A stretch of DNA of 64,000 nucleotides. Origin: Acanthamoeba lenticulata. Lineage: Eukaryota; Discosea; Longamoebia; Acanthamoebidae. Under the pieces are notes generated by a model that searched no databases, was not told the DNA's origin, and saw only the letters and a program-made list of their open reading frames with translations. Every line of letters starts with the position of its first letter. Positions within the stretch are counted from its first letter, which is position 1. The position numbers and the translations under genes are program-made. Shown here piece after piece: positions 1 to 64,000 of this stretch. The DNA lies in the NCBI GenBank assembly GCA_002179805.1, contig NAVB01000054.1:29542-93541 (forward strand). The letters are read 5' to 3'.

Positions 1-41
1 TACTCCATCCCTCTCTACTATACTCCATCCACAGAAGATCA

Positions 42-1544
42 CTACTGGTTGTGGTGGTACTGGTCGAGGGCGAGGTTCCAGGCCTGGAGCTCCTCGTAGG
101 TGTAGGCGCCGCTCTTGATCCGGCTGGCGCGCTCCTGGAGGAACTCGTTGACGGTGATGCGCTGCACGGCGCGCGAGCTGCGCTGCGAGTAGAGGCCCTC
201 GAGCCGCTCCTTCTCCCGCATCTGCGCCTCGCGCCGCTGCGGGTTGTTCCCGATGCCGCTGCCGTTGCCGTTGCTGCGCCCGAGCAGAGGCGAGCCGGCG
301 ATGCCCATGCGCTGCCATCGCTCGTTGATGCGCTTCTGCTTGGCCCGGCGCTCCTTGCGCTCGGCCTGCTCCTGCTTTCGCTCCTTCTTGCTCTTCTTGG
401 CCGAGGCCTGGGCCTCCTGCGCTGCTGGGCCGCTCTCCTCGGCGCGCCGCGTCCACTCCTGGTTGAACTTTTTGATGTTGTTCGCGCGCCGCTTCTTCTC
501 AGCCTCGCTGTCCCAGTCTTTGGCCTCTTCCTTCTCTTTCTCCTTTTCCTTCTCTTTTTCCTTCTCTTTCTTCTTGTCCTTGTCCTTCTTCTTGGACGGC
601 GGGGAGTCGGACTTGGGCTCGACGATCTCGACGTGCTTGTCGGGGAAGAAGAAGTCGCAGTCCTGAATGAGGACCGACACGAGGCGGATGACGTGGGACA
701 CGTCCGTGATGATGATCCCGACGTGCTCGTTGCGCGAGCCCAGCAGGATGGGCCCGAACACGATGGCCAGGTTGGTGACGTCCATCTTGTTGGTGGCCTT
801 GTGCTGCACCACGAACTGCAGGTGGCTCATCAGCACCGTCAGCACCTTGAAGTTGGTGCGTGGAAGCATGCTCAGCAGTCCGAACAGAATGCGTCGCCGC
901 TCTTCCTCGTCGTCTTCTTGTGAAGCTGTCGTGGCCACAGAGAATTCATAATAAATTAAACTAAATTGAGAATTATTCAAAAAGATGTATAAAAAAAAAA
1001 AAAAGAGTCTAAAATGATTCAGCAAGTTGAACGAACCGGCAATGAGGCACTCGTAGAGGTTGAACGTCAGGAGTGGCTCTGGCTTGAGCTGGCGAAAGTA
1101 GAGCTTGAGAAGGCCCGCCACGGTGTGTGCCGACTTGGCCGCCATCGCGGCCAGATCAATTTGCTTGCCTGAGGCGGGAGGAGTGTGAGTAGAGTGCATG
1201 CAACTTCCTCGTGGGCGGAGGGGCGGGCGTTCTCACCTCTGTTGAGGTCGCGATGAGCGTTTGTGATATCCTCATTGCTGCCGGACATGCGGTAGAGCCC
1301 CTCCTGGTCAACTGGCGCACAAAGAGGTGACGTTTACAAGGGCGGCATGAGTGTGCCGAGCAATAAACAAGTGTAGAACGACCTGAAACAGCTCTGAGTA
1401 GAAGGGGTAGAAGAGGGGGGTGTAAATACCACACGTTTCAAGGACATCAAGGCAGTCGACGAGGAACTGCTGCCCTCGTGGCTCTTCTATGGTGCCACCA
1501 AAAATGGGAGATACTTTACTGGCCGTTTTGAACAAGCCCGACAT
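42..1544 (-). CDS. RhoGAP-domain protein with basic C-terminal tail
   Basis: Predicted GTPase-activating protein for Rho-family GTPases, a cytoplasmic regulator of actin. Four exons read on the minus strand: 1544-1430, 1311-1237, 1168-1037 and 925-42, giving 401 aa in frame with GT-AG borders at every intron. The RhoGAP domain fills roughly residues 25-215; the arginine finger lies in GLYRMSGS, and the second signature is NLAIVFGPILL. A highly charged Lys/Glu run (encoded around 525-600) and a basic coiled-coil-like tail follow. The start at 1544 (MSGLFKTASK) is the first Met of the exon that joins in phase to the arginine-finger exon. The third intron is strongly A/T-rich. The gene is divergent from the RUN-domain gene, separated by 263 bp. 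The family call is firm; the target GTPase is unknown. Confidence 0.88.
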
Positions 1545-1807
1545 GGTGGGCTGTGCAGGACTCGAGGTGCTCCTTGTGTTGTTTTCGTTCTTTGCTCGTT
1601 CTTCTGCCCAAGCCTATTAATTTGCCGTCGCCCAGTCCCCAAGAGCTTTCGTTACCAGAGCCAACGGCTGATGAGTTCTCGACTATCTAAAATTTGAAAC
1701 TATTTCAAAATGTTTTTAAAACATTTCAAGCTGCGTGCGAAATCTCCAGGGACAAAGGTGTAAAGGACCAAACACCAAGCAGGCGTGGCGCAGAGATCAC
1801 GTTTGGA
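1545..1807. promoter_or_regulatory. Shared 5' region between RhoGAP and RUN genes
   Basis: This 263-bp spacer lies between two divergent start codons and must hold both core promoters. It contains AT-rich patches around 1680-1730 near the RUN gene. No clear TATA box or repeat was seen. Confidence 0.45.
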
Positions 1808-4129
1808 ATGGATGCTGATTTTCACGAGCGCTATCGCAAACGTCTGGGGGATGAGTTGCGCGTGTCAGTAAAGCTGCTCTTGGGCCTGCTTACCGAAGGC
1901 AACAATTGCATAGATGATATTAGTCCCCAGCTCGAGCGATTTTGTTTGGTCGTGGAGAAGGCCTTTCTTCACGGCCTGCAAGGTGCGCCCATTTTGCTTC
2001 CCCCATTCCTTTCAATCTTTGATCGCGATTAGCAGACACGATTTGGGGCAGGAAGAAGTACTACTGGGACTTTATACAGAACATCACCAAGTACGTGCCC
2101 CTCCTCACCCCTCGTGGCCCACGTCACCAATCTTACAAGACCTCGCGATGGGATGAATCCAGGATACACGGGCCGGCCAGTCACTCCATCGAGAACGTGG
2201 TGGCCCTCTCTCAGGTGAGGCAGCCTCCAGCCAGCCGGCTACAACCACCCAAACTTGTAGGCGCTCACCTCCGCCACCACGATCGTGCAGGTGCGCACAC
2301 CAGCTGGCCGAGGCCGCGCGTGGATCCGCTTTGCGTTGATCGAGAAGAAGCTGGAGAAGTACATGCGCATGCTCGTCGCCGACCGCGCCGACATCACCGC
2401 CAAATGGTGCGCACCTCTCTACCTCCTGATGTGTCGCCAGCGCGCCATCTGACAGGCTAGAGCCAGGTACGAGCCCTGCGCACTGTTCCGCGTGAGGGAG
2501 GACTACGACTTCTTCGTGGGCTTCCTGGCGCCGCTGGCGTTGGTCGACTTTTCCATCTGCCTCAAGGACATCGACTTTGACAACCTGCCCACCGACCTCG
2601 GCCTCTACCCGGTCGAGGAGCTTGCCCCGCCCAGCGCCGCCGCGTCCGCCGCCCCTGTCGTAAACGATGCGCCTGACGCCGCCGTCGGCGAGAACGGCAC
2701 CGAAGTGGAGGTCGTGCGCAGCTCCAACAAGGGAAGCCGGCGCGACCAGCGCGAGCGCGAGCGGTGGCAGCAGACGCTAGAAGCGCGCGAAGCCGAGTGG
2801 CGTCAGGCCGAAGCCGACCTGCGGGCCACTGTGGCCGACCGCGACGCGCGCCTGGACTCGCTCCAGCGCGAGCTTGACCGGCAACACACCGAGCTGGACG
2901 AGCTGAGCGCCCTCCTCCGCGACACGCGCGAGCAGCAACAGCAACAACAGCAAGCTACGCGGAAGCAGGAGGACGAGGCCGAGATGCGGCGCATGCGCGA
3001 GGAGCTGCACCGCGCGGAAGAGCAGACTGGCCGGCTGGAGGCTGAGCTTGCCCGGGCCCGGACCGCTGCCGAAGCCGACTCTGACGCCCTGCGACGTGAG
3101 TGCGAGTTGCTGCGAACCGCCCTTCACACGCGGGAGGAAGAGTGTGCGCGCCTTGAGGCCGCTGCCAACGCAGCGGTGGAAGCCGCCGCGCGTGACAACG
3201 ACGTTGATGCGCAGAAGCGGCAGGCAGATGAAGCTCAGCTTGCTGAGCTCCGGGAGCTACTGCAGGAACGTGAGGCGCGCGTGGAAGAGCTCCAGCGCAG
3301 CGCCGAGGACTCGGCGCGTCGGGCTGCCGCCGAAGCCGATGAGCTTCGCGCGCGCAACGCCGCCCTTCAGCAAGAGACTGAGCGCGTGGCGGCTGAAGCC
3401 GCCGTCGCTGCTGCCAACGCGCAGCGCATACGGGATGAAAATGAGCGGGAAAAGGAGGAGATTCGACGTCAGCTGACCGAAGTGCAGGGCCAGCTGAGCG
3501 GGCTCATCGCACGCTTCCAGCGCGATGCCGACGAGCTCGCGGAGCACCGGCGGCGCTTGGACGAGCAGCGCCTTCGGGAGGCCGAACTCGTCGAGCGCGT
3601 GCGTGTTGCCGAGGAGGAGTGCAAGCGCTCTCGGCTCGCGGCAGAAGCGCGCGAAGCCGAGGTCGAGGAGCTCCGCCGGACGCTCGCCCAGAGGGAGGAG
3701 ACCATTCGCGAGTCCAAGCAGCTTCTCAGCGACCGCGACCGCCGCCTGCGCGAGTTCATGAACGGCACGCAGCACACCGGCGGCGGAGGCCACCACCACC
3801 ACGGCAACGACGATGACGGCTGGACCGTGTTGGACGACCGACAGCAGCAGCGGCTGCTGGACGACATGCGCGGCGTGCTGGAGGTGACCAAGCAGATGGT
3901 TGAGGAGAAGGCCCACGAACTCGACCGACTCCAGGAGAAGCTGGACCAGAAGGAGGAGCACACGCGCGAGCTTCAGGCCACGACCGAGCAGCTCACCGAG
4001 CAACTGGCGCGCGAGCGCGCGACGTCAGCCATGCTCAACGAGCAGGTCACCGTCCTGAAGCGACTCTTGACCCTCGCGCGACCCGAAAGCGCAGCCGGAG
4101 CTGCGGTCAGCCCGGCCGCGGCTGAGTGA
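1808..4129 (+). CDS. RUN-domain protein with long coiled coil
   Basis: Exons 1808-1982, 2036-2090, 2181-2214, 2291-2406 and 2467-4129 join in phase to 680 aa. The N-terminal about 230 residues form a RUN domain: blocks such as KKYYWDFIQNIT, GRGRAWIRFALIEKKL and EDYDFFVGFLAPLALVDFSI match the family. The remaining two thirds are an almost continuous Glu/Arg/Ala-rich coiled coil with a short Gln run (encoded near 2935) and a Gly/His patch (near 3780). RUN proteins with coiled coils (RUFY/FYCO type) act as Rab or Arl effectors in endosome and vesicle traffic; that role is inferred from architecture. No FYVE or zinc finger is seen at the C-terminus, unlike RUFY proteins. The start Met (MDADFHERY) opens the RUN fold; an upstream in-frame Met at 1694 would add a tail with no similarity. 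Confidence 0.85.
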
Positions 4130-4388
4130 TGACTGATGTGCAATCAATGGGAAACAACTGCATTTGGAAGTCTCCACTACCACTTCATGATGTTGTTCCA
4201 TGCAGCTCACCTGACTGGAGCCTCGTGGGCTCGTGTGGACTCGCGGGATTTCCTTCGAGAGCTGGGGATGAAACCCTCAGTCTGCCCTGCTTTCGGGCGG
4301 CGCGTTCGGGCGGCCACCGATAGACTTGAGCCATGTTCATCATCGCAATCATTCAGTTACAAACACAACTACAGTAGAAGACAGCGTG

Positions 4389-4942
4389 ATGCTCCTCCGC
4401 CCATCTATCTGCCTCTTCCTTGTGTTGGCTAGCATGGCCGTTCTCGTTGTGTTCGGCCAAGAGTTGGCCGCCAGCAGCGAAGCTGTTGTGAACTGCGCGC
4501 AGGCCACAAACTGCCACCAGTGCAAGGTAACCTCCCCACCGCGGCTTCACTTGTGCACAATGAAGCGTCCATGTGCTGACCAGATACTGTTTACGTGTAG
4601 AGCGACAGCTGTGGTTGGTGCGGGTCCAGTGACGACAAGGGCCAGTGCCTGCCCTGTACGGAGAAGGACTGTAAGCGGCCGGAGTCATGCCAAGCCAAGT
4701 ACTACACGCACAACCTCTGCCCCAGCGTACGCCTTACGACACCGCCAGCATTTTGTGCTTTGCTGGAGGTAAAGGAAATTGACGTTCTGCGAGAGCAGGA
4801 GATCGGCGAGGCGCTGCTTGGCGTTGGGGCGATCGTCGGGATTGTCGTGGGCGGCGTTATTGGCCTTTGTTGTTTGGGAGCCCTGTGCCTTGGCCTTATC
4901 TACTGCCTCTGTTGTCGCCACCACGGTTATGCTCGCCTTTGA
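4389..4942 (+). CDS. Small cysteine-rich single-pass membrane protein
   Basis: Three exons (4389-4526, 4601-4726, 4769-4942) give 145 aa. A signal peptide (residues 1 to about 25, ending near VFGQE) is followed by a compact ectodomain with ten or more Cys, including NCHQCKSDSCGWCG and CLPCTEKDC, reminiscent of a PSI/plexin-type knot. A Gly/Val/Leu-rich membrane segment then ends in Cys-rich LYCLCC-like sequence and a short cytosolic tail. The topology (outside Cys knot, single membrane span, palmitoylatable cysteines) suggests a small surface protein; the function is unknown. The third intron is only 42 bp, so the border at 4726/4769 is the least certain. An alternative 3' exon around 5070-5166 is conceivable and was not assigned. 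Confidence 0.62.
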
Positions 4943-6349
4943 GTGGCCAAAGGATAAAAAGGGAATGCGTGTCGACGTGTGTTGTGCCTGTAAGATTTTC
5001 TTGGTTCCTTCCCACCCTTCCCACTTCATCCCACAAACTGTCGAAACGATGAGCGACAAGGGGTTATGCTGGCGTTGTTCTTGCTGTTGTGGTCGGGGGT
5101 GCGGTGAGGGTGCCATCACTGTTGATGGGCTACTTCGATTACGATATCAACGTCTCAGGTGTAGAATAGGTGGGAGGACAGTCTTGAGCTGATCCGACCG
5201 TGAAATACCACCACTGAATCAGTGAACCCCAGCCTATGACGCTATCACCTGGCCGCTTCCCTTTTACTCTGCCGGTTGGTGGGGGCTTGCTCTCGTACGT
5301 TTTATTTATTTATTTCTTTGAGGAAAAACTTCATCCCCCCCTTCACTCAAGGGAGCGTTGTTGGCGGGGTGGTGGACAGCAAACACCAAGGCTCGTAGTG
5401 TACAAGAGTGTATTTGCTATGTTCACGAGAGGACAAAAAGGTCTGTACAGAATGTCTCTCCCTTTTCTCTGTCGCACAGAGTACTACAGGGCTTGTGGTT
5501 AAGGGCCCTGACGTCGAGGCACAGGCTTTTTACACGAACGTGGGAGAAGGGAACGGAACGTCGTCGTCATGAACCCTCGCCAGCGTGCTGTGGTCCAAGC
5601 TGCCGAAGAATGATCCTCCTCGTCTGGGCGGCGAGAGGAAGGCCGAACCAAGTGGCGAGGACGGAAGGTAGCCCATCTTGAGCAGAGGCAGCGACGAGGA
5701 ACGATTGCGACGAGCCGCCGCGGGCTGCATCTTCTTCGAGCCCAGCAGGAAGATCATGTCGCTTTCCATCGTGCTACTCTTTGCGTATGTGTCAAACGGT
5801 TGTCGGTTGTCCTCTTACTGCAGGTTTGAATGTGCACAGGCGTGGTGGTCAGGCTGGTGTTCACGAGAAGTCCGTCAGGCAGGGCGAGGCGAAACGAAGG
5901 TTAAACTGAAGGATGTGGTGGAAGCAACGGTAATACAGACAAAGAAGTCGAGAGAAGAGGTTCGGTTGTGGCACGCCTCTGTTGCTGTAATGTGCTAAAG
6001 GCGTGTGCGGTGGCGGGAGGACGAGAAGAGTAAAGTGTCGAGGTGGCGTCAAGTTGCTGCAAGTTTAGGCGGGTGGGGCGTGGGAAACTGTGACGATGTG
6101 CCTGCCAGCCCAAAAGCCAAACCATCCTAACGCACGTGGCGCGCCCAAGCTCCCAGAATGTCCACCTCCTGAGGAATGTTCCATCTTAGTAAAAATTTGA
6201 GGAATGAATGTTTGGCATTCTTACTGACATGCTTGACAGCAACAACGCAATTGGTCCGTCCAACATTAATCGAGCCCCTAACACAACAACCGGGTTCGCC
6301 TCGCAGCACTGCGGGCGATACAACTTCCACAACCCTGCTCTTCTGCATC
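4943..6349. other. 1.4-kb stretch without a supported gene
   Basis: This stretch lies between the small membrane protein and the GH16 gene. Short open frames occur on both strands (for example minus 5530-5769 and plus 5678-5998), but none shows a recognisable domain, a joinable exon series or a codon pattern better than its antisense. No tRNA, rRNA or repeat was recognised. A small unrecognised gene or ncRNA remains possible. Confidence 0.4.
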
Positions 6350-7946
6350 ATGATGCCGCAACGGTCCGTCTTTGGTTTCCTTCTCCTTCTCTCAGTCGCC
6401 GCTGGCGTGGCGAACAGTGGCTACGTGCTCGACTGGGAAGCTCAGGGGGACAACTTCTTCGACAAGTTCAACTTCATGACAAACAACGATTACTCCCACG
6501 GCTTCGTCAACTACGTCAACTACACCACCGCAGTCGGTTCGCCTGCGCGGGATCCCGCTTTCGCTCCGGAGTTGTTGAGACTAACTTAGCTTTGTGCCTC
6601 TTTAGCCCGGAACCTGACCTTTGTCAACTCGAACAAGCAAGTCGTGCTTCAAACCGACACCACCAATGTGGTGGCCGAAGGCGCGCGTGGACGCGACTCG
6701 GTGCGCATCGAGTCCAAGAAGCTCTTCAACAAGGGACTCTTCCTCGCCGACGTCGAGCACATGCCCACCGGATGCGGTACGACAAGAACACGACACTACC
6801 TCATCATATAATTTCCCTCTTCTTCATCACCCTTAACCCCTGTTGGACATCACAGGAACCTGGCCTGCATGGTGGACGTACAGCCCGATGGGCTGGCCCA
6901 CCTTTGGTGAAATCGGTATGTCGACCTCGCTGTCCTGCATGAAGACCAAGTCAAAGCTCTGAGACCTTTGCGCCTGCTCCACTTCATCAGATATCATCGA
7001 GGGCGTGCACACCTCGACCGTGGACGCATCCACGCTCCACACCTCAACCGGCTGCGCGATGCAGAACGTCGATGTGGCCAGCGTTATGACGGGCAACTAC
7101 ACTACGCCTAACTGCTCCAGCTCCAGCGTACGTCGCGCAGGCCACACCTGAAGATTCTCTCCAACGAAAACAACTCATCTTTGGTGGCTGTGGTTATCAG
7201 GGCTGTGGCGTGCAGGTCAAGTCCAACTCCTACGGCGCTCCCTTCAACGCGGGTCAGGGCGGCGTTTATGCGATGGGTACAATCCTGCTCACCTGATGCA
7301 AAAAAATAAATAAAATAAAATAAAAAATTAATAAATAAAGAAATAAAGAATGAAACACGAAAAAAACACACAACAAAAAACGGCTTTTGCTCATCCAACA
7401 AAAACACAGAGTGGACGTCCTCCTTCATTCGTGTCTGGTTCTTCAACAGGTCCAGCATCCCCAGGTACGTGACCTCCTACAACATGACCACTGCAACACA
7501 AAACGTGCTGACTGATGGATGACGGCATGGCAAACACAGTGATGTGTCGGCCGGAACGCCGAATCCGACCCGCTGGTCGATGCCCTTTGCCTACTTCCCG
7601 CTGGGCACCAACTGTCCAGAGACTCACTTCGCCAATCACACCATCGTCATCAACCTGACCTTCTGCGGCGACTGGGCTGGCCCCGTGTGGAGTCAGTTCG
7701 CTTCCTGCAGCGCGCAGGCCGCCAACTGCACCACCTTTGTGCGCAACAATCCATCGGTACCGCGACCGCCTTCGCCCTTCCCTTGTGTTCTTCAATTACC
7801 GCCGATTGTGCTCACTCTACGTCATTCTTGCTGTGCAGGCGTTCAAGGAGGCCTACTGGCAATTCAACTACGTGCGCACCTACACGTACCAACAGGACGC
7901 AAGCGCTGGTGTCAAGCCTGTTGCCTGGCTGTCCGACCTGATTTGA
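6350..7946 (+). CDS. Secreted GH16-type endo-beta-1,3(4)-glucanase
   Basis: Eight exons (6350-6536, 6606-6776, 6856-6915, 6991-7127, 7201-7276, 7410-7464, 7540-7756, 7839-7946) join without frame breaks to 336 aa. The N-terminus is a typical signal peptide (FGFLLLLSVAAGVANS). The catalytic signature GEIDIIEGVH, with the nucleophile and acid/base glutamates of GH16 (E-x-D-x-x-E), is assembled across the 6915/6991 splice junction; the preceding GTWPAWWTY is also characteristic. Family members hydrolyse beta-1,3 and mixed-linkage glucans. Here the enzyme is probably secreted to digest fungal or bacterial polysaccharide, or to remodel cyst wall. Several Asn-X-Ser/Thr sites are present. Two closely spaced Met codons (6350, 6353) both precede the signal peptide. 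Confidence 0.9.
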
Positions 7947-8064
7947 GAATCACATCGCATGATCGTGCAGAGGTGTTTACAAAATTTAATGTAAATTTTT
8001 GGCGGGGTCTTATACTATGGCCCAGTATGTGCGGGCGTTGCACGTTTGGTCACGCTGAGCTTGA

Positions 8065-8798
8065 TTACCAGCGATCGCAGGCAGGGTAGCAGTTGGAGGA
8101 GTCGGGGCAGTAATCACCGGCGCTGGGGTAGACGCCGTAGGCATCAGGCAGGCACTTGTGGCCATCGGCGTACTTGACGCCCACGGAGGTAGACACGGGG
8201 TAGCAGCTGAACTGATCAGGGTAGTAGAAGCCGTTGGCGATCCAACGCGGGCAGCATCCTTGGGCGTCGGGCTGCTGGCCGTTGGCACACTTGTGGTCCT
8301 TGGTGGTAGTCTTGGGTGGGTAGTACTCCTTGGTGGTCTTGTAGTCCTCCGTTGTGGTCTTGGGCGGGTAGTGCTGGGTGGTAGTCTTCTGCTCGCTGGT
8401 GGTCTTGGGCGGGTAGTACTGCGTAGTGGTCTTCTCCTCGCTGGTCGTCTTGGGTGGGTAGTACTCCTTGGTGGTGGTCTTGTAGTCCTCCGTCGTGGTG
8501 TGGGGCGGGTAGTGATCCTCAGTCGTGGTCTTCGGGGGGTAGTGCTCATGGGTGGTGGTCTTCCAGTCCTTGGTCGTGGTGGAGGGGCAAGACGGCTTAT
8601 CTCCCTTGCACACCTTGACGCACTTCCAGTAGCACTTGGACTCGTCATCATCGTCGGACTGACAAGCTGGTTTCGGTCAGAAAAAACGTCAACAAGCGAA
8701 TCGAAGCAGAAAGCGGGGAAGGAGCACTCAGTACCTCGCACTGAGCTGATGAAGACCAAAGCCAGAAGGCCGAACAGGACGATCACCGAGAGCTTCAT
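8065..8798 (-). CDS. Secreted Thr/Pro repeat protein with Cys-rich ends
   Basis: Two exons (8798-8735 and 8666-8065) encode 221 aa. A signal peptide (MKLSVIVLFGLLALVFISS) precedes a short Cys cluster (CYWKCVKVCKGDKPSC). The centre is a low-complexity array of about nine YYPPKTT/HYPPKTT-type units mixed with TTTEDYK and TTSEQK blocks. The C-terminal about 70 residues contain eight cysteines in a CANGQQ...CCPRWI...CYPACDRW pattern. Thr-dense linkers of this kind are usually heavily O-glycosylated and extended, so this is probably a secreted wall or matrix protein, or a binding module on a stalk. No catalytic motif is seen and no family was recognised. It converges tail-to-tail with the GH16 gene. 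Confidence 0.8.
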
Positions 8799-8871
8799 TC
8801 TGTCTGCTAGAATAGTAGCTTGTTTGGTTGTGTTGGCTGTTTAGCTGCTGATGAGGCTTTGATCCCGGCCA

Positions 8872-8878
8872 TTTTAAA
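8872..8878 (-). promoter_or_regulatory. TATA-like element upstream of Thr/Pro protein gene
   Basis: TTTAAAA on the minus strand lies about 75 bp upstream of the start codon at 8798. Position and sequence suit a TATA box; this is not tested. Confidence 0.35.
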
Positions 8879-9004
8879 GAAGGTTCTCCCGAGGCCGGTG
8901 CATCAACACACCAAACAATAAAACACCTTGGTGATTCAAAACACACCAACATGGTGTCGATTTCAAAGCTCCAGTGTGAAAGGGCACGCATCCATGACGC
9001 TTCT

Positions 9005-9093
9005 CTCGAATTCCGCAAACAGTGATTCCGTTCCTGCTGTACAGTTGTTGCCAACAGGGCGTATCCGCGCGCCTGTTGCTTTCAGGCCTGAGC
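9005..9093 (+). repeat. Dispersed 89-bp repeat, copy 1
   Basis: This 89-bp block is 85/89 identical, ungapped and in the same orientation, to 23156-23244. Homology starts at ctcgaattccgcaaacag and ends at ttcaggcctgagc. Inside it CAACAGGGCG and CGCGCCTGTTG can form a hairpin. This copy lies in non-coding DNA. No open reading frame, polymerase III box or known element was recognised. Confidence 0.85.
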
Positions 9094-9129
9094 ATTTTTT
9101 GAACAGTCTTGACTGTCTTCAATAAGCAC

Positions 9130-10020
9130 AATAAAAGCTAATGGAGATAAAAAAGGAAAAGCAATTAGAACTACTCCAACCCACTTCTTTTGCCCTCACA
9201 CCACCCTTTACCCAAAAGTTGGATGCATTTTAATCATTGTTACACCATGTACTTAGCTGGCCTGATCAATCATTTTACTGGCAAGAATCTTTATTGGCAT
9301 CCTCAACATGCTTGGCTAAAAGACTCCAACTTCATCATTACCACCCTTTTCAACCACCTTCACTTTCATTTTTCCAAAGCTCATGTTTAGGTTTCTTCCC
9401 ACAGGAATCTTCAATATGCAATGCATTTCACCATGACCCCTGGGTTCTGGGTGGCCATTCACCCTGATGAAAGTGAGGCAAACTGTTTTCAAGACCTTTG
9501 GATTGGCAAAATTCTTGAAGTTCACCACCAGAATTTGCTTGTCCACTGGTGGGAGAAAAAACATGAAACTAACCAACACACACAACTCCCACACAATACT
9601 TTCCTTTCTTGTGGCTTCAACTTTGACCCAGAAGTTGGAGTTGAGCCAGAGACCATCCACTTGATTTATCAGAATTATTGATGTTGACAACTTTTTTTTT
9701 AATAAATCTTCTTTTTTTTTCTTTTTTCATCTTGTTGCACACAATTTTATTTCATGTTTTTTGCATTTTTTGTACAAATTTCATTTTTTTAGTTCAGAAT
9801 CTGTACATTTTTCAGGCATGGTCAAAAAACCAGGCAGTGCCTCTTTTTTCTGAACACCTGGTTCAATTCCACTGTGCTCCTGGCCAGTGGGTGGCCATTC
9901 ATCTTGATGACCATGAAGCCACAGAAGACTTTTGGCTTGCCAAAATCTTTTAAGTGCAAAGAAAAAGTATCATTGTCATTTTTTTCTGGACATTTTGTTA
10001 TTACTTCTTATTACCAAACA
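9130..10020 (+). mobile_element. Low-GC insert with two copies of a WVAIH-type domain (decayed element?)
   Basis: Base composition drops well below the flanking genes. Two related frames are visible. One at 9421-9681 contains PGFWVAIHPDESEA, LWIGKILEV and LLVHWWEKK; the other, around 9850-9950, contains PGQWVAIHLDDHEA and FWLAKIF. They share a W-V-A-I-H-x-D-x-x-E-A core and a hydrophobic [LF]W-[IL]-x-K-I strand, a pattern I associate with small SH3/Tudor-like barrels in eukaryotic repetitive-element proteins. No transposase, reverse transcriptase or terminal repeat was found. Upstream frames at 9190-9390 are short. Best read as a broken repetitive element or pseudogene; the mobile origin is inferred from composition, internal duplication and decay. 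Confidence 0.4.
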
Positions 10021-10029
10021 TATTTTCCC

Positions 10030-10240
10030 ACTTGAAAAAAGCAGCCAGCGTGCTCTTGTCGTTGTCATCCTCGTCACTGTAGTCACGTTTCTTCCAGATG
10101 TGGCCGTCGCTCTTCTGCGCGTTGGAATCGTCATCCTAGTCGTCGTGGTCGCGCTTCTTCCTGTTGTGGCCATCGCTCTTCTTCACGTTGTCATCGTCCT
10201 TGTCGTCGTGGTCAAGCTTCTTCCCATTACCCCCAATGAC
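10030..10240 (-). repeat. Degenerate coding tandem repeat, interrupted by a stop
   Basis: On the minus strand about 63-bp units encode a 21-residue motif (for example KKSDGHNRKKRDHDD, then QKSDGHIWKKRDYSD). One unit carries an in-frame TAG at the DD-stop-DDD position. The basic/acidic His-rich repeat looks like a relic of a charged tail, probably a pseudogene fragment. No start codon or flanking exon could be attached. Confidence 0.4.
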
Positions 10241-10380
10241 AGCTTGTGGCACCCTAAGACTTTTATGTTTGTGGGTGCTCATTTAGTGAGGGGTGGGAGA
10301 ACGCCTGTGTGTGGCACCCTCAGGCAAGTCCCACTTGTTTCTATTTTTGTTGAACCTGGAAAATCACTCAAGATTGCCCA

Positions 10381-13300
10381 TCAAAAGCATACAACCTTCT
10401 TAGGGAAGCCACTGATCTCCTCAGAGCCTGACTGAGAGCAGTACCACACATGCAGAAGATATTCGCCTGGGCTTGCCAGCACCACCTGGGCCATCGCAAT
10501 GTTTTTAGCCTCAATCATGGAGATGGCAATGTGGCGTCGAGACTTTGCCTCTCCTGAGCAGACAAAGACAAGTAGCTCGGAGATATTGAACTGTTGATCA
10601 ACTCGCCTGGGGGCAATTTTGAGGGTGAAACTGTGCCCCACTCTTGTCACAGATGGTACTCCGACGCCAAAGAAACCTGCAGTTCCTTTTCCCCATTAGT
10701 TAGTGGGCCTTGCTGTGTTCCGCCAAGAGGACGCACCCTTTGCTAGAAGGTGTTTGGCGATGGCTCGCAAGTCTTCTGCATGATCTGCGATACACTGCTG
10801 CGCAGCATCCTTGAGGAGCTGGAGATTGTGTGAGTCCGTGGCATCCAGAGGCAATGGCTGCGTGAGTTCCGGATTGAGACGGAAGTAGGGCACGCCGTCC
10901 TGCCTTGCTTTGGTCTGCAGGAGAGAGTAAGCCAGATCGGTGTGGATCACAGGATCAATAGGCTTACCTCTGCAGTCTTGTGCACAGCGGCGGTATCGGC
11001 AATGAAGGTGGCCAACCGGGAGAGGAGTGAGAAGAGGAACCTGTCTCTTCCAAGATCTGTGGCCTTTGTCAAACCTGTCCCTAGCGAGACAATGATGTCC
11101 ACCTTGCCTTGTGGACAGAGTTGGCTGGCTTCGTTCCAAGCGAATTGAGTTGGGTTGTTGGCCACTAAGCCACCATCTTCAAGCTTGTACTTGCCTATAG
11201 AACACTGGCATATTAGAAGTCAAGTTCTGATTCTGGTTGCTGGCTGATGGCGCACCAATCTTGAACGGAGCCAAGTACGTCGGAGCGGCGGAGGTGGCTC
11301 GAGCTGCTTGCCAGGCATACACGTTACCATTTGAGCCTGCCAACGAGGTGTAATTACGGAAGAGGTATGGATTCTGGCAATTTGTGGCCACCGTCAGCAC
11401 CTGTTTGACAAAAGGTCAGATGGCTCGCTCTCACACACGCGGAAGACCGAGGCAAGTAATCTGGACCTTAACGGTGCTTGGCTGATTGAGGCGACAGTTC
11501 CTCATGTGGTTTTTCAACAACCACAGGAGGCTTGTGTCAACGTAGCGGTAATGGCGGAAGATGAGAGAGAGAGTCTTGATGATCTCGCCACTGTAGAAGA
11601 TGTCGGGACCGTAGGTGGCGTAGAAATCTTCCATAAGCTTCAGAGGGAGCCCACAGTGGCCCACCCCCAGGGCAATAATTCCGCCAGTGCTGGTACCAGC
11701 TATGAAATCAAACAGGTCGGCCACCTGCATGGAATACGTGGTGAGGCCTCATCCAAACGGAACAACTTCTACTGTTAAACGGAAATAATGGTTCAGAGTA
11801 CCTGGCTTGATGTCACACGCTCAATCTCGTTGAGAAGGTATATTTCCAACAGCCCTCGAATTCCTCCGCCGTCCAAGGACAGCACTCTGGGGGTAAAGAA
11901 GGGCACTTCGCCTGAATTGGAGATTCATTAGTCTCACATCCACTGGCCACACCAAGTGTGAGGACAAAAAAGGCACCTGAGCTTGTTTGCCAGCGCCCGC
12001 ACGCTGGACAAGGCACCAGCTTGAGTTCGTCGCTGGAGATGTTGGTGCAGCACTCATGGCACAGTTGATGGCCGCACCATAGAGACTTGAGAGAGAACTT
12101 CATTTCGTTAAGCACGGTGGGCTTGCTGTGTAGGCACAGGCAGCAGCGTTTGTCCAGCTCGCGGGCGTAGGCCAGGTTGTACTTGCGCCGGATCACACCC
12201 CATAGATCGAGCAACTTTTGGTAGAGCCGCCGGACCGGAAAGTGCTGTCGTGGAGGGTGCAATCTCAGATAAGCTAACATCAATTTGACATAACTAAAGA
12301 CCTTTTTGGTCTCGGACCTTGTAATCAGCGCACAACCTGGCATACTGTTCATGAAGCAGAAGAGCTGAAAGTCCCTTGGTCGCAGCAGCTTTCTTGAATC
12401 TCTCTTTGGTGTCCGGGTCGTTCCTCCACCTCAATGCGTTCCCTGATAAGGTAGTGCGTGTGAGCATCAAGTGATTTAGCAATTCTATGCAGTACCTGTA
12501 AGCTCAATCATTGCTCGATGTTGATCATGTCCGGACCTGAGCTGCACACAAGTGTGCTTCTTCCCCTTCACGCTCTTGCAGGAGCCACAGGGGGCTAGTT
12601 GCTCTATTCGCTCAAGCAATTTCTCAAGTTCCTACCAAAAAGGCAAAAACTCAAAGTCATCAGGAGCTTCTTGCAAGAGAGACAATTGGTTGTGTTGTAC
12701 CACTTGAGGGTCGCCTGGATAGATGTTTGACAAAATGGCAAGAAATTCAGCTGCATGTGGACGGCAGCCGAAGAAGTCGTCCGCTTGGCGAGCCGAACAC
12801 CCATAGATGATCCGGAACAGCTGTTCACTGTGGTCAAAAGAGGAGTCAGGCGAACATTCATATCATTTAATGCACAGTCAGCAAAAAGGGGTGGGTCTAC
12901 GCTAGGGACAAGCTGCAGTCGTCCAGTTCAGTCCCTTGGGCAGTGAGGCATAAGGAGCTCACGTGAGCGTCATGTAGGTTTTCTATCACCTCTTGGACGC
13001 TGGTCAACCAAGCAGTGCCAGAAATTGAACAGTTGAACGTCTGCTTGTGCTGGTGGTGCGCCCTTACGAGCTGGGGAAGAAGCTCCTGTAGACATTACGA
13101 TATATCAGCCTCAAAAGCGAACAGGGCGGGGATATTTGAGAACACATGCCGAGAGTAGCGTAAGCTGTGCTTGAAAGTTGGGCATTTCCTGGTAGGGGAG
13201 CTCGATGCACTTGACTTGGTGAAAGCAGTCGCTGAGTAGGCCATCCGGGTCATGGTTGGTCAAGAACCTCTCGGTGAGTTCCTCCACGGTGCTAAGGTCG

Positions 13301-14098
13301 TCATTGCTGCTCTTGTTGGCAATGATCAAGAGCGAAGGCTGGGTGGCTAAGCTACCAACCATGCGACCAGCTTGCTTCGCTAGACCAGCTACATTGATGA
13401 AGCTCTGATTGACAGCCAAATTCTCAACCGTCACGTACACTAGGACGTCGCTGACTAGGTACGCCAGCCTGAAGGAGGAACCAAATTAAAAGGAGTGGGT
13501 AAATGCGGCCAGGTGGTGATCGGGTATGCATTACCGTGGCATAAAGAAGGACACAGCGGCGTTGCGTTGCTCCGCGTAGTCTCCTCCTTCCCTCGCCGAT
13601 TCCTGTTTGTTTGTTTGTTTGTTTGTTTTTTTTTTTTTTTGGTCAGACAAGACGCGCCATTAGTGGTGGCCTGGGAAAAGGAAGCAACTGCGTACATCGG
13701 CAATGGGACATCCCTTGGCGTTCGTGCCCTCCAAGTCCAGCATCACAACGTCTACTTCATTATTGAGGCGTGATGGATAGGCATTTACCCCAGCGGTTGT
13801 AGGTTGGAGTGTCACCCCACTCACTTGAGGTTGACGCTGCCTGCAAATAAAACCATTTGGTGAGGCTAAATGTGCCATGGGTGGTGGGCGGAGTATAAGA
13901 CCTTTCTTCGCCAAGAAGGCCCAAGATGAAGCTCTTTCCTGCATGTGTATCCCCGAAGAAGCTTACACACCCGAGGGGTGATTCCTTCACCCAAGACTTC
14001 CACTGCGCCCATGCTTCTTCATGGAGAGATAAGCCAAGGTTGGCGAAAAAGGCCAGCTTCGCTGGTAAGGTGTCCGCCTGCGCTTCGAGTTTTTCCAT
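10381..14098 (-). CDS. GBP-like GTPase - RING - patatin phospholipase fusion (gene A of cluster)
   Basis: A multi-exon gene starting at 14098 (MEKLEAQADTL). Domains in order: a large GTPase with P-loop GDTHAGKS (13931-13954), DLEGT as D-x-E-G (about 13730) and a NKSS block as probable G4; a helical segment; a Cys/His motif beginning APCGSCK (12541-12600); a RING-like finger (CCLCL...WCGHQLCHECC...CPAC, about 11990-12160); then a full patatin domain with DGGGIRG (about 11854-11873), nucleophile GTSTGG (about 11680-11697) and the DGG aspartate (11169-11177). A last exon, joined over an intron containing a CTAAC branch site, adds an Ig/filamin-like segment (SPGEYLLHVWY...EISGFPKKV) and stops at 10381. 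Patatins are Ser/Asp acyl hydrolases of membrane lipids. All catalytic residues are present. It lies 224 bp downstream of gene B on the same strand and lacks B-boxes. An immune-type effector role is inference. Confidence 0.82.
13604..13640. repeat. (TTTG)n plus T-run in gene A intron
   Basis: Five tandem tttg units followed by a run of about 16-20 T on the plus strand, within an intron of the patatin-type GTPase gene. Run length is unstable by nature. Confidence 0.75.
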
Positions 14099-14321
14099 TT
14101 GCCTCGCGCCAAAGCTTCCGCTCTCTTTTTATCAGCTCGCCGAGCAACAGTCACTGTGTGGCCACAGTCACTGTCGCCATGGCAATAGCAATGCCTAGTT
14201 ACACGATTGCAAGGAAACTAGACTCAGAGCAACTGTAAATCGGCCAAGTCCTCACGTGTGCGCGGATAGGTTCAAATTTATACGACTGCAAAAAATCTAT
14301 TTAAGGAAAAATTTGCTGCGC

Positions 14322-17300
14322 TCAAGTGCGGGAAGTAACAACGTGCAAGAAGCGCAGCGTGGGCGTCTTGGTCTCGCAGTCAAGCATTACGTCAGGGTAG
14401 GCGTCAGTGCTTTGGCTGTCTTGCTTCAGGTAGTGGTTGAGTACTTGGGCGGCGCTGCTTCGGGACTTAGCCTCTACCGGCCAACAACTTGTAATCATCT
14501 CCGCATATTGAGCAGGGACGTGGGCTGCGATGGTTGGACGCTCGTTACGCTGTGCTTTCGCCATGACCTCAGCTGGCTTATCGCCTGGCCACAGCTCGCG
14601 GCCGTGTGCTGCCTCGTAGATTAAAACACCATACGCGTACATGTCCACGGCTGTGGATAGTTGGAAGTCGAACAGCTCCGGGGCCATGTACTGCACTGTT
14701 AAGACGAAAAATGGAGTCACTGCCACACACAAGGCCGCACTAGGCACATCTTCCATGATTCTTACCTGTACCGCGAATCTTCTTGATTTCTCTGCTCTCC
14801 TTGTCCATCACCCTCTTGGCAATACCGAAGTCGGTAAGCTTGAACACCAGCTTTCCCTCACGTCCACGATCGACCTGCCAGACTGTGTCAGCCTAAGGAA
14901 GTCAACAAGGCGCCATAGGACATACCAAGATGTTGGATAGTTTAACGTCACAGTGGACAACGCCGGTCTGGTGGAGAAAGCTCAAAGCTTTCGCCACATG
15001 TTTCGCAAGCCTGATCACCACAACACATGAGAACCATAAATAACATTTCATTTTCATGGGATCTGTCGTGCTTGCCTGTGCAGATTGGTTTGCCAATCCT
15101 TTCCAAACTCGCCAGTACGAATCATCTGACGAGCATCTCCTCCAGGGATGAAGGGCAGCACCAAGCCCAGTCGGTCACCCTGGGCTGGGTCTTTCCAGTA
15201 GCCCACAGGGCACATGATGTGCTTGTGGCTAAGTTGCCTGCAACAAGGGAGACGTACATCAAATAAGTTGAGAACGAAACAAGCATTGAGCATTGTGTCC
15301 ATAAAAGTACTTCATCATTGTGGCTTCCTTCCAGAACGCTTTCTGGGACTCGAAGTTGTGGATCATGGCCACCTTTATAGCCCACTGTGTTGACGGTTCG
15401 TTCTTCCTCTCAGCCAAATAAACGTTGGCGTAGCTTCCGCTCCCAATGTTCTTCCCGAGAGTGAGCCCTGTGATTTGATGCTAATCACAAACAGCAGTTA
15501 GCGGAAGCGGTCTATTTTTCAGGATGAGGGCAGAAGTACCAGGACACTCTCTTGATCGTTTTTTAGCTCGCCTTTCAAACAAATGGGGCATTTAATGAGA
15601 GATATGGTCTCTCCTGTTTGCGAGAAGTAGTTCCTCGCTTCCTTCTTCATCAGGCAATAGACTGCGCAGGGTTGGCACAGTAGCTTGCACTTACTAACAA
15701 AAAAACCAAGCCTTGAGTCATTGAGAGGGACAAAGAGAAAGTTGTAGGCAGGAACCCTGTACCAAGAGGCGGCCACCTGACGCGGCTTCAGCAGGCAGAA
15801 GAGGCAGTTCAGATCCTCCGGCAATTGAACCTTGGCTTTACCTCTTTGCGGGATGCCTTTTAGCACGGAGAAGGCTACTGGCCGGATCTCTGTTTCCTGG
15901 GGTCAAGTGATTGTGAGCATTGTGCCACTCTTGTTAGCAGTATTGCTAGTTGAAAACGGGAGTGGAACCTGCTGCATCTGGGCGTAGATGGTGTCAAAGT
16001 GGTTTTGGCTGAACGTTGGAGGGGTCTCCCAAGTGCCACCCCACTCAACGGTCATTGAAATGTTAATGTTGAACAACTGGAAGCACTTGATCGCTGAGTG
16101 CAGGAAAGAGTTAGCCCGCCAAAAAGAAATAAAAAAAGAGAAAAAACAGCAAAATTCTTACCTCGAACAAAAAAAGAGTCTCCAGCCATCCTACGCGTGA
16201 CGAGAGGGCGTGAGATATGGGTCCTACAGTCCTGGTGGGTGCTGTTTGTACGGGTGCAGTAAATTCTCTTCCCGTCCTTGGTAGTCCCCGTGTGTTCTGC
16301 CCAGCAAGGACTTAGCATCTGCATTTGGAGAGAGAGAGAGAATTAAGACACTCGAGTGGGGAAGAGGCAGATCAAGCATGGCACCTGTAGCGCTTCGCTG
16401 AGCTTGTTCCCTGCCTGTTTGACCAGAGGGTCGTTAGCCAGGGACCGCTTCTCTCCCTGTCACATTGGTTAGTTAGCTGTGACCTACAGTAGTCTTTAAC
16501 CAACCACTTGCGAAGAGTAAAGGACTCACGTGTTGTTGCTTGCTCTCTTCTGCCTTGACAAGTGAGGTAAACACATGCCAGGTCTGTTTTTCGAAGCTCA
16601 TGTAGGTATACCGGGACGGGTGGTAGTCTAAGAGTTTCATCAACAGCCAGCTGTGCAGAACATCATCAGCGCGACAAGTTGAAGCAGAACGTATGGTGGA
16701 GGAAAAGAAACGAACGTTTGGTGAGCAATGGGGTTGTTGAAGGTTATTAACTTCATGTCGATATCTCCCCGGCGTAGTCCGCTCTGGTGGGTCTCAGGGA
16801 ACGCCAGCCGATCGACAGCGTGCTGGAGGAGTTTACACCAGCTGTGCTCGCTCAAGAGGTGCTTGTGCGTGGTCAGTTGTTGGTACTGCTGGGCTGTGAC
16901 TGACTTGAGTAACTTGTCAAAGCTCTGTATCTGTTGTTGGTGTAAGCTTGGCCAGTCGTCTATTTGGTGATGGAGAAAGACTCAAGCTGTAAGGTCCACC
17001 AAACAAGCTACAGTCAAGAGTGTGGGTACATACTGTATGGAACTGAGATTACATTGACCGATGCGAAGTGGTTGAGCAAATTCCTTTTGGGGTCGTGGGT
17101 ATTAAGAAAAGAAGTTGTGCAATCATCGACATCGAAGATAGCATCACTTTTTCCACACTTGTTGCGGACGATGATAAGCGCTGGTTTTCGTCCTGCGTCG
17201 GTAACCAAGGTAGTGGCAGACGACTGCGCGAATTCCATGGCCTTCTTCCACAACCGTCACGCCATAATTGTGAGCAGCCAAAAATATATGGGGTATCTTG

Positions 17301-18461
17301 GTGTTTGTTTACCTTGTTGGCATGTTCAGCTACAGCTAGATCACCTTGCAGTACGTAGACCAGTATGTCCGCCACAAAATAAGCCAAGCTAGGGAACACC
17401 TTGTCTACCACTAGATTTCGCTGCTTCGCCACCCCTTGTTGATCGTCTGGCCTCTTTAATCGGTCCCACCGTATGCCCTGTTATCCCGCATACTCATGAT
17501 CAGCAAGTTCAAAAGAAATTAATACCAAACAAAAAAGTTGTGAGTCAATCATGGGTGGCGGTTGAGTGTACCCGTGGTAGAATGTTGCTCGCCGAGAAGC
17601 CTTCCATATCAAGAAGGCGAAGGTTGCCCACGGTCCATGGATTGGGGACATGGTAAAGATGAATGTCGGAAGTGGTAGCCGCGTGGTCCTTTGGCAGCGC
17701 CACCATGGCCCTGTTTAGATTATTAATATTGTCCGCGTAACAGGCAAGCCGTGACTGTCTGCGAGGGGTGGTGCGCCTTTTTCCCAAGCTGTGGAGGTCC
17801 ATAAAGGCGTTGATCATGGTCGACTTGCCTGCGTGCGTGGCCCCCGTAAAGCACACCACAGGCGAGAATACTGAGTGCTTGGAGCGTGTGAGACATCGCT
17901 CAAAGGTTTTTGTCGTGAGAGCAACTTGAAACTTTTCGTTGATGTGCACCAGTTCCGTCTGAGACAACCAAAAAAAAAGCTCCCGATCAGCACCACACAG
18001 AGGCACGGAGAAGAGAGAAGGTCACCTGCTCATGCTGGTAGATTTTATCCACCTCATCGAAGGTGGGGGCCACGTCGCCAGCTGCCCTCCCAAATAAAAT
18101 GGTAAATGCGGAGCTTGTAGAGACGAGAGAGGAAAGTGAAGAGAGTACTTTCACTGGCAACGCGCAAAAGAAACCAGGTGTGCCCTCGCCTAGTTGCGCC
18201 AGTGTGTGTGGACACTTTGCAATGGGCACAGAACCCGACTTCGCAGCTCTCACACCAATACATGGCGTGCAGGGTGCATTCGGTGCAGTCCATGGGCTGG
18301 TCGATGGTTCGCGTCTGGAGGTTGAGTTGCGCTTTTGTGTGGTTCTTGAGCTTCCCAACGCGGTGCAGTCGCGGCCAGCACTCATCGCAGTAGTCAGCCT
18401 CGCACTCGTCGCAGTGCCACACCGCTTCTTCGTTCTGGCACCCCTCGCAGCTACTTGCCAT
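14322..18461 (-). CDS. B-box - GBP-like GTPase - RING - protein kinase fusion (gene B of cluster)
   Basis: Starts at 18461 (MASSCEGCQNEE) with two consecutive B-box-type zinc fingers (LHRVGKLKNH and a second Cys/His set). The GTPase follows: P-loop GATHAGKS (17820-17846), a candidate switch Thr in ATTSDIHLYH, LLDMEGF as D-x-E-G (about 17600), VRNKCG as probable G4. Next come a helical region, a Cys/His motif (SPCWAEH...C...H, 16200-16320), a RING-like finger (CLFC...CKLLCQPC...KCPIC, about 15540-15800) and a complete kinase: glycine loop GSGSYANVY (about 15421-15444), AIK lysine (about 15373), HCDVKLSN catalytic loop (14947-14955), DFG (about 14826-14834), MAPELF. HRD is HCD, but the catalytic Asp and Lys are intact, so it is predicted active, probably Ser/Thr. 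It is head-to-head with gene C. Exon borders are numerous and only partly fixed. Confidence 0.82.
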
Positions 18462-18720
18462 CGTGCCAAAGAGTAGTCTAGCTTGGTGTGATTGCAGAAA
18501 TTACACAAAAGAAGAAGAAACAAGGGAACCATAAACTGCGGGTGTAACTGGTTTACCGGTGTCAGAAGAACGTCACCGGTTTACGACCGCAACACTGGGC
18601 AACAAGCGTTGTCCGGGGCCACCTGCAGCACCGGTACCGGTTGCCTCCTCATCTCCTCCGCCGCGATACTTATTTCCACACCAGCCCAAACCAGCGAGAA
18701 GACAGGACCAAGCAGCAACA
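18462..18720. promoter_or_regulatory. Divergent promoter of genes B and C
   Basis: A 259-bp spacer between two divergent ATG codons of the paralogous GTPase genes. It contains a CAC(C)GGT-type repeated core: ACCGGT-containing strings near 18555-18580 and 18632-18640 (gtttaccggtgt, tcaccggttta, gcaccggtaccggttg). These could be factor sites or chance. The arrangement suggests co-expression. Confidence 0.5.
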
Positions 18721-21700
18721 ATGTCCATCTGCTGCGATTGTGAGCGGGAATCCGCCCAGTGGAGTTGCACGTTGTGTGACGTCGAGTTGTGCGAAGGGTG
18801 TTGGGTGCAGCTTCACCGTGTAGGTAAGCTGAAAGTCCACCCGAAGCTCAGCCTCTCTACCAGTCAGGCGACGGACCTCACGGCGGAGGAGCAGGCCATG
18901 AAAAGGCAGGGCTGCTCAACCTGCGAGCGACTCATCGCCGCTCTGTGGTGTCGACAGTGTAAGGCTGCCTTTTGTGCGCACTGCCACACGACGGCAGAAC
19001 CTGAACCGCACACCCTCCTGCCCATCGCAAGCGGTTCGCCTCACCGACTATTTTCTATTTTCCGCATTTTACCGTAAGCTTTTTGCTAACCTTGCCTTGC
19101 TTGACTTTAGCTGCCGACACTCCAGAGGCTAGCTCCCAAATTGGTTCGTTGCTTGCCACCCGCTCGCTTCAGGTACATGTGCCTTGTCCAGTGAGTTGAC
19201 GCCGCGTCCCTGATAACCAACTTTATTTGTTTCAGACCGAGCTCGTCCATGTAAACGAACGGTTTCAGGTGGATTTGACGGCAAAGAGATTTTCGGCCTT
19301 GATGAGTTCGTCCGTGGACTACGCCTGCTCCCCCGTGATATGCTTCACTGGAGCCACACACGCAGGCAAGTCGTCCATGATCAACTCCTTCATGACCTAC
19401 CATCGCCAAGAGCCACCGTGCGACCTCCCTTCTTTTTCTTTTGCAACCTTGCCCATCCTCTCCTACATGACCGTGTTAACCACCGCTGGTCCACAGGGCT
19501 CTTGTATCTGTTCCAGGCGACCTGGCTCCCACAACTGCCGACATACATCTTTACCAACTGCAAAATCCATGGACCACAGGGAATTTGCGTCTGTTGGACA
19601 TGGAAGGCTTTTCCGCGGCTGTCCAACTCCCTCGGGTATGCTCTTTGAGGACATAGAGCGTACTGTTGTTCACTCACACCTCATGTGTAGGGCCTGAGAT
19701 GGGACCTTGTCAAGGAGGAGGATCGTGAAGGCGCCGCCCTGGAGAGGAACAAGGTCGTGGATCAACAGTACCCGCGCTTGGCCTATTTTATCTCGGATGT
19801 GCTGGTCTATGTTGTTCAGGGAGATCTGGCTGTTGCAGACCACGCACGAACGGTAAGAAACTCTCATTCCTCCTTTAGCACTAGTCTATGCACTTCTTCC
19901 TGATCAGCGTTGTGAGCTCCAGGCCATACGGTTTGCACAGCAGGCCACGATTGGTGTCAGGCAAGGTGCGCGAAAGCCTGCGCTAATTCTGATTCGAAAC
20001 AAATGCGGCCGGGAGGACGTAATCATGGACGTCAAGAAGTGCACTTCCCAGTTCCTCGACATTCACGACCCCGAGCAGCAGTTAGGCGCCATCTACTCGT
20101 CAGTGTCCGTGCTCACCATGCCTCTAGGTACGCAAATATCGGACTTTGTCACTCACTCAGCATTAGGGTTGTGCACCAACTAAAGTTATGTATCCCAGAG
20201 GACTATCCAGAGCTGTACTGCGCCCAACTGGGTGCATTCGTGGAGCTGCTGAGAGAAACCGTTGAGAAGCAGAACAAGTTCTTGAGGCAAAACCAAATGA
20301 TGCTGAGCGAGCACAGATGGTGTCGCCTGGTGGCCCAAGCCGTTGAGAGCCTCAACGGAACACTAGATGGAGGGGCCATCAGTATGCGGATCATTGAACC
20401 TTTTGATCCGATAGCAACCAAAGTGTGCGTTTTTCTCTACGAAGTTCTCTCCGTTCCATTGGATTTGTGCTGAACCATAACACATAGGTGGCGGTTCCTA
20501 AACCTGTTCAAACTGGAAGTGAAACCGGCCGGATACCGCAGCTTGGTCCATAAAGCCATCACCATCTTCACCGCTCTAGTATTGGCAGAAGAACGCAAGC
20601 AGGTAGGTGTTCCTCTGTGGGTTAAAGGGAAATGTAACGCCCTGCAGACATTCACTCCTTGTCAGGTAAACGGGAGAAGCATGGCAAACGACCCAAGAAT
20701 TCTACAGGCTCTCGAGGAGTTGGGAAGACATTTGAAGGTATGTCGGGCACTTTCATGACGCTGCGCTGTCTGTGACCACTAAGCATGCTACGTATAGAAC
20801 AGAGCTCCATGCACTGCGGAGAAAAACGGGGTCCGCTGTGGTCTAAACGTGCACAATCACGGCAACTGCCATGCTGCTGAATCGCAACCAATACGAGAGT
20901 TGGTGCAAAAAGGTGAGAACCTTTTCCTCTACCGTTTGCCTAAGGTATCTAAAAATTCTCATCCACATTAACAGTGGTTACGTTTTGGGTGCTCCGCCAG
21001 GATGATCACTGGCCCGGATCTGTGGAGCCTCTTCCAGCCATTGACATCACTCAAATGTATACTACGCAGTATAGGAATCTGACGGAGGTACTTCTTTTGA
21101 TAGATACTCAGCATGAAGTGAATCTTAATCGCCACTATCCTCAGCAGGAATCATCCTTGCCGAAGGTGTTCCACTGGGTGATCGGAGAGTTAGCGGACAG
21201 CTCCACTGGTCCTAGGCTACGCAAGGAGAAAACCTGCCCTTTCTGCCTGGAGAATGAGGCAAACGGAGCGAGCTACCACTGGTACTGTCTACTCTGAAAC
21301 TGGTGCCATGGCTACTAACAAGAGCGTTCCCCTTCAAGTGGCTTGGCCCTGTGCCGCTTCTGCTCCGAAGTTTTCCACACCCACAGGATCCCATGTCCGC
21401 TTTGTACGGAAAGCTGCAGGCTCTCAGGGAGAAGGGTATATAATTCTCGCTGGTGTCACCCTTCGGATTTTTCAGAATAATTCTTGTGTTGCAATAGTCT
21501 GCAGGTCATTTCAAGGTGCTTGGCGGAGAGTTCCCAACAATGCAAGGACAAACAATGGTGACTGTATGGGAACAGTGCTCACCGCGGTTCTGGGACAACG
21601 CTCAAATTTGGGGGTAAGGTCTCAGCGTGCAACTCTTGGCTGTCAGATGGCGACTTACCCTATCACTCTACTCAGCGCCGTGCCAAGAAATCCCAGCACC

Positions 21701-22771
21701 ATCGAATTGTTTTCGGTGTGGCAACCTGCCTGGCAACCTTACCGGCTGGGCTTGGTGATGGAACACACAAACGGGGGTACTCTAAGAGACTGGATCATCA
21801 ACGGGCACTATGCCCCCAGCTGGCAGACTAACACGCGCATGTACGCTTCACAGTTCATTGTTGACTTACCATGGGCAATCGCATGACTCACCTACCTCCT
21901 TCTCTCCAGTTTAATCCAAAGCTTAAGCTATGCGCTCAAAACCTTGCACGCCAGCAACATAGTGCACTGCGGTGTCACGTTGTCCAACATAATGGTACCA
22001 AGAGCGCGCCCCTGGCATACCCCCCCCCCATACATTAACAACAAAGATTACAACAGGTCCACCACTCGTACAATGATGTCAGTTTCAAATTAGCCGGCTT
22101 TACAAATGCCTACCTGATCGAACAGGGCTATACTACGGAAGAGGCCCCCGTGATCACTGGAAATGGTGCGGTCTTCAAACTCTTTCCATCTCTTGGAGTT
22201 CTTTCTCCTTACCCTGCTCGCAGTCCAGTACATGGCACCAGAGCTGTTCACTACGTTCCGTGTCTCTAAAGCGGTGGACATCTACGCATTTGGAGTTCTT
22301 CTCTTCGAAGCTGTGCATGCGCGAGAGCCGTGGCCGATGACAAGCGACGCTGATGTTGTGCGCAAGAACACCAGGAGAGAGAAGTTGGCCTTTGGGACGC
22401 ACATACCAGCTACCATCAAGAAGCTCATCTCCAGGTGTCGAAAGAAGCCTAAGAACCGACCAACTGCAGAGGCTCTGCTCAGCAGTGGAGACCTCGAGTT
22501 CAGTACCTACCAAGAGTATCCTGACAAGCCTGCGTTTGCACCGGAAGGTTGTACAACTCTTAGCAAGTGCCCTCTCTACATGAAGAAGAAGAAGCCCAAA
22601 CCGGAAGTCGCGAGGAGCACCAGCAACGTGGAGCCGGAGATCATTCCTTCTGCCGAGGAAGCCAGCCCGACGCCCTGGCTGCCCGAACCATCAAACTTAT
22701 CTTCACCGCGTTCCAGGCGTGAAGACTTCTTTCCATGTGTTAGGCTAGTGCCACAGGCTTCCCAGCCTTGA
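18721..22771 (+). CDS. B-box - GBP-like GTPase - RING - pseudokinase fusion (gene C of cluster)
   Basis: Same layout as gene B. Two B-boxes (18721-19030; LHRVGKLKVH), GTPase with P-loop GATHAGKS (19351-19377), LLDMEGF (19594-19612) and IRNKCG (19994-20008), a helical region, the Cys/His motif (APC...C...H...H, 20800-20882) and a RING-like finger (CPFC...HCGLALCRFC...CPLC, 21233-21420). A kinase-like domain follows to about 22480: RLGLVMEHTNGGTL, VQYMAPELF and VDIYAFGVLLFEA align with gene B. The catalytic residues are lost: no glycine loop, the AIK lysine is replaced (TMVTVWE), the HRD-type loop reads HCGVTLSN (21964-21972, Asp to Gly) and DFG is AGF (22093-22101). It is therefore predicted to be a pseudokinase. 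A Pro/Ser-rich tail of about 80 residues ends at 22771. Frame was checked across the kinase exons. Confidence 0.82.
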
Positions 22772-23137
22772 GGGAGCAGTCTGGGACAGAAAGGAAAAAC
22801 AATGCCCGTGGGTGGGCCCATCACAAAGTGCTCGCGTCAGCAGATAAAGGAGAGAATTTAAAACAATGAAAATTTTGTAACGTTATTTTTGCAACACTGC
22901 GGCATCCGAGGTGGCCGTCACCGGTTTGGGGTCGCCTTGCCCCACCACGCAATGGGCACCAAGGCGGTGCAGGGATTGAGTGGAGGTGGCGGTCATGGGG
23001 GTGGTGCTTACAAGAGATCGAGTGGAGTCCAAATTGCTCCCTTAAATGATTTTTATATCAGCATGTGAGAAAAAGATACGTCCGGATGATGACTTGATGC
23101 AGAAATGACCATCATGGCCAGGCAGCGCATCACGACG
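22772..23137. other. Non-coding stretch with exon-fragment duplication
   Basis: 3' flank of gene C and 3' flank of the F-box/WD40 gene. Its right end (about 23087-23145) resembles 25976-26018, the start of an exon of the STK11IP-like gene: the core atggccaggca-gcgcatcacgacgcta matches with one gap. No gene is seen. Confidence 0.5.
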
Positions 23138-24965
23138 CTAACAGTGATTTCTTCGCTCGAATTCCGCAAACAGTGATTCCTCTCCCGCCGTACAGTTGTT
23201 GCCAACAGGGCGTATCCGCGCGCCTGTTGCTTTCAGGCCTGAGCTGAGGAAGGTGTAGGTCGAGATGAAGTCGCCCCAGGCGCACCGCAGACTCTCTTCG
23301 TCAAACTGGAGGCTCGTCACCCAGTCGTCGTGGGGAAGCGTGAGGACGGGCGTCTTGCGCTCGGGCGACCCCAGGTCCCACACTGCCAGTGGTGCGCACA
23401 AGCAAGCGTTTCGTCAGCGCTGACGCCTCAACGTCAGTTCACGTGTTGAGCAGTAGGCGGCACCTTTGGCCGTCTTGTCCCGCGAGCCACTGACGAGGCG
23501 GTCGCCCTGGACCTGCAGGCGCAGGATGGCGCCGCTGTGGGCCCGCCACGAATCCACCACGGGAAAGTCATCGCCGGCGGTCATGGCCGTGGCGCCGGCG
23601 CCGCGCAGCGCCATGCGTATGTCGAGCAGCGACAGGCCCTGGTCGCTCCGGTTGTGGACCAGTCGGTGCGCATCAAAGTCGGCGCTGAGGCACTTGATGA
23701 CGCGCTCGCCCTTGATGCAGCTCACCGCCTCCGCCGTGCGCATGTCCCTGTTGTTGCCGCAGGCGTGCGTTGCGCTTGAGACTCGGACCTCAAGCGCCCG
23801 TCCCATGTGTGAGTCCACGTGCGTACCAGATGCGGATGCTCGAGTCGAGCGAGCCGGAAAAGGCCACGCGGCCGTCGGGCGTCAGCTGCATGCACATCAC
23901 GTTGGCCTTGTGGCCCTTGAGCTGGCCCACGACGCTGGCCTGCTCGATGTCCCACAGGCCGATCTTGCCCGTGCTGTAGCCCACGAGCAGCTGGTTGGCT
24001 GCTCAGACGTCGCATATGAGCAAGCCGCTGCCGCGAGTCCAGGCGAAGGGACGGGAAGGGAGTGCATGCCTGGCCGGTTGAACTGGAGCGACTCGACCCA
24101 TTCGAAACTGCGCACGAGGGCCACGATGTGCGCCCCGTCGGTCAGATTCCACACATTGACCACGCCGTCGGTGTGCCCGCAGGCCAGCAGGCCATCGGAG
24201 ATCTGCAGCGCCGAAAGGCTGCTCGCGCCCACCATCAGAGGCGTGCGCTTCGAGGAGTACAAGCCACGTGGCTCGAGAGAAGGAGGTACCGGTCCTCGTA
24301 TTCGAGGCAGTGGAGCTGCTTGGGCCGCGCGCACAGCTCGGTCGGGTTCTCGAACACGGCGACGTCGCCCGTGTTAAAGTGGCCGGCCACCAGGATGTCG
24401 TCGGTCGACTGGAACATGAGCCCGCCGACGGTCTTCTTGTGTGCCGTGCTGGCATGATGATGATGATGATGATGCAAGTACTGATGAGCAACTGGATTGC
24501 GCATGTGAACAAAGGGGGCGGGTACAAGCCAAAGGGGAAGAAGCCCGAGTGGCGGTAGTGGCCCTTCTTCCAGTTGGCCTCGGTCTGCTTCGCTTGACGG
24601 AACTCTTGGCGCCAGTCCGGGTCACACTCTGCCGCTTGGTCAAACTCCCTGGCGAGGCGGTGGCTGGTCTTGGCCACGAGGGACGGAAACGCCCGCGCGT
24701 AGAGGCCACGCCACACTGCAGCCCGTGCAGGTTGGAGTTTGCTACACGAAAACTGCAAACACCGAGAGTGGGCCCTGCGTACCGTAGTTGTCACCTGCAA
24801 GCAGTCGCCATTGTTGATTCACAACGGATGAAGCAGCCACATCTAGGACAATTGGAAAAAGAAAACGTAAGCTTCTCATTCCATTTCATGCCCCGGGTTC
24901 AGCTTACCGGCAAAGGGGAGAAACGACAATATGTGAAGCCGAATCTCTTCAGGCAGCTGCTCCAT
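23138..24965 (-). CDS. F-box/WD40-repeat protein (SCF substrate receptor type)
   Basis: Starts at 24965 with an F-box (MEQLPEEIRLHILSFLPFAD, exon 24965-24908, continued in the next exon by NQQWRLLAGDNYVWRGLY). A linker with the FBXW-like block EANWKKGHYRH follows, then WD40 repeats: ISDGLLACGHTDGVVNVWNL, LLVGYSTGKIGLWDIE, GRVAFSGSLDSSIRIW, GDRLVSGSRDKTAKVWDL. F-box/WD40 proteins recruit substrates to SCF ubiquitin ligases through Skp1; the substrate is unknown. An intron carries a (GAT)n microsatellite (24454-24474). The last about 36 residues, after the final WD strand (FISTYTFLS), are encoded entirely by the dispersed 89-bp repeat and a few flanking bases, so the natural C-terminus has been replaced or extended. 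Confidence 0.8.
23156..23244 (+). repeat. Dispersed 89-bp repeat, copy 2 (overlaps F-box/WD40 3' end)
   Basis: Ungapped 89-bp match to 9005-9093 with four mismatches clustered in the stretch tctcccgccgt. It lies inside the 3' coding end of the F-box/WD40 gene, antisense to the repeat as written. Confidence 0.85.
24454..24474. repeat. (GAT)n microsatellite in F-box/WD40 intron
   Basis: About seven tandem gat units within an intron. Confidence 0.8.
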
Positions 24966-25188
24966 TGTTTAACCAACAGTCGATAACCTGTCCGTAGTTG
25001 CTGCCCCTTGGGGTTGGATTCATAGTTGGCCGTTCTCATAATCGAAAGACCGGATTTTTCGTGGTACGCAAATCAAAATAAAGACATCTTTTATGTACAA
25101 TAAACGGTACAGAGTTCAAGTCACTAGGGCAAGTCAGTCAGGCTCTTCTTGGGCGGGGGTGGCTGGCTGTTACATTGTTATGGCCAAG

Positions 25189-25484
25189 TTAGATTAAAAG
25201 CGAGACTGGAGGGGGCAGAAGCACGCACTCAAACTTCGTCTCAACCCTCTTAGTTTGCTTCTTGAACTTGCCATCGTGAGCTATCAAGCCACAACGTAAA
25301 GTTGAAGTGAGTGCGCTGGGAGCTAAGCGCATAAGGGAAGGCACGCACCGGTGTGACCACCGCCCGAGTTGCCGCTCGCCTTCCAGCCAGGCTTGAAGTT
25401 TGGCCCGTGATCCACACGCTCAAAGCCGGGCCCCTTGTTGGCCTCGTTGATCTTCGCCTCAAACAGAGCCTTCTTGTCCGCCAT
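25189..25484 (-). CDS. 75-aa basic hypothetical protein
   Basis: Two exons (25484-25349, 25280-25189) join in phase to 75 aa. The protein begins MADKKALFEAKINEANKG, is rich in Lys, Gly and His and has no signal peptide or membrane span; the middle reads FKPGWKASGNSGGGHTAHDG and the end is hydrophobic (VSLLI). I do not recognise a family. The intact splice, good start context and separate promoter space (220 bp to the divergent STK11IP-like gene) support a real gene. It could be a small nuclear or cytoskeletal protein. The extreme C-terminus is the least certain part, since a further unseen intron could change it. Confidence 0.55.
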
Positions 25485-25704
25485 GGTTCGTTTTAAATTT
25501 GGTCTCTGCTTGGGGCAGCGCTGTGCTTTGTGCCCTTTCGTGCTGTCTCACAACCAAGGCTCAAGCCAACAAAATTAATGAAGAAGGAAATCATAGAGAA
25601 AAAAAGGGAAGGATAGAAAACGACCCCGACAAGGCGGTCTCGTTTCAAGAACGACTCGTCTGGTACCAGCTGGGCCGGGCAGGGACGTACCTAGGTCCTG
25701 ACGA

Positions 25705-28700
25705 ATGAATAACGCGGTCAGTGGGGAATTCATTGGCCGATTTTACCAGTTCATTAAAGAAAATGGTACCATGCACATGAGCCCATCATCAGCAAGTACA
25801 TTTGTTGAGCTCGCAATCGATTCTCACGATTCTTGCGGCACCTGCAGAGGCGAAACTTCGAGAAGGCTCCATGGTTTTGCCGCTCAATCCGGCCTCCCTT
25901 GAACTCTTGAACGATGCTATGCACGAGTTCAGACAGATCGGTACGCGCTGCGGCTCTGGTCAGACTGTGTGCGCACATGACCTGATGAGAAATGGCCAGG
26001 CAAGCGCATCACGACGCTATCGCCGACGTCCAAGGGCACCACCTATCGTGACACCATGACCCGCTTGTCCATACTGCTCGAGGAGATTCCCTGCGTGCGG
26101 GTACGGTGATGATGGTGGCCGTCCACCTCTTTGATCTCGCGCGCACTTACCGCGCCATCCCTCCAGTTGGAGTCCAGGAAGTCGGGCCAGCTCGAGTGCA
26201 AGACGATGGTCAACCTCAGCCGCTTCAAGTCCCTGCAGTACCTCGAGGTGCTGCCACACCCTGGCGTACGCACGTGTGTGCTGCAGCGCCCTCACTGTTC
26301 GGTGGCCGTGCGTCCAGATCGACGAGGTCTTTCCGCCGCTGATCCAAAACCTGCGGGACAAAGTGGGGCCGCGCCTGGTGCAGCTCATCTGCCTCAACTC
26401 GGGCGTGACGACCATGCGCGACCTACTCGCGCCCGCCTCTGGCCGGGACGAGGTGCCGTGCCGCACCTCGCCAGCAGCCCTGGCTTAAGCTTTGCCTTAC
26501 ACCTGCGTGTGTGGTGTGTGTAGGGCGCCGAGGTCGAGCCCGAGTGGAGCGCGCTCAGCGTCTTTGATTGCAGCTACAACCAACTCGTGGTCATGGACGA
26601 GTCTCTTGTACGGGCGCACCCGCTCTGGGCCTATGCGCATGCCTTGGCTGTGGCTCATCCTCGAGACGCGCGCGTGTGGCGTTCGTGTCATCATAGCACG
26701 CGCTGAAGAACGTCACGCGAATGACGCTGGCGCATAACCTCATCCGCAAGGTCGAGAACCTGGAACACTGCCATCGGCTCAGCCTGCTCGACCTCGGGTT
26801 CAACAAGATCGAGTCCGTGCAGGACATCCACATTGTGCTGGGCGGGCTCAAGACGCTCGTCCTGCGCCACAATCAGCTTCGATCAACCCTCACCCTGGAG
26901 AAACTCTACTCGCTCGAGCGGCTCGACCTCGGCGGCAACCTCATCGAGCACGAAGACGAGATCAAGCGGCTGGCCGAGCTGCCGCTCCTCGTCTACCTCA
27001 ACACGCTGGGCAACCCCGTGTGCGTCCGCGGGCGACCAGGGGCAGCGCGGCCCGCTGGACGCGAGGAGAACTACCGCCTTTACCGGCGTGACGTTGTCAC
27101 TCACTTCCTCGTCGGGCGAAGCGACATCAACGAGCGTCTTCAAGTCTTTGACGAGCAGCCCCTGGACGAGGCCGAGATCCGACAAGCCCTGCAGGCTTCG
27201 ACGAGGTGCGCTCCAAGCCTACTTTGTGACTTTTTTTTTTTTTTCTAATTTGTTTTCTGACCTTTCTGTGCGACACAAGCAGGCGCTCAGCTGCGCCTCC
27301 GCCGGATCGCTTCACGACGCTGTCGCCAGCGCGCAACGTCGGCTCGGCCTCGGACGTGCCCGCGCGAGCGCCTGCTTCCCCGGTCGTCCCCTCCGCGGGC
27401 CCTCCGACAAGCGATGCTCCAACAATCAGTGCGAGTGATGACGAGTCTCCAGGTACAACAATTCTTTACATATTTTCATATTGCTTCTTATATTTTGAAT
27501 TAATTTTTGATTTATTCTTTCAGCTGCACTACTTCGGTTGAAGCCGACCAACGCGGGCGGGATGGCGATTGCAAGCGCCGCCGGCGCCACGACGTCAGAG
27601 CACGAATTGGCCGATGCGGTGAACAACCAACCCGCTGGACTGCCTGGTACTGTTGCCACATCATTCCTTTCCGTTCTTCTTCTTCGTCTTCTTTGGCCTC
27701 ACTCCCTCTTCTCATCCCTGTTGCATGTGGCATGTGATGGTCGTGAATGCGTGTGGGAACGCCGTGCGGGTCGCGACCTCAACAGCCGAACTCCTCGTGC
27801 GGCCCAAAAAGAAGAAGGTTCACCATTCCGTGCTCAAATCAAAATTTAATCCTTATGTTATGGTCTGGACCGACCCGTGAGTGGTGGATCACCAGCGACG
27901 GCATCCATTTTATCTCTCTTTCTCATATGCACACTCTTTATTTCATTTATTTGATAGCAAATAAATGGTCTTATTATTGCTTTTCGAGAAGAAAAATAAT
28001 ATCAATTCGGTTGTCATATTTTCTTGTCTTATTACTTCGATTAAATAACTTGTTTGTGTATAAAATCCCAACAGAAGAAGCGCGTGGCGGTGATCGAGGC
28101 CGTGAGCTCGCCCTCGGCCTCGCCGCAGCGCCCGCCCAGGACGGAGCCTCGAGAGGTGACGCCGAGCCGAAAGGGCGCCACGAGCCCCCGGCGACCGCTC
28201 GATGAAGCTGAGGCAAGTGACGCGAAGAAAGCAGACGAGGGACCGGAGGAGGCCGCCGCGTCATCGACCACTGCCAAGTCTGCGGACAACGAATTCGTGG
28301 CCAAGATCGAAGTGCGCCCACCTTCAGACTTTCGTGCCTTCTTGCTCTGGCTTTGGCGCTCATCAAACATGATCATGTGTCTTTCGCCGGGCGCAGGAAC
28401 TGCACAAGCAAGGAGGCACGATGTGGCTGCTGGCCTTGAACGAGATGCAGCGAAAGGAGTTCGAGGAGGAGCAGCGGGCCAAAGAGAAGGAGCTGCGCGA
28501 GGCCCAGCAACAGCAGCAGCAGCAAGGTACCTTGCTACAACATGTGCCTTTCTTTGTTTTCTCGCGATGGTGTGATGCGGAGCTAACCCACCGCTGCAGC
28601 GCGCAAGGCGGCAACATCCCCTTCGTCGTCGGGCGCACCGGCCAAGAACGATGTGCGTTGGCCCCCCTCGGTCTGAGGGACCAACGCGCCGATGCTGACT

Positions 28701-31421
28701 TGCGACTTGTGGCTTTTTCGGCGTGGCACAATGCAGGCGCACCAGGCGTCGCTGCGCATCCTGGAAGAGATCAAGACCGGCAAGATACTGCAGCTGTCAA
28801 GCAGCCCCGAGATCGCGCACTCGCTCAAGATGGGCCTCTCCAGTTCGCCCGATGACCAGCCGCACCCGGCATCTGCGGCGTCGCCGCCAGTGGCGACGAC
28901 AAAGGTGACGGCAGCAGACGACGTCGCAGCCACGGCGCATGATGACCCATCTCGCTCGCCGGCCAACAGTCGGATCAACCTGGACGACCATGAGGACACG
29001 ACGTACGCCGTTGGGTGATGTCAAAGCCCTCGTCTCAAACGACTCACCATCCTGTCCCTTGTGCTGCGCAGGACGGACGAGTTTACAGTGGAGATTGAGG
29101 GCCAGCTGCGGATTCTGCTCATCTCCAAGCGCTACGTCGTCGAAGCTGACGTCACCACGGGCAGGGACGTGGTGTCACACCAGGCCAAGTACATCACGTC
29201 CGTCCAGAGCCTCGCCAGTACGCCTCGTCTCAAATTGATTGTTTTTACTCTTTTCTCTTTTCTTTTTTATTTTATTGTTTTTTTTTGTTTTGTTTTTGTT
29301 CTTGTTTTCATTTATGTTTCCTTTACAAAAAATTATTGACGCGGGGGCTACAGTGGGCGGACGCCCTGCGGTGCGGGTCGAGTACGCACCGCCGCGAGCG
29401 GGCATGGAACTGCGCACCGACGTGCAGGACACCGCTATTTACGTGCTCGACGAGGCCGACGAACGGTTCGCGCTTCTGCTCTCCTCATGGTCCGTCCTTG
29501 TCGGCCGACTGACGCTCATGGGGTGGTGGTACGAGCAGAGACCGGCTGGCCGACCTGCTGCAGGGCTTCGTGAACCAGAACAGCCAGGCGCGAGTCCAGT
29601 GCATGCGCTGCCTCAAGATCTACGACCGGCTGGCCGGGATGCAGACGTGCCGGTCGTGCGGCAGCACTTACCTCGTCCACTACGAGGAAGAGAAGAAGCC
29701 CGTCGCCGCGGCGGCGACGGTACCGCGCCACTCGATCTCCTCTTCGATCTCGGCCGCGGCCTCGTCGTCGGCCTCGACATTGGCGCAGTCGCTCACCGGA
29801 GCCGCGGCCACCGTGTTTTCCGGCGCGGCCGATCTGCTGACGACTGGGGCCACCGAGCTCGTCGGCCTGGCGCGAGGCGAGTCTCTCGCGTCGGCGGCCG
29901 CCATTGCCTCAACGCCAGCGGCTGCGGCAGCTGCGGCAGGATCGGCGGCGGGGTCGGTCAAGAGCGTGCCGATGCAAGAGGACTTCTCGAGCGAGACCAT
30001 GGACGTCAATCTCCAGCTCCACCTTCGACTCACCTTCTTTCGCGTACGCGCTCTTCCAAGTCATCGGCCACTTCTACCGACGCTGACCCACTACGGTCCG
30101 TCATTTGCTTGACTCTCGTGGGCCGTGGGCCACTCGCACGCACAGGGAGGCGCGGACGAGCAGCTGGTCTACTTTTTCACGTCGGTCTTCCTGCCCTACG
30201 GCGCTCGGGCCCACGAGGAGACGTACGTGCGCCGGGCTTCGAGCTGGCCCGAAACTCTGATGGGGACTATAAGCAATCAATCACTCACAAACACACAACA
30301 TACAGGGTGGGACACCTGCTGCTCACGACACAGAACCTGTACATCCTCCAGCGCAAGCGGCGCCCGACCGAGTCCGATCCGGGCTTCGCGCTGGTGGCCG
30401 AGTACCGCCTGTCGCAGATCCGACGGCTCGTGATCGGCCTCTTTTACCAGTACTTCCGGGTCGAGGCCGACGAGCGGCAGGCCTTTGTGTTCCTCCCCAA
30501 GGAGCACGCCCGCACGCACGCCTTCATCGACCTCTTCCTTCAGTCCCGTACCGTTGCCTTCTCCTGCCATCAATTGACCGCGCTCGCTTGCTGGCTAATG
30601 AACGGAGTTGACCGTGGCGTTGCCCTTTGCCCAGTCTTGGCCGCGGAGGAAAAGGCGGCGGAGCCCATCGAGGCGGTGCACTACAACTCAGAGACGTTGG
30701 CCAACATGCAGACGCAGCTGCTATACCGCTTCCCCGACAAGACGCTGCACGTCTACGCGCTGCTCTACCACCGGTTGCCCTCCGCCCGGCCCAGGAGCAT
30801 GCTACTCTCCTCGGCCCTCGCCGCCACTCGAGGTAGCCCTCGCGCCCATTTGTGGCCGCAGCCGCGGCGGTCCTGCCAAACTCACACGTGCCATGTGAGG
30901 GACGTCTGCAGACATGGGCGGGTGGATGACGCGAGCTCTGATCGTCACGGGCACGCACATCGTGCTTGCCACGGAGGACTACAGCAGGTGGCCGGCGTTG
31001 CACTATCCATCGGTCAAGCCGCCGTCGTCGCCCCAGTTTGAGCTCGTCTCGGCGCACGAGGTGGCTGAGTTGGTCTCCATGGTAAGAGCCCCCAAAGGAG
31101 ACGACGGACTGAACGAGATTCGTTAACTTGATTGTGTCCGCCATCGGGGCACAACGTGCAGGATCTTGATGCACAAGACACCACTGAGTTCAAGCTTGTT
31201 TTTGAGAAGGAGAGCACAGGCGCGCGGGCGACTTTGCAGCTTAAAACAGGTACAGCGGCTTGTCGTGCAGAGTCAGACCACTTGGTAGCTAATTTTTTGT
31301 CGTCTCCTCTTCTGCAGAACATGAGAATGAACGATCGAAGTTGTCGGTGTCGTTGGCCAAGATGTGGGAGAGCCTTTTCAAGCTGCCCCTTCCCATCAAG
31401 TACTACAACATCCCTGTCTGA
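25705..31421 (+). CDS. STK11IP (LIP1)-like leucine-rich-repeat protein
   Basis: A long gene of many exons; the first two are 25705-25765 and 25848-25940. The N-terminus (KENEAKLREGSMVLPL...LELLNDAMHEF) matches the start of serine/threonine kinase 11-interacting proteins. It is followed by SLQYLEV, then leucine-rich repeats (26520-27010; SYNQLVVMDESL, LSLLDLGFNKI, LKTLVLRHNQL, LERLDLGGNLI) with an LRR cap (YRRDVVTHFL). A Ser/Pro/Ala-rich middle with a short Gln run (28500-28525) follows. The C-terminal part has a CMRC...CRSCGS zinc ribbon (29599-29670) and PH-like segments (GHLLLTTQNLYILQRKRR..., 30300-30540), ending IKYYNIPV at 31421. In animals STK11IP binds LKB1 and sits on lysosome/endosome membranes; the role here is inferred. 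Some introns are very T-rich (29221-29345). Confidence 0.78.
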
Positions 31422-31605
31422 GACACCCAAATGCAAAAGAAAAAAAGGAATTGCAATTCCCCAGATTTTCTTTTTCTATTTTCCTATCTTGGCCGCGGAA
31501 ATAGAGAAGGAAGCCAGAAGGGAAGGAAAAGGGCTGAGATCGAGCGCTCGAACCGGCCGATCCCTGCAAACATAACCTTTAAACAACCACAACTAGCAGC
31601 CTACA

Positions 31606-33910
31606 ATGAATCGTGGTGCGGATTTGATGCGTGCTAATACAGGTTGCCATCCCTTGCATCGTAGCCTGACCCGTGCACACGCGTTGATTGTGAACAGGAC
31701 GTGGTGGCCGAGGCGGTTCTACCGTACGAGGTACGCAGCAGCGAGGCCGAGGTGGTTCGAGCAACACAAGAGGCGCATCCACGACCATGGCCCGGTCGGC
31801 CGGAACGCAGCGAGGGACGGCGCCTCAGCCTTCCTCCCGCCCCTCTCCAGCGGGTACGTTTTTATGAACACATGTGAAAGCATCAATCGCATCTCAAAGC
31901 ATCATTAATTCATAATAAAAATAAATAAATAAAAATACAGGAGTGCCGCTGGGCATGAGCCAGCGCAAGGCGGCGCGTGACGCCCGCAAGCGACGCGATA
32001 AGGCCGAGCGCCGAGCACAGAGGAGTGGCGGCCGCGACGACACCGCCGCGCCGACGGGATCTCGTCGTCGGGCTCCCGTCGACGATTACGTCGATGAAGA
32101 AGAGAGCATCGGCAGCGATGACGACGACGTCTTTCAGGAAGATGAAGAGGACATGATGCTCCAGCACGTCCTCGCCGCGTCGATGCTCGAGCAGGGCGGC
32201 AGTCTGCCCGCGTCTCTGCCCACCACCGGCTCGCAGCAGGATGACGACGAGATGGTGATTGTCGAGGCCGAGGCTGGGAATCAGCCGGCGGCTGTCGTAG
32301 TGGCAAAGGGCGAAGGCCAAGCGGGGCAGGAGATGGACGAGGACGAGCTGCTGCAGCAGGCTCTCCTGATGTCCCTTCAGTCCTCATCACAGGAGCAGGA
32401 GCAGCAGGCAGTGGCCGCGGCTCCTGGCCCCGAACCCACGGCCTCGGACGACCAGGTTGTGGCTCGCAGCGGAGCGGGGGACAGTGGCGAGCGCAAGCGG
32501 CGGCTGGCGGCTCTCGCCGCGCGGAAGGCTGACGCCAGGTACGACAACGCCCTGGCCTCGGGCTCGATGTTGACCACACTGATGCTGATGCGCTGACGGC
32601 GGCGACAGGCCGATGGTGGCCGGGCAGCGACGCGATCGAAGACGGATGGAGCGTCGACGAGAGCGACGCGCGGCAGCGCTCGACTTGAACGCGGAGGACG
32701 AGGACGATTATGAGAACGATGAGGACTGGATTGTGTACGATGAGGTCGATGGCGGCGAGGGCCAGGCCGTGGAGGATGCTGAAGCGGCAGAGGCCATTCG
32801 GCTGTCGCTTCTCGCGCTAGACGGGCGGGGCGGCAGCGCGGCGGAGCCCATCGCCGTGGACGAGCTCGAGGACGAGATCGCCAAGCAGTCGCGGAATCAC
32901 CGAAAGCGCGTCGCCAGGTTGAGCTCCTCCTCTTCCCCTCCATCCTCCACGATCACTTCAAGTCTAACGAGAACGACTGGCGTGCAGTGAGGCGATCGTG
33001 ATCAGCGATGACGAGGCTGGAGCCGAGCGGGCGCCGAGAGGCAGCCGCCGAGACGATGAGATTCTGATTGACCAGGCCAGCAGCGGCGGCAGCAGCCAGG
33101 ACTCGGTGGAGAACGAGGACGAAGAGGAAGAGCTGAAGCGCGCCATCAGCCTCAGCCTCGCTGGTGGCGGTGAGGCCTCATCTGGCGCTCGGAGTGGTGG
33201 GGACGATGGCGGCGGCATCGCCACGCGGCTGCGTTCGAGGAAGCAGTCGCGACGTGAGCTTCAGCAGCGCGAGCGCGAGCGTCGGGACGAGGAGGAACGC
33301 CTGCGGCGGGAGGAGCTGCGAATTCAGCAGAATCGCGAGTTTGAGGAGAGCCTCTTGTGCGACCAGGCCATTGAACAGAGCCGCCGCGAGGAGGAGCAAC
33401 GTGCGCTGGCGGACGCCGAGCGTGCGCGCGCCGAGGCAGACCAACAAAAGCGCACCGAAGAGGAGCGCCAGCGGGACCGCGACCGGCTCTACGCCGAGCT
33501 CAAGCACAAGTTTGAGGAAAATGCCAAGCAAGCGGGGACCGAGGTCAGCCAAGGTGAACGGCGGGAAGTGGCGCTGGTCCTGCGGCTGCCGAATGGCGAG
33601 CGGCTGCCACAGCGCGTATTCAGTGCCGACGAGCGGCTCGAAGAGATCCGACAATACGCCACCCTCCAGCTCCTTGAACGCGACCGGTACGCCACGGCCG
33701 CATGCGCCCCTTGTGTAAAGCGATGACCCACTGACCGCATGGCACCTCACTTGGCGCAACAACAGGATGGCCAAGCTCGACATCGTCTTTGTGACCGACT
33801 TCCCGCGGCGGCGGCTTGATGACTTCTCACGCACGCTGGCCGAGTGCGGGCTCGACCAGCGCACCCTCCTCACCATCACCGACGCGGCTTTTGCTGGCGA
33901 CTCCACATAA
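31606..33910 (+). CDS. UIM/UBX-domain protein (p97/Cdc48 cofactor type)
   Basis: First exon MNRGADLMRANT, then an RGG-like low-complexity segment (GRGGRGGSTVRG), then a long acidic protein. UIM-like helices recur: MLQHVLAASMLEQ (about 32155), DELLQQALLMSLQSS (about 32340), AEAIRLSLLALDG (about 32785), EELKRAISLSLAGG (about 33125) and ESLLCDQAIEQSRR (about 33350). A charged coiled coil precedes a C-terminal UBX domain (about 33560-33910; VALVLRLPNGERLPQRVF and a last exon KLDIVFVTDFPRRR). UBX domains bind the N-domain of the p97/Cdc48 ATPase and UIMs bind ubiquitin, so this is predicted to bring ubiquitylated clients to p97. The order RGG-UIM array-UBX resembles UBXN7/FAF-type adaptors but no UBA or thioredoxin-like domain is seen. 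Confidence 0.82.
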
Positions 33911-34064
33911 GCAGTTGCCATAGCCTTGTTGTTGTTTCGTCACCCCGTGAACAAAAATCTTTTGGGGCAACATGAAAGATATAAATATCAACATGTCTTC
34001 TTGGAAGCAATCGGGGAGTTGCGGGACTAGGTTATCGTCTGGATTGGTGGTTCAACAGGTCGGC

Positions 34065-34072
34065 CATAAAAG
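34065..34072 (+). promoter_or_regulatory. TATA-like element of I9-like gene
   Basis: CATAAAAG lies about 36 bp before the ATG at 34108, a plausible core promoter with a very short leader. Confidence 0.4.
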
Positions 34073-34107
34073 CCCAGGCCACCAGCCTTTCCAACCCTCT
34101 CCACACA

Positions 34108-35679
34108 ATGCTGAAGCAGAAAGCAACCCTTGCCATTGTCCTACTCTTTGCCCTGTTGGCTCTGGCCACTGCTGGCCGTACGCACCACCACTAAAGATAA
34201 TTTGATCACAACTACTAGATCCAACCACTAACTCCGTGTTGCTCTTGCTGCACTAAAAGGGCTTGCCCCGCTCATCAAGGGCAAAGATGCTTCTGCGCAG
34301 CGCATTCCCGGCGAGTACCTCGTCCATCTGAGTGCCAACCTCACTCGCCCCCTCTGTAAGCAACCCCTCAACTTTTTCTCTGCCATCCTTATTGTCTTGT
34401 TCACCCGGAGTTACATGGTTCATGGGATGGCTTTAAGTCGAGATGCAGGCCGCCACGTTGGTGTCGGTTGTGAACTCAGTCGAAGATGGAAGCAGGCTTC
34501 TTAACGCTTTCACTAAGACTGATGGCTCGTACCTGCTTCTCTTCCAACTCTCTGAGAAGTACAACTTCCCCAACGCAAACAGATTACCCAGCATGCAACC
34601 ACACTTTGCAACTCTCATGTAGTAACTCTCACCTTCACCTTTAGGGCTTTGTACATGTTGATGATGCAGCCTGATGTCCGTGTAGAGGAGAACCAGGAGA
34701 ACTATGCTGGTTCTTTGAGGATGATCACAATCTCAGCCCAACTGATGGAGGTCAACTTGCGCGAGGTATGCAGCCACCTTTTGGCCATGTAACTATGTCG
34801 ACATTAACTTGTTGGTCAATAGCCTACTGGGCAGTGGGCGACTGTGCAGCTCCTCAGGTACAATGGAGCCTTCTACATTGTCTTGCCCACGGGCCAGCCC
34901 AGCGTCTCCACCTACAAGGTAATCGCGATTTTGAGGTCGTCTTACCTGTGATCTCACCAACACTGTTTTGAATCAAACAGTGCCCCACACGCTACCTCGA
35001 CAGCATGTCCGACATTGTTACCACATGGTATGCCATTCAATTCAACCCTGATACCTTCATGGTCAACACTGGCGACTACACCTTTGTCAAGTACACTCCA
35101 CAACCCGCTCCCCACTTTCGAGGAAGCCACACTCTGACTCTGGTGGTCAACAGGAGCACCGGATACAACGCGCACCACAAGGACATGGGCCCCAATGCTG
35201 CCACGCACGTCCCCTTCGCGACCTGCTTTGGTACATGACTGGGCCATCAAACCGTGCTCTAGCTGCTCATCGACTGACCTCCTTCTCATGGCGTAGGCTG
35301 CGAATCTCCGTCGCTCAATGACGGCAGGGCTGAGGTAGACCTGCGCGGCACTCCGTTCAAGGTTGCCGACACGTTCAAGGTACATGATATCATTGACGCT
35401 CCAATGATCAAACGCCAACGTATTTCTCGCATGCAGTTTTCTGGATGGCTCGCGTTTGGAACGTGGGCCTACTCCAGCAACTCTCAGGCGGTGCACCTCA
35501 CTGGCGGGGTACTGCACTCAACCTCTTCCCTTACAAGGGTGTTACACAAGCGTTGATGATGCATCTCACCGTGCTTCCTGTGTAGGGCTACTGCGGCTGG
35601 ACGGCGCCCAGCAAGGCCGCGATGGACGAAAGCAAGGCGTGCAACGGCGGCTGGCACCTCCGGCTCAGCCTTGCGTAAG
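34108..35679 (+). CDS. Secreted protein with I9 (subtilisin propeptide)-like N-terminus
   Basis: Begins with a signal peptide (ATLAIVLLFALLALATAG). The next exons read RIPGEYLVHLSANLTRPL, then VVNSVEDGSRLLNAF, GSYLLLFQLSE and MMQPDVRVEENQ, which together resemble the inhibitor_I9 propeptide fold (compare the family ending PDVxxVExD). No subtilase catalytic domain follows. Instead about 200 residues of unrecognised sequence contain TWYAIQFNPDTFMVNTGDY, HTLTLVVNRSTGYNAHHKD, several Cys and a GYCGW...GGWHLRLSLA end, with stop at 35679. Many short introns are spliced in phase. It could be a secreted protease inhibitor or a lineage-specific secreted protein; the I9 call is by pattern only. A TATA-like CATAAAAG precedes the start. 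Confidence 0.6.
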
Positions 35680-36368
35680 TTCACAGCGCAAGCGTGCCTC
35701 GTGTTCTTTGATGTGGTTATGCTGTAGGCGCAAGTTAAAGAGAAACAAGGATACACGAGTGATACATTCAAGATCGTGGTCACTCTGTCTCTGTAGGAAA
35801 CCGCAAAGCCTCTGTCATGAGAACGTTCGGGTCCTCTTTCATCCAGTTGGCCGCCCCATTTTCGAGCGAGTTGGCGCCAGACTGTTGAGAGTACGGTCGG
35901 GCCACCACAAGCCACCAACCGACGCAAACAAAAGAAAACCCGCCAAAAGCGGAGGCCAGAGGTCGTGCTTCTCCGGAGAGTCCGTAAAATTCCATCGCTT
36001 CCCCGTCGTTGACATTTTGGCCCTTTTCTTCTCTCCAGCCCCTATTTAATCGATCAAACAGCCCCGCGGAGCCGCTTAAACATCACTTCAACAAACCCCA
36101 TCACTTCTCCTTGGCACTGCCTCCTGCTTCTTGTGTACAGATCTATCCTTTTTGTTCAATCTCCCTACTCTTCTACTTTTTGTAGCGGACAGACCCCAAG
36201 GATAAGGTACCTACCCACCGAGAAGAGCTGTTGTGTTGTATGCTTCGTTCGCTGCGCCCACTTGGCCAGCGAGCAGCTCAGCTCGGCTGTTTTCGCTGAC
36301 GCAAACCTCCCGTTCTCCCCGACAACAACAAGACAGAGCCAACCCAGACACAACTGCCACACACCACC
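35680..36368. other. Intergenic region before GH15-like gene
   Basis: 3' flank of the I9-like gene and 5' flank of the GH15-like gene. Open frames on the minus strand (35484-35927, 35780-35995, 36165-36461) have no recognisable domains or exon partners. A TATTTAAT string at about 36043 could be a promoter element. No gene is supported. Confidence 0.4.
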
Positions 36369-39300
36369 ATGAGCAGCAACAACACTTACACGAAGCCCCA
36401 CTCGGACTTCTCGTTTCCCTCCATGATCCTCTCCAACTGGAAGGTACCCAGCAGTCTCCACCGTGTGAATAAGAAACGAAATATATTTATTTATCTAGGT
36501 TAGACAATTAAATTAAATAAAAGAATAAAAACACTAAAATATGTCTCGTGCACAGGACTTGACCATCACATGGGCCGGACCTCGAGATAACCCGAACCAA
36601 AAGCCCATCCGAGCGCCCGGCGTGACCGGCATGAGGCGCGCCGAGAACAACTGGGCCAAGTCGGCCATCAACGAGGAGAGCTTCGCCCTCCGCTTCAACG
36701 GCGTCCTCTACAGCGATCCCACGCTCGTACGTGCTCGGCTTTCTGCTCTCTGGCCGTCGTGGCCAAGACCTCGCTCTTGCTCACAACTGGCGTTGGCCGA
36801 TCGTGCAGTGGGACGGCCGCGTGTTCCTCAAAGAGACGGGCCAGTTTGTGAACCACATCGACACGTATGACGGCAAGGCGCTGCCATTCACTATGACACG
36901 GTCGTACTACATGCCCCCACAGGAGGAGTTCTACATCGTCCACTACGCGGTCGAACTCCCCGAATCCTTCTCCGCCACACAGCCCGTCGAGTACGCAGCA
37001 GTTTTTTTTTTTGCTTTTTACAATTCATTTTTTCTTAAGGTGGCAGCTGACCGAATGCTGACGTCATTTGGCCTCTGGTCGGGTAGTGTGCAGCTGTTGG
37101 ACTATGTGGTGACGGAGCAGAGCGGCGACCAGCACGTGAAGCAGTGGGGTTGGTTCAACACCTACGAGAACATGCCGCTGTGGATGGTCGACGGGACCAA
37201 GAGCAACCAGGGCTACTTTGCCATGGGCACGTGGGACGCCAACGAGGTGTCCTCCTACCAGCTGGGCCACGCTTCTGACGCCACGTCGCCCCTGGCCCAG
37301 TTCATCCACAAGGCCGACGGCCGGCTGGGCAAGGAAATCGTGGCCGAGGAGCCCCAGGTCTCGCTGGGCCTCGTCGCCTCGGCCAGCCTGGCCGCCCAGC
37401 CCACGCACCAGCCGCGCCGGTTCGACTTCTACGTCGTCCGGACGCTGCACACCGCCTACGAGAAGGCCGTCGCGGTCTGCAAGCGCGCCCTCGCCCAGCC
37501 GCCGGCCTATTGGATCGATCACACGCAGACGGCCTACGCCTACTTCCTGGCCAAGGGCAAGCAGCCCACCTTTGGTTCTGGCCAGGCCGAGCACGAGCTG
37601 CTGTACAAGCACTCGGTCCTCATGATGAAGAACGCGCAGAACCCGACCGTCGGCTGCATCGTGGCCTCCTTCCACCCGGCCTACCTCTACAAGACGTGGA
37701 TGCGCGACGGCATGTTCGCCGCCATGATCTTTGACGCCGCCGGCTACCACGACGAAGCTCGCGCCTTCTTCGTCTGGGCCGCTTCATGCCACCTCCGCTG
37801 GGGCCGCCAGGGCTTCCACACTTGCTACGTATGTGTTTCCTCGTCGGAATCGACGCCATCGTTTTCGTTTTTCATTCTTTGGCTGCTCACACTCATCATT
37901 TATTTGTTCGTCAATTTCTTGCAGTCATACTGGACGGGCGAGCCAGTGGGGTTCGTCGATCCGCAGTTTGACTCGGCTGGCGCGTTCCTCGTTGGCGTCT
38001 ACCACCACTATCGCGTACGACAATGATTCTGCTCCTCTTCGATTGTCCAATGATAAATTGATGTCTCATGGCCGTCTTCGTTCTTTGTTCGTTTTTCGTT
38101 CTTTAGTTGACCAAGTGCACGTCCTTCCTGGAGCGCGTCAAGCACGGCGTCCGCGACATTGAGAACTTCCTCGGCTACGGCGTCGGCATGCACGGCTTCG
38201 CGCCCGCCGACTATTCGATCTGGGAGGGTAAGCCTCCTTCCCTTCCCTTCCCTTCCTCCTCTTGATCGTTGTCCTCACCGTCATCATCGTCTTCATCATT
38301 GTCGAAACAGAGTCGTCGCACCCGCACACGGGCGGCAACATGCCGACGGCCTACTTCACGTTCACGCAGGCGATGGCGGCCGCCGGCCTGGAGGCCGCGG
38401 GCCAGCTCGAGGAGCTGTGGGGCGACCGCGACCGCGCGCGGTTCATGCGGGACCGCGCCCGGCAGGTGCGGGAGGCCATCGAGACCCACCTGTGGAAGCG
38501 CGACGAGACCGACCCGACCGGGCGCGGCGGCTATTATATGCGCTGCATCGCCTCGACCGACGGCGCCACCGACGAGCGCCTCGACGGCTCCTCGGTGGCC
38601 GTCGTCTATCTGGGCGTGGGCGACCCGGACCGCGCCCTGTACCACTTGGCCCACGTCCGCCGGGAGCTCACCCAGCGCGGTTACGGCATCGGCCGCTATG
38701 CGGGCGACCCGTTCTTCTACGACTCGATCTTCTCGCCTGGCGGCAAGGAGGCCGGCGGCCCGACCCCGCCGTGGGGTGTCGTCACCATGTTCACGGCCTT
38801 TGCCGAGCTCGAGTACGAGCGCCTTCTGGACGAGCAGAAGAACCGGACGACCGCCGCCACCCACATCCCCGTCATGGTACGTTTCCGCACAGGCGCCGCG
38901 TGTGGGCCGTGTTGTGGGCTGACGTGGGCTGATGGGCAGGAGGGATGTAAGGGCAAGGAGGCCGCTTCGGAGGAGATCGACGCCGTGGTGGAGCTGCCGC
39001 CGCTCGTCTCGGCCACGAGCTCAACAACAGCAACGGCGCTGACGAAGAAGGAGAGCAAGACGCCGATCGACTATGAGGCCCTCATGCTCAAGGAGACCCC
39101 GCGCGAGGTCGTGCGCAAGCGATTGCAGTGGATGGTGGACCACGCCGCGCCGGGCCAGATGCCCGTGGGCGAGGCCATCTGCGGCGTGACGGGCAACTAC
39201 GTCGCCTCGTCGACGCCCAACATCTACGAATACGCCGGCGTTTACATTTGGGTAAAGCACCTCTCCTGACCCGTCTCTCTCCTCTCTACACGCCCAGCCA

Positions 39301-39399
39301 TCGATGGCTAACGCTTTCTCGCGCACAACCACACAGGCCGTGTTGATGGAGCAAGGCCTCTGCTGGCTGCCCAACCCCAAGCGGTGGACCACGGCCTAA
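36369..39399 (+). CDS. GH15-like (glucoamylase/glucodextranase) glucosidase
   Basis: No signal peptide; starts MSSNNTYTKPHSDF at 36369. After several exons of beta-sandwich-like sequence (TITWAGPRDNPNQ, SYYMPPQEEFYIVHYAVEL) comes an (alpha/alpha) toroid-type catalytic part: TVGCIVASFHPAYLYKTWMR, then DGMFAAMIFDAAGYHDEARA, FVDPQFDSAGAFLVGVYHHY, NMPTAYFTFTQAMAAAGLEA and PNIYEYAGVYIWAVLMEQGL. The W-x-R-D-G block and the exchange of helical hairpins match GH15 enzymes that release glucose from alpha-glucans. The lack of a signal suggests a cytosolic role, for example glycogen or oligosaccharide turnover. Introns at about 37000-37080, 37829-37924, 38027-38106, 38228-38311, 38877-38940 and 39251-39335 interrupt it. 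General-acid and base glutamates were not assigned. Confidence 0.72.
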
Positions 39400-39552
39400 G
39401 AAAACAGAGGACTTTTTCTTCTGCGTATATATGTTGTTTTTTGATCAGCTCGTGTGCAACTGCCAACAAAGAACGCCCACTTGCTGGGTGCTATTTGTGT
39501 TAAATTTTAGTTATAATTTTAATTATATATTCTATTTTATCTATTCACATCT

Positions 39553-40209
39553 TTAATGCTTGGCAAGGGCGGCCTTGTCAGCGTACGCCTCCTTGATGCC
39601 CTTCTGCTGCGAGAGACGCTCGATGTAGGCCTTTACGCGGGGGAACTTGTCCAGCGCCTCGGCACCCACGAGCCAGGGCACCATCGAGAGCCAGGGGTAG
39701 TTGTTGATGTCGACGATGCTGTACTTATTGCCCACGAACCAGTCCTTGCCCTCGAGGTGGCCCTCGAGCACGCCCAACACGCGGTAGATCTCCTTCTCGT
39801 AGCGCTCGATGGCCGACGGCAGCTTCTCCGGGTGGAAGTTGGAGAACCAGGCCTTCTGGCCAAAGTAGGGACCGATGCCAGAGGCCTGGAAGAGAAGCCA
39901 CTTGTGGGCATCAGAAATGTCGTCAGGGTCGGTGAACCAGAACTTGTTGTCCTTGTCGTAGTGGTGCTCGAGGTAGAGCAGCACGGCCACGGACTCCCAC
40001 ACGACCTTGTCGCCGCGGTGGTGGTCAACCAGCGCAGGGATGCGTCCGTTGGGCTGGATGGAGAGGAACTCGGCTGGCTTGTTGGCAAAGTCAATGTACT
40101 TGGACTCGTAGGTGAGGCCGAGCTCCTTCAGCAGGGCAGCCACCTTCCAGCCGTTGGGACCACCGCCGTGAGTCCAGAGTGTGAAATGAGGAGCGTCAGA
40201 AGTCGACAT
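39553..40209 (-). CDS. Glutathione S-transferase, Ure2p/Nu-like
   Basis: A single-exon gene of 218 aa. The N-terminal thioredoxin fold begins HFTLWTHGGGPNGWKVAALL and includes NGRIPALVD and VVWESVAVLLYLEHHYD, the glutathione-binding beta3/beta4-alpha3 region of GSTs. The all-helical C-terminal domain contains SIVDINNYPWLSMVPWL, the N-capping/hydrophobic-staple region. The GGPNGWKV block places it near Ure2p-like and bacterial Nu-class enzymes, which often reduce disulfides or peroxides. The start at 40209 (MSTSDAPHF) is preferred to an upstream in-frame Met at 40266 because family members begin just before this strand. Intronless, unlike most neighbours. Cytosolic detoxification is the likely role. 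Confidence 0.9.
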   Translation of the reverse strand: MSTSDAPHFTLWTHGGGPNGWKVAALLKELGLTYESKYIDFANKPAEFLSIQPNGRIPALVDHHRGDKVVWESVAVLLYLEHHYDKDNKFWFTDPDDISDAHKWLLFQASGIGPYFGQKAWFSNFHPEKLPSAIERYEKEIYRVLGVLEGHLEGKDWFVGNKYSIVDINNYPWLSMVPWLVGAEALDKFPRVKAYIERLSQQKGIKEAYADKAALAKH

Positions 40210-40281
40210 TGAGAGTGTGAAACTTGAGTTGGTGCTTGGTAGTTGGTTGTTGTTTGTGCTGAACACGTCGGTTCGGACAGG

Positions 40282-40288
40282 CTTTTAT
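40282..40288 (-). promoter_or_regulatory. TATA-like element of GST gene
   Basis: ATAAAAG on the minus strand, about 75 bp upstream of the preferred GST start at 40209. It would also lie only about 16 bp upstream of the alternative start at 40266, which argues for 40209. Confidence 0.4.
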
Positions 40289-40412
40289 CCTTTACATGCA
40301 AACGCCGAGAGTTGCGCCTGTTGTGTCGGCGTGTATCGGCCCGATGGGCCCGCCAATAGCTGATTTTTGTCCAGGGAAAACATCATTTTCTCTTGGTGCA
40401 TTTGGAAAAAAA

Positions 40413-42362
40413 TTATTCGTCGCTCTGTTCCAGGTCACCAAGCGCAGGCTCCAGCCTCCACTGGTCGAGCACGTCAGCCAGCTCGGGCGTGTTCTCCCCC
40501 TTCGTGCGGTTGCCGAATCGCAGATGGACCATGTGGGCCTCGGCGGGAGACCAGAAGGTGCGCGGCGAGTAGAAGTTGTAGTGGAGGTAGGGCCGCACGG
40601 CGGCCGGGAACCAGAACAGCGTCTTGCCTCGGCCTTCGCCAGGAAGCTGGGCCAGCATGCGGCCGTCGCGTTGAAGCGACTCGTCGAGCAGCGAGCTGAG
40701 CAGGGGCTCTTCCGCATCATGAGTGACGCTGCGCTGGACGCGTGGCCGCTTGAAGTAGACACCGCCCTGGGCCTCGATCTGGGCTCGGTTGAGCGCGATG
40801 AAGCTCTTCACGTCGAGCCGAGTAGACGACGCATCGAACAGTTGCACAAACTCGTCCGTGTCGATGATAAAGGCAAAGTCGAAGTCGGCCTGCCAGCGGA
40901 TGAAGGTGTCCCACGTAGAGGACTCGAGGAGGAAGGAGTAGGTCTGTTTGGGCGGAACCTGCACGTCGACCAGCGTGACCCGCTCGGACAGGCCCGGGTG
41001 GCGCGCCAGCGAGGCTCGCACGGTGGCCAGCTCCACCTTGGCTGAGACGATGCCCAGGATGATGTGGTCCACGCCCACCACGTCGAGCGTCCACAGCGCC
41101 CACAACACGTCGTCTTCGTTCCACGAGTACTTTTTCGTGCAAACTGCCGCTACACGCGGCTGCCCTCCAGAAGGTTTCTGCGCTACTCGACCCTTGTCGT
41201 CCTCTTCTTCTTCTTCAACCAGCTGCAGAGAGCCGCGCTCCAGGGCGAGCTGGCGGTTTAACCGCCAAGGGGCCGAGGGGAAGCCCATGGCGGGGCGGTC
41301 CGTCACCTGGGCGGGGGCCAGCAGGGGCCTCGCCCGAGGGAAGTGGAACACGTCGGCCAGGGGCAAGCGCGCCGTTGCGTTGGCTGCGTGCACCACGAGC
41401 CAGGCACCCTCGCGCGCCTCGGCACCTTCTTCCTTCAGAAACGGCGCTAGCTGTTCCTCCTCGTCGAGGACGAACGCGCAACGCGCAATCAGGTCCTGGT
41501 AGGGTAGGCGCTTGAAAGAGATGCGGATGTTGTTGTCGATGGGGATGATAGGCACACACGCGTGGGCCGCCAGCGTCTTGGTCGTTGTAAACATCCGCTG
41601 TCGGTCTTCTTTCTCTACGACAGACAACTCGGCGGTGGAGAAGACGTCGGGGGGCGGGTAGAGGTCATCCTTGGGCGTCATCTTGTCGCGCCCGGCCAGC
41701 AGGAACTCGCGGCGGACGGCCATGTGGATCTGCAGGACGACAACGGCGCCGGCAGGCTGGGCCAGGTCGGCAAAGGCCAGCGACTCCTGGCGCAGCTGCG
41801 CGGTCGGCGGCGCGGTGCCGTTGTGGACAAAGGACAAGGCGCGGTGGTCTCGTCCGGCCGAGATGATGAAGAAGGACGCGTCAGCTGGAGGCGATGGCCG
41901 GTGGCGCCACGGAAACTCCAACACCGGCGGCTGACCTCGAGGTCCACTTCTTGTGGTAGAAGGAGCGGAGGAGGAGGGAAGGGCTGGCGCCGAGAAGGAT
42001 GGAGAAGGTGAAGAGGAAGCCGATGATGGCGAGGAAGAGGGCGAAGGCAAAACCGGTGATGGCGAGGATGAGGGCGAAGGCGAAGTAGTGGGTGAAGGAC
42101 AAGACGAAGTAGAAGGCGAAGGAAATGGCGAAGAAGAGGGCGAAGCAGAAGAGAGAAGAGAAGAAGAAGAAGGAGAGGAAGTAGGTTTCCAGTGTCGGGC
42201 AAGCAGCTCCTTCGTCGCGGGGGAAGAAGACGGGAAAAGAAGGGCGTCTTCTTGAGGCGCAGCGGCGTGTTGCCGAGACTCGATGGAGAAGCCCATCATG
42301 TACAGGAGCACAACAGCTATGAGTAGAGCAGCTAGGAAGCGTCGAATGGCCTTCTTCCTCAT
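40413..42362 (-). CDS. Type II membrane glycosyltransferase, GT92/DUF23-like
   Basis: Predicted Golgi glycosyltransferase with a short cytosolic basic tail (MRKKAIRRF), a membrane anchor (LAALLIAVVLLYMMGF), a long Ser/Pro stem (SPSSSP-type, encoded around 41900-42200) and a luminal catalytic domain. Diagnostic blocks are VAAVCTKKYSWNEDDVLWAL, GVDHIILGIVS, WDTFIRWQADFDF and FIIDTDEFVQLFD, the D-x-D-E metal/nucleotide-sugar site. The order matches GT92 (formerly DUF23) transferases, which add galactose to glycans in animals; the sugar used here is unknown. Intronless. The open frame extends upstream to 42590, but starting there would put 76 residues before the anchor and run to the XRCC1 stop, so 42362 is preferred. 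Confidence 0.75.
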   Translation of the reverse strand: MRKKAIRRFLAALLIAVVLLYMMGFSIESRQHAAAPQEDALLFPSSSPATKELLARHWKPTSSPSSSSLLSSASPSSSPFPSPSTSSCPSPTTSPSPSSSPSPVLPSPSSSPSSASSSPSPSFSAPALPSSSAPSTTRSGPRGQPPVLEFPWRHRPSPPADASFFIISAGRDHRALSFVHNGTAPPTAQLRQESLAFADLAQPAGAVVVLQIHMAVRREFLLAGRDKMTPKDDLYPPPDVFSTAELSVVEKEDRQRMFTTTKTLAAHACVPIIPIDNNIRISFKRLPYQDLIARCAFVLDEEEQLAPFLKEEGAEAREGAWLVVHAANATARLPLADVFHFPRARPLLAPAQVTDRPAMGFPSAPWRLNRQLALERGSLQLVEEEEEDDKGRVAQKPSGGQPRVAAVCTKKYSWNEDDVLWALWTLDVVGVDHIILGIVSAKVELATVRASLARHPGLSERVTLVDVQVPPKQTYSFLLESSTWDTFIRWQADFDFAFIIDTDEFVQLFDASSTRLDVKSFIALNRAQIEAQGGVYFKRPRVQRSVTHDAEEPLLSSLLDESLQRDGRMLAQLPGEGRGKTLFWFPAAVRPYLHYNFYSPRTFWSPAEAHMVHLRFGNRTKGENTPELADVLDQWRLEPALGDLEQSDE

Positions 42363-42579
42363 CTTCAGCGGTTCCTTGCGAACAAGCAGTGGCGCACTGT
42401 TGGCGAGCCAGACAGTTTTAAGGCCCAAGGGCGCAGCTGAGAGATGGGCGCTTAGCGACGATAAATTTGGGGGCGGGGTTTGTATCAGCAGCCCATTGGT
42501 CCTGGCGAGTTGGTTGCGCGGCTGCCTACGAACAGCATTCTTGAGACTAGTTTGTAACATAACCGAAGAATTTGTGGTT

Positions 42580-45500
42580 TTACTTGGCACTCACAGGCGA
42601 GACGCGGAAGGGGCTGCCGTCGATGTGCTTCTGCTGGAGGTGGCACTCGAGGATCCACTCGGGGCGCACGATGGCGAGGTCCGGATGGTCCTGTGCGTCG
42701 TTCATAGAAGCCGACAGCCACGTAAGCCGCAGAGAGAAACACAAGACGAGGAGAATGTGGTCATTTTGTGTCGCACCTTGAGGGCGCGCACAAAGTCCTT
42801 TCCCCAGTCGTCGGTCGTCACGACGTGCGTCACATCCTCGTACAGGTAGGGCTGTGGATAAAGATGGATAGAGATGAGATCCTGTGCCACACGAGGGATC
42901 GAGCAATCACCGCGTGGTGGACGAGCGTACCAAGACGCGGCCATTGTAGGCAACGACGTAGCGTTGGAGCTGTCGTCGCAGATCGCTATCCATGTCCTGC
43001 AGATTTCCAAGGTATTTATTGATTTATTTATACTTCCATTATTTATTAAAATGAGAGAAAGCAGGGGTGCGTCGCACCTTGCCATGGAAGTACACGTTGA
43101 CACCATCGAGGAAGGCCGGAAGAGGATCGACCGCGACTTGGGAGACCACACCACAAAGCGCGCGACTAAGACGCTGACGACCACAAACACAAGCACAAAA
43201 AAAAAAGAGAGAAACACGTACACAACTTGCCCAGCTTGGACGCTGATGAGCCCGACGAAGATGAAGAGGTAGAAGAAGATGATCCCGAGGAGGAGGAGGA
43301 GGAGGAGGAAGAAGAAGAAGAAGACTCGGTTTTGGACTTTTTCTTGGGTAGAGGTGGTGGCGGCTGCGCCTTCTTCTCGGTCGTCTTCTTCGCGGCATAG
43401 CCGTCGACGTCGGGCATAGGCTCGGTGCCGCTCGTCTCGTCTTCCTCTTCGTCCTCTTCGCAGGCGCTGATCTCGCGCTTGCGCTTCTTGGCCTGGAGGC
43501 CGTCCACGCCGACGGCCGCCGTCGCCGCCTTCGGCGTCTTCAACGATGGCGCTGGTTCATCTGCGCCGGTGATAGGGAGCGTGGGCAGAAGATCGAGATC
43601 GAGATCGTCCACCTGCTCCGTCCCGCTGCTCTCGTCTTCCTCAACCATCATCTTTGTCGCCGTCGGCTGGTGAGCCTTCTCCTTGGCCGCCACCTCGGCT
43701 TGGCTCGACTTCGGCGGCCGCGGCGCGGCGGGTTTGGCCGACGAGGCGGCTGGCGCGAGCTCGGGGATGGCCAGCGTGGGCGCGAGGTCGGCCTCCTCCA
43801 TTTCCTCCGTGCCGCTGTCTTCCGGCTCATGCTGCTGTTGCTGCTTCTTCTTATGCTCCTTTTCCTGCTGCTTTGGTGCAAAGAGAGGCTGCAGCTCGGG
43901 GATGGCCAGCGTGGGCGCCAGGTCCTCATCGACCTCCTCAGTGCCCTCGTCCTCATCCTCGTCCTTGATCTTCGTCGGCTTTGTTGTCGACATCATGCTC
44001 GTGGTCGTAGGCTTGGCGCCATAGTTGACGATGACGTCACCATCGTCGTCATCGTCGTCGTTTTGGGCGATGGGCAAGGTGGGCAGCATGTCGTTGTCGT
44101 CCTCGGCTTCGATGTCATCGTCTCGCGCGATGGGCAGGGTGGGCAGCATGTCGTCGTCGTCTTCAACTTCAACCTCTCGTTTGCTGGCGCTGTTGGCTTT
44201 GCCCAGAGGCTCAGGCGGGAAGGCGACAGGCAGCGTGGGCGCCAGGTCGGCTTCCTCCATCTCCTCCGTGTCGCTCTCGCTGTCGTCCTCTATTTCCCGC
44301 TTCTTGGGCACTCCGCCGCCGCCAGACTTGGCCTGCGCGGTGACTGCTGTGTTGGAGGTCGGAGCCGGGACGTCGCGATTCTTGGACTTTCGGCGGTCGA
44401 GCAGCCCCTCCTCTTCCTCGACTAGTTGCTCATCGGGCACTTTGCCGTCATTCTTGTCACGAACGATCGTTTTTTCCTCCTCCTCCATCGCTTCCGCTCC
44501 CTCTTCATCTTCTTGCCACGAGCTCTTCTCGAACGTGTACTTGGTGAGTGGTAGTCGCTTCTTCTGCTTGAAGCAGTCCTTGATCTGGTACATTATCATC
44601 ACCACCATCACCATCACCATGATTGTCCCGGGAATCAGTCCAGTCAGACGAACAGAGTCAACCGACTCAGCTCAAAGGGCGAGGCGCGTACCCACTGGGC
44701 CTTGACGATGATGCCGCCCTTGCCTGGTGATGACGAGAAAGAAAAAAAAAGTCAACACAAGAAGGGGCAAGCAGCAGTTGGGGACGAGGCTGAGCCGCCA
44801 ACCTTTGACTTCGCGGTACTTGGGGGTGTCCTGGAAGGCGCAGATCAGGTGCGTCGCTCGGCCGTCCCAGTTGGCCTGGTACTTGGCGCCCATCGCCGTC
44901 GCCTGATCTCGCAACTCGCCTGGCACCATGGACCACATTAGCATTGATCCGTCCGGCCCGCGCCCATCATCAAGCCAACAACTACTGCCAAACGCACCAC
45001 GCTCGGGATTCTGGAAGCCCGACAGCACGAACGTGACGCCAGCCTGCGCCGTTATGAGTTTCCCGCTGGTGAGTGAGCAGCCGCCACGAAAACGGGGGAA
45101 GGAAAGTGCGCGCGGTGTACCAGGAAGGGCACATCAGAGGACGCATTGGCATCTTCGCTGGTCGTGCGCTTGGGGGCGACTTCAGGAACAGCTTTGGCTG
45201 TGTTGCTCTTCTCGACGCTCCCGCTTCCGCTAGTAGTGGCGGTGGTGGTGAACTTGGTGCTTGCAGGCTTAGGCGGGTCCGGCGTCGACGAGGACGTTGA
45301 GGTTGAAGTGGTCGGTGCCGGCTTGGCTGCGGCCGGTTTGGCAGCGGCGGCAGCGGTCACAGCAGCGCTCCCGCCGGTGCTTGGTTTCTGCGGCGAGCAG
45401 CACGAGAGCGCAGTGTGAGAGCGTGGCAGAGGGCGAGAAAACAATGAAGGAGTCCTTTGTACCAGGAGGTGCGAGACGTCCGCCGTCGGATTGAGGATGA

Positions 45501-46073
45501 CAAAGGACAAGCCCAGCGGGCCGACGTTCCACGGCTGCGAGCAGATGATCTTGACCCGATCCCACGTCTGCTTGGCGACGTTGCGGTCAAACTTGTCGGC
45601 GAACGAGTAGCCGCCGTACCTGGACTGAAAGTGAGCGGAGGTCCCTGCTTGATGGAAAAAAGAAGAAGAAGAAGTACCGATTTGCGCCTGACTTGCTCTC
45701 ACTCATCGTGCGCAGGGGATTGATGGGCTGCAAGACCTGGTAGTCGACTGGGCGCGACGTACTCTTGCCCACCAGTATCTCCACGAACGCGGCGCCGGCG
45801 TTGCCTAGCGCGAGCCATGAGCAGGTGTGTCTTGATTCTCTTTAAAAGAGAAGAAATCAAGGGAGGGACATAGGTGAAGGGTCTACCAATCACGATGCGC
45901 TGAATCTGAACCGGAGAGGCCAGACCGAGTTCGATGGAGGCGTTCTTCATGGGCGCTTGTGTTTGCCAGTACGTCGACGTAGTGGGCTTCTTGATTGCCG
46001 TCGCGGGGTGTGATTCGTCATCTTGCGAAGTGCAAGACACGATTGTGAACGGCACACCTCCCAAATCCTCCAT
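42580..46073 (-). CDS. XRCC1: XRCC1, scaffold of single-strand break/base-excision repair
   Basis: The N-terminal domain (FTIVSCTSQDDESHPA, IGNAGAAFVEILVGKS, MSESKSGANR, TWDRVKIICSQPWNVGPLGL) is a clear match to the XRCC1 N-terminal domain that binds DNA polymerase beta. BRCT1 (VLSGFQNPERG, LRDQATAMGAKYQANWDGRA, THLICAFQDTPKYREVKG) lies at about 45040-44540 and is the PARP1/poly(ADP-ribose)-binding repeat. BRCT2 (VAYNGRVLV, DVTHVVTTDDWGKDFVRALK, AIVRPEWILECHL) at 43110-42590 is the repeat that binds DNA ligase III. Between them is a long acidic Ser/Asp/Glu linker with a repeated PTL motif (see findings). The start at 46073 gives the short leader usual in the family; an in-frame Met at 46208 would read through the 46144-46187 inverted repeat. 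Nuclear DNA repair scaffold without enzyme activity. Confidence 0.88.
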
Positions 46074-46409
46074 CCTAGCCTTGGAGATTATGATTTCTTT
46101 TCCGCTATGCACCTTTTTAAACCAAACCTTTACTGGAATTCGTAATTTTCGAACGGACCTTGGCCTGCCTAGGTCCGTTCGAAATTTGGACACAAGGGAA
46201 GCAGACACTCAGCAGTACGGGTCACTTTCCAAGCAGCTGGCAAAGTTGATCTTGGTGGTGGAACTGGCTGTAGAGTTTGGGCATACAGTAGAGCCATGTT
46301 ATGGATGGTAGACCATCTGCCTGGGGAGAGGCTGGACAGGGCGAGCATTGACCCTCGAGCTTCAAATTGTTAAAAAAAAAATATCGGCAGGAAATTTTAT
46401 GCACTATTG
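46074..46409. promoter_or_regulatory. Divergent spacer between XRCC1 and Nudix genes
   Basis: A 336-bp spacer containing the strong inverted repeat at 46144-46187 and an AT-rich A-run near 46370. It is the likely shared promoter region of a DNA-repair and a nucleotide-hydrolase gene. Confidence 0.45.
46144..46187. repeat. 17-bp inverted repeat with 10-bp spacer
   Basis: Arms 46144-46160 and 46171-46187 are complementary at all but one position; the core is TTCGAACGGACCT / AGGTCCGTTCGAA. It lies 70-115 bp upstream of the XRCC1 start, inside the divergent spacer. Confidence 0.85.
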
Positions 46410-47639
46410 ATGTTGCGCGCTCACACCGCCAGTGGGCCCGAGCCGGTGCCGTTTGCGTCGTGCTTGTTTGATGTGCTTGGTTTAGCAAACGGCACTCACA
46501 AACACCCGTCTGTGCTCCTTGAGGAAGTGCCTGCCCCAGGCTCGTCAGATGAGGAAAACGAACTGGGGCTGCTTCTCACTCTGCGCTTCGGCGAAGGTGG
46601 TGTGCCGCTGGGCCATGCACCAGACTGTCCCGCACGAGAGATGGCGCTTCGTCGCCTCGTGGCTGTGCCCTCGACCGACGTGCTCGACCGCGATCGATTT
46701 CGAAAGCCCCGGGTGCAAATCGGTGTCGTTGTGCTCATCGAAGCCCAGGACCCTGGTACACACGCACAGCGAGATGGGCGCAAGGTGCTGGTGACCCGAC
46801 GACGGGACGACGCCTTCATCTTCCCCTCCGTGTGGGTCCTGCCAGGCGGGCACGCAGAGAAGGGCGAGTCCCTCCTCCAGGCGGGCAAGCGCGAAGTCGA
46901 AGAAGAGACCGGTCCGCCTTCGTCTGACCACTCAATGAGGCAACGCCAGTACTCGTCCTGACTTCAGGTGCCTCACCATGGTGGTTGCAGGTGTTGTGCT
47001 GGCGGACGAGGACATGCGACTGTGCGGGCTGTGGGAGTCGTGCTACCCGGCCCAGGTGGACCACGGCCCCATGAAGAAGCACCACCTCGTCGTCTTCTAC
47101 CGCGCCCTCGTGCACCGGCCCACCGCCGAGATCTCCCTCCACCTTCAAGAGGAGGCACGTGGTTCCTCCATGTTGCAACATCATCCTCATCGCCATCATC
47201 AAGGTGGTCACAATCTCACGATGTCGTCTTGCTGCAGGAGGTGGACGGGGCGTGCTGGGTGGACATGGCACGGCTGCGACAATGGATCCGCGTGGAGGAG
47301 ACCAAGGAGGAGCTGCTCGCCGCGATCCGGCGCGAGCGGGGCCAGACCAGCCTGCGGGACTACTACGCGCCCGACGTGTTGGCCGCGTTCAAGCGCGACA
47401 TCACCCCGGAGGCCTTGCTGGCGTTGTCGTCTGCCACGAGCGACCCGTCCGTGGGCCAAGGGGAGGCCGGGCTCCAGCTGGAGGCCATTCGGTTCAACCA
47501 ACAACAGGACGGCACGGAGCGAGGGAAGAAGCTCGGGCCGCACCGCTACGACATGCGCGAGGAGTGGCTCGCGCTGGGGCATCGCTTCGTGCTCAAGCAC
47601 ATACTCGAAGAAGAGCAGGAAGTCGAGGCAAGCAGTTAA
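46410..47639 (+). CDS. Nudix hydrolase, NUDT17-like
   Basis: The Nudix box GGHAEKGESLLQAG...REVEEETG (46844-46912, with the usual G-x5-E-x7-RE-x2-EE-x-G spacing) is intact, with its last Gly completed over the intron at 46913-46991. Downstream, LCGLWESCYPAQVDH and MKKHHLVVFYRALVH match NUDT17-type proteins, as do the upstream IGVVVLIEA and VLPGGH. These enzymes hydrolyse a nucleoside diphosphate linked to another group; the NUDT17 substrate is poorly defined (mRNA cap or CoA derivatives have been proposed for relatives). The C-terminal 100 residues after CWVDMARLRQWI are an unrecognised extension. The start at 46410 (MLRAHTASG) is the first ATG of the frame. The divergent pairing with XRCC1 may reflect shared regulation. 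Confidence 0.82.
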
Positions 47640-47790
47640 CGTCACCACGTTCACCTCCCGCCCTCCACAGCCAACAACAAAAGAACAAAAACAAAACTTT
47701 TCCTGTTTCCGGCTCGCGCCTCGAGTAGTGCTACAATGAAGGTGATGTTGGTGGTGACGACGCTGTATGGCCCATTGGGGGGGAGGGGCT

Positions 47791-50700
47791 TTAGTGGGGC
47801 GGGTCGGTGAGGATCGCGTAGTGGGACGGGAACCAGCCGCTCTGCCGAAAAGTAGACGTCAAGCGTATGAGCAAGACAGCCAAATGTCTACGTTTGTAGG
47901 GCGCAGACACGAACCTTGGGCTTCTTGGGTGTTGTCCTCTTCTTCTTTTTGGTGGTGAGGAGCGTGCCAAAGAGCAGGCCCTCCTCCTCGCGCATGTCGG
48001 TCACGTAGATGAGCGCGCCCTTCTTGAAGCTCAGCTGCTGGTCCTTGGACCGGCCCCGGAGGGAGTGGATGGCGCGCACGTAGCCGCTCTCCTGGTTGAG
48101 CACAGCCTGGCGGACGGCCGCCTCGCTCGTGTCGACGCCGCCCTCACCCAGCCGCGTTCGTTCTTTGGCGATCCGCCGCGTCACGCGCTGCTGTCGCTTT
48201 CGCTCGATCTGCTCGCGGCCCCACCGCAACGTCATGCGCTTGCTGGAGACGGCGCCGACGTTGTTGTTGACGTCTCGTCGGCCTTCGGCGCCCGCCTCCG
48301 AGGCGGCGAAGCGCGAGGCCTCGAGAGGATCCTTGAAGTTGCCCTGCTCGTCGCACAGAGCGACGTGGGAGGCCGGGACGAGGCCCTTGGCCCCGTCCGG
48401 CTTCTCGGCCTCCCACCAGCCGCTGTCGTCCTCGCCGTCATAGTCGAGAAGAAGGACGAGCTCGCCCGGCCGCAGGCTCAGCTCGCCCTCCTCATGGGCC
48501 ACGTAGGCGCCGAGCGCCTTGACCCACACTTTGTCCTCGTCCTCTTCGCCGTCACCGTCGATCTCGTCGTCACTCTCGTCGTCATCGTCGCAGGCGTCCT
48601 CGTCGTCTTCGTCCGACGCGGCGCCCGGCGGGCGGCGCAGCATGTCGGGCTTCTGGCCAGCCTGGTTGCGCTGCAGCAGGTGCGCCATCCGCGCGTGGAA
48701 GGAGCCGCTGAAGTTGGCCATCACCGGGCCGCCGCGCACGGCCGGCGCCTCTGTGGGCGATGGCTGCGCGGAGAAGGCCACCTGGTGCTGATGGTCGCTC
48801 CGGCGAGGCGAGATCGACGCCGGCGCCGAGCTGAGCGACGACGTCGTCGTCATTGTCGATATGGTTGGCATCGTGGGCGGCAATGGGGACGGGCGCGGAA
48901 CGGGAGACATCGTGTGCCGCGGCGCGGGGACGGGCGGCGTGCGGGCCGACGGCGCCGGAACCGGCGCGTCGGCCGAGACCTCCTGCTGGGCGGTGGGCTT
49001 GGGCGGCGGAACTGGCCGCCCGAACCGCTGCGGCGGCTGCGGCTGAGACGTCGATCTCGAGGTCGTGGCGGTACTGGTGTTCGCGCTTGTGCTCGCGCTG
49101 GCGCTGCTGGTGCGCGGGGAAAGCGGGACCGGGAGGCTGATGATGGGCGGTGTCATCTGGAATGTAGGCAACATTAATGGGCGCGAGGCCGAGAGCGGCT
49201 GCGTAGCGGCGCGCGCCAGCGGCCTCCGCGCCGCAGGGGGTTGGACCGGCGTCGGCGCAAATCCGGGCGAGTGCGTCGTCGCGGATGAGGATGAGGATGC
49301 TGACGTTAAGGTCGAAGATGATGAGGAAGAAGGCTCTCCATCGCGTGGCGTTGTGACGGGCGTGGCGTCGCTGCTGCTGGTGGTAGAGGTGGAGTCCTCT
49401 TCGGTGACGTCGTCCTCGGTGGACGATCGATCGTCGTCGGCAATGGGTTGGCCAGTGGCGTCGACCTCCTCGACGTACTGGAAGGGCACGAAGCCGAACC
49501 GACCGCCATAGGCGGCCTCCAGCCAGCCGTTGCCCGTTTCGCCGCCCTTGACGATCCACCCAGCCTGTGTGTGTGCGCGCGATCACGATTTCTTAAGTCA
49601 GGGCCAAGATCGAAAAAAGCGAAGAAAAGAACGAACAAAGCGACGGGGGAGGGGGGACCTGGATCGTCAGCTCCGAGGCATTGGAGCCAGTGAAGTCGTA
49701 AAGGACTCGGTAGTAGCGGGTAAGCCCGGCGCCCTCCTCCTCCTCCTTCTCGCCTTCCTTCTCTGCCTGGGTCTGGGCCTGCGCCAGCGCAAGCCTCTGG
49801 GCCTCCTCCGCAGCGGCAATCTGACGCGCGAGCTCATCGCGCCGCTCCATCAGCACGCGTAGGTCGTCGGCCGATCGCGCCGTCCTGTCTGCCACGTGCG
49901 TCGCGTCGTGCACGCCGACGCCGACGCCGTCGGTACTCGCCGAGATGGACCGATAGGGCGAGACATGGCCGCCGCCGGCCGAGATGGCCCGCCGGCTGAC
50001 CTCCTCGGGATGCCGCACCATCAGCGGGAGCGGGTGGCTGTGGTGCAGCGATGACTGTGGCTTGTAGGGCTCCTGTTGCTGCGACTGGTACTGCTGCTGC
50101 TGGTACTGCGGCTGGAGCCGTAACGAAGTCTTTTGCTGCTTGAAGGACTGGAGGATCAGCTGCCTGTGCTGCTGCTGCGGCGAAGAGGAAGAGTTTTCCT
50201 GCTTGGGCTGAGGCTGCGACTGCGACCTCGACCTCAATTGCTGGTGTTGCTGCTGTTGCTGCTGGTGGTATGGCTGCTGCTGCGGCTGTTGTGGTTGCTG
50301 TTGTGCGCGAGCCTCTTCTTGGAGCTGCAGTCGGGACACGGTCTGTGGCTGCGGCTGTGGTTGCGGCTGGAAGGTCTCGGGCTGTCGCTGCGGCTGCGCG
50401 GGCCGCGGCGGCTCCGGCTGCACCACATGGTCGGCCTGCTCGAGGCGCCGAATAAAGGTCCCCAGCTTGGCGCTGATGTCACCCACCTGGGCCTGCACGT
50501 CGTCGCTGCTCGTGGCGGCGGCCGGCGGCAACGGCGCGGCAATGCTGTCCGAGGTAGGTGGCCGCGGCTCGGCGTCCCGGAGCGACGTCGAGGGCGAGCT
50601 CGAAGGCGAGCTGAGAGGCGACGACCGGAGGGTCGGCGGCGGCAGCGGCGCGCCGGGCACCTTCGTGTAGGCCGGGGGCGGCGTCGGCCGCGGCGGCCTC

Positions 50701-52134
50701 CGCAGCGTGCTCACGCCTGACGACGACCTCGTGAGCGGCGATGACGACGAAGACGAAGAAGAAGTCGAGGAAATCGAAGACGACAGCGGAGAGGCTGTAG
50801 ACGAGGCCGCCGGGGAGGCAGCGCTCGACTTGAGTGGAGGCGTCGTGGCCGACAAGCTCGACGAGAGCGATGGCGACGAGACCGGCGAAGCAAAGTTACG
50901 AAGGGTCATCGCCCTCAGCGGCGGAGTGGCCGACGTCGTCCCCGTAGGCAACGGGGCTGCAGCCGGCGACGAAGTGGACGCGGCTACGGTCGACCGTGGC
51001 TCGGTCGTGGCCAGCGCCGGCGATGAGCACGGATTTGGGGCCGAGGCCTTGAGCTCTGTCTTGTGCGTGGGCGTGATCGCCGGCGAGCCACCGGCAGCGG
51101 CCGGAGACGTTGGCAGGGGCGGTAACGGCGAAGGAGGGGGCGGCGGGAGGCGCTTGGAGCCCTTTTTCTTTGACAGCGGCTGCATGGTGACCGGCCGCGG
51201 GGGAGCGCGCGAGCTGGCCACCGTATCGGCGGCAGTGCTGCCCTCGGTCAAGGGCGACGAGGCCACTGGCGTGAGCGGGACGCGCGCACGGGGCGGCGGC
51301 AGCGGCAGGTTGGTGGGCAGCGAGGACGAAGCCGACGCTGACGAGGCGAGCGGCGATGCGGCCGCGGCCAGTGCGGTGACGGCCGATGGCTGGGGCGGGA
51401 GGGCCTTGTTGGGCGGCGGCACCGGCGCGACGCGCTTCGAGACCGTGCGGTTGGGTGGCGCAGAGATTTGCGTCTGTGGTGGCGAGAGCTGGAGCGGCGC
51501 GAGTCGTCCGGGCGGCGCTGTGGCACGGGGCGCGGGGGAAGCTGCGGCGGCTGATGCCGATGAGCCCAAGCCATTGGGTCCTGTTGCAGCAAGCGGGCAG
51601 TTGGGCCACACGATGAGGTCGTGAGCGGCAAAAACGTGCAAAAGAACGAAAGCGAAGAAAGACCAAGAACGAAGACGAGAACGTGCACTTACCGAGGGAA
51701 GGGCTTAGCCGAGGCTTTGGGGGAGGCACTGGACGAGTGGCCGAGGAAGACGAGGAAAGGGAAGGAGTTCCATTGTTGGAAGGCGAAGCGGGTGACCCGC
51801 TGAAGAGGGTGCGAAGGCCGGTGGGCGGGGCAGTCGGCGAGGCCGACGATCCAAAGGGAGGCGCCTCCAGCGAGGGCTTGACGTCGGGGGACTGATAGGG
51901 CGAACCGCCGGCTTCGCCAGCTCTCGGTGGTCTGCTTACGACCAAGCAAAATCAATAAACCAGAAAACGAAGTTGATGCAAAAAAACGGTATTGAAACGC
52001 CAAGATGAGGAAGACGGAGGCCGCCTTGATTTGGTTCCGCAGATTCGGCGAGGAGGAGGAAGGGAGTACCGTGGGGGCGGTCCTTTACGGAGGCTTAACG
52101 CCGTAACAAGGGGTGGCGATTGAAGCGAAGTCAT
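47791..52134 (-). CDS. Triple-SH3 scaffold protein with Pro/Ser/Gln-rich region
   Basis: Starts MTSLQSPPLVTAL at 52134. The N-terminal half is disordered: Pro/Ser/Ala-rich with many P-x-x-P and PPPKP motifs (51945-50560), then Gln-rich (50420-50090). A short coiled coil (RRDELARQIAAAEEAQRLAL, about 49850) precedes SH3-1 (YRVLYDFTGSNASELTIQ...GFVPFQYVEEV, about 49720-49450). SH3-2 (AYVAHEEGELSLRPGELVLL...GWWEAEKPDGAKGLVPASHV) lies at about 48520-48350. SH3-3 (YVRAIHSLRGRSKDQQLSF...GWFPSHYAIL) ends at the stop 47791, its last strand coming from a separate exon. A protein with both SH3 domains and their ligand motifs is likely a cytoskeletal or endocytic adaptor, possibly self-associating. Partners are unknown. 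Confidence 0.82.
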
Positions 52135-52659
52135 TCTTCAAGCCGCCGCAGCTGCTCGACGATTCAGCGTGCTTTGCTTGTTTTGTTTGCTGGCTGCAGA
52201 GACGTCAAGCTTTCTTGAAGGGAACTCTTCCTGAGCTGAGGAGCAGCACAGAGACGTCTCCGGGCGCTGCAGATAGTTGATGGTTCAAATACCGGCTCAC
52301 TTGGCGGCCACTCGGCGCGTTGCGCGTGTTAAAAATAACAAAGAAGGCGATGCGGCGTGCTGTGCGACTATCAACGACCACTTTAGGCCGTTGCGTTGTT
52401 GGTGCTCTCTTGTGCGCTTGCAGTGCCTCGTGCACGAGGACCTTGACGCTGAGCAAACCCGCGTAAGGGCCCAGGCGCTCTCTGGTGTAGCCCCAACACG
52501 CCACGCGGCTTGTCTTGCGACGTCTTTCACAGCTTGTTGGGCTACAGTCTCCGGAAAAGACCGCGGAGAAGCGGCCAACACAACTTCGATCGGCCGTTCA
52601 AGAAAAAATGGAACCGATGCAGCGGCCAGCCAACCAACGGTCTCCTTGAAAGCAAGCGG
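52135..52659. other. Intergenic region between SH3 scaffold and SDHB genes
   Basis: 5' flank of the SH3 gene and 3' flank of the SDHB gene. Overlapping frames on both strands (52205-52504 minus, 52277-52666 plus) look like mutual shadows without domains. A GGTTCAAAT string at 52280 is not part of a tRNA. No gene is supported. Confidence 0.4.
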
Positions 52660-54395
52660 TCAGTGAGCCCCGCCGCTGACCTCGGCCACGGGCGGCATGC
52701 CGCTCATGCGCTCACGGATGGCGCGCTCGATGGCCTCTTTGTCCTTCATCTTCCTGTCCAGCTCCTCTACCTTGTGTGTGAGGCCCTTGAGGCGAGCGAT
52801 CGACAGGCCCGGGTTCAAGTTCTTCGGGCACACCTGATCATATTCGGAGGAGCCGACGAGAGCCAATAACGATCAGCTCACGGTGCGAAGAAGATGTACC
52901 TCGGCCGCAAGAAGGTGGAGGCACGCACCGCAGTACAGTTCATAATCTGGTGGCAGCCATAGACCTTCAGGTCGCCTTCGCCCAGCTTGCGGAGCCTAGT
53001 TCGGTGGTGTCAGCTTGATGAAGAAGAGAAAGGAGGAAGGGTTGTTTGCCTACCTGTCGGCTTGGAAGTCATCTCGGGTGTCCGAGATCCAGCGGTGGGC
53101 GTTCAGCAGCGCAGCCGGGCCGAGGAACTGACCCACAAAAGAGGCACACAGCATGTGGCGCGATGTGAGCTTGAGGACGCCACATAAGAAAGAGGGGAGG
53201 AGGACCTTGTCGTTCTGAGCGCCCTCCCACCAGTAGGAAGGGCACGCGGCCGAGCAACAGGCGCACAGGATGCACTCGTACAAGCCGTCCAGCCGACGCC
53301 TGCAGCCACCGTGTGAAATGGACGCCCAACTCCGTTATGATCAGACGGACAAGCCGAGGGCCAGGCCAAAGGATCAAGCGAACCTGTCCTCTCGGGACTG
53401 ATGCTGCTCCTTGCCCGTCTCCTGCAGCGCCTTCTCGTCCTTCTTCATCAAGTAGGGGCGCACCTCGCGATGCTGCAGCCGTCCCACCACACACAGACAC
53501 AAGCGTCAATAAGACGCACCGGGAATAAGCGAATCGGAGAGGGAGGGAGGGAGTGCACCTGCTCGAAGAAGTTGGTCAAGTCCGTGACAAGATCCTTGAT
53601 GACCTCTGCTCAGGACAAAGGTGTGAGAAATGGATCAATGAATAAAACAATAAATGGAAAGGAATGGACAGCACACGTACCCATGTGAGGGAGAGGGTAG
53701 ATGGTAAGCTTGCCATTGGTGACAGCCTCAGCGATCGGCTTCGTGCATGCGAGCGTGTTCTATGCGTGGGACGGGGGAAAGAGCATCCATCATTGGCACA
53801 CAAGCTTCGGGGTCGAGTAGCGGGGGGAGGGAGGCTACACACCTGGCCATCAATGTTCATGGAGCAACTGCCACAAATGCCCTCCCGACACGACCTGGCA
53901 TAGCGCGTGAGCCAAGCATTCAGTGGAAACGAGAGACGAAGAAGAAGGCAAGAGAGAACCTCCTGAAGGAGAGTGTGGGATCTTGCTCGTTCTTGATCTT
54001 AAGAAGAGCGTCCAACACCATGGGCGAGCACTCACGGATGTCGAGCTTGTAATTTTGGGTGTAGGGCCGCTCGCCCTCCTTGCCCGACCAGCGGTATACT
54101 TCCACTTCGATTACTGAGAAGGAGCAGTGTGGATCAACAACCTGAATCTGTAGAGAGGAAAGGGAGCACGTACTGCCGTTTTGAGGCATTGTCTTGTCGC
54201 GCTTGGCAAGACCTGCAAACGTTGCCACAAAGCGAGTGAGTGTGCACGTTGCAAGATTTGTGGTCAGGACCGCGTACCAGGGATGTGAAGAGCACGTGAG
54301 TGAAGAGCCGGTGTCTCGCACACCGTGCTGCTGGTGACCCATTTGTGGGCGAAGCGAGACGAAGATGCAAGAGTGCGCTTTCTTACAAGATGCAT
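52660..54395 (-). CDS. SDHB: Succinate dehydrogenase iron-sulfur subunit (complex II)
   Basis: Nuclear gene for the mitochondrial complex II iron-sulfur subunit. The first exon (54395 onward) encodes an Arg/Ser/His-rich targeting peptide ([15 protein letters not shown]). The ferredoxin-like domain follows ([31 protein letters not shown]) with the [2Fe-2S] ligands in [15 protein letters not shown] (53843-53892) and TLACT. The C-terminal helical domain carries [16 protein letters not shown] (53220-53280) and GCHQIMNCT...VCPKNLNPG (52960-52810) for the [4Fe-4S] and [3Fe-4S] centres; all expected cysteines are present. It passes electrons from succinate oxidation to ubiquinone. At least eight short introns interrupt it. 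A Glu/Lys-rich tail ([18 protein letters not shown]) ends at 52660. Confidence 0.95.
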
Positions 54396-54844
54396 GTGGG
54401 GTGTAGGTTTGTTGTTTGTGCTGCCGAAAGGGGACGATAGGCTATGATATGAGCGTCCCTGGATGGTACGCCCGCCACCACACCTTTAACTCATGAAATT
54501 CCCCTTCGCTCAGGAGGCGGCTTGCTCGAGGCTGCAGTGACATTCCACCGCTGACCAAGCCGAGCGGAGCCATGCTCGACCTCGTGGAATCGACGTGCGA
54601 CCATCGTGGCATCACACCCGGGTACGTCAGGTCGGTAACGTGGCCGGCTCAGTCTTTGTGGCTTTGGGCTCTCTTTTCGCGCCAACACGCGTTTTTTGAA
54701 TTCGGATTGGTCTCAGCTTGAATAGCGGAGTTGCCGCTCACCGAGAGATCAAAGAGAGGGAACTTCATCATTTGTTAAATTGTTTTCAGGTGGTTGGCGA
54801 CGGGGCAATTGACTGGCCCGCGTTGATGGTGGCGCACCACCGAC
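54396..54844. promoter_or_regulatory. Divergent spacer between SDHB and F-box genes
   Basis: 449 bp between two divergent starts. A weak frame at 54491-54688 (minus) has no support. No repeat or RNA gene is seen; presumably it holds both promoters. Confidence 0.4.
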
Positions 54845-55793
54845 ATGGGAAATAAGAACTCCAACTCCATCGCGGCCACCAACGTTGGGATTAGCCCAAA
54901 GATCCCAATGAGCAAGATACGAGACGAATCAGAAACGGGAGAGCTCGAGTTGGATACTACATCGATGGTCCTCCAAAGGCAAAAGATACCACTTCAGTTC
55001 CGAGACTATCACGAATTTATGATCTACGAGCTAGTGAGGAGTAACATGGACAGGGAAGAAGGGCTGGGGGCGTTGGCTGTCCTGCCGGATGAATGCCTGC
55101 TTCACGTCCTCTCTTTTTTGGAGCTCTCCGACATCGGTAACATATCATGTACGAGTAAGCTGCTCTTCTTCCTGGGGCGAGACGATTCGCTGTGGAAGCT
55201 CCAGTACCGGCGGGGGTTGCGACGAGTCAATTTCTACCGGAGCGAGAGCGCGCGAGGCTTCGAAGACGACATCTCCTTCAATTTCTTCAAGGACGCGAAA
55301 GGGAAGCAAAGGAGGAAGGAAAGGAAGTGCGGTAAATGGAAGGCGGTCTGCAAGATCAACCTGGTGACTTTGCCGAATGGCGAGAGCGTCATCTTGACCG
55401 AGCAGCTGCTTGGCTGGCCGCTTCGCCAGGTGAATGAGTTGCTGGGCGCCTGCGATGAGGTGACCCCCGTCGGCCGCAGCAGTGCCTACTACTATTATCA
55501 CGCTCTTGGCATCACCGTCTGTCTTGAGGAAGACCGTATGTTCACCTCCCATTTCCACTTTCCTACCCGTTCCTCTTCTTTCGATTTAGAAGCATTTATT
55601 CCGAGATTTATTTTTTGTTATGCTTAACCTGTCAGATATCTAGTATCTGTACTGTGGTTGAACGCTCACCTTATGCTGATATACCTTCTTTTCTTGGTCG
55701 TCGGTCCATGCAGGAGTGACTTCGATCTTGAGGAACATCCCGCTGGATAGCTGCACTGGTCCCGCCTACGCCAAGATCGTGCCCAGGCGCTAA
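54845..55793 (+). CDS. F-box protein with N-myristoylation signal
   Basis: Two exons (54845-55535, 55714-55793) give 256 aa. The start MGNKNSNS fits the N-myristoylation consensus (Gly2, Ser6), suggesting membrane attachment. An F-box follows at about residues 78-125 (LAVLPDECLLHVLSFLELSD, IGNISCTSKLLFFLGRDDSL, WKLQYRRG), which should bind Skp1 of SCF ubiquitin ligases. The region after it is basic (DAKGKQRRKERKCGKWKAV) and then unrecognised; no LRR, WD40 or kelch repeats are present. A membrane-tethered F-box subunit would act on substrates at the plasma or endosomal membrane; this is inferred. The short last exon (about 25 residues) ends IVPRR. Confidence 0.82.
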
Positions 55794-56313
55794 CAGCTGC
55801 GGTAGTTCGTTCATCACTTGCCCGCCCTCGCCGATGAGCCTTTCCTCGTCCAGATAGCTTATGGCTTTTCCTGGTGTGGCGTGGTGGCATTGTCACCAGG
55901 CAGGCGAGAGAGAAGACAGAGGCCGTGCCCTCGAGGAGAGACCCTCATCACTCCACTAAAACACAAACTATTTATTCAAACTGGAGGCTAGCGTGGCGGG
56001 ACAACGAGGAAAGCTTAACAGTGCAAGGAGGAGAAGAGAGGGCCCATCCAGCGGCGGGTCGTGTGGTGGGCGCGCCAGGCATGCCTGTGTGTACAAAAAA
56101 ACATTCCAAACACGTAAAAAAAGATCTGTCTGGACACCGGCTGTGCGACGCACAGATGGACCATCTGCCTCAAGGCGAAGCTGTTCGCCTAACTGTTCGT
56201 GGTGGTTGGTAGAAAATTGAATTAAAGCTGAGCACGCGCAACTGTTAGCCAGCGACGAGGTCGTCCGGTGGTTGTACTCGGCCGTGCTTGAGGAGAAAGA
56301 GGAAGGAAGGAAG
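55794..56313. other. Intergenic region, no gene seen
   Basis: 3' flank of the F-box gene and 5' flank of the LRR-phosphatase gene. Frames at 55666-55896 (minus), 55874-56212 (plus) and the long minus frame 55968-56711 (antisense to the next gene) show no domains. Confidence 0.4.
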
Positions 56314-58365
56314 ATGGGACAGGCCAGGAGCAAGGCTCGTCCAGGACGAGCACGACAGGACAGCGATAGTACCACCGAGGAGAGCGATGACGCTCTCCGA
56401 ACCGCGCAACTGTCGAAGCTGCTGGTGCGGCCCGTGAACAAGCAGTTTGCCCTCCACGACATAGACCTAAGCGAGATCCCCGAGGTTGTAACGAAATGGG
56501 TCGAATTGGAGGCACTGCGGTTCGACATTAATCGCATCCGCTGCATCCCATCATCAATCGCGCTTCTGGCGAATCTCACCGAGCTCTCCCTCGCGGGTAA
56601 TCGCCTCACCTCTCTCCTCCCTCCTAACAACGACAACGAAGATGAGGCCTCTGCAACCTCGAGCGGTGGCGGCATTTGCGACCTCGCAACGCTGCGCAAG
56701 CTCTGCCTCAACTCAAATCAAATCGAGCACGTGCCCGAGGGCATCACCCGTCTGACCAATCTCACGCATCTCAATCTATCATCCAATTGCCTCACTTCGC
56801 TGCCCTCCCTGAGTGGCCTCACACAGCTCACTGTACTCGTGCTGACCATCAATTACCTCACGGCACTCCCGGCGCTGCCCGACTCTTTGATCGTCCTCGC
56901 TGCTGGGCGCAACAATCTGCGTCGTTTCGAGGTAGACGTCGAGGACGAAGACAAAAAGAAACGAAAGCGAAGCAAAGGAAAGGGCAAGAAGAAGAAGAAG
57001 AAAGCGGCCAAGAAAGAGGACAAGAGCCAACTAGAACAAGAATCAGTCGAAGAGAAGAACAATGACGGAAGTAACAATATCACATCCGGCTCTGGCGACC
57101 TCGCTGGTGAGGAGACGCCCGCTGAGCAGCCACAGAGGTGGTTTGAGCGGCTGCAAGAGCTGGACTTGAGCGAGAATAAGCTGACCGAGTTCCCGCTGGC
57201 GGTGCTACGCATGCCGTCGCTCACGGCACTGCAGCTGTCGTGTAACTACATCGCCGCCTTTCCGCCACCGGGCTTTGCACAGGCCTGGCCCAAGCTCAAA
57301 AACCTACGCCTGGGCTTCAACGACCTGCCAGAACTGCCCGCCGAGGTGCTGGAGCTGCCGGCACTGACGCGCTTTGACTTCCGCGGCAATCCGTTCCAGC
57401 TCGAGCAACAGATGGAGGTCCTCGCCCTCCAGCGCGCCAAGAGGGAGGAAGAGCGAAAGCGAAAAGAGGAAGAGGAAGAACGAAAGCGAAACGAGCAGAA
57501 GCGAAGAAAGAGCAAATCGAAGAAGGGGAAGGAGGAAGCGACGCCGAGCGAAGCGGATCTCAGGCTGGATCTGGATGCTGTCCCGCCACGTGCCGCAGTG
57601 GACGACTCAAAGCAGCCAGATGCGCCGGCTGCCGGGTGGATGGGCATCGCCGAGGTCTTTACCAAGAAGGGCGACTGGGACTACAACGCCGTCGGTCGGT
57701 GCTCCGCCATCACCTTTCTCTCCTCGTTCATGCTCGTACGGCTCAACGCGTGGGGGGGGGGGGGCATTGCAGATGGCATCATGTTGCCTGACGAAATCCT
57801 GCCGGGGCTGTATCTGGGCTCGTGGCTGAGCGCCGTCAACAAGCACCTCCTCAAGCAGCTCGGCGTCTCCCATATTCTCACTGTCGCCTCGCAGCTCACT
57901 CCCGCCTTCCCCGACGTACGCCGCGGCTTCCTTGTTTTGGTTTTTCATTTATTTATTTACATATTGCAACTGCAGTTGTTTGAGTACAAACATGTGGAGA
58001 TCGAGGACGTTCAAACGGAGAACGTGATGGAGCATTTTGAGGCGTGCATCGACTTTATCAATAAGGCGCGACAGGCTGGCACCAACGTGCTGGTCCACTG
58101 GTACTACTGCTAGCTCTCTCTCTCTCTCTCTCTCTCTTTTGTGATCTGCTCTCGCGGCTCCTCGTCTTCCGTCTGCTGACGCAACAACAGCCGGGCGGGC
58201 GTGTCGCGGAGCGCAAGCGTGGTGATCGCCTACGTGATGGTGACCGAGAAGATGAGCTGGGACGCTGCGCTGGCCTTTGCGCGTGCGCGACGCCCCGTGG
58301 TGTGTCCCAACATCGGCTTCCAGTCTCAGCTTCAGGCCTGGGAGCGCGAACTCAAGTCGGCCTAA
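56314..58365 (+). CDS. Leucine-rich-repeat dual-specificity phosphatase
   Basis: Start MGQARSKARPG at 56314 fits an N-myristoylation signal; an in-frame Met 14 codons upstream (56272) is the alternative. LRRs of the short 23-residue type occupy about 56460-57410 (LEALRFDINRIRCIPSSI, LRKLCLNSNQIEHVPEGI, LTHLNLSSNCLTSLPSL, LQELDLSENKLTEFP), split by a Lys/Glu-rich insert (56940-57110). A second charged linker (57430-57540) leads to a dual-specificity phosphatase: LPGLYLGSWLSAVNK, GVSHILTVASQ, YKHVEIEDVQTENV and the active site VHCRAGVSRSASVV, whose Cys codon is split by the 58101-58190 intron. The general-acid Asp is probably in IEDVQ. LRR-DSPs of amoebae are thought to dephosphorylate signalling proteins; the substrate is unknown. 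Introns also at about 57695-57774 and 57917-57975. Confidence 0.85.
57752..57764 (+). repeat. Poly-G run at intron 3' end
   Basis: Thirteen G in a row lie just before the acceptor of an intron in the LRR-phosphatase gene. This is a place of likely slippage or sequencing error. Confidence 0.7.
58113..58138 (+). repeat. (CT)n microsatellite in intron
   Basis: About 13 tandem ct units inside the intron that splits the catalytic Cys codon of the LRR-phosphatase; it may act as the polypyrimidine tract or a nearby spacer. Confidence 0.8.
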
Positions 58366-58599
58366 ACTCTGTTGTTTCTCCAACATAAGTTCTCGTTTCT
58401 TCCTTGTGCAATAATATACCATAAATACTTTTACGCTAACTTCTTGGCATTCCCCAAATAGGCCGAACGTTACGGCCAATCGGGCCAAAAAAGTTCGGCG
58501 TAAAAACGAAGCTCTGCGTGTGCAAAACGGAGCACATCCGCGACTTCTGCCACACCACTGCCAGCTCGCCCAGCTGTGCAAGCCCTGCCGCACTCTACC

Positions 58600-60020
58600 A
58601 TGAACGGTTCAGATAGGCCAGCAGCACACGAGGTGAACGACTGGGCAGTAGAGTTCAGGTCTGACTTGAGCCAGGCACAGCGTGGTGGCAGCCCGCAGAG
58701 TGATGGAGGCAGTGCGCCTCCCTCACCCTATCCTGGGGCCTTCCAAGAACACCAGCATCACCTGGCATCCTCCATCAATCAAACTTCCGGCGATTTCGAA
58801 GAAGATGATGATTTGGAACAAGGACGCAAGGGCAAGTCAGCCAGGGTGGACGAAGAGCAGCGGCGTCTGTTGGCAAGCGCTCTCGACAACACGGCAAACG
58901 AAAAGGAATTGCTGGCTCGTGTCGAAGGAGTCGAATCTATCGACTACCAACCACTGAAGCACGGCGTCCACTTGCGCCGGCTGTTTGCCCTTGCCAAGCC
59001 CGAGGTGCCTTTTCTTTATTTGTATTTATTTATATTTATTTCTTATTTAAAGATATGTTGAACATTTCAATCTAATTATATTTTTTATTTTTTGAAAAAA
59101 TTATTATGACTTATGTTGTGACAGTGGTTTTTGCTGCTTTGCGGTACCATTTGTCTGGCGGTGACGAGCGTCACGAACCTTGCGCTGCCAAAGTTCGCCG
59201 GCAACATCATCGACGCAGTGGCCAAAGATGGCGGTTCGCTCCACCACCAGTGTCACTGGTCTCATGTGTGGACATGACTCACTCCCTACCTGCTTGTCAC
59301 CCCGCAGAGGAACCGCTCTATCGGGCGCTTCTCTACCTGGGCGTTTCGCTTGGCATTGGCGGTATCTTCACACTGTTCCGGGTTCGATATTGTCTTACCA
59401 CCCAGCACTCACGCGGCCGCAACTACTCACTCTGCTTGTGTTTGTTTATTCTTCTGCAGGTGGCCCTGTTTACGATCTCTGGCGAGCGGGTCGTGGCTCG
59501 GCTCAAGAAAATGCTCTTCTCGCGCATTATCAAGCAGGAGGTAGCATTTTTCGACGTGAACAAGACAGGTGTGTGCTTCTCTTACCTCTTGCAGGCTGCA
59601 AAGAGCCTCTGTCTCACGCGCACTCGATGCAGGCGAGCTGGTGAACCGACTGTCGTCGGACTGCACGGTCATCCAAAACGCCGTCACCGTCAACATCTCG
59701 ATGGCGCTTCGTGAAATGGCGGCAGCCATCGGCGGCGTGACCGTGCTCTTCATCATCTCATGGAAGGTGAGGCTAGTTTACTTTGGTTATTCGGCATCAT
59801 GGCTCACTCACCTTTTGTTTGTTCGTTCCTCGTTCTGTGGTGTGCGGCACAACCACCACAGTTGACCCTGATCATGCTGTCGGTGATCCCTGTTGTCGTC
59901 ATCACCGCTGTTCTCTTTGGCAAGTTCGTGATGGGCATGTCCAAGGCCCAGCAGGATGCCCAAGCATTGACCTGTATGAGCGGTCAGCGGCCTTTTCTTC
60001 CCTTTTTTCTTTCTACCCGG
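58600..60020 (+). pseudogene. ABCB-type ABC transporter, membrane half only (truncated)
   Basis: Starts MNGSDRPAAHEV with a cytosolic acidic N-terminus. Joined exons then match the membrane domain of half-size ABCB/TAP-like exporters: CLAVTSVTNLALPKFAGNII, EEPLYRALLYLGVSLGIGGI, FTISGERVVARLKKMLFSRI, IKQEVAFFDVNKTGELVNRL, SSDCTVIQNAVTVNISMALR, LTLIMLSVIPVVVITAVLFG and MSKAQQDAQALT. The match stops there (about 59970). The next 300 bp hold neither the rest of the membrane domain nor Walker A, the ABC signature or Walker B, and another gene begins at 60275. It is thus a 5' fragment: a pseudogene, a recent truncation or an assembly join. The N-terminal part has no internal stops and proper splice sites, so the break may be recent. 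Confidence 0.7.
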
Positions 60021-60274
60021 TAGAATGGAAAAAGAAACACGCCATGTCTGTCACATGGGAAGCGCCGGACCCGAAATAGACTCCGTATTTCCCGCAGTCT
60101 TCCTTTGGATTTGAACACGCTTGCCGCCTTGCCCCAAATCACGTGACGTTGACACAATCTTCCGGCGAGGTGACGCAGAACGACGGTGTCGGCTTTTGTA
60201 GGACGACGAACAAAAGGCCGGTCGGCTAGGCGCCCTTTTCTCTTTACAACCCACGAGCACGCAACAACACAGCA

Positions 60275-60628
60275 ATGGACTCCACCCAGCTCTACTCCAC
60301 GACTACATCCAACCCGGCATCCTGTCTCAGCCAAGCAGGGATGAAGGCGCAGGCCAAACGGTGCCAGCAGCTGCGCAAGAATGGCCTTAGTGTTCCCGCG
60401 ACTAGTCGTGGCAACAAGCCCTGCCTCGGCAGCTCAGCCAGGAGGACCACCAGCTCTCGCATGCTCTTTGGTCCTGTCGACCACAACGAGGTGCTTGAGT
60501 GGCTTGAGGAAAGTCTCGACCAGAAGCGGCGCCAGCTGACCGAGCGATACGGCTTCGACGTGACCCTTGCCGAAGAGGGCGTCTACCAAGTGCCACCACG
60601 ACAGGCTTTGGCCACCACGTCGTGCTGA
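60275..60628 (+). CDS. p27/Kip-like cyclin-dependent kinase inhibitor
   Basis: A single-exon 117-aa protein. The N-terminal 60 residues are Ser/Thr/Lys-rich and disordered. From residue 62 (60458) it reads RMLFGPVDHNEVLEWLEESL, then a basic helix (DQKRRQLTE), RYGFDVTLAEEGVYQVPP. This is the layout of the Cip/Kip inhibitory domain: an R-x-LFG cyclin-docking motif, a linker helix, a K/R-[YW]-x-FD strand that binds the CDK N-lobe, and a short G-x-Y element that enters the ATP site. The order and spacing match animal p27Kip1, with weaker similarity to plant ICK/KRP C-termini. It is predicted to bind and block cyclin-CDK complexes in the nucleus. The 3' end is short and lacks the C-terminal regulatory region of p27. 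Confidence 0.75.
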   Translation: MDSTQLYSTTTSNPASCLSQAGMKAQAKRCQQLRKNGLSVPATSRGNKPCLGSSARRTTSSRMLFGPVDHNEVLEWLEESLDQKRRQLTERYGFDVTLAEEGVYQVPPRQALATTSC

Positions 60629-60919
60629 AGGGCCTTCGCGACTTTGCCGCCGTGTAAATGAAGGAGGAACAGCGCGGCAAGGCCGAAGAAAACAGAAGGA
60701 GAGTGTATAGCAGTGATCTCGCCGTTCAGGTGCGGCGTCGATTCGACAAAGAGAGCGGCCCTTGGAGTGGGGAGCCGCAACGAGCAATTGAGGTGTTGTT
60801 GCAATTGTAAAACCAGTGGGTTAACCACATGTAATTTATACTTTTTTGCCCCGGACACACTTGCGTATGGATTGGATATCTGGAGTTGCGGTTGCAGGGG
60901 AGGGGTGAGGTCTGAGGCC
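60629..60919. other. Convergent 3' spacer
   Basis: The spacer between the convergent CDK-inhibitor and PB1-NYN genes (291 bp) holds both 3' flanks. No gene is seen. A perfect palindrome sits at its right border (60907-60928). Confidence 0.45.
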
Positions 60920-60928
60920 TCAGACCTC
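60907..60928. repeat. Perfect 22-bp palindrome at a stop codon
   Basis: gaggtctgagg followed directly by its reverse complement, no spacer and no mismatch. It overlaps the TGA stop (60920-60922) of the PB1-NYN gene. Confidence 0.9.
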
Positions 60929-62634
60929 GCCGGCGTCGTCCGTGTCGCTAAGGATCATCTTCTTGCCCCACTCTTCAAGGAAGGCGTCCAGTCCGCTGTC
61001 GTCATCATGGGCATCAGCGCCCTGCTGCTGCTGCTGCTCTGGCAGAGCCTCCTCGCTCTCCTCGCTCATCGTCGACTGGGGCACGAGCGGTTGTTTCTGG
61101 TCTGCCTCCACGGTCCTCCTCGCCAGCTCTAGCCACTGCTTTGGCTTGGCGACGAGCGCGCCGACCTCACGCAACCTGATTTATGACGTCATCGGATCAC
61201 AACACGCGAACACGCCATTCATGCCAACAACCAACCGAGTCAGCCCTGGGCTCTCATTGACAAGCGAGACGAGGCTCTCGGTTCAGACCGCACCTTCTTT
61301 GGAGCTCGCGATCGGAGGTGACGAAAAGGCTGGTCTTGGCCTTGGCCGGGCTCAGAGCTTGAGCCCACGCCACCATCGCATCGTCTGCATTATTGGCGTG
61401 TGTCAATTGATTTGGGGGTAAGAAGAAGCCCCTGCTCCGGCTGCTTGTCACGTACCTGAAGTGGTGAACTCGGGACGGGCACTGGCGACGGAGAAATGGG
61501 CGCTTTCGGCAAGCGCCTTCAGCCCGCACCGGTTCTTGGCGATGGAATCGTAGATCATGATGGTTGTGCGCAGGCCTTCGGCCACCTTGGCCCGGGCGAA
61601 GGACTCGGCGATCGACGACAGCATGTCCTCGGCGATCCAGCGCTGTCCTCTGCCCAGGGCGTGCTTCCTGAGGGCCGCCGAGAGGAAGAGCATGTTGTTC
61701 CCGTCCAGGTACAGCCCATCCACGCCCGCCGGCCACCCCTCTGTGTTCAAGGCCAATGGGGATGAGCCTCTCTCCACCACTCTCTCTGGCGAGCCAAGAA
61801 GCTTGGAGGAGGAGGGGGAGGAAATGGTAGAGGGAAGGTACCTCGAAGTGACACCAAGCCGTTGTCGGATTCTCTCTGCTGCTTCTTCGCCATCCGCTCC
61901 TTCTTGCGTTCCTCCCTGTCGTCCGCAGGCGCGGGCCAGTTAGCTTGTTGGACGTGTTGTGTGTAATGGCGGTGTGGAAAAGATAGATGACTGGAAGAAG
62001 GAGAGAGGAGGGTGCCGTACCGGGCGGCCTTGCGCGGGTCGTCGACGCCGAGGCTGCTCGCGCGGCCTCCGCGGCCCAGTTTCTTTTGCTGGCGTGCCAG
62101 GCGGCGAGCCTCTTGGGCTGTGTCATACTCCCTCAGGAGGTTCGTCACGGCGTCGATGTCGCCTCCCATCTTGCGCAGAAGGCGTGCGCCTCGCTTCTTG
62201 TGCTGCCCGAGGCCGCGCGCCTCGAGTTGGTCCAGGAGGACTTCCATCTCGCCAGCCCCAAAGTTGTGCTTGCTGGCACGCTTGCCCCCGCGCTTGCCGC
62301 GTCCAGGCTCGTGGTTATCCATCTCCATCGCGGCGTTGCTGGAGAGGTGGACGGACAGCCGTAGGTACGTGTCCTGAGCGACAGCTTCAGAGACGGCATC
62401 CTGCAGCTCGGGCGTGGAATCGAACAAGATGCTGTCGCCCTCGGTGTCGACATACTTGAGGGCGAAGGGCTGGGCGAGGTTGAACAGGCGAGCCACGTCG
62501 GCTCGCAGGTGGTCCCATGAAGCAGGAAGGGCGAGCATGCAACAGCGCAGATCGCCGTTGAAGGCCAGCTTGCAGCGGATAGCCTGTTGGTGCCGAAGCG
62601 CAGCGGTGCTTTGGGTGGTCACGATGGGTTCCAT
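60920..62634 (-). CDS. PB1-domain plus NYN (YacP-like) ribonuclease protein
   Basis: Starts MEPIVTTQSTAALRHQQAI at 62634. The first about 100 residues form a PB1-like ubiquitin fold (IRCKLAFNGDLRCCML, ADVARLFNL, ALKYVDTEGDSILFDS, ELQDAVSEA). A basic Gly/Lys-rich linker and charged helices follow. After introns comes an NYN/PIN-like domain: GLYLDGNNMLFLSAAL, SIAESFARAKVAEGLRTTIM, IYDS, TSGDDAMVAWAQAL and LFVTSDRELQRRL, in which the Asp residues of LDGNN, DDA and TSDRE are the expected metal ligands. Relatives (YacP/NYN, KHNYN, MARF1 group) are endoribonucleases. An acidic Gln-rich tail ends at 60920. PB1 domains mediate head-to-tail assembly, so a self-assembling RNase is plausible; the combination was not one I know. 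Confidence 0.72.
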
Positions 62635-63000
62635 GGTTGGCAAACGTTGTATTGTACTAGTGTTCCCGGTGTGCAGTGTGCTCAGCGTAAGGTGTATCGG
62701 TAAGCCACCTGTATGTGCTGTCTGTGTGCTTGTTGGAGATGTTTGTGTGAAGTCGAACCGATTTTTATGCTCCTCTGGTCTTCGCTGTGCCCGCAAGGCG
62801 GGCCCCGAAAGCGCAGCATTGGCGGGCAAGCCCGACAGCTAGGCCAGGCGGGATAGGCCGTCTAAAAATCTGGCCGAAAGTTGGGCTTAGCCGCATGTCC
62901 ACAAAAACGCCAGATCAATCACACTTTGTCTTGGTCCTTTTCTGGTCTTGGCCTCTTGGTAAAAACAGTCTTTTTGCTGTGTTCGTGGTAAAGCAGCACG
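62635..63000. promoter_or_regulatory. Divergent spacer between PB1-NYN and phosphatase genes
   Basis: 366 bp between divergent starts. A CATAAAAAT element on the minus strand (62761-62769), about 127 bp before the PB1-NYN start, resembles the TATA-like elements of other genes here. Nothing comparable is clear for the phosphatase. Confidence 0.4.
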
Positions 63001-63839
63001 ATGCAGGGCGTGGTGTGCCTTTTGGTGGCATGCATGGTCGTATGCCTCGCCAGTAGTGTCATGTCAGCGGGTACGTGCCCTTCAGCTTCTGATGAGAGAT
63101 GCACTTTCATCTCACGGGCGTCTCCTTCCCCAAACCAGACACGAACGTGCGTTACGTCCACTTGGCCTTCACCGGACGCAACACAGAAATGAACGTCGGC
63201 TGGTACACGCAAGGTGCGAGTGCCTTCGCCACGGAGAAGCCCGATACTCGAAGGAAAATTCGTTTCTCATCATTTTCCTTCCCTTTTTTTGCTTCTCGGC
63301 CGTTGGTGCAGACCGTACACCGACGTCGACGGTGCAGTTTGGTATCCGTCCGCCTCTTACCGCCAACGCCACGGGCGTTGCAAAGGAATGGGCGACCGGC
63401 TACGGCTTCAACCACTTTGTGGTGCTCCGCGACCTCGTCCCCGGCACCACCTACTACTATCGGTGCGGTGACGCGTCGGGCGGGTGGAGCGAGGTCTACT
63501 CCTTCACCACCGTGCCCCATGACGCCAACAAGAAGCCCTTCACCATCGCCATCTACGGCGACATGGTGCGCCACCTCTCCTCCTTCTCTCCTTCTTCTCC
63601 TCCTGGGACTCGAGAGAGAACCATGTGGTCCATCATCATCACCACCGTCGCCATCGTCTCTCACACAAACTCCCCCTCCCGGGGGGTATGCTCGTGTGTA
63701 TGTTCGTGTATGTATGTACGTATGCGTGTGTATGTATGTGTGCAGGGCATCGTCAATTCGCAAAACACGTCGAAGGGCATCAACAGCAAGGCCCTCCGCG
63801 ACGAATTCGACTGGGTCTTCCACGTCGGCGACATCAGGT
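63001..63839 (+). CDS. Purple acid phosphatase, 5' part (runs off window)
   Basis: Begins with a signal peptide (MQGVVCLLVACMVVCLASSV). Exons then read RYVHLAFTGRNTEMNVGWYT, STVQFG, GFNHFVVLRDLVPGTTYYYR, CGDASGGWSEVYSFTTVP: the fibronectin-III-like N-terminal domain of plant/protist-type purple acid phosphatases. FTIAIYGDM opens the metallophosphatase core (first metal-ligand Asp) and DWVFHVGDI is the second (GDIS-type) motif, where the last exon in the window ends at a gtaacc donor (63839/63840). The Tyr and His ligands lie beyond the window. These enzymes are secreted or lysosomal phosphomonoesterases with an Fe-metal centre. Introns include a (TG/TATG)-rich one before 63745. Confidence 0.85.
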
Positions 63840-63893
63840 AACCATGAATGGCCCCACCACCACCACCTATCATCACCACCACCGATCTTCTGC

Positions 63894-63945
63894 ATCATCA
63901 TCATCATCGTCATCATCATCATCACCATCGTCATCATCATCATCG
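63894..63945 (+). repeat. (ATC/GTC)n microsatellite
   Basis: About 17 near-perfect trinucleotide units in the last intron visible of the phosphatase gene. Confidence 0.85.
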
Positions 63946-64000
63946 TAACGCAGCAGCCATCACCGGGGGGCTCCCGATGGGCCAGATGTGGGGTTTGGGG

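Follow-up and report, generated by a model that had tools for sequence, protein, structure and literature searches.

Three neighbouring genes in a 64,000-nucleotide stretch of Acanthamoeba lenticulata DNA (the window) encode proteins of one build. Their common chassis consists of a GTPase followed by a helical part, then by a Cys/His motif and last by a RING-like finger, always in this order, and is completed by a C-terminal tail: a patatin lipase in gene 1, a kinase in gene 2 and a pseudokinase in gene 3. This order of parts is well supported. Read from their sequences, the proteins are most likely GTP-driven switches that would assemble and fire the C-terminal effector, and analogy with known systems suggests that this effector switch is perhaps used in cell-autonomous defence.

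Gene models and locus layout

The first-pass annotation had described a GTPase-RING cluster, and both this observation and its gene limits were confirmed (Table 1). Its claim that three genes share one chassis with different C-terminal partners is borne out by the Pfam scan and the alignment. The exons were joined by hand and by eye, in part guided by alignment of the genes with each other, and yielded open reading frames without an internal stop in all three cases. The introns are of the GT-AG type, except for one GC-AG intron among the 48. Judged by their motifs, genes 2 and 3 form a head-to-head pair of an active-type kinase, with its motifs kept, and a dead kinase.

Table 1. Positions of genes, domains and motifs within the window.
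Feature	Position	Strand	Details
Gene 1	10381..14098	-	15 exons, 941 aa; GTPase - helical - Cys/His - RING - patatin - C-terminal stretch
Gene 1 GTPase	13159..14080	-	aa 7-249; P-loop GDTHAGKS 13931-13954, DLEG 13726-13737, NK 13306-13320
Gene 1 Cys/His motif	12515..12595	-	aa 374-400
Gene 1 RING	11996..12145	-	aa 482-531
Gene 1 patatin lipase	10744..11891	-	aa 545-841; GTSTGG 11680-11697, EDGGL 11166-11180
Gene 1 C-terminal stretch	10384..10740	-	about 100 aa after patatin, no Pfam match
Gene 2	14322..18461	-	18 exons, 1001 aa; B-box x2 - GTPase - helical - Cys/His - RING-like - kinase
Gene 2 B-boxes	18177..18461	-	aa 1-43 and 57-95
Gene 2 GTPase	16925..18028	-	aa 121-372; P-loop GATHAGKS 17821-17844, DMEG 17599-17610, NK 17152-17166
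Gene 2 Cys/His motif	16217..16312	-	aa 509-540
Gene 2 RING-like finger	15573..15806	-	aa 631-685
Gene 2 kinase	14421..15465	-	aa 702-969; HCD 14941-14961, DFG 14824-14835
Gap between start codons of genes 2 and 3	18462..18720		259 bp, head to head; four ACCGGT palindromes
Gene 3	18721..22771	+	18 exons, 991 aa; B-box x2 - GTPase - helical - Cys/His - RING-like - pseudokinase
Gene 3 B-boxes	18721..19020	+	aa 1-42 and 64-100
Gene 3 GTPase	19170..20233	+	aa 125-371; P-loop GATHAGKS 19350-19373, DMEG 19597-19608, NK 19995-20009
Gene 3 Cys/His motif	20804..20875	+	aa 500-523
Gene 3 RING-like finger	21235..21411	+	aa 604-643
Gene 3 pseudokinase	21498..22492	+	aa 652-899; HCG 21962-21979, AGF 22087-22104

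The GTPase domain

The motifs GxTHAGKS, DxEG and NK do not vary in the alignment of genes 1 to 3, and the GTPase motifs, including NK in G4, are retained in all eight family sequences that were aligned. Profile searches around the THAGKS motif matched GTPases. Scanned in isolation, the GTPase stretch passes the cut-off of the Pfam model MMR_HSR1 in genes 2 and 3 (E 1.1e-4 and 2.5e-5, respectively). The gene 1 stretch scanned alone gave zero Pfam matches; it is tied to the family by the alignment and by a genome search, in which it matched the family member on contig C1002 (E 1.7e-14) and gene 2 (E 8e-4). A profile search of the PDB placed atlastin-1 first, with a weak E of 9.4e-4, followed by the GTPase Der (1.1e-3), with Sey1 (0.006) and GBP5 (0.05) as further matches. 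The GTPase profile is weakly nearest to atlastin.

The GTPase had been described as GBP/atlastin-like, which probably holds for its general kind, as suggested by the PDB profile search and by hhalign. The latter gave 92% against the GBPs of the genome itself, in an alignment that is sensible over the first half and out of register over the second. Strict GBP membership is not supported, as the Pfam GBP model (PF02263) does not match the products of genes 1 to 3 and their G4 reads NK rather than RD. The five matches of this model in the genome all lie on contig C607, and RD is found in both of the genome's own GBPs. A structure prediction of P0002, a relative from outside this genome, was based on a three-row alignment and was too poor for use, with a mean pLDDT of 39.

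Zinc parts and C-terminal tails

Two B-boxes each stand at the N-terminus of genes 2 and 3, in line with the earlier description of B-boxes in two of the three genes, and none was detected in gene 1 in the Pfam scan. The B-box of gene 2 matches PF22586 above the cut-off (E 4.9e-7), while that of gene 3 matches PF00643 with E 8.3e-5 and 23.1 bits against a cut-off of 24.1. A Cys/His motif, probably a zinc motif, and a RING-like finger are present in all three products, as had been proposed. The three-sequence chassis profile found the RING of TRIM32 (E 1.4e-6). All Pfam RING models remain below their cut-offs in genes 1 to 3, the best being zf-RING_4 in gene 1 (E 0.016), and genes 2 and 3 have irregular fingers that show C-x-C or H-C instead of the usual C-x-H. 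For these reasons, "RING-like" is the appropriate label. The irregular fingers of genes 2 and 3 may be inactive.

The three tails agree with their first assignments. The tail of gene 1 matches the Pfam family Patatin (E 2.4e-20) and keeps the catalytic motifs GxSxG and DGG/DGA as well as the glycine-rich DGGGIRG, all of which align with iPLA2beta. This enzyme is also its best match in the PDB (6e-21), and bacterial CBASS phospholipases follow with E 5e-17 to 1.5e-15. In PADLOC, a phospholipase effector is matched with E 1e-50. The lipase is similar in profile to the CBASS phospholipases (CapV), but differs from them in being fused to a GTPase chassis. The tail of gene 2 matches Pkinase (E 5.7e-45) and keeps the lysine of AIK and the aspartates of HCD and DFG; it is a non-RD kinase with its catalytic residues retained. 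The tail of gene 3 also matches Pkinase (E 3.4e-24), but has lost the AIK lysine, reads HCG and has GFT in place of DFG. Non-RD kinases have been linked, across kingdoms, to innate immune signalling (PMC8463890).

Other family members and relatives

The same genome, whose profilin also marks it as an Acanthamoeba, holds two further members, on contigs C1002 and C2, which brings the family to five in 48.5 Mb, a count from which other genes with an intron-split P-loop could have escaped in the DNA pattern search. The degenerate pattern T-H-[A/S]-G-K-[S/T] occurs at 14 places in the genome (8 in the reversed control), namely in genes 1 to 3, in the C2 member and at ten places without family features on translation. 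One of these ten, on contig C737, was read over a longer stretch and dropped by eye. The C1002 member was missed by the pattern because an intron splits its P-loop. Its RING lies above the Pfam cut-off. On contigs C378, C1188 and C204, the match is confined to the RING stretch of the query.

Three relatives were found in the protein database, two from eukprot and one from lgn. P0001 is a transcript protein from another eukaryote, in which the same chassis (E 4e-23) lies in one open reading frame of 1558 amino acids, together with two RINGs and an intact RD kinase (HRD, DFG). It carries a RING above the Pfam cut-off. The C1002 member matches P0001 collinearly from the GTPase through to the kinase, all on one strand. 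The single frame of P0001 supports the earlier view that GTPase, finger and effector belong to one polypeptide. P0002 is marked complete, yet ends shortly past the GTPase, and P0003 stops within it; a tail is therefore visible in one of these three relatives, P0001. The yield depended on the query: the gene 1 chassis found none among the 8000 candidates scored from a capped list, the gene 2 chassis found one among 3678 candidates, and a six-row alignment found at least two among 8000 scored from a capped list, P0001 being too long for inclusion. Viral relatives were rejected, as none of the 18 pattern stretches obtained with the chassis alignment in viral_contigs was confirmed by tblastn.

A tree of eight GTPase sequences settles only two groupings, genes 2 and 3 and P0001 to P0003; gene 1 and the C1002 and C2 members sit on long branches. 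The tree gives no answer on the frequency of tail change. Few intron positions are common to gene 1, the C2 and C1002 members and the pair of genes 2 and 3, and they carry no weight as proof.

Comparison with known systems

Atlastin, Sey1 and GBP, whose PDB profile matches are among the best, align with the family also in the part N-terminal of the P-loop. The family differs from them in falling below the Pfam GBP model, in carrying NK in G4, unlike the RD of the genome's own GBPs, and in the fusion of the GTPase to a finger and an enzyme. TRIM proteins resemble it in their B-boxes (genes 2 and 3) and in the RING profile. Their order is RING, B-box and coiled coil, whereas in genes 2 and 3 the B-boxes come first and the finger follows the GTPase. 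TRIM23 carries an ARF GTPase, which is of another kind, and the enzymatic tails set the family apart. Roco proteins, such as LRRK2 and Dictyostelium Roco4, likewise combine a GTPase with a kinase further along the same chain, but the family has zinc parts between GTPase and tail, and the tail of gene 1 is a lipase. A Roc-COR pair was absent from the Pfam scan of genes 1 to 3 (E 1). Fungal NLR/STAND proteins have patatin or kinase partners and share the principle of a nucleotide switch with an exchangeable effector; in the family the switch is a GTPase and the effector is C-terminal, and neither NACHT nor NB-ARC gave a Pfam match in genes 1 to 3.

RNF112 (neurolastin, ZNF179) has its RING at the N-terminus, before the GTPase, whereas the RING-like finger of the family follows it. 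RNF112 is not known to carry B-boxes, an enzymatic tail or the Cys/His motif. Like the family, it is reported to unite a RING with an atlastin-like GTPase in a single chain, to dimerise via the GTPase domain and to change shape on hydrolysis (PMC12012479); only the first of these features has been compared. Its E3 and GTPase activities were reported as unrelated (PMC12012479), which counts against a GTPase that steers the finger.

No description of such a family was found in the titles and abstract openings searched, a body of literature that excludes preprints and is sparse in subscription journals. This is compatible with the earlier statement that no family with this domain order had been described. 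By the same literature, a family whose single chains unite swappable enzyme tails with ubiquitin-type zinc fingers and a GTPase of atlastin/GBP-like kind would be undescribed. The words "RING", "patatin" and "B-box" are absent from the main text of a transcriptome study of Legionella-infected A. castellanii (PMC7468528).

Proposed mechanism and alternative explanations

The preferred explanation is held with middling confidence: one family with an atlastin/GBP-like GTPase switch, interchangeable C-terminal output, GTP-driven assembly and a role in cell-autonomous defence. On GTP binding, the GTPases would form dimers or gather on a target and in this way bring the tails together and activate them, so that the lipase could attack membranes and the kinase could signal. 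The finger would add ubiquitin in those members in which it is intact, and in genes 2 and 3 the B-boxes could aid recognition or assembly. The pseudokinase of gene 3 may cooperate with, or restrain, the active kinase of gene 2, with which it is paired head to head. The trigger may be an intruder inside the cell, which is the least sure step and the one that would make this a defence system.

Several findings favour this explanation. Three reading frames have one order, and the chassis recurs on C1002, on C2 and in P0001. The atlastin family, to which the nearest structure belongs, acts through GTP-driven dimerisation, and RNF112 is reported to dimerise through its GTPase domain; both count for a switch. 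The proximity of the gene 1 lipase to iPLA2beta and CBASS phospholipases, the non-RD type of the gene 2 kinase and the head-to-head pairing of an active with a dead kinase point the same way. The PADLOC matches are not proof of a defence role, because the ordinary-looking kinase of P0001 also matches many defence kinase models strongly (mad6 E 2.4e-49). A bolder proposal, tentative and somewhat unlikely, sees an undescribed class of immune switches that act inside the cells of amoebae and of one or more other eukaryotes. Their GTPase-zinc-RING chassis would take the role that NLRs have elsewhere, and its outputs would be swapped between dead kinases, an active kinase of the non-RD type and a phospholipase like those of CBASS; genes 2 and 3 would act as a paired receptor with one partner as executor and the other as sensor or brake. 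If the defence reading is true, the amoeba has a GTPase counterpart of NLRs, with a phospholipase output that resembles the one in bacterial CBASS. In both cases, these are defined proteins for asking whether GTP-driven assembly activates a lipase or kinase, and they raise the question of how a linked pseudokinase affects its active partner.

A substantial possibility, short of an even prospect, is ordinary signalling or membrane traffic, in which the GTPase regulates a kinase or lipase as in Roco (LRRK-type) proteins or atlastin/RNF112, with no special role in defence. Atlastin and Sey1, which are among the nearest GTPase structures, shape the ER, and iPLA2beta, the closest relative of the gene 1 lipase, also serves lipid upkeep. 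Furthermore, the kinase of P0001 is of the normal RD type, and five members in 48.5 Mb are unlike the large, variable sets of immune receptors. However, atlastin lacks finger, B-boxes and swapped tails, and the missing Roc-COR pair argues against a Roco protein. TRIM-like ubiquitin ligases, with the GTPase setting assembly and the kinase or lipase as docking or regulatory domains, are improbable: the B-boxes of genes 2 and 3, the TRIM RINGs matched by the chassis profile and the above-cut-off RINGs of C1002 and P0001 would fit, but the gene 1 lipase and the gene 2 kinase keep their catalytic motifs, genes 2 and 3 have irregular fingers and the domain order differs from that of TRIM proteins. 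It is highly improbable that separate neighbouring genes were wrongly joined through the choice of splice sites. These were picked by eye, partly via alignment among genes 1 to 3, and the C1002 model is unspliced through its middle and includes one kinase join that is no real splice site. Nevertheless, P0001 shows the same order within one transcript reading frame, C1002 follows that order from GTPase to kinase on a single strand, and exons of genes 1 to 3 cross domain borders without stops.

Gene models and shared chassis

The first-pass annotation had described three multi-domain genes, and genes 1, 2 and 3 can indeed be joined by hand into spliced, uninterrupted reading frames of 15, 18 and 18 exons, with products of 941, 1001 and 991 aa and no internal stops. 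The introns are bordered by GT-AG in 47 of 48 cases and by GC-AG in one; three measure 33–37 nt and the remainder 45–94 nt. GC content at codon positions 1, 2 and 3 is 0.54–0.56, 0.41–0.45 and 0.63–0.65, respectively. Between genes 2 and 3, 16 of 17 introns lie within three alignment columns and in the same phase, the last pair being in phase and seven columns apart. As splice choices were partly guided by gene-to-gene alignment, this agreement is supportive and not independent.

Family members and other features (window coordinates unless a contig is named)
Feature	Location	Strand	Content
Gene 1	10381–14098	-	GTPase, helical part, Cys/His motif, RING, patatin, C-terminal stretch
Stretch behind gene 1 patatin	10384–10740		~100 aa without any Pfam match
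Gene 2	14322–18461	-	two B-boxes, GTPase, helical part, Cys/His motif, RING-like finger, kinase
Gene 3	18721–22771	+	two B-boxes, GTPase, helical part, Cys/His motif, RING-like finger, pseudokinase
Palindromes in gene 2/3 gap	18555–18641		four ACCGGT
Palindrome just behind gene 3	22920		fifth ACCGGT
C1002 member	contig of 17,739 bases	-	GTPase, Cys/His motif, RING, second RING by eye, kinase-like domain
C2 member (fifth)	C2:1–3000, runs off contig end before tail	-	GTPase, Cys/His motif
Ordinary GBP-type GTPase genes	C607:11277–14675	divergent	two genes, ~2 kb between them
ORFs	42–1199, 29239–31041, 36731–39269, 47888–49489, 54845–55627		matches to RhoGAP, PLEKHM2 PH, glycosyl hydrolase family 15, SH3, F-box
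Single ORF	56272–58113		leucine-rich repeats, dual-specificity phosphatase stretch just under cut-off

The B-boxes proposed to start two of the genes were recovered by Pfam in the whole products, as PF22586 in gene 2 (E 4.9e-7) and as PF00643 in gene 3 (E 8.3e-5; 23.1 bits, just under the cut-off of 24.1). Genes 2 and 3 pass the MMR_HSR1 cut-off when their GTPase stretches are scanned alone; the GTPase stretch of gene 1 has no Pfam match. The Cys/His motif, located between the helical part and the finger, is shared as claimed; in it a Pro-Cys pair and, farther along, single Cys and His residues are invariant across six aligned sequences. The shared finger is RING-like as described: in the PDB, a profile of the three-gene chassis matches RING domains of TRIM proteins (TRIM32, E 1.4e-6), but none of Pfam's RING models reaches its cut-off in genes 1–3. 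Gene 1 has a finger of regular pattern; the fingers of genes 2 and 3 are irregular. Genes 2 and 3 are identical at 140 of 243 GTPase sites (58%), 86 of 242 kinase sites (36%), 13 of 42 finger sites (31%) and 7 of 32 sites of the Cys/His motif (22%).

Effector tails

The patatin, kinase and pseudokinase tails were identified as annotated (Pfam, whole products: Patatin, E 2.4e-20; Pkinase, E 5.7e-45 and E 3.4e-24). Gene 1 retains the patatin motifs DGGGIRG, GTSTGG and EDGGL, and its PDB matches include iPLA2beta (6e-21), entries named Patatin (4e-18) and bacterial CBASS phospholipases such as CapV (5e-17 to 1.5e-15). Other patatin-like places in the genome are found on contigs C753 (E 1.7e-8) and C200 (E 0.002). 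The gene 2 kinase keeps AIK, HCD and DFG, with C replacing the R of HRD, and is therefore non-RD; at a strict cut-off of 1e-20 its single PDB match is CTR1 (9e-21), a TKL kinase. In the gene 3 domain, both the glycine loop and the AIK Lys are missing, and HCG stands in place of HxD and GFT in place of DFG.

Identity of the GTPase

A GTPase profile of eight sequences, from five genes of this genome and three foreign proteins, gave 68 PDB matches at E up to 10. The best is atlastin-1 (9.4e-4), followed by the GTPase Der (1.1e-3), with more atlastin-1 entries, then Sey1 (0.006), HflX (0.03) and GBP5 (0.05) at lower ranks, and IRG proteins at 0.09 and up. In hhalign, the family GTPase scores 92% against the two GBPs of this genome, in register over the first half alone (P-loop to DxEG), and 0.1% against profilin as a control. 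Across the genome, the Pfam GBP model matches on contig C607 only, with no match in genes 1–3, and the G4 motif is NK in all eight family sequences versus RD in the C607 GBPs. By sequence, the family GTPase thus looks atlastin/GBP-like, in line with the earlier annotation, but falls outside the GBPs by the usual marks.

Further members and relatives

Profilin marks the genome (48.5 Mb, 1825 contigs) as that of an Acanthamoeba: of 28 PDB matches, the top three are the A. castellanii profilins IA, I and II (E 4e-67 or lower), with the fourth at 1.6e-30. Protein searches and a motif scan of this genome revealed two additional members, on contigs C1002 and C2. The C1002 finger exceeds the Pfam cut-off (PF13920, 6.1e-7), and its kinase-like domain (Pfam 5e-12) has HKN for HRD and SFG for DFG. 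In the C2 member, the stretch ahead of the GTPase looks SAM-like by eye.

The gene 2 chassis also retrieved P0001 (E 4e-23, 29% identity, 77% of the query covered), a 1558-aa protein from a EukProt transcript whose ORF is labelled complete. It comprises a GTPase (GATHVGKS, DIEG, HNKC), the Cys/His motif, a RING, a long middle, a second RING and a kinase with HRD and DFG. In tblastn, P0001 and C1002 match colinearly from the GTPase through to the kinase, all on one strand; residues 669–1239 of P0001 are unmatched. This colinearity suggests that the C1002 parts form one gene. Given the intact kinase of its transcript relative P0001, the C1002 tail has apparently lost its kinase motifs in this genome. 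Over the GTPase, two shorter relatives, P0002 (eukprot) and P0003 (lgn), match P0001 at 193 of 272 and 163 of 230 residues, respectively (both 71%). P0002 is marked complete yet terminates soon after the GTPase, and P0003 breaks off inside it, so that the whole build is seen in one of three foreign proteins.

Novelty and proposed function

The A. castellanii genome paper mentions two interferon-inducible GTPase homologues, one NB-ARC-TPR protein and one LRR-ROCO GTPase; the words "RING", "patatin" and "B-box" are absent from its main text (PMC4053784). A review of Dictyostelium dynamin-family GTPases names one GBP, and its available passages contain no GTPase-RING-effector fusion (PMC8565484). 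Among the papers listed for this domain combination, no title or abstract start describes the family, which is consistent with the novelty claimed initially. Genes 1–3 and their relatives are classed as a new family whose general type is known, the nucleotide switch with exchangeable effectors.

The predicted products show one switch body with different tails, two of which have their catalytic motifs intact. GTP-driven assembly would probably cluster the tails and thereby turn on lipase or kinase output (compare PMC12012479). The finger may add ubiquitin, and the gene 3 pseudokinase could tune its active kinase neighbour, gene 2. For RNF112, an atlastin-like GTPase with a RING, E3 and GTPase activities are reported as unrelated in PMC12012479, which counts against a coupling of the finger to the GTPase.

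Defence is an attractive candidate purpose for the family, since immune modules are known to use swapped outputs, phospholipases like CapV and non-RD kinases. The CBASS phospholipase effector models of PADLOC cover nearly the whole gene 1 patatin domain (best E 1e-50). Defence kinase models in PADLOC are strongly matched by the P0001 kinase too; the gene 1 match therefore does not prove an origin in defence. A role in ordinary signalling or in membrane traffic is a serious rival explanation.

Gene 2/3 gap and rest of the window

The starts of genes 2 and 3 stand back to back, 259 bp apart. This gap contains four of the 12 ACCGGT palindromes in the 64-kb window, for which a mean of 12.9 is expected by chance. 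The cluster is possibly a shared regulatory site, a candidate that is a lead only, as the motif was chosen after looking. The domain scan of other ORFs in the window covered 20 of the 50 with 200 aa or more, and its matches are included in the table.
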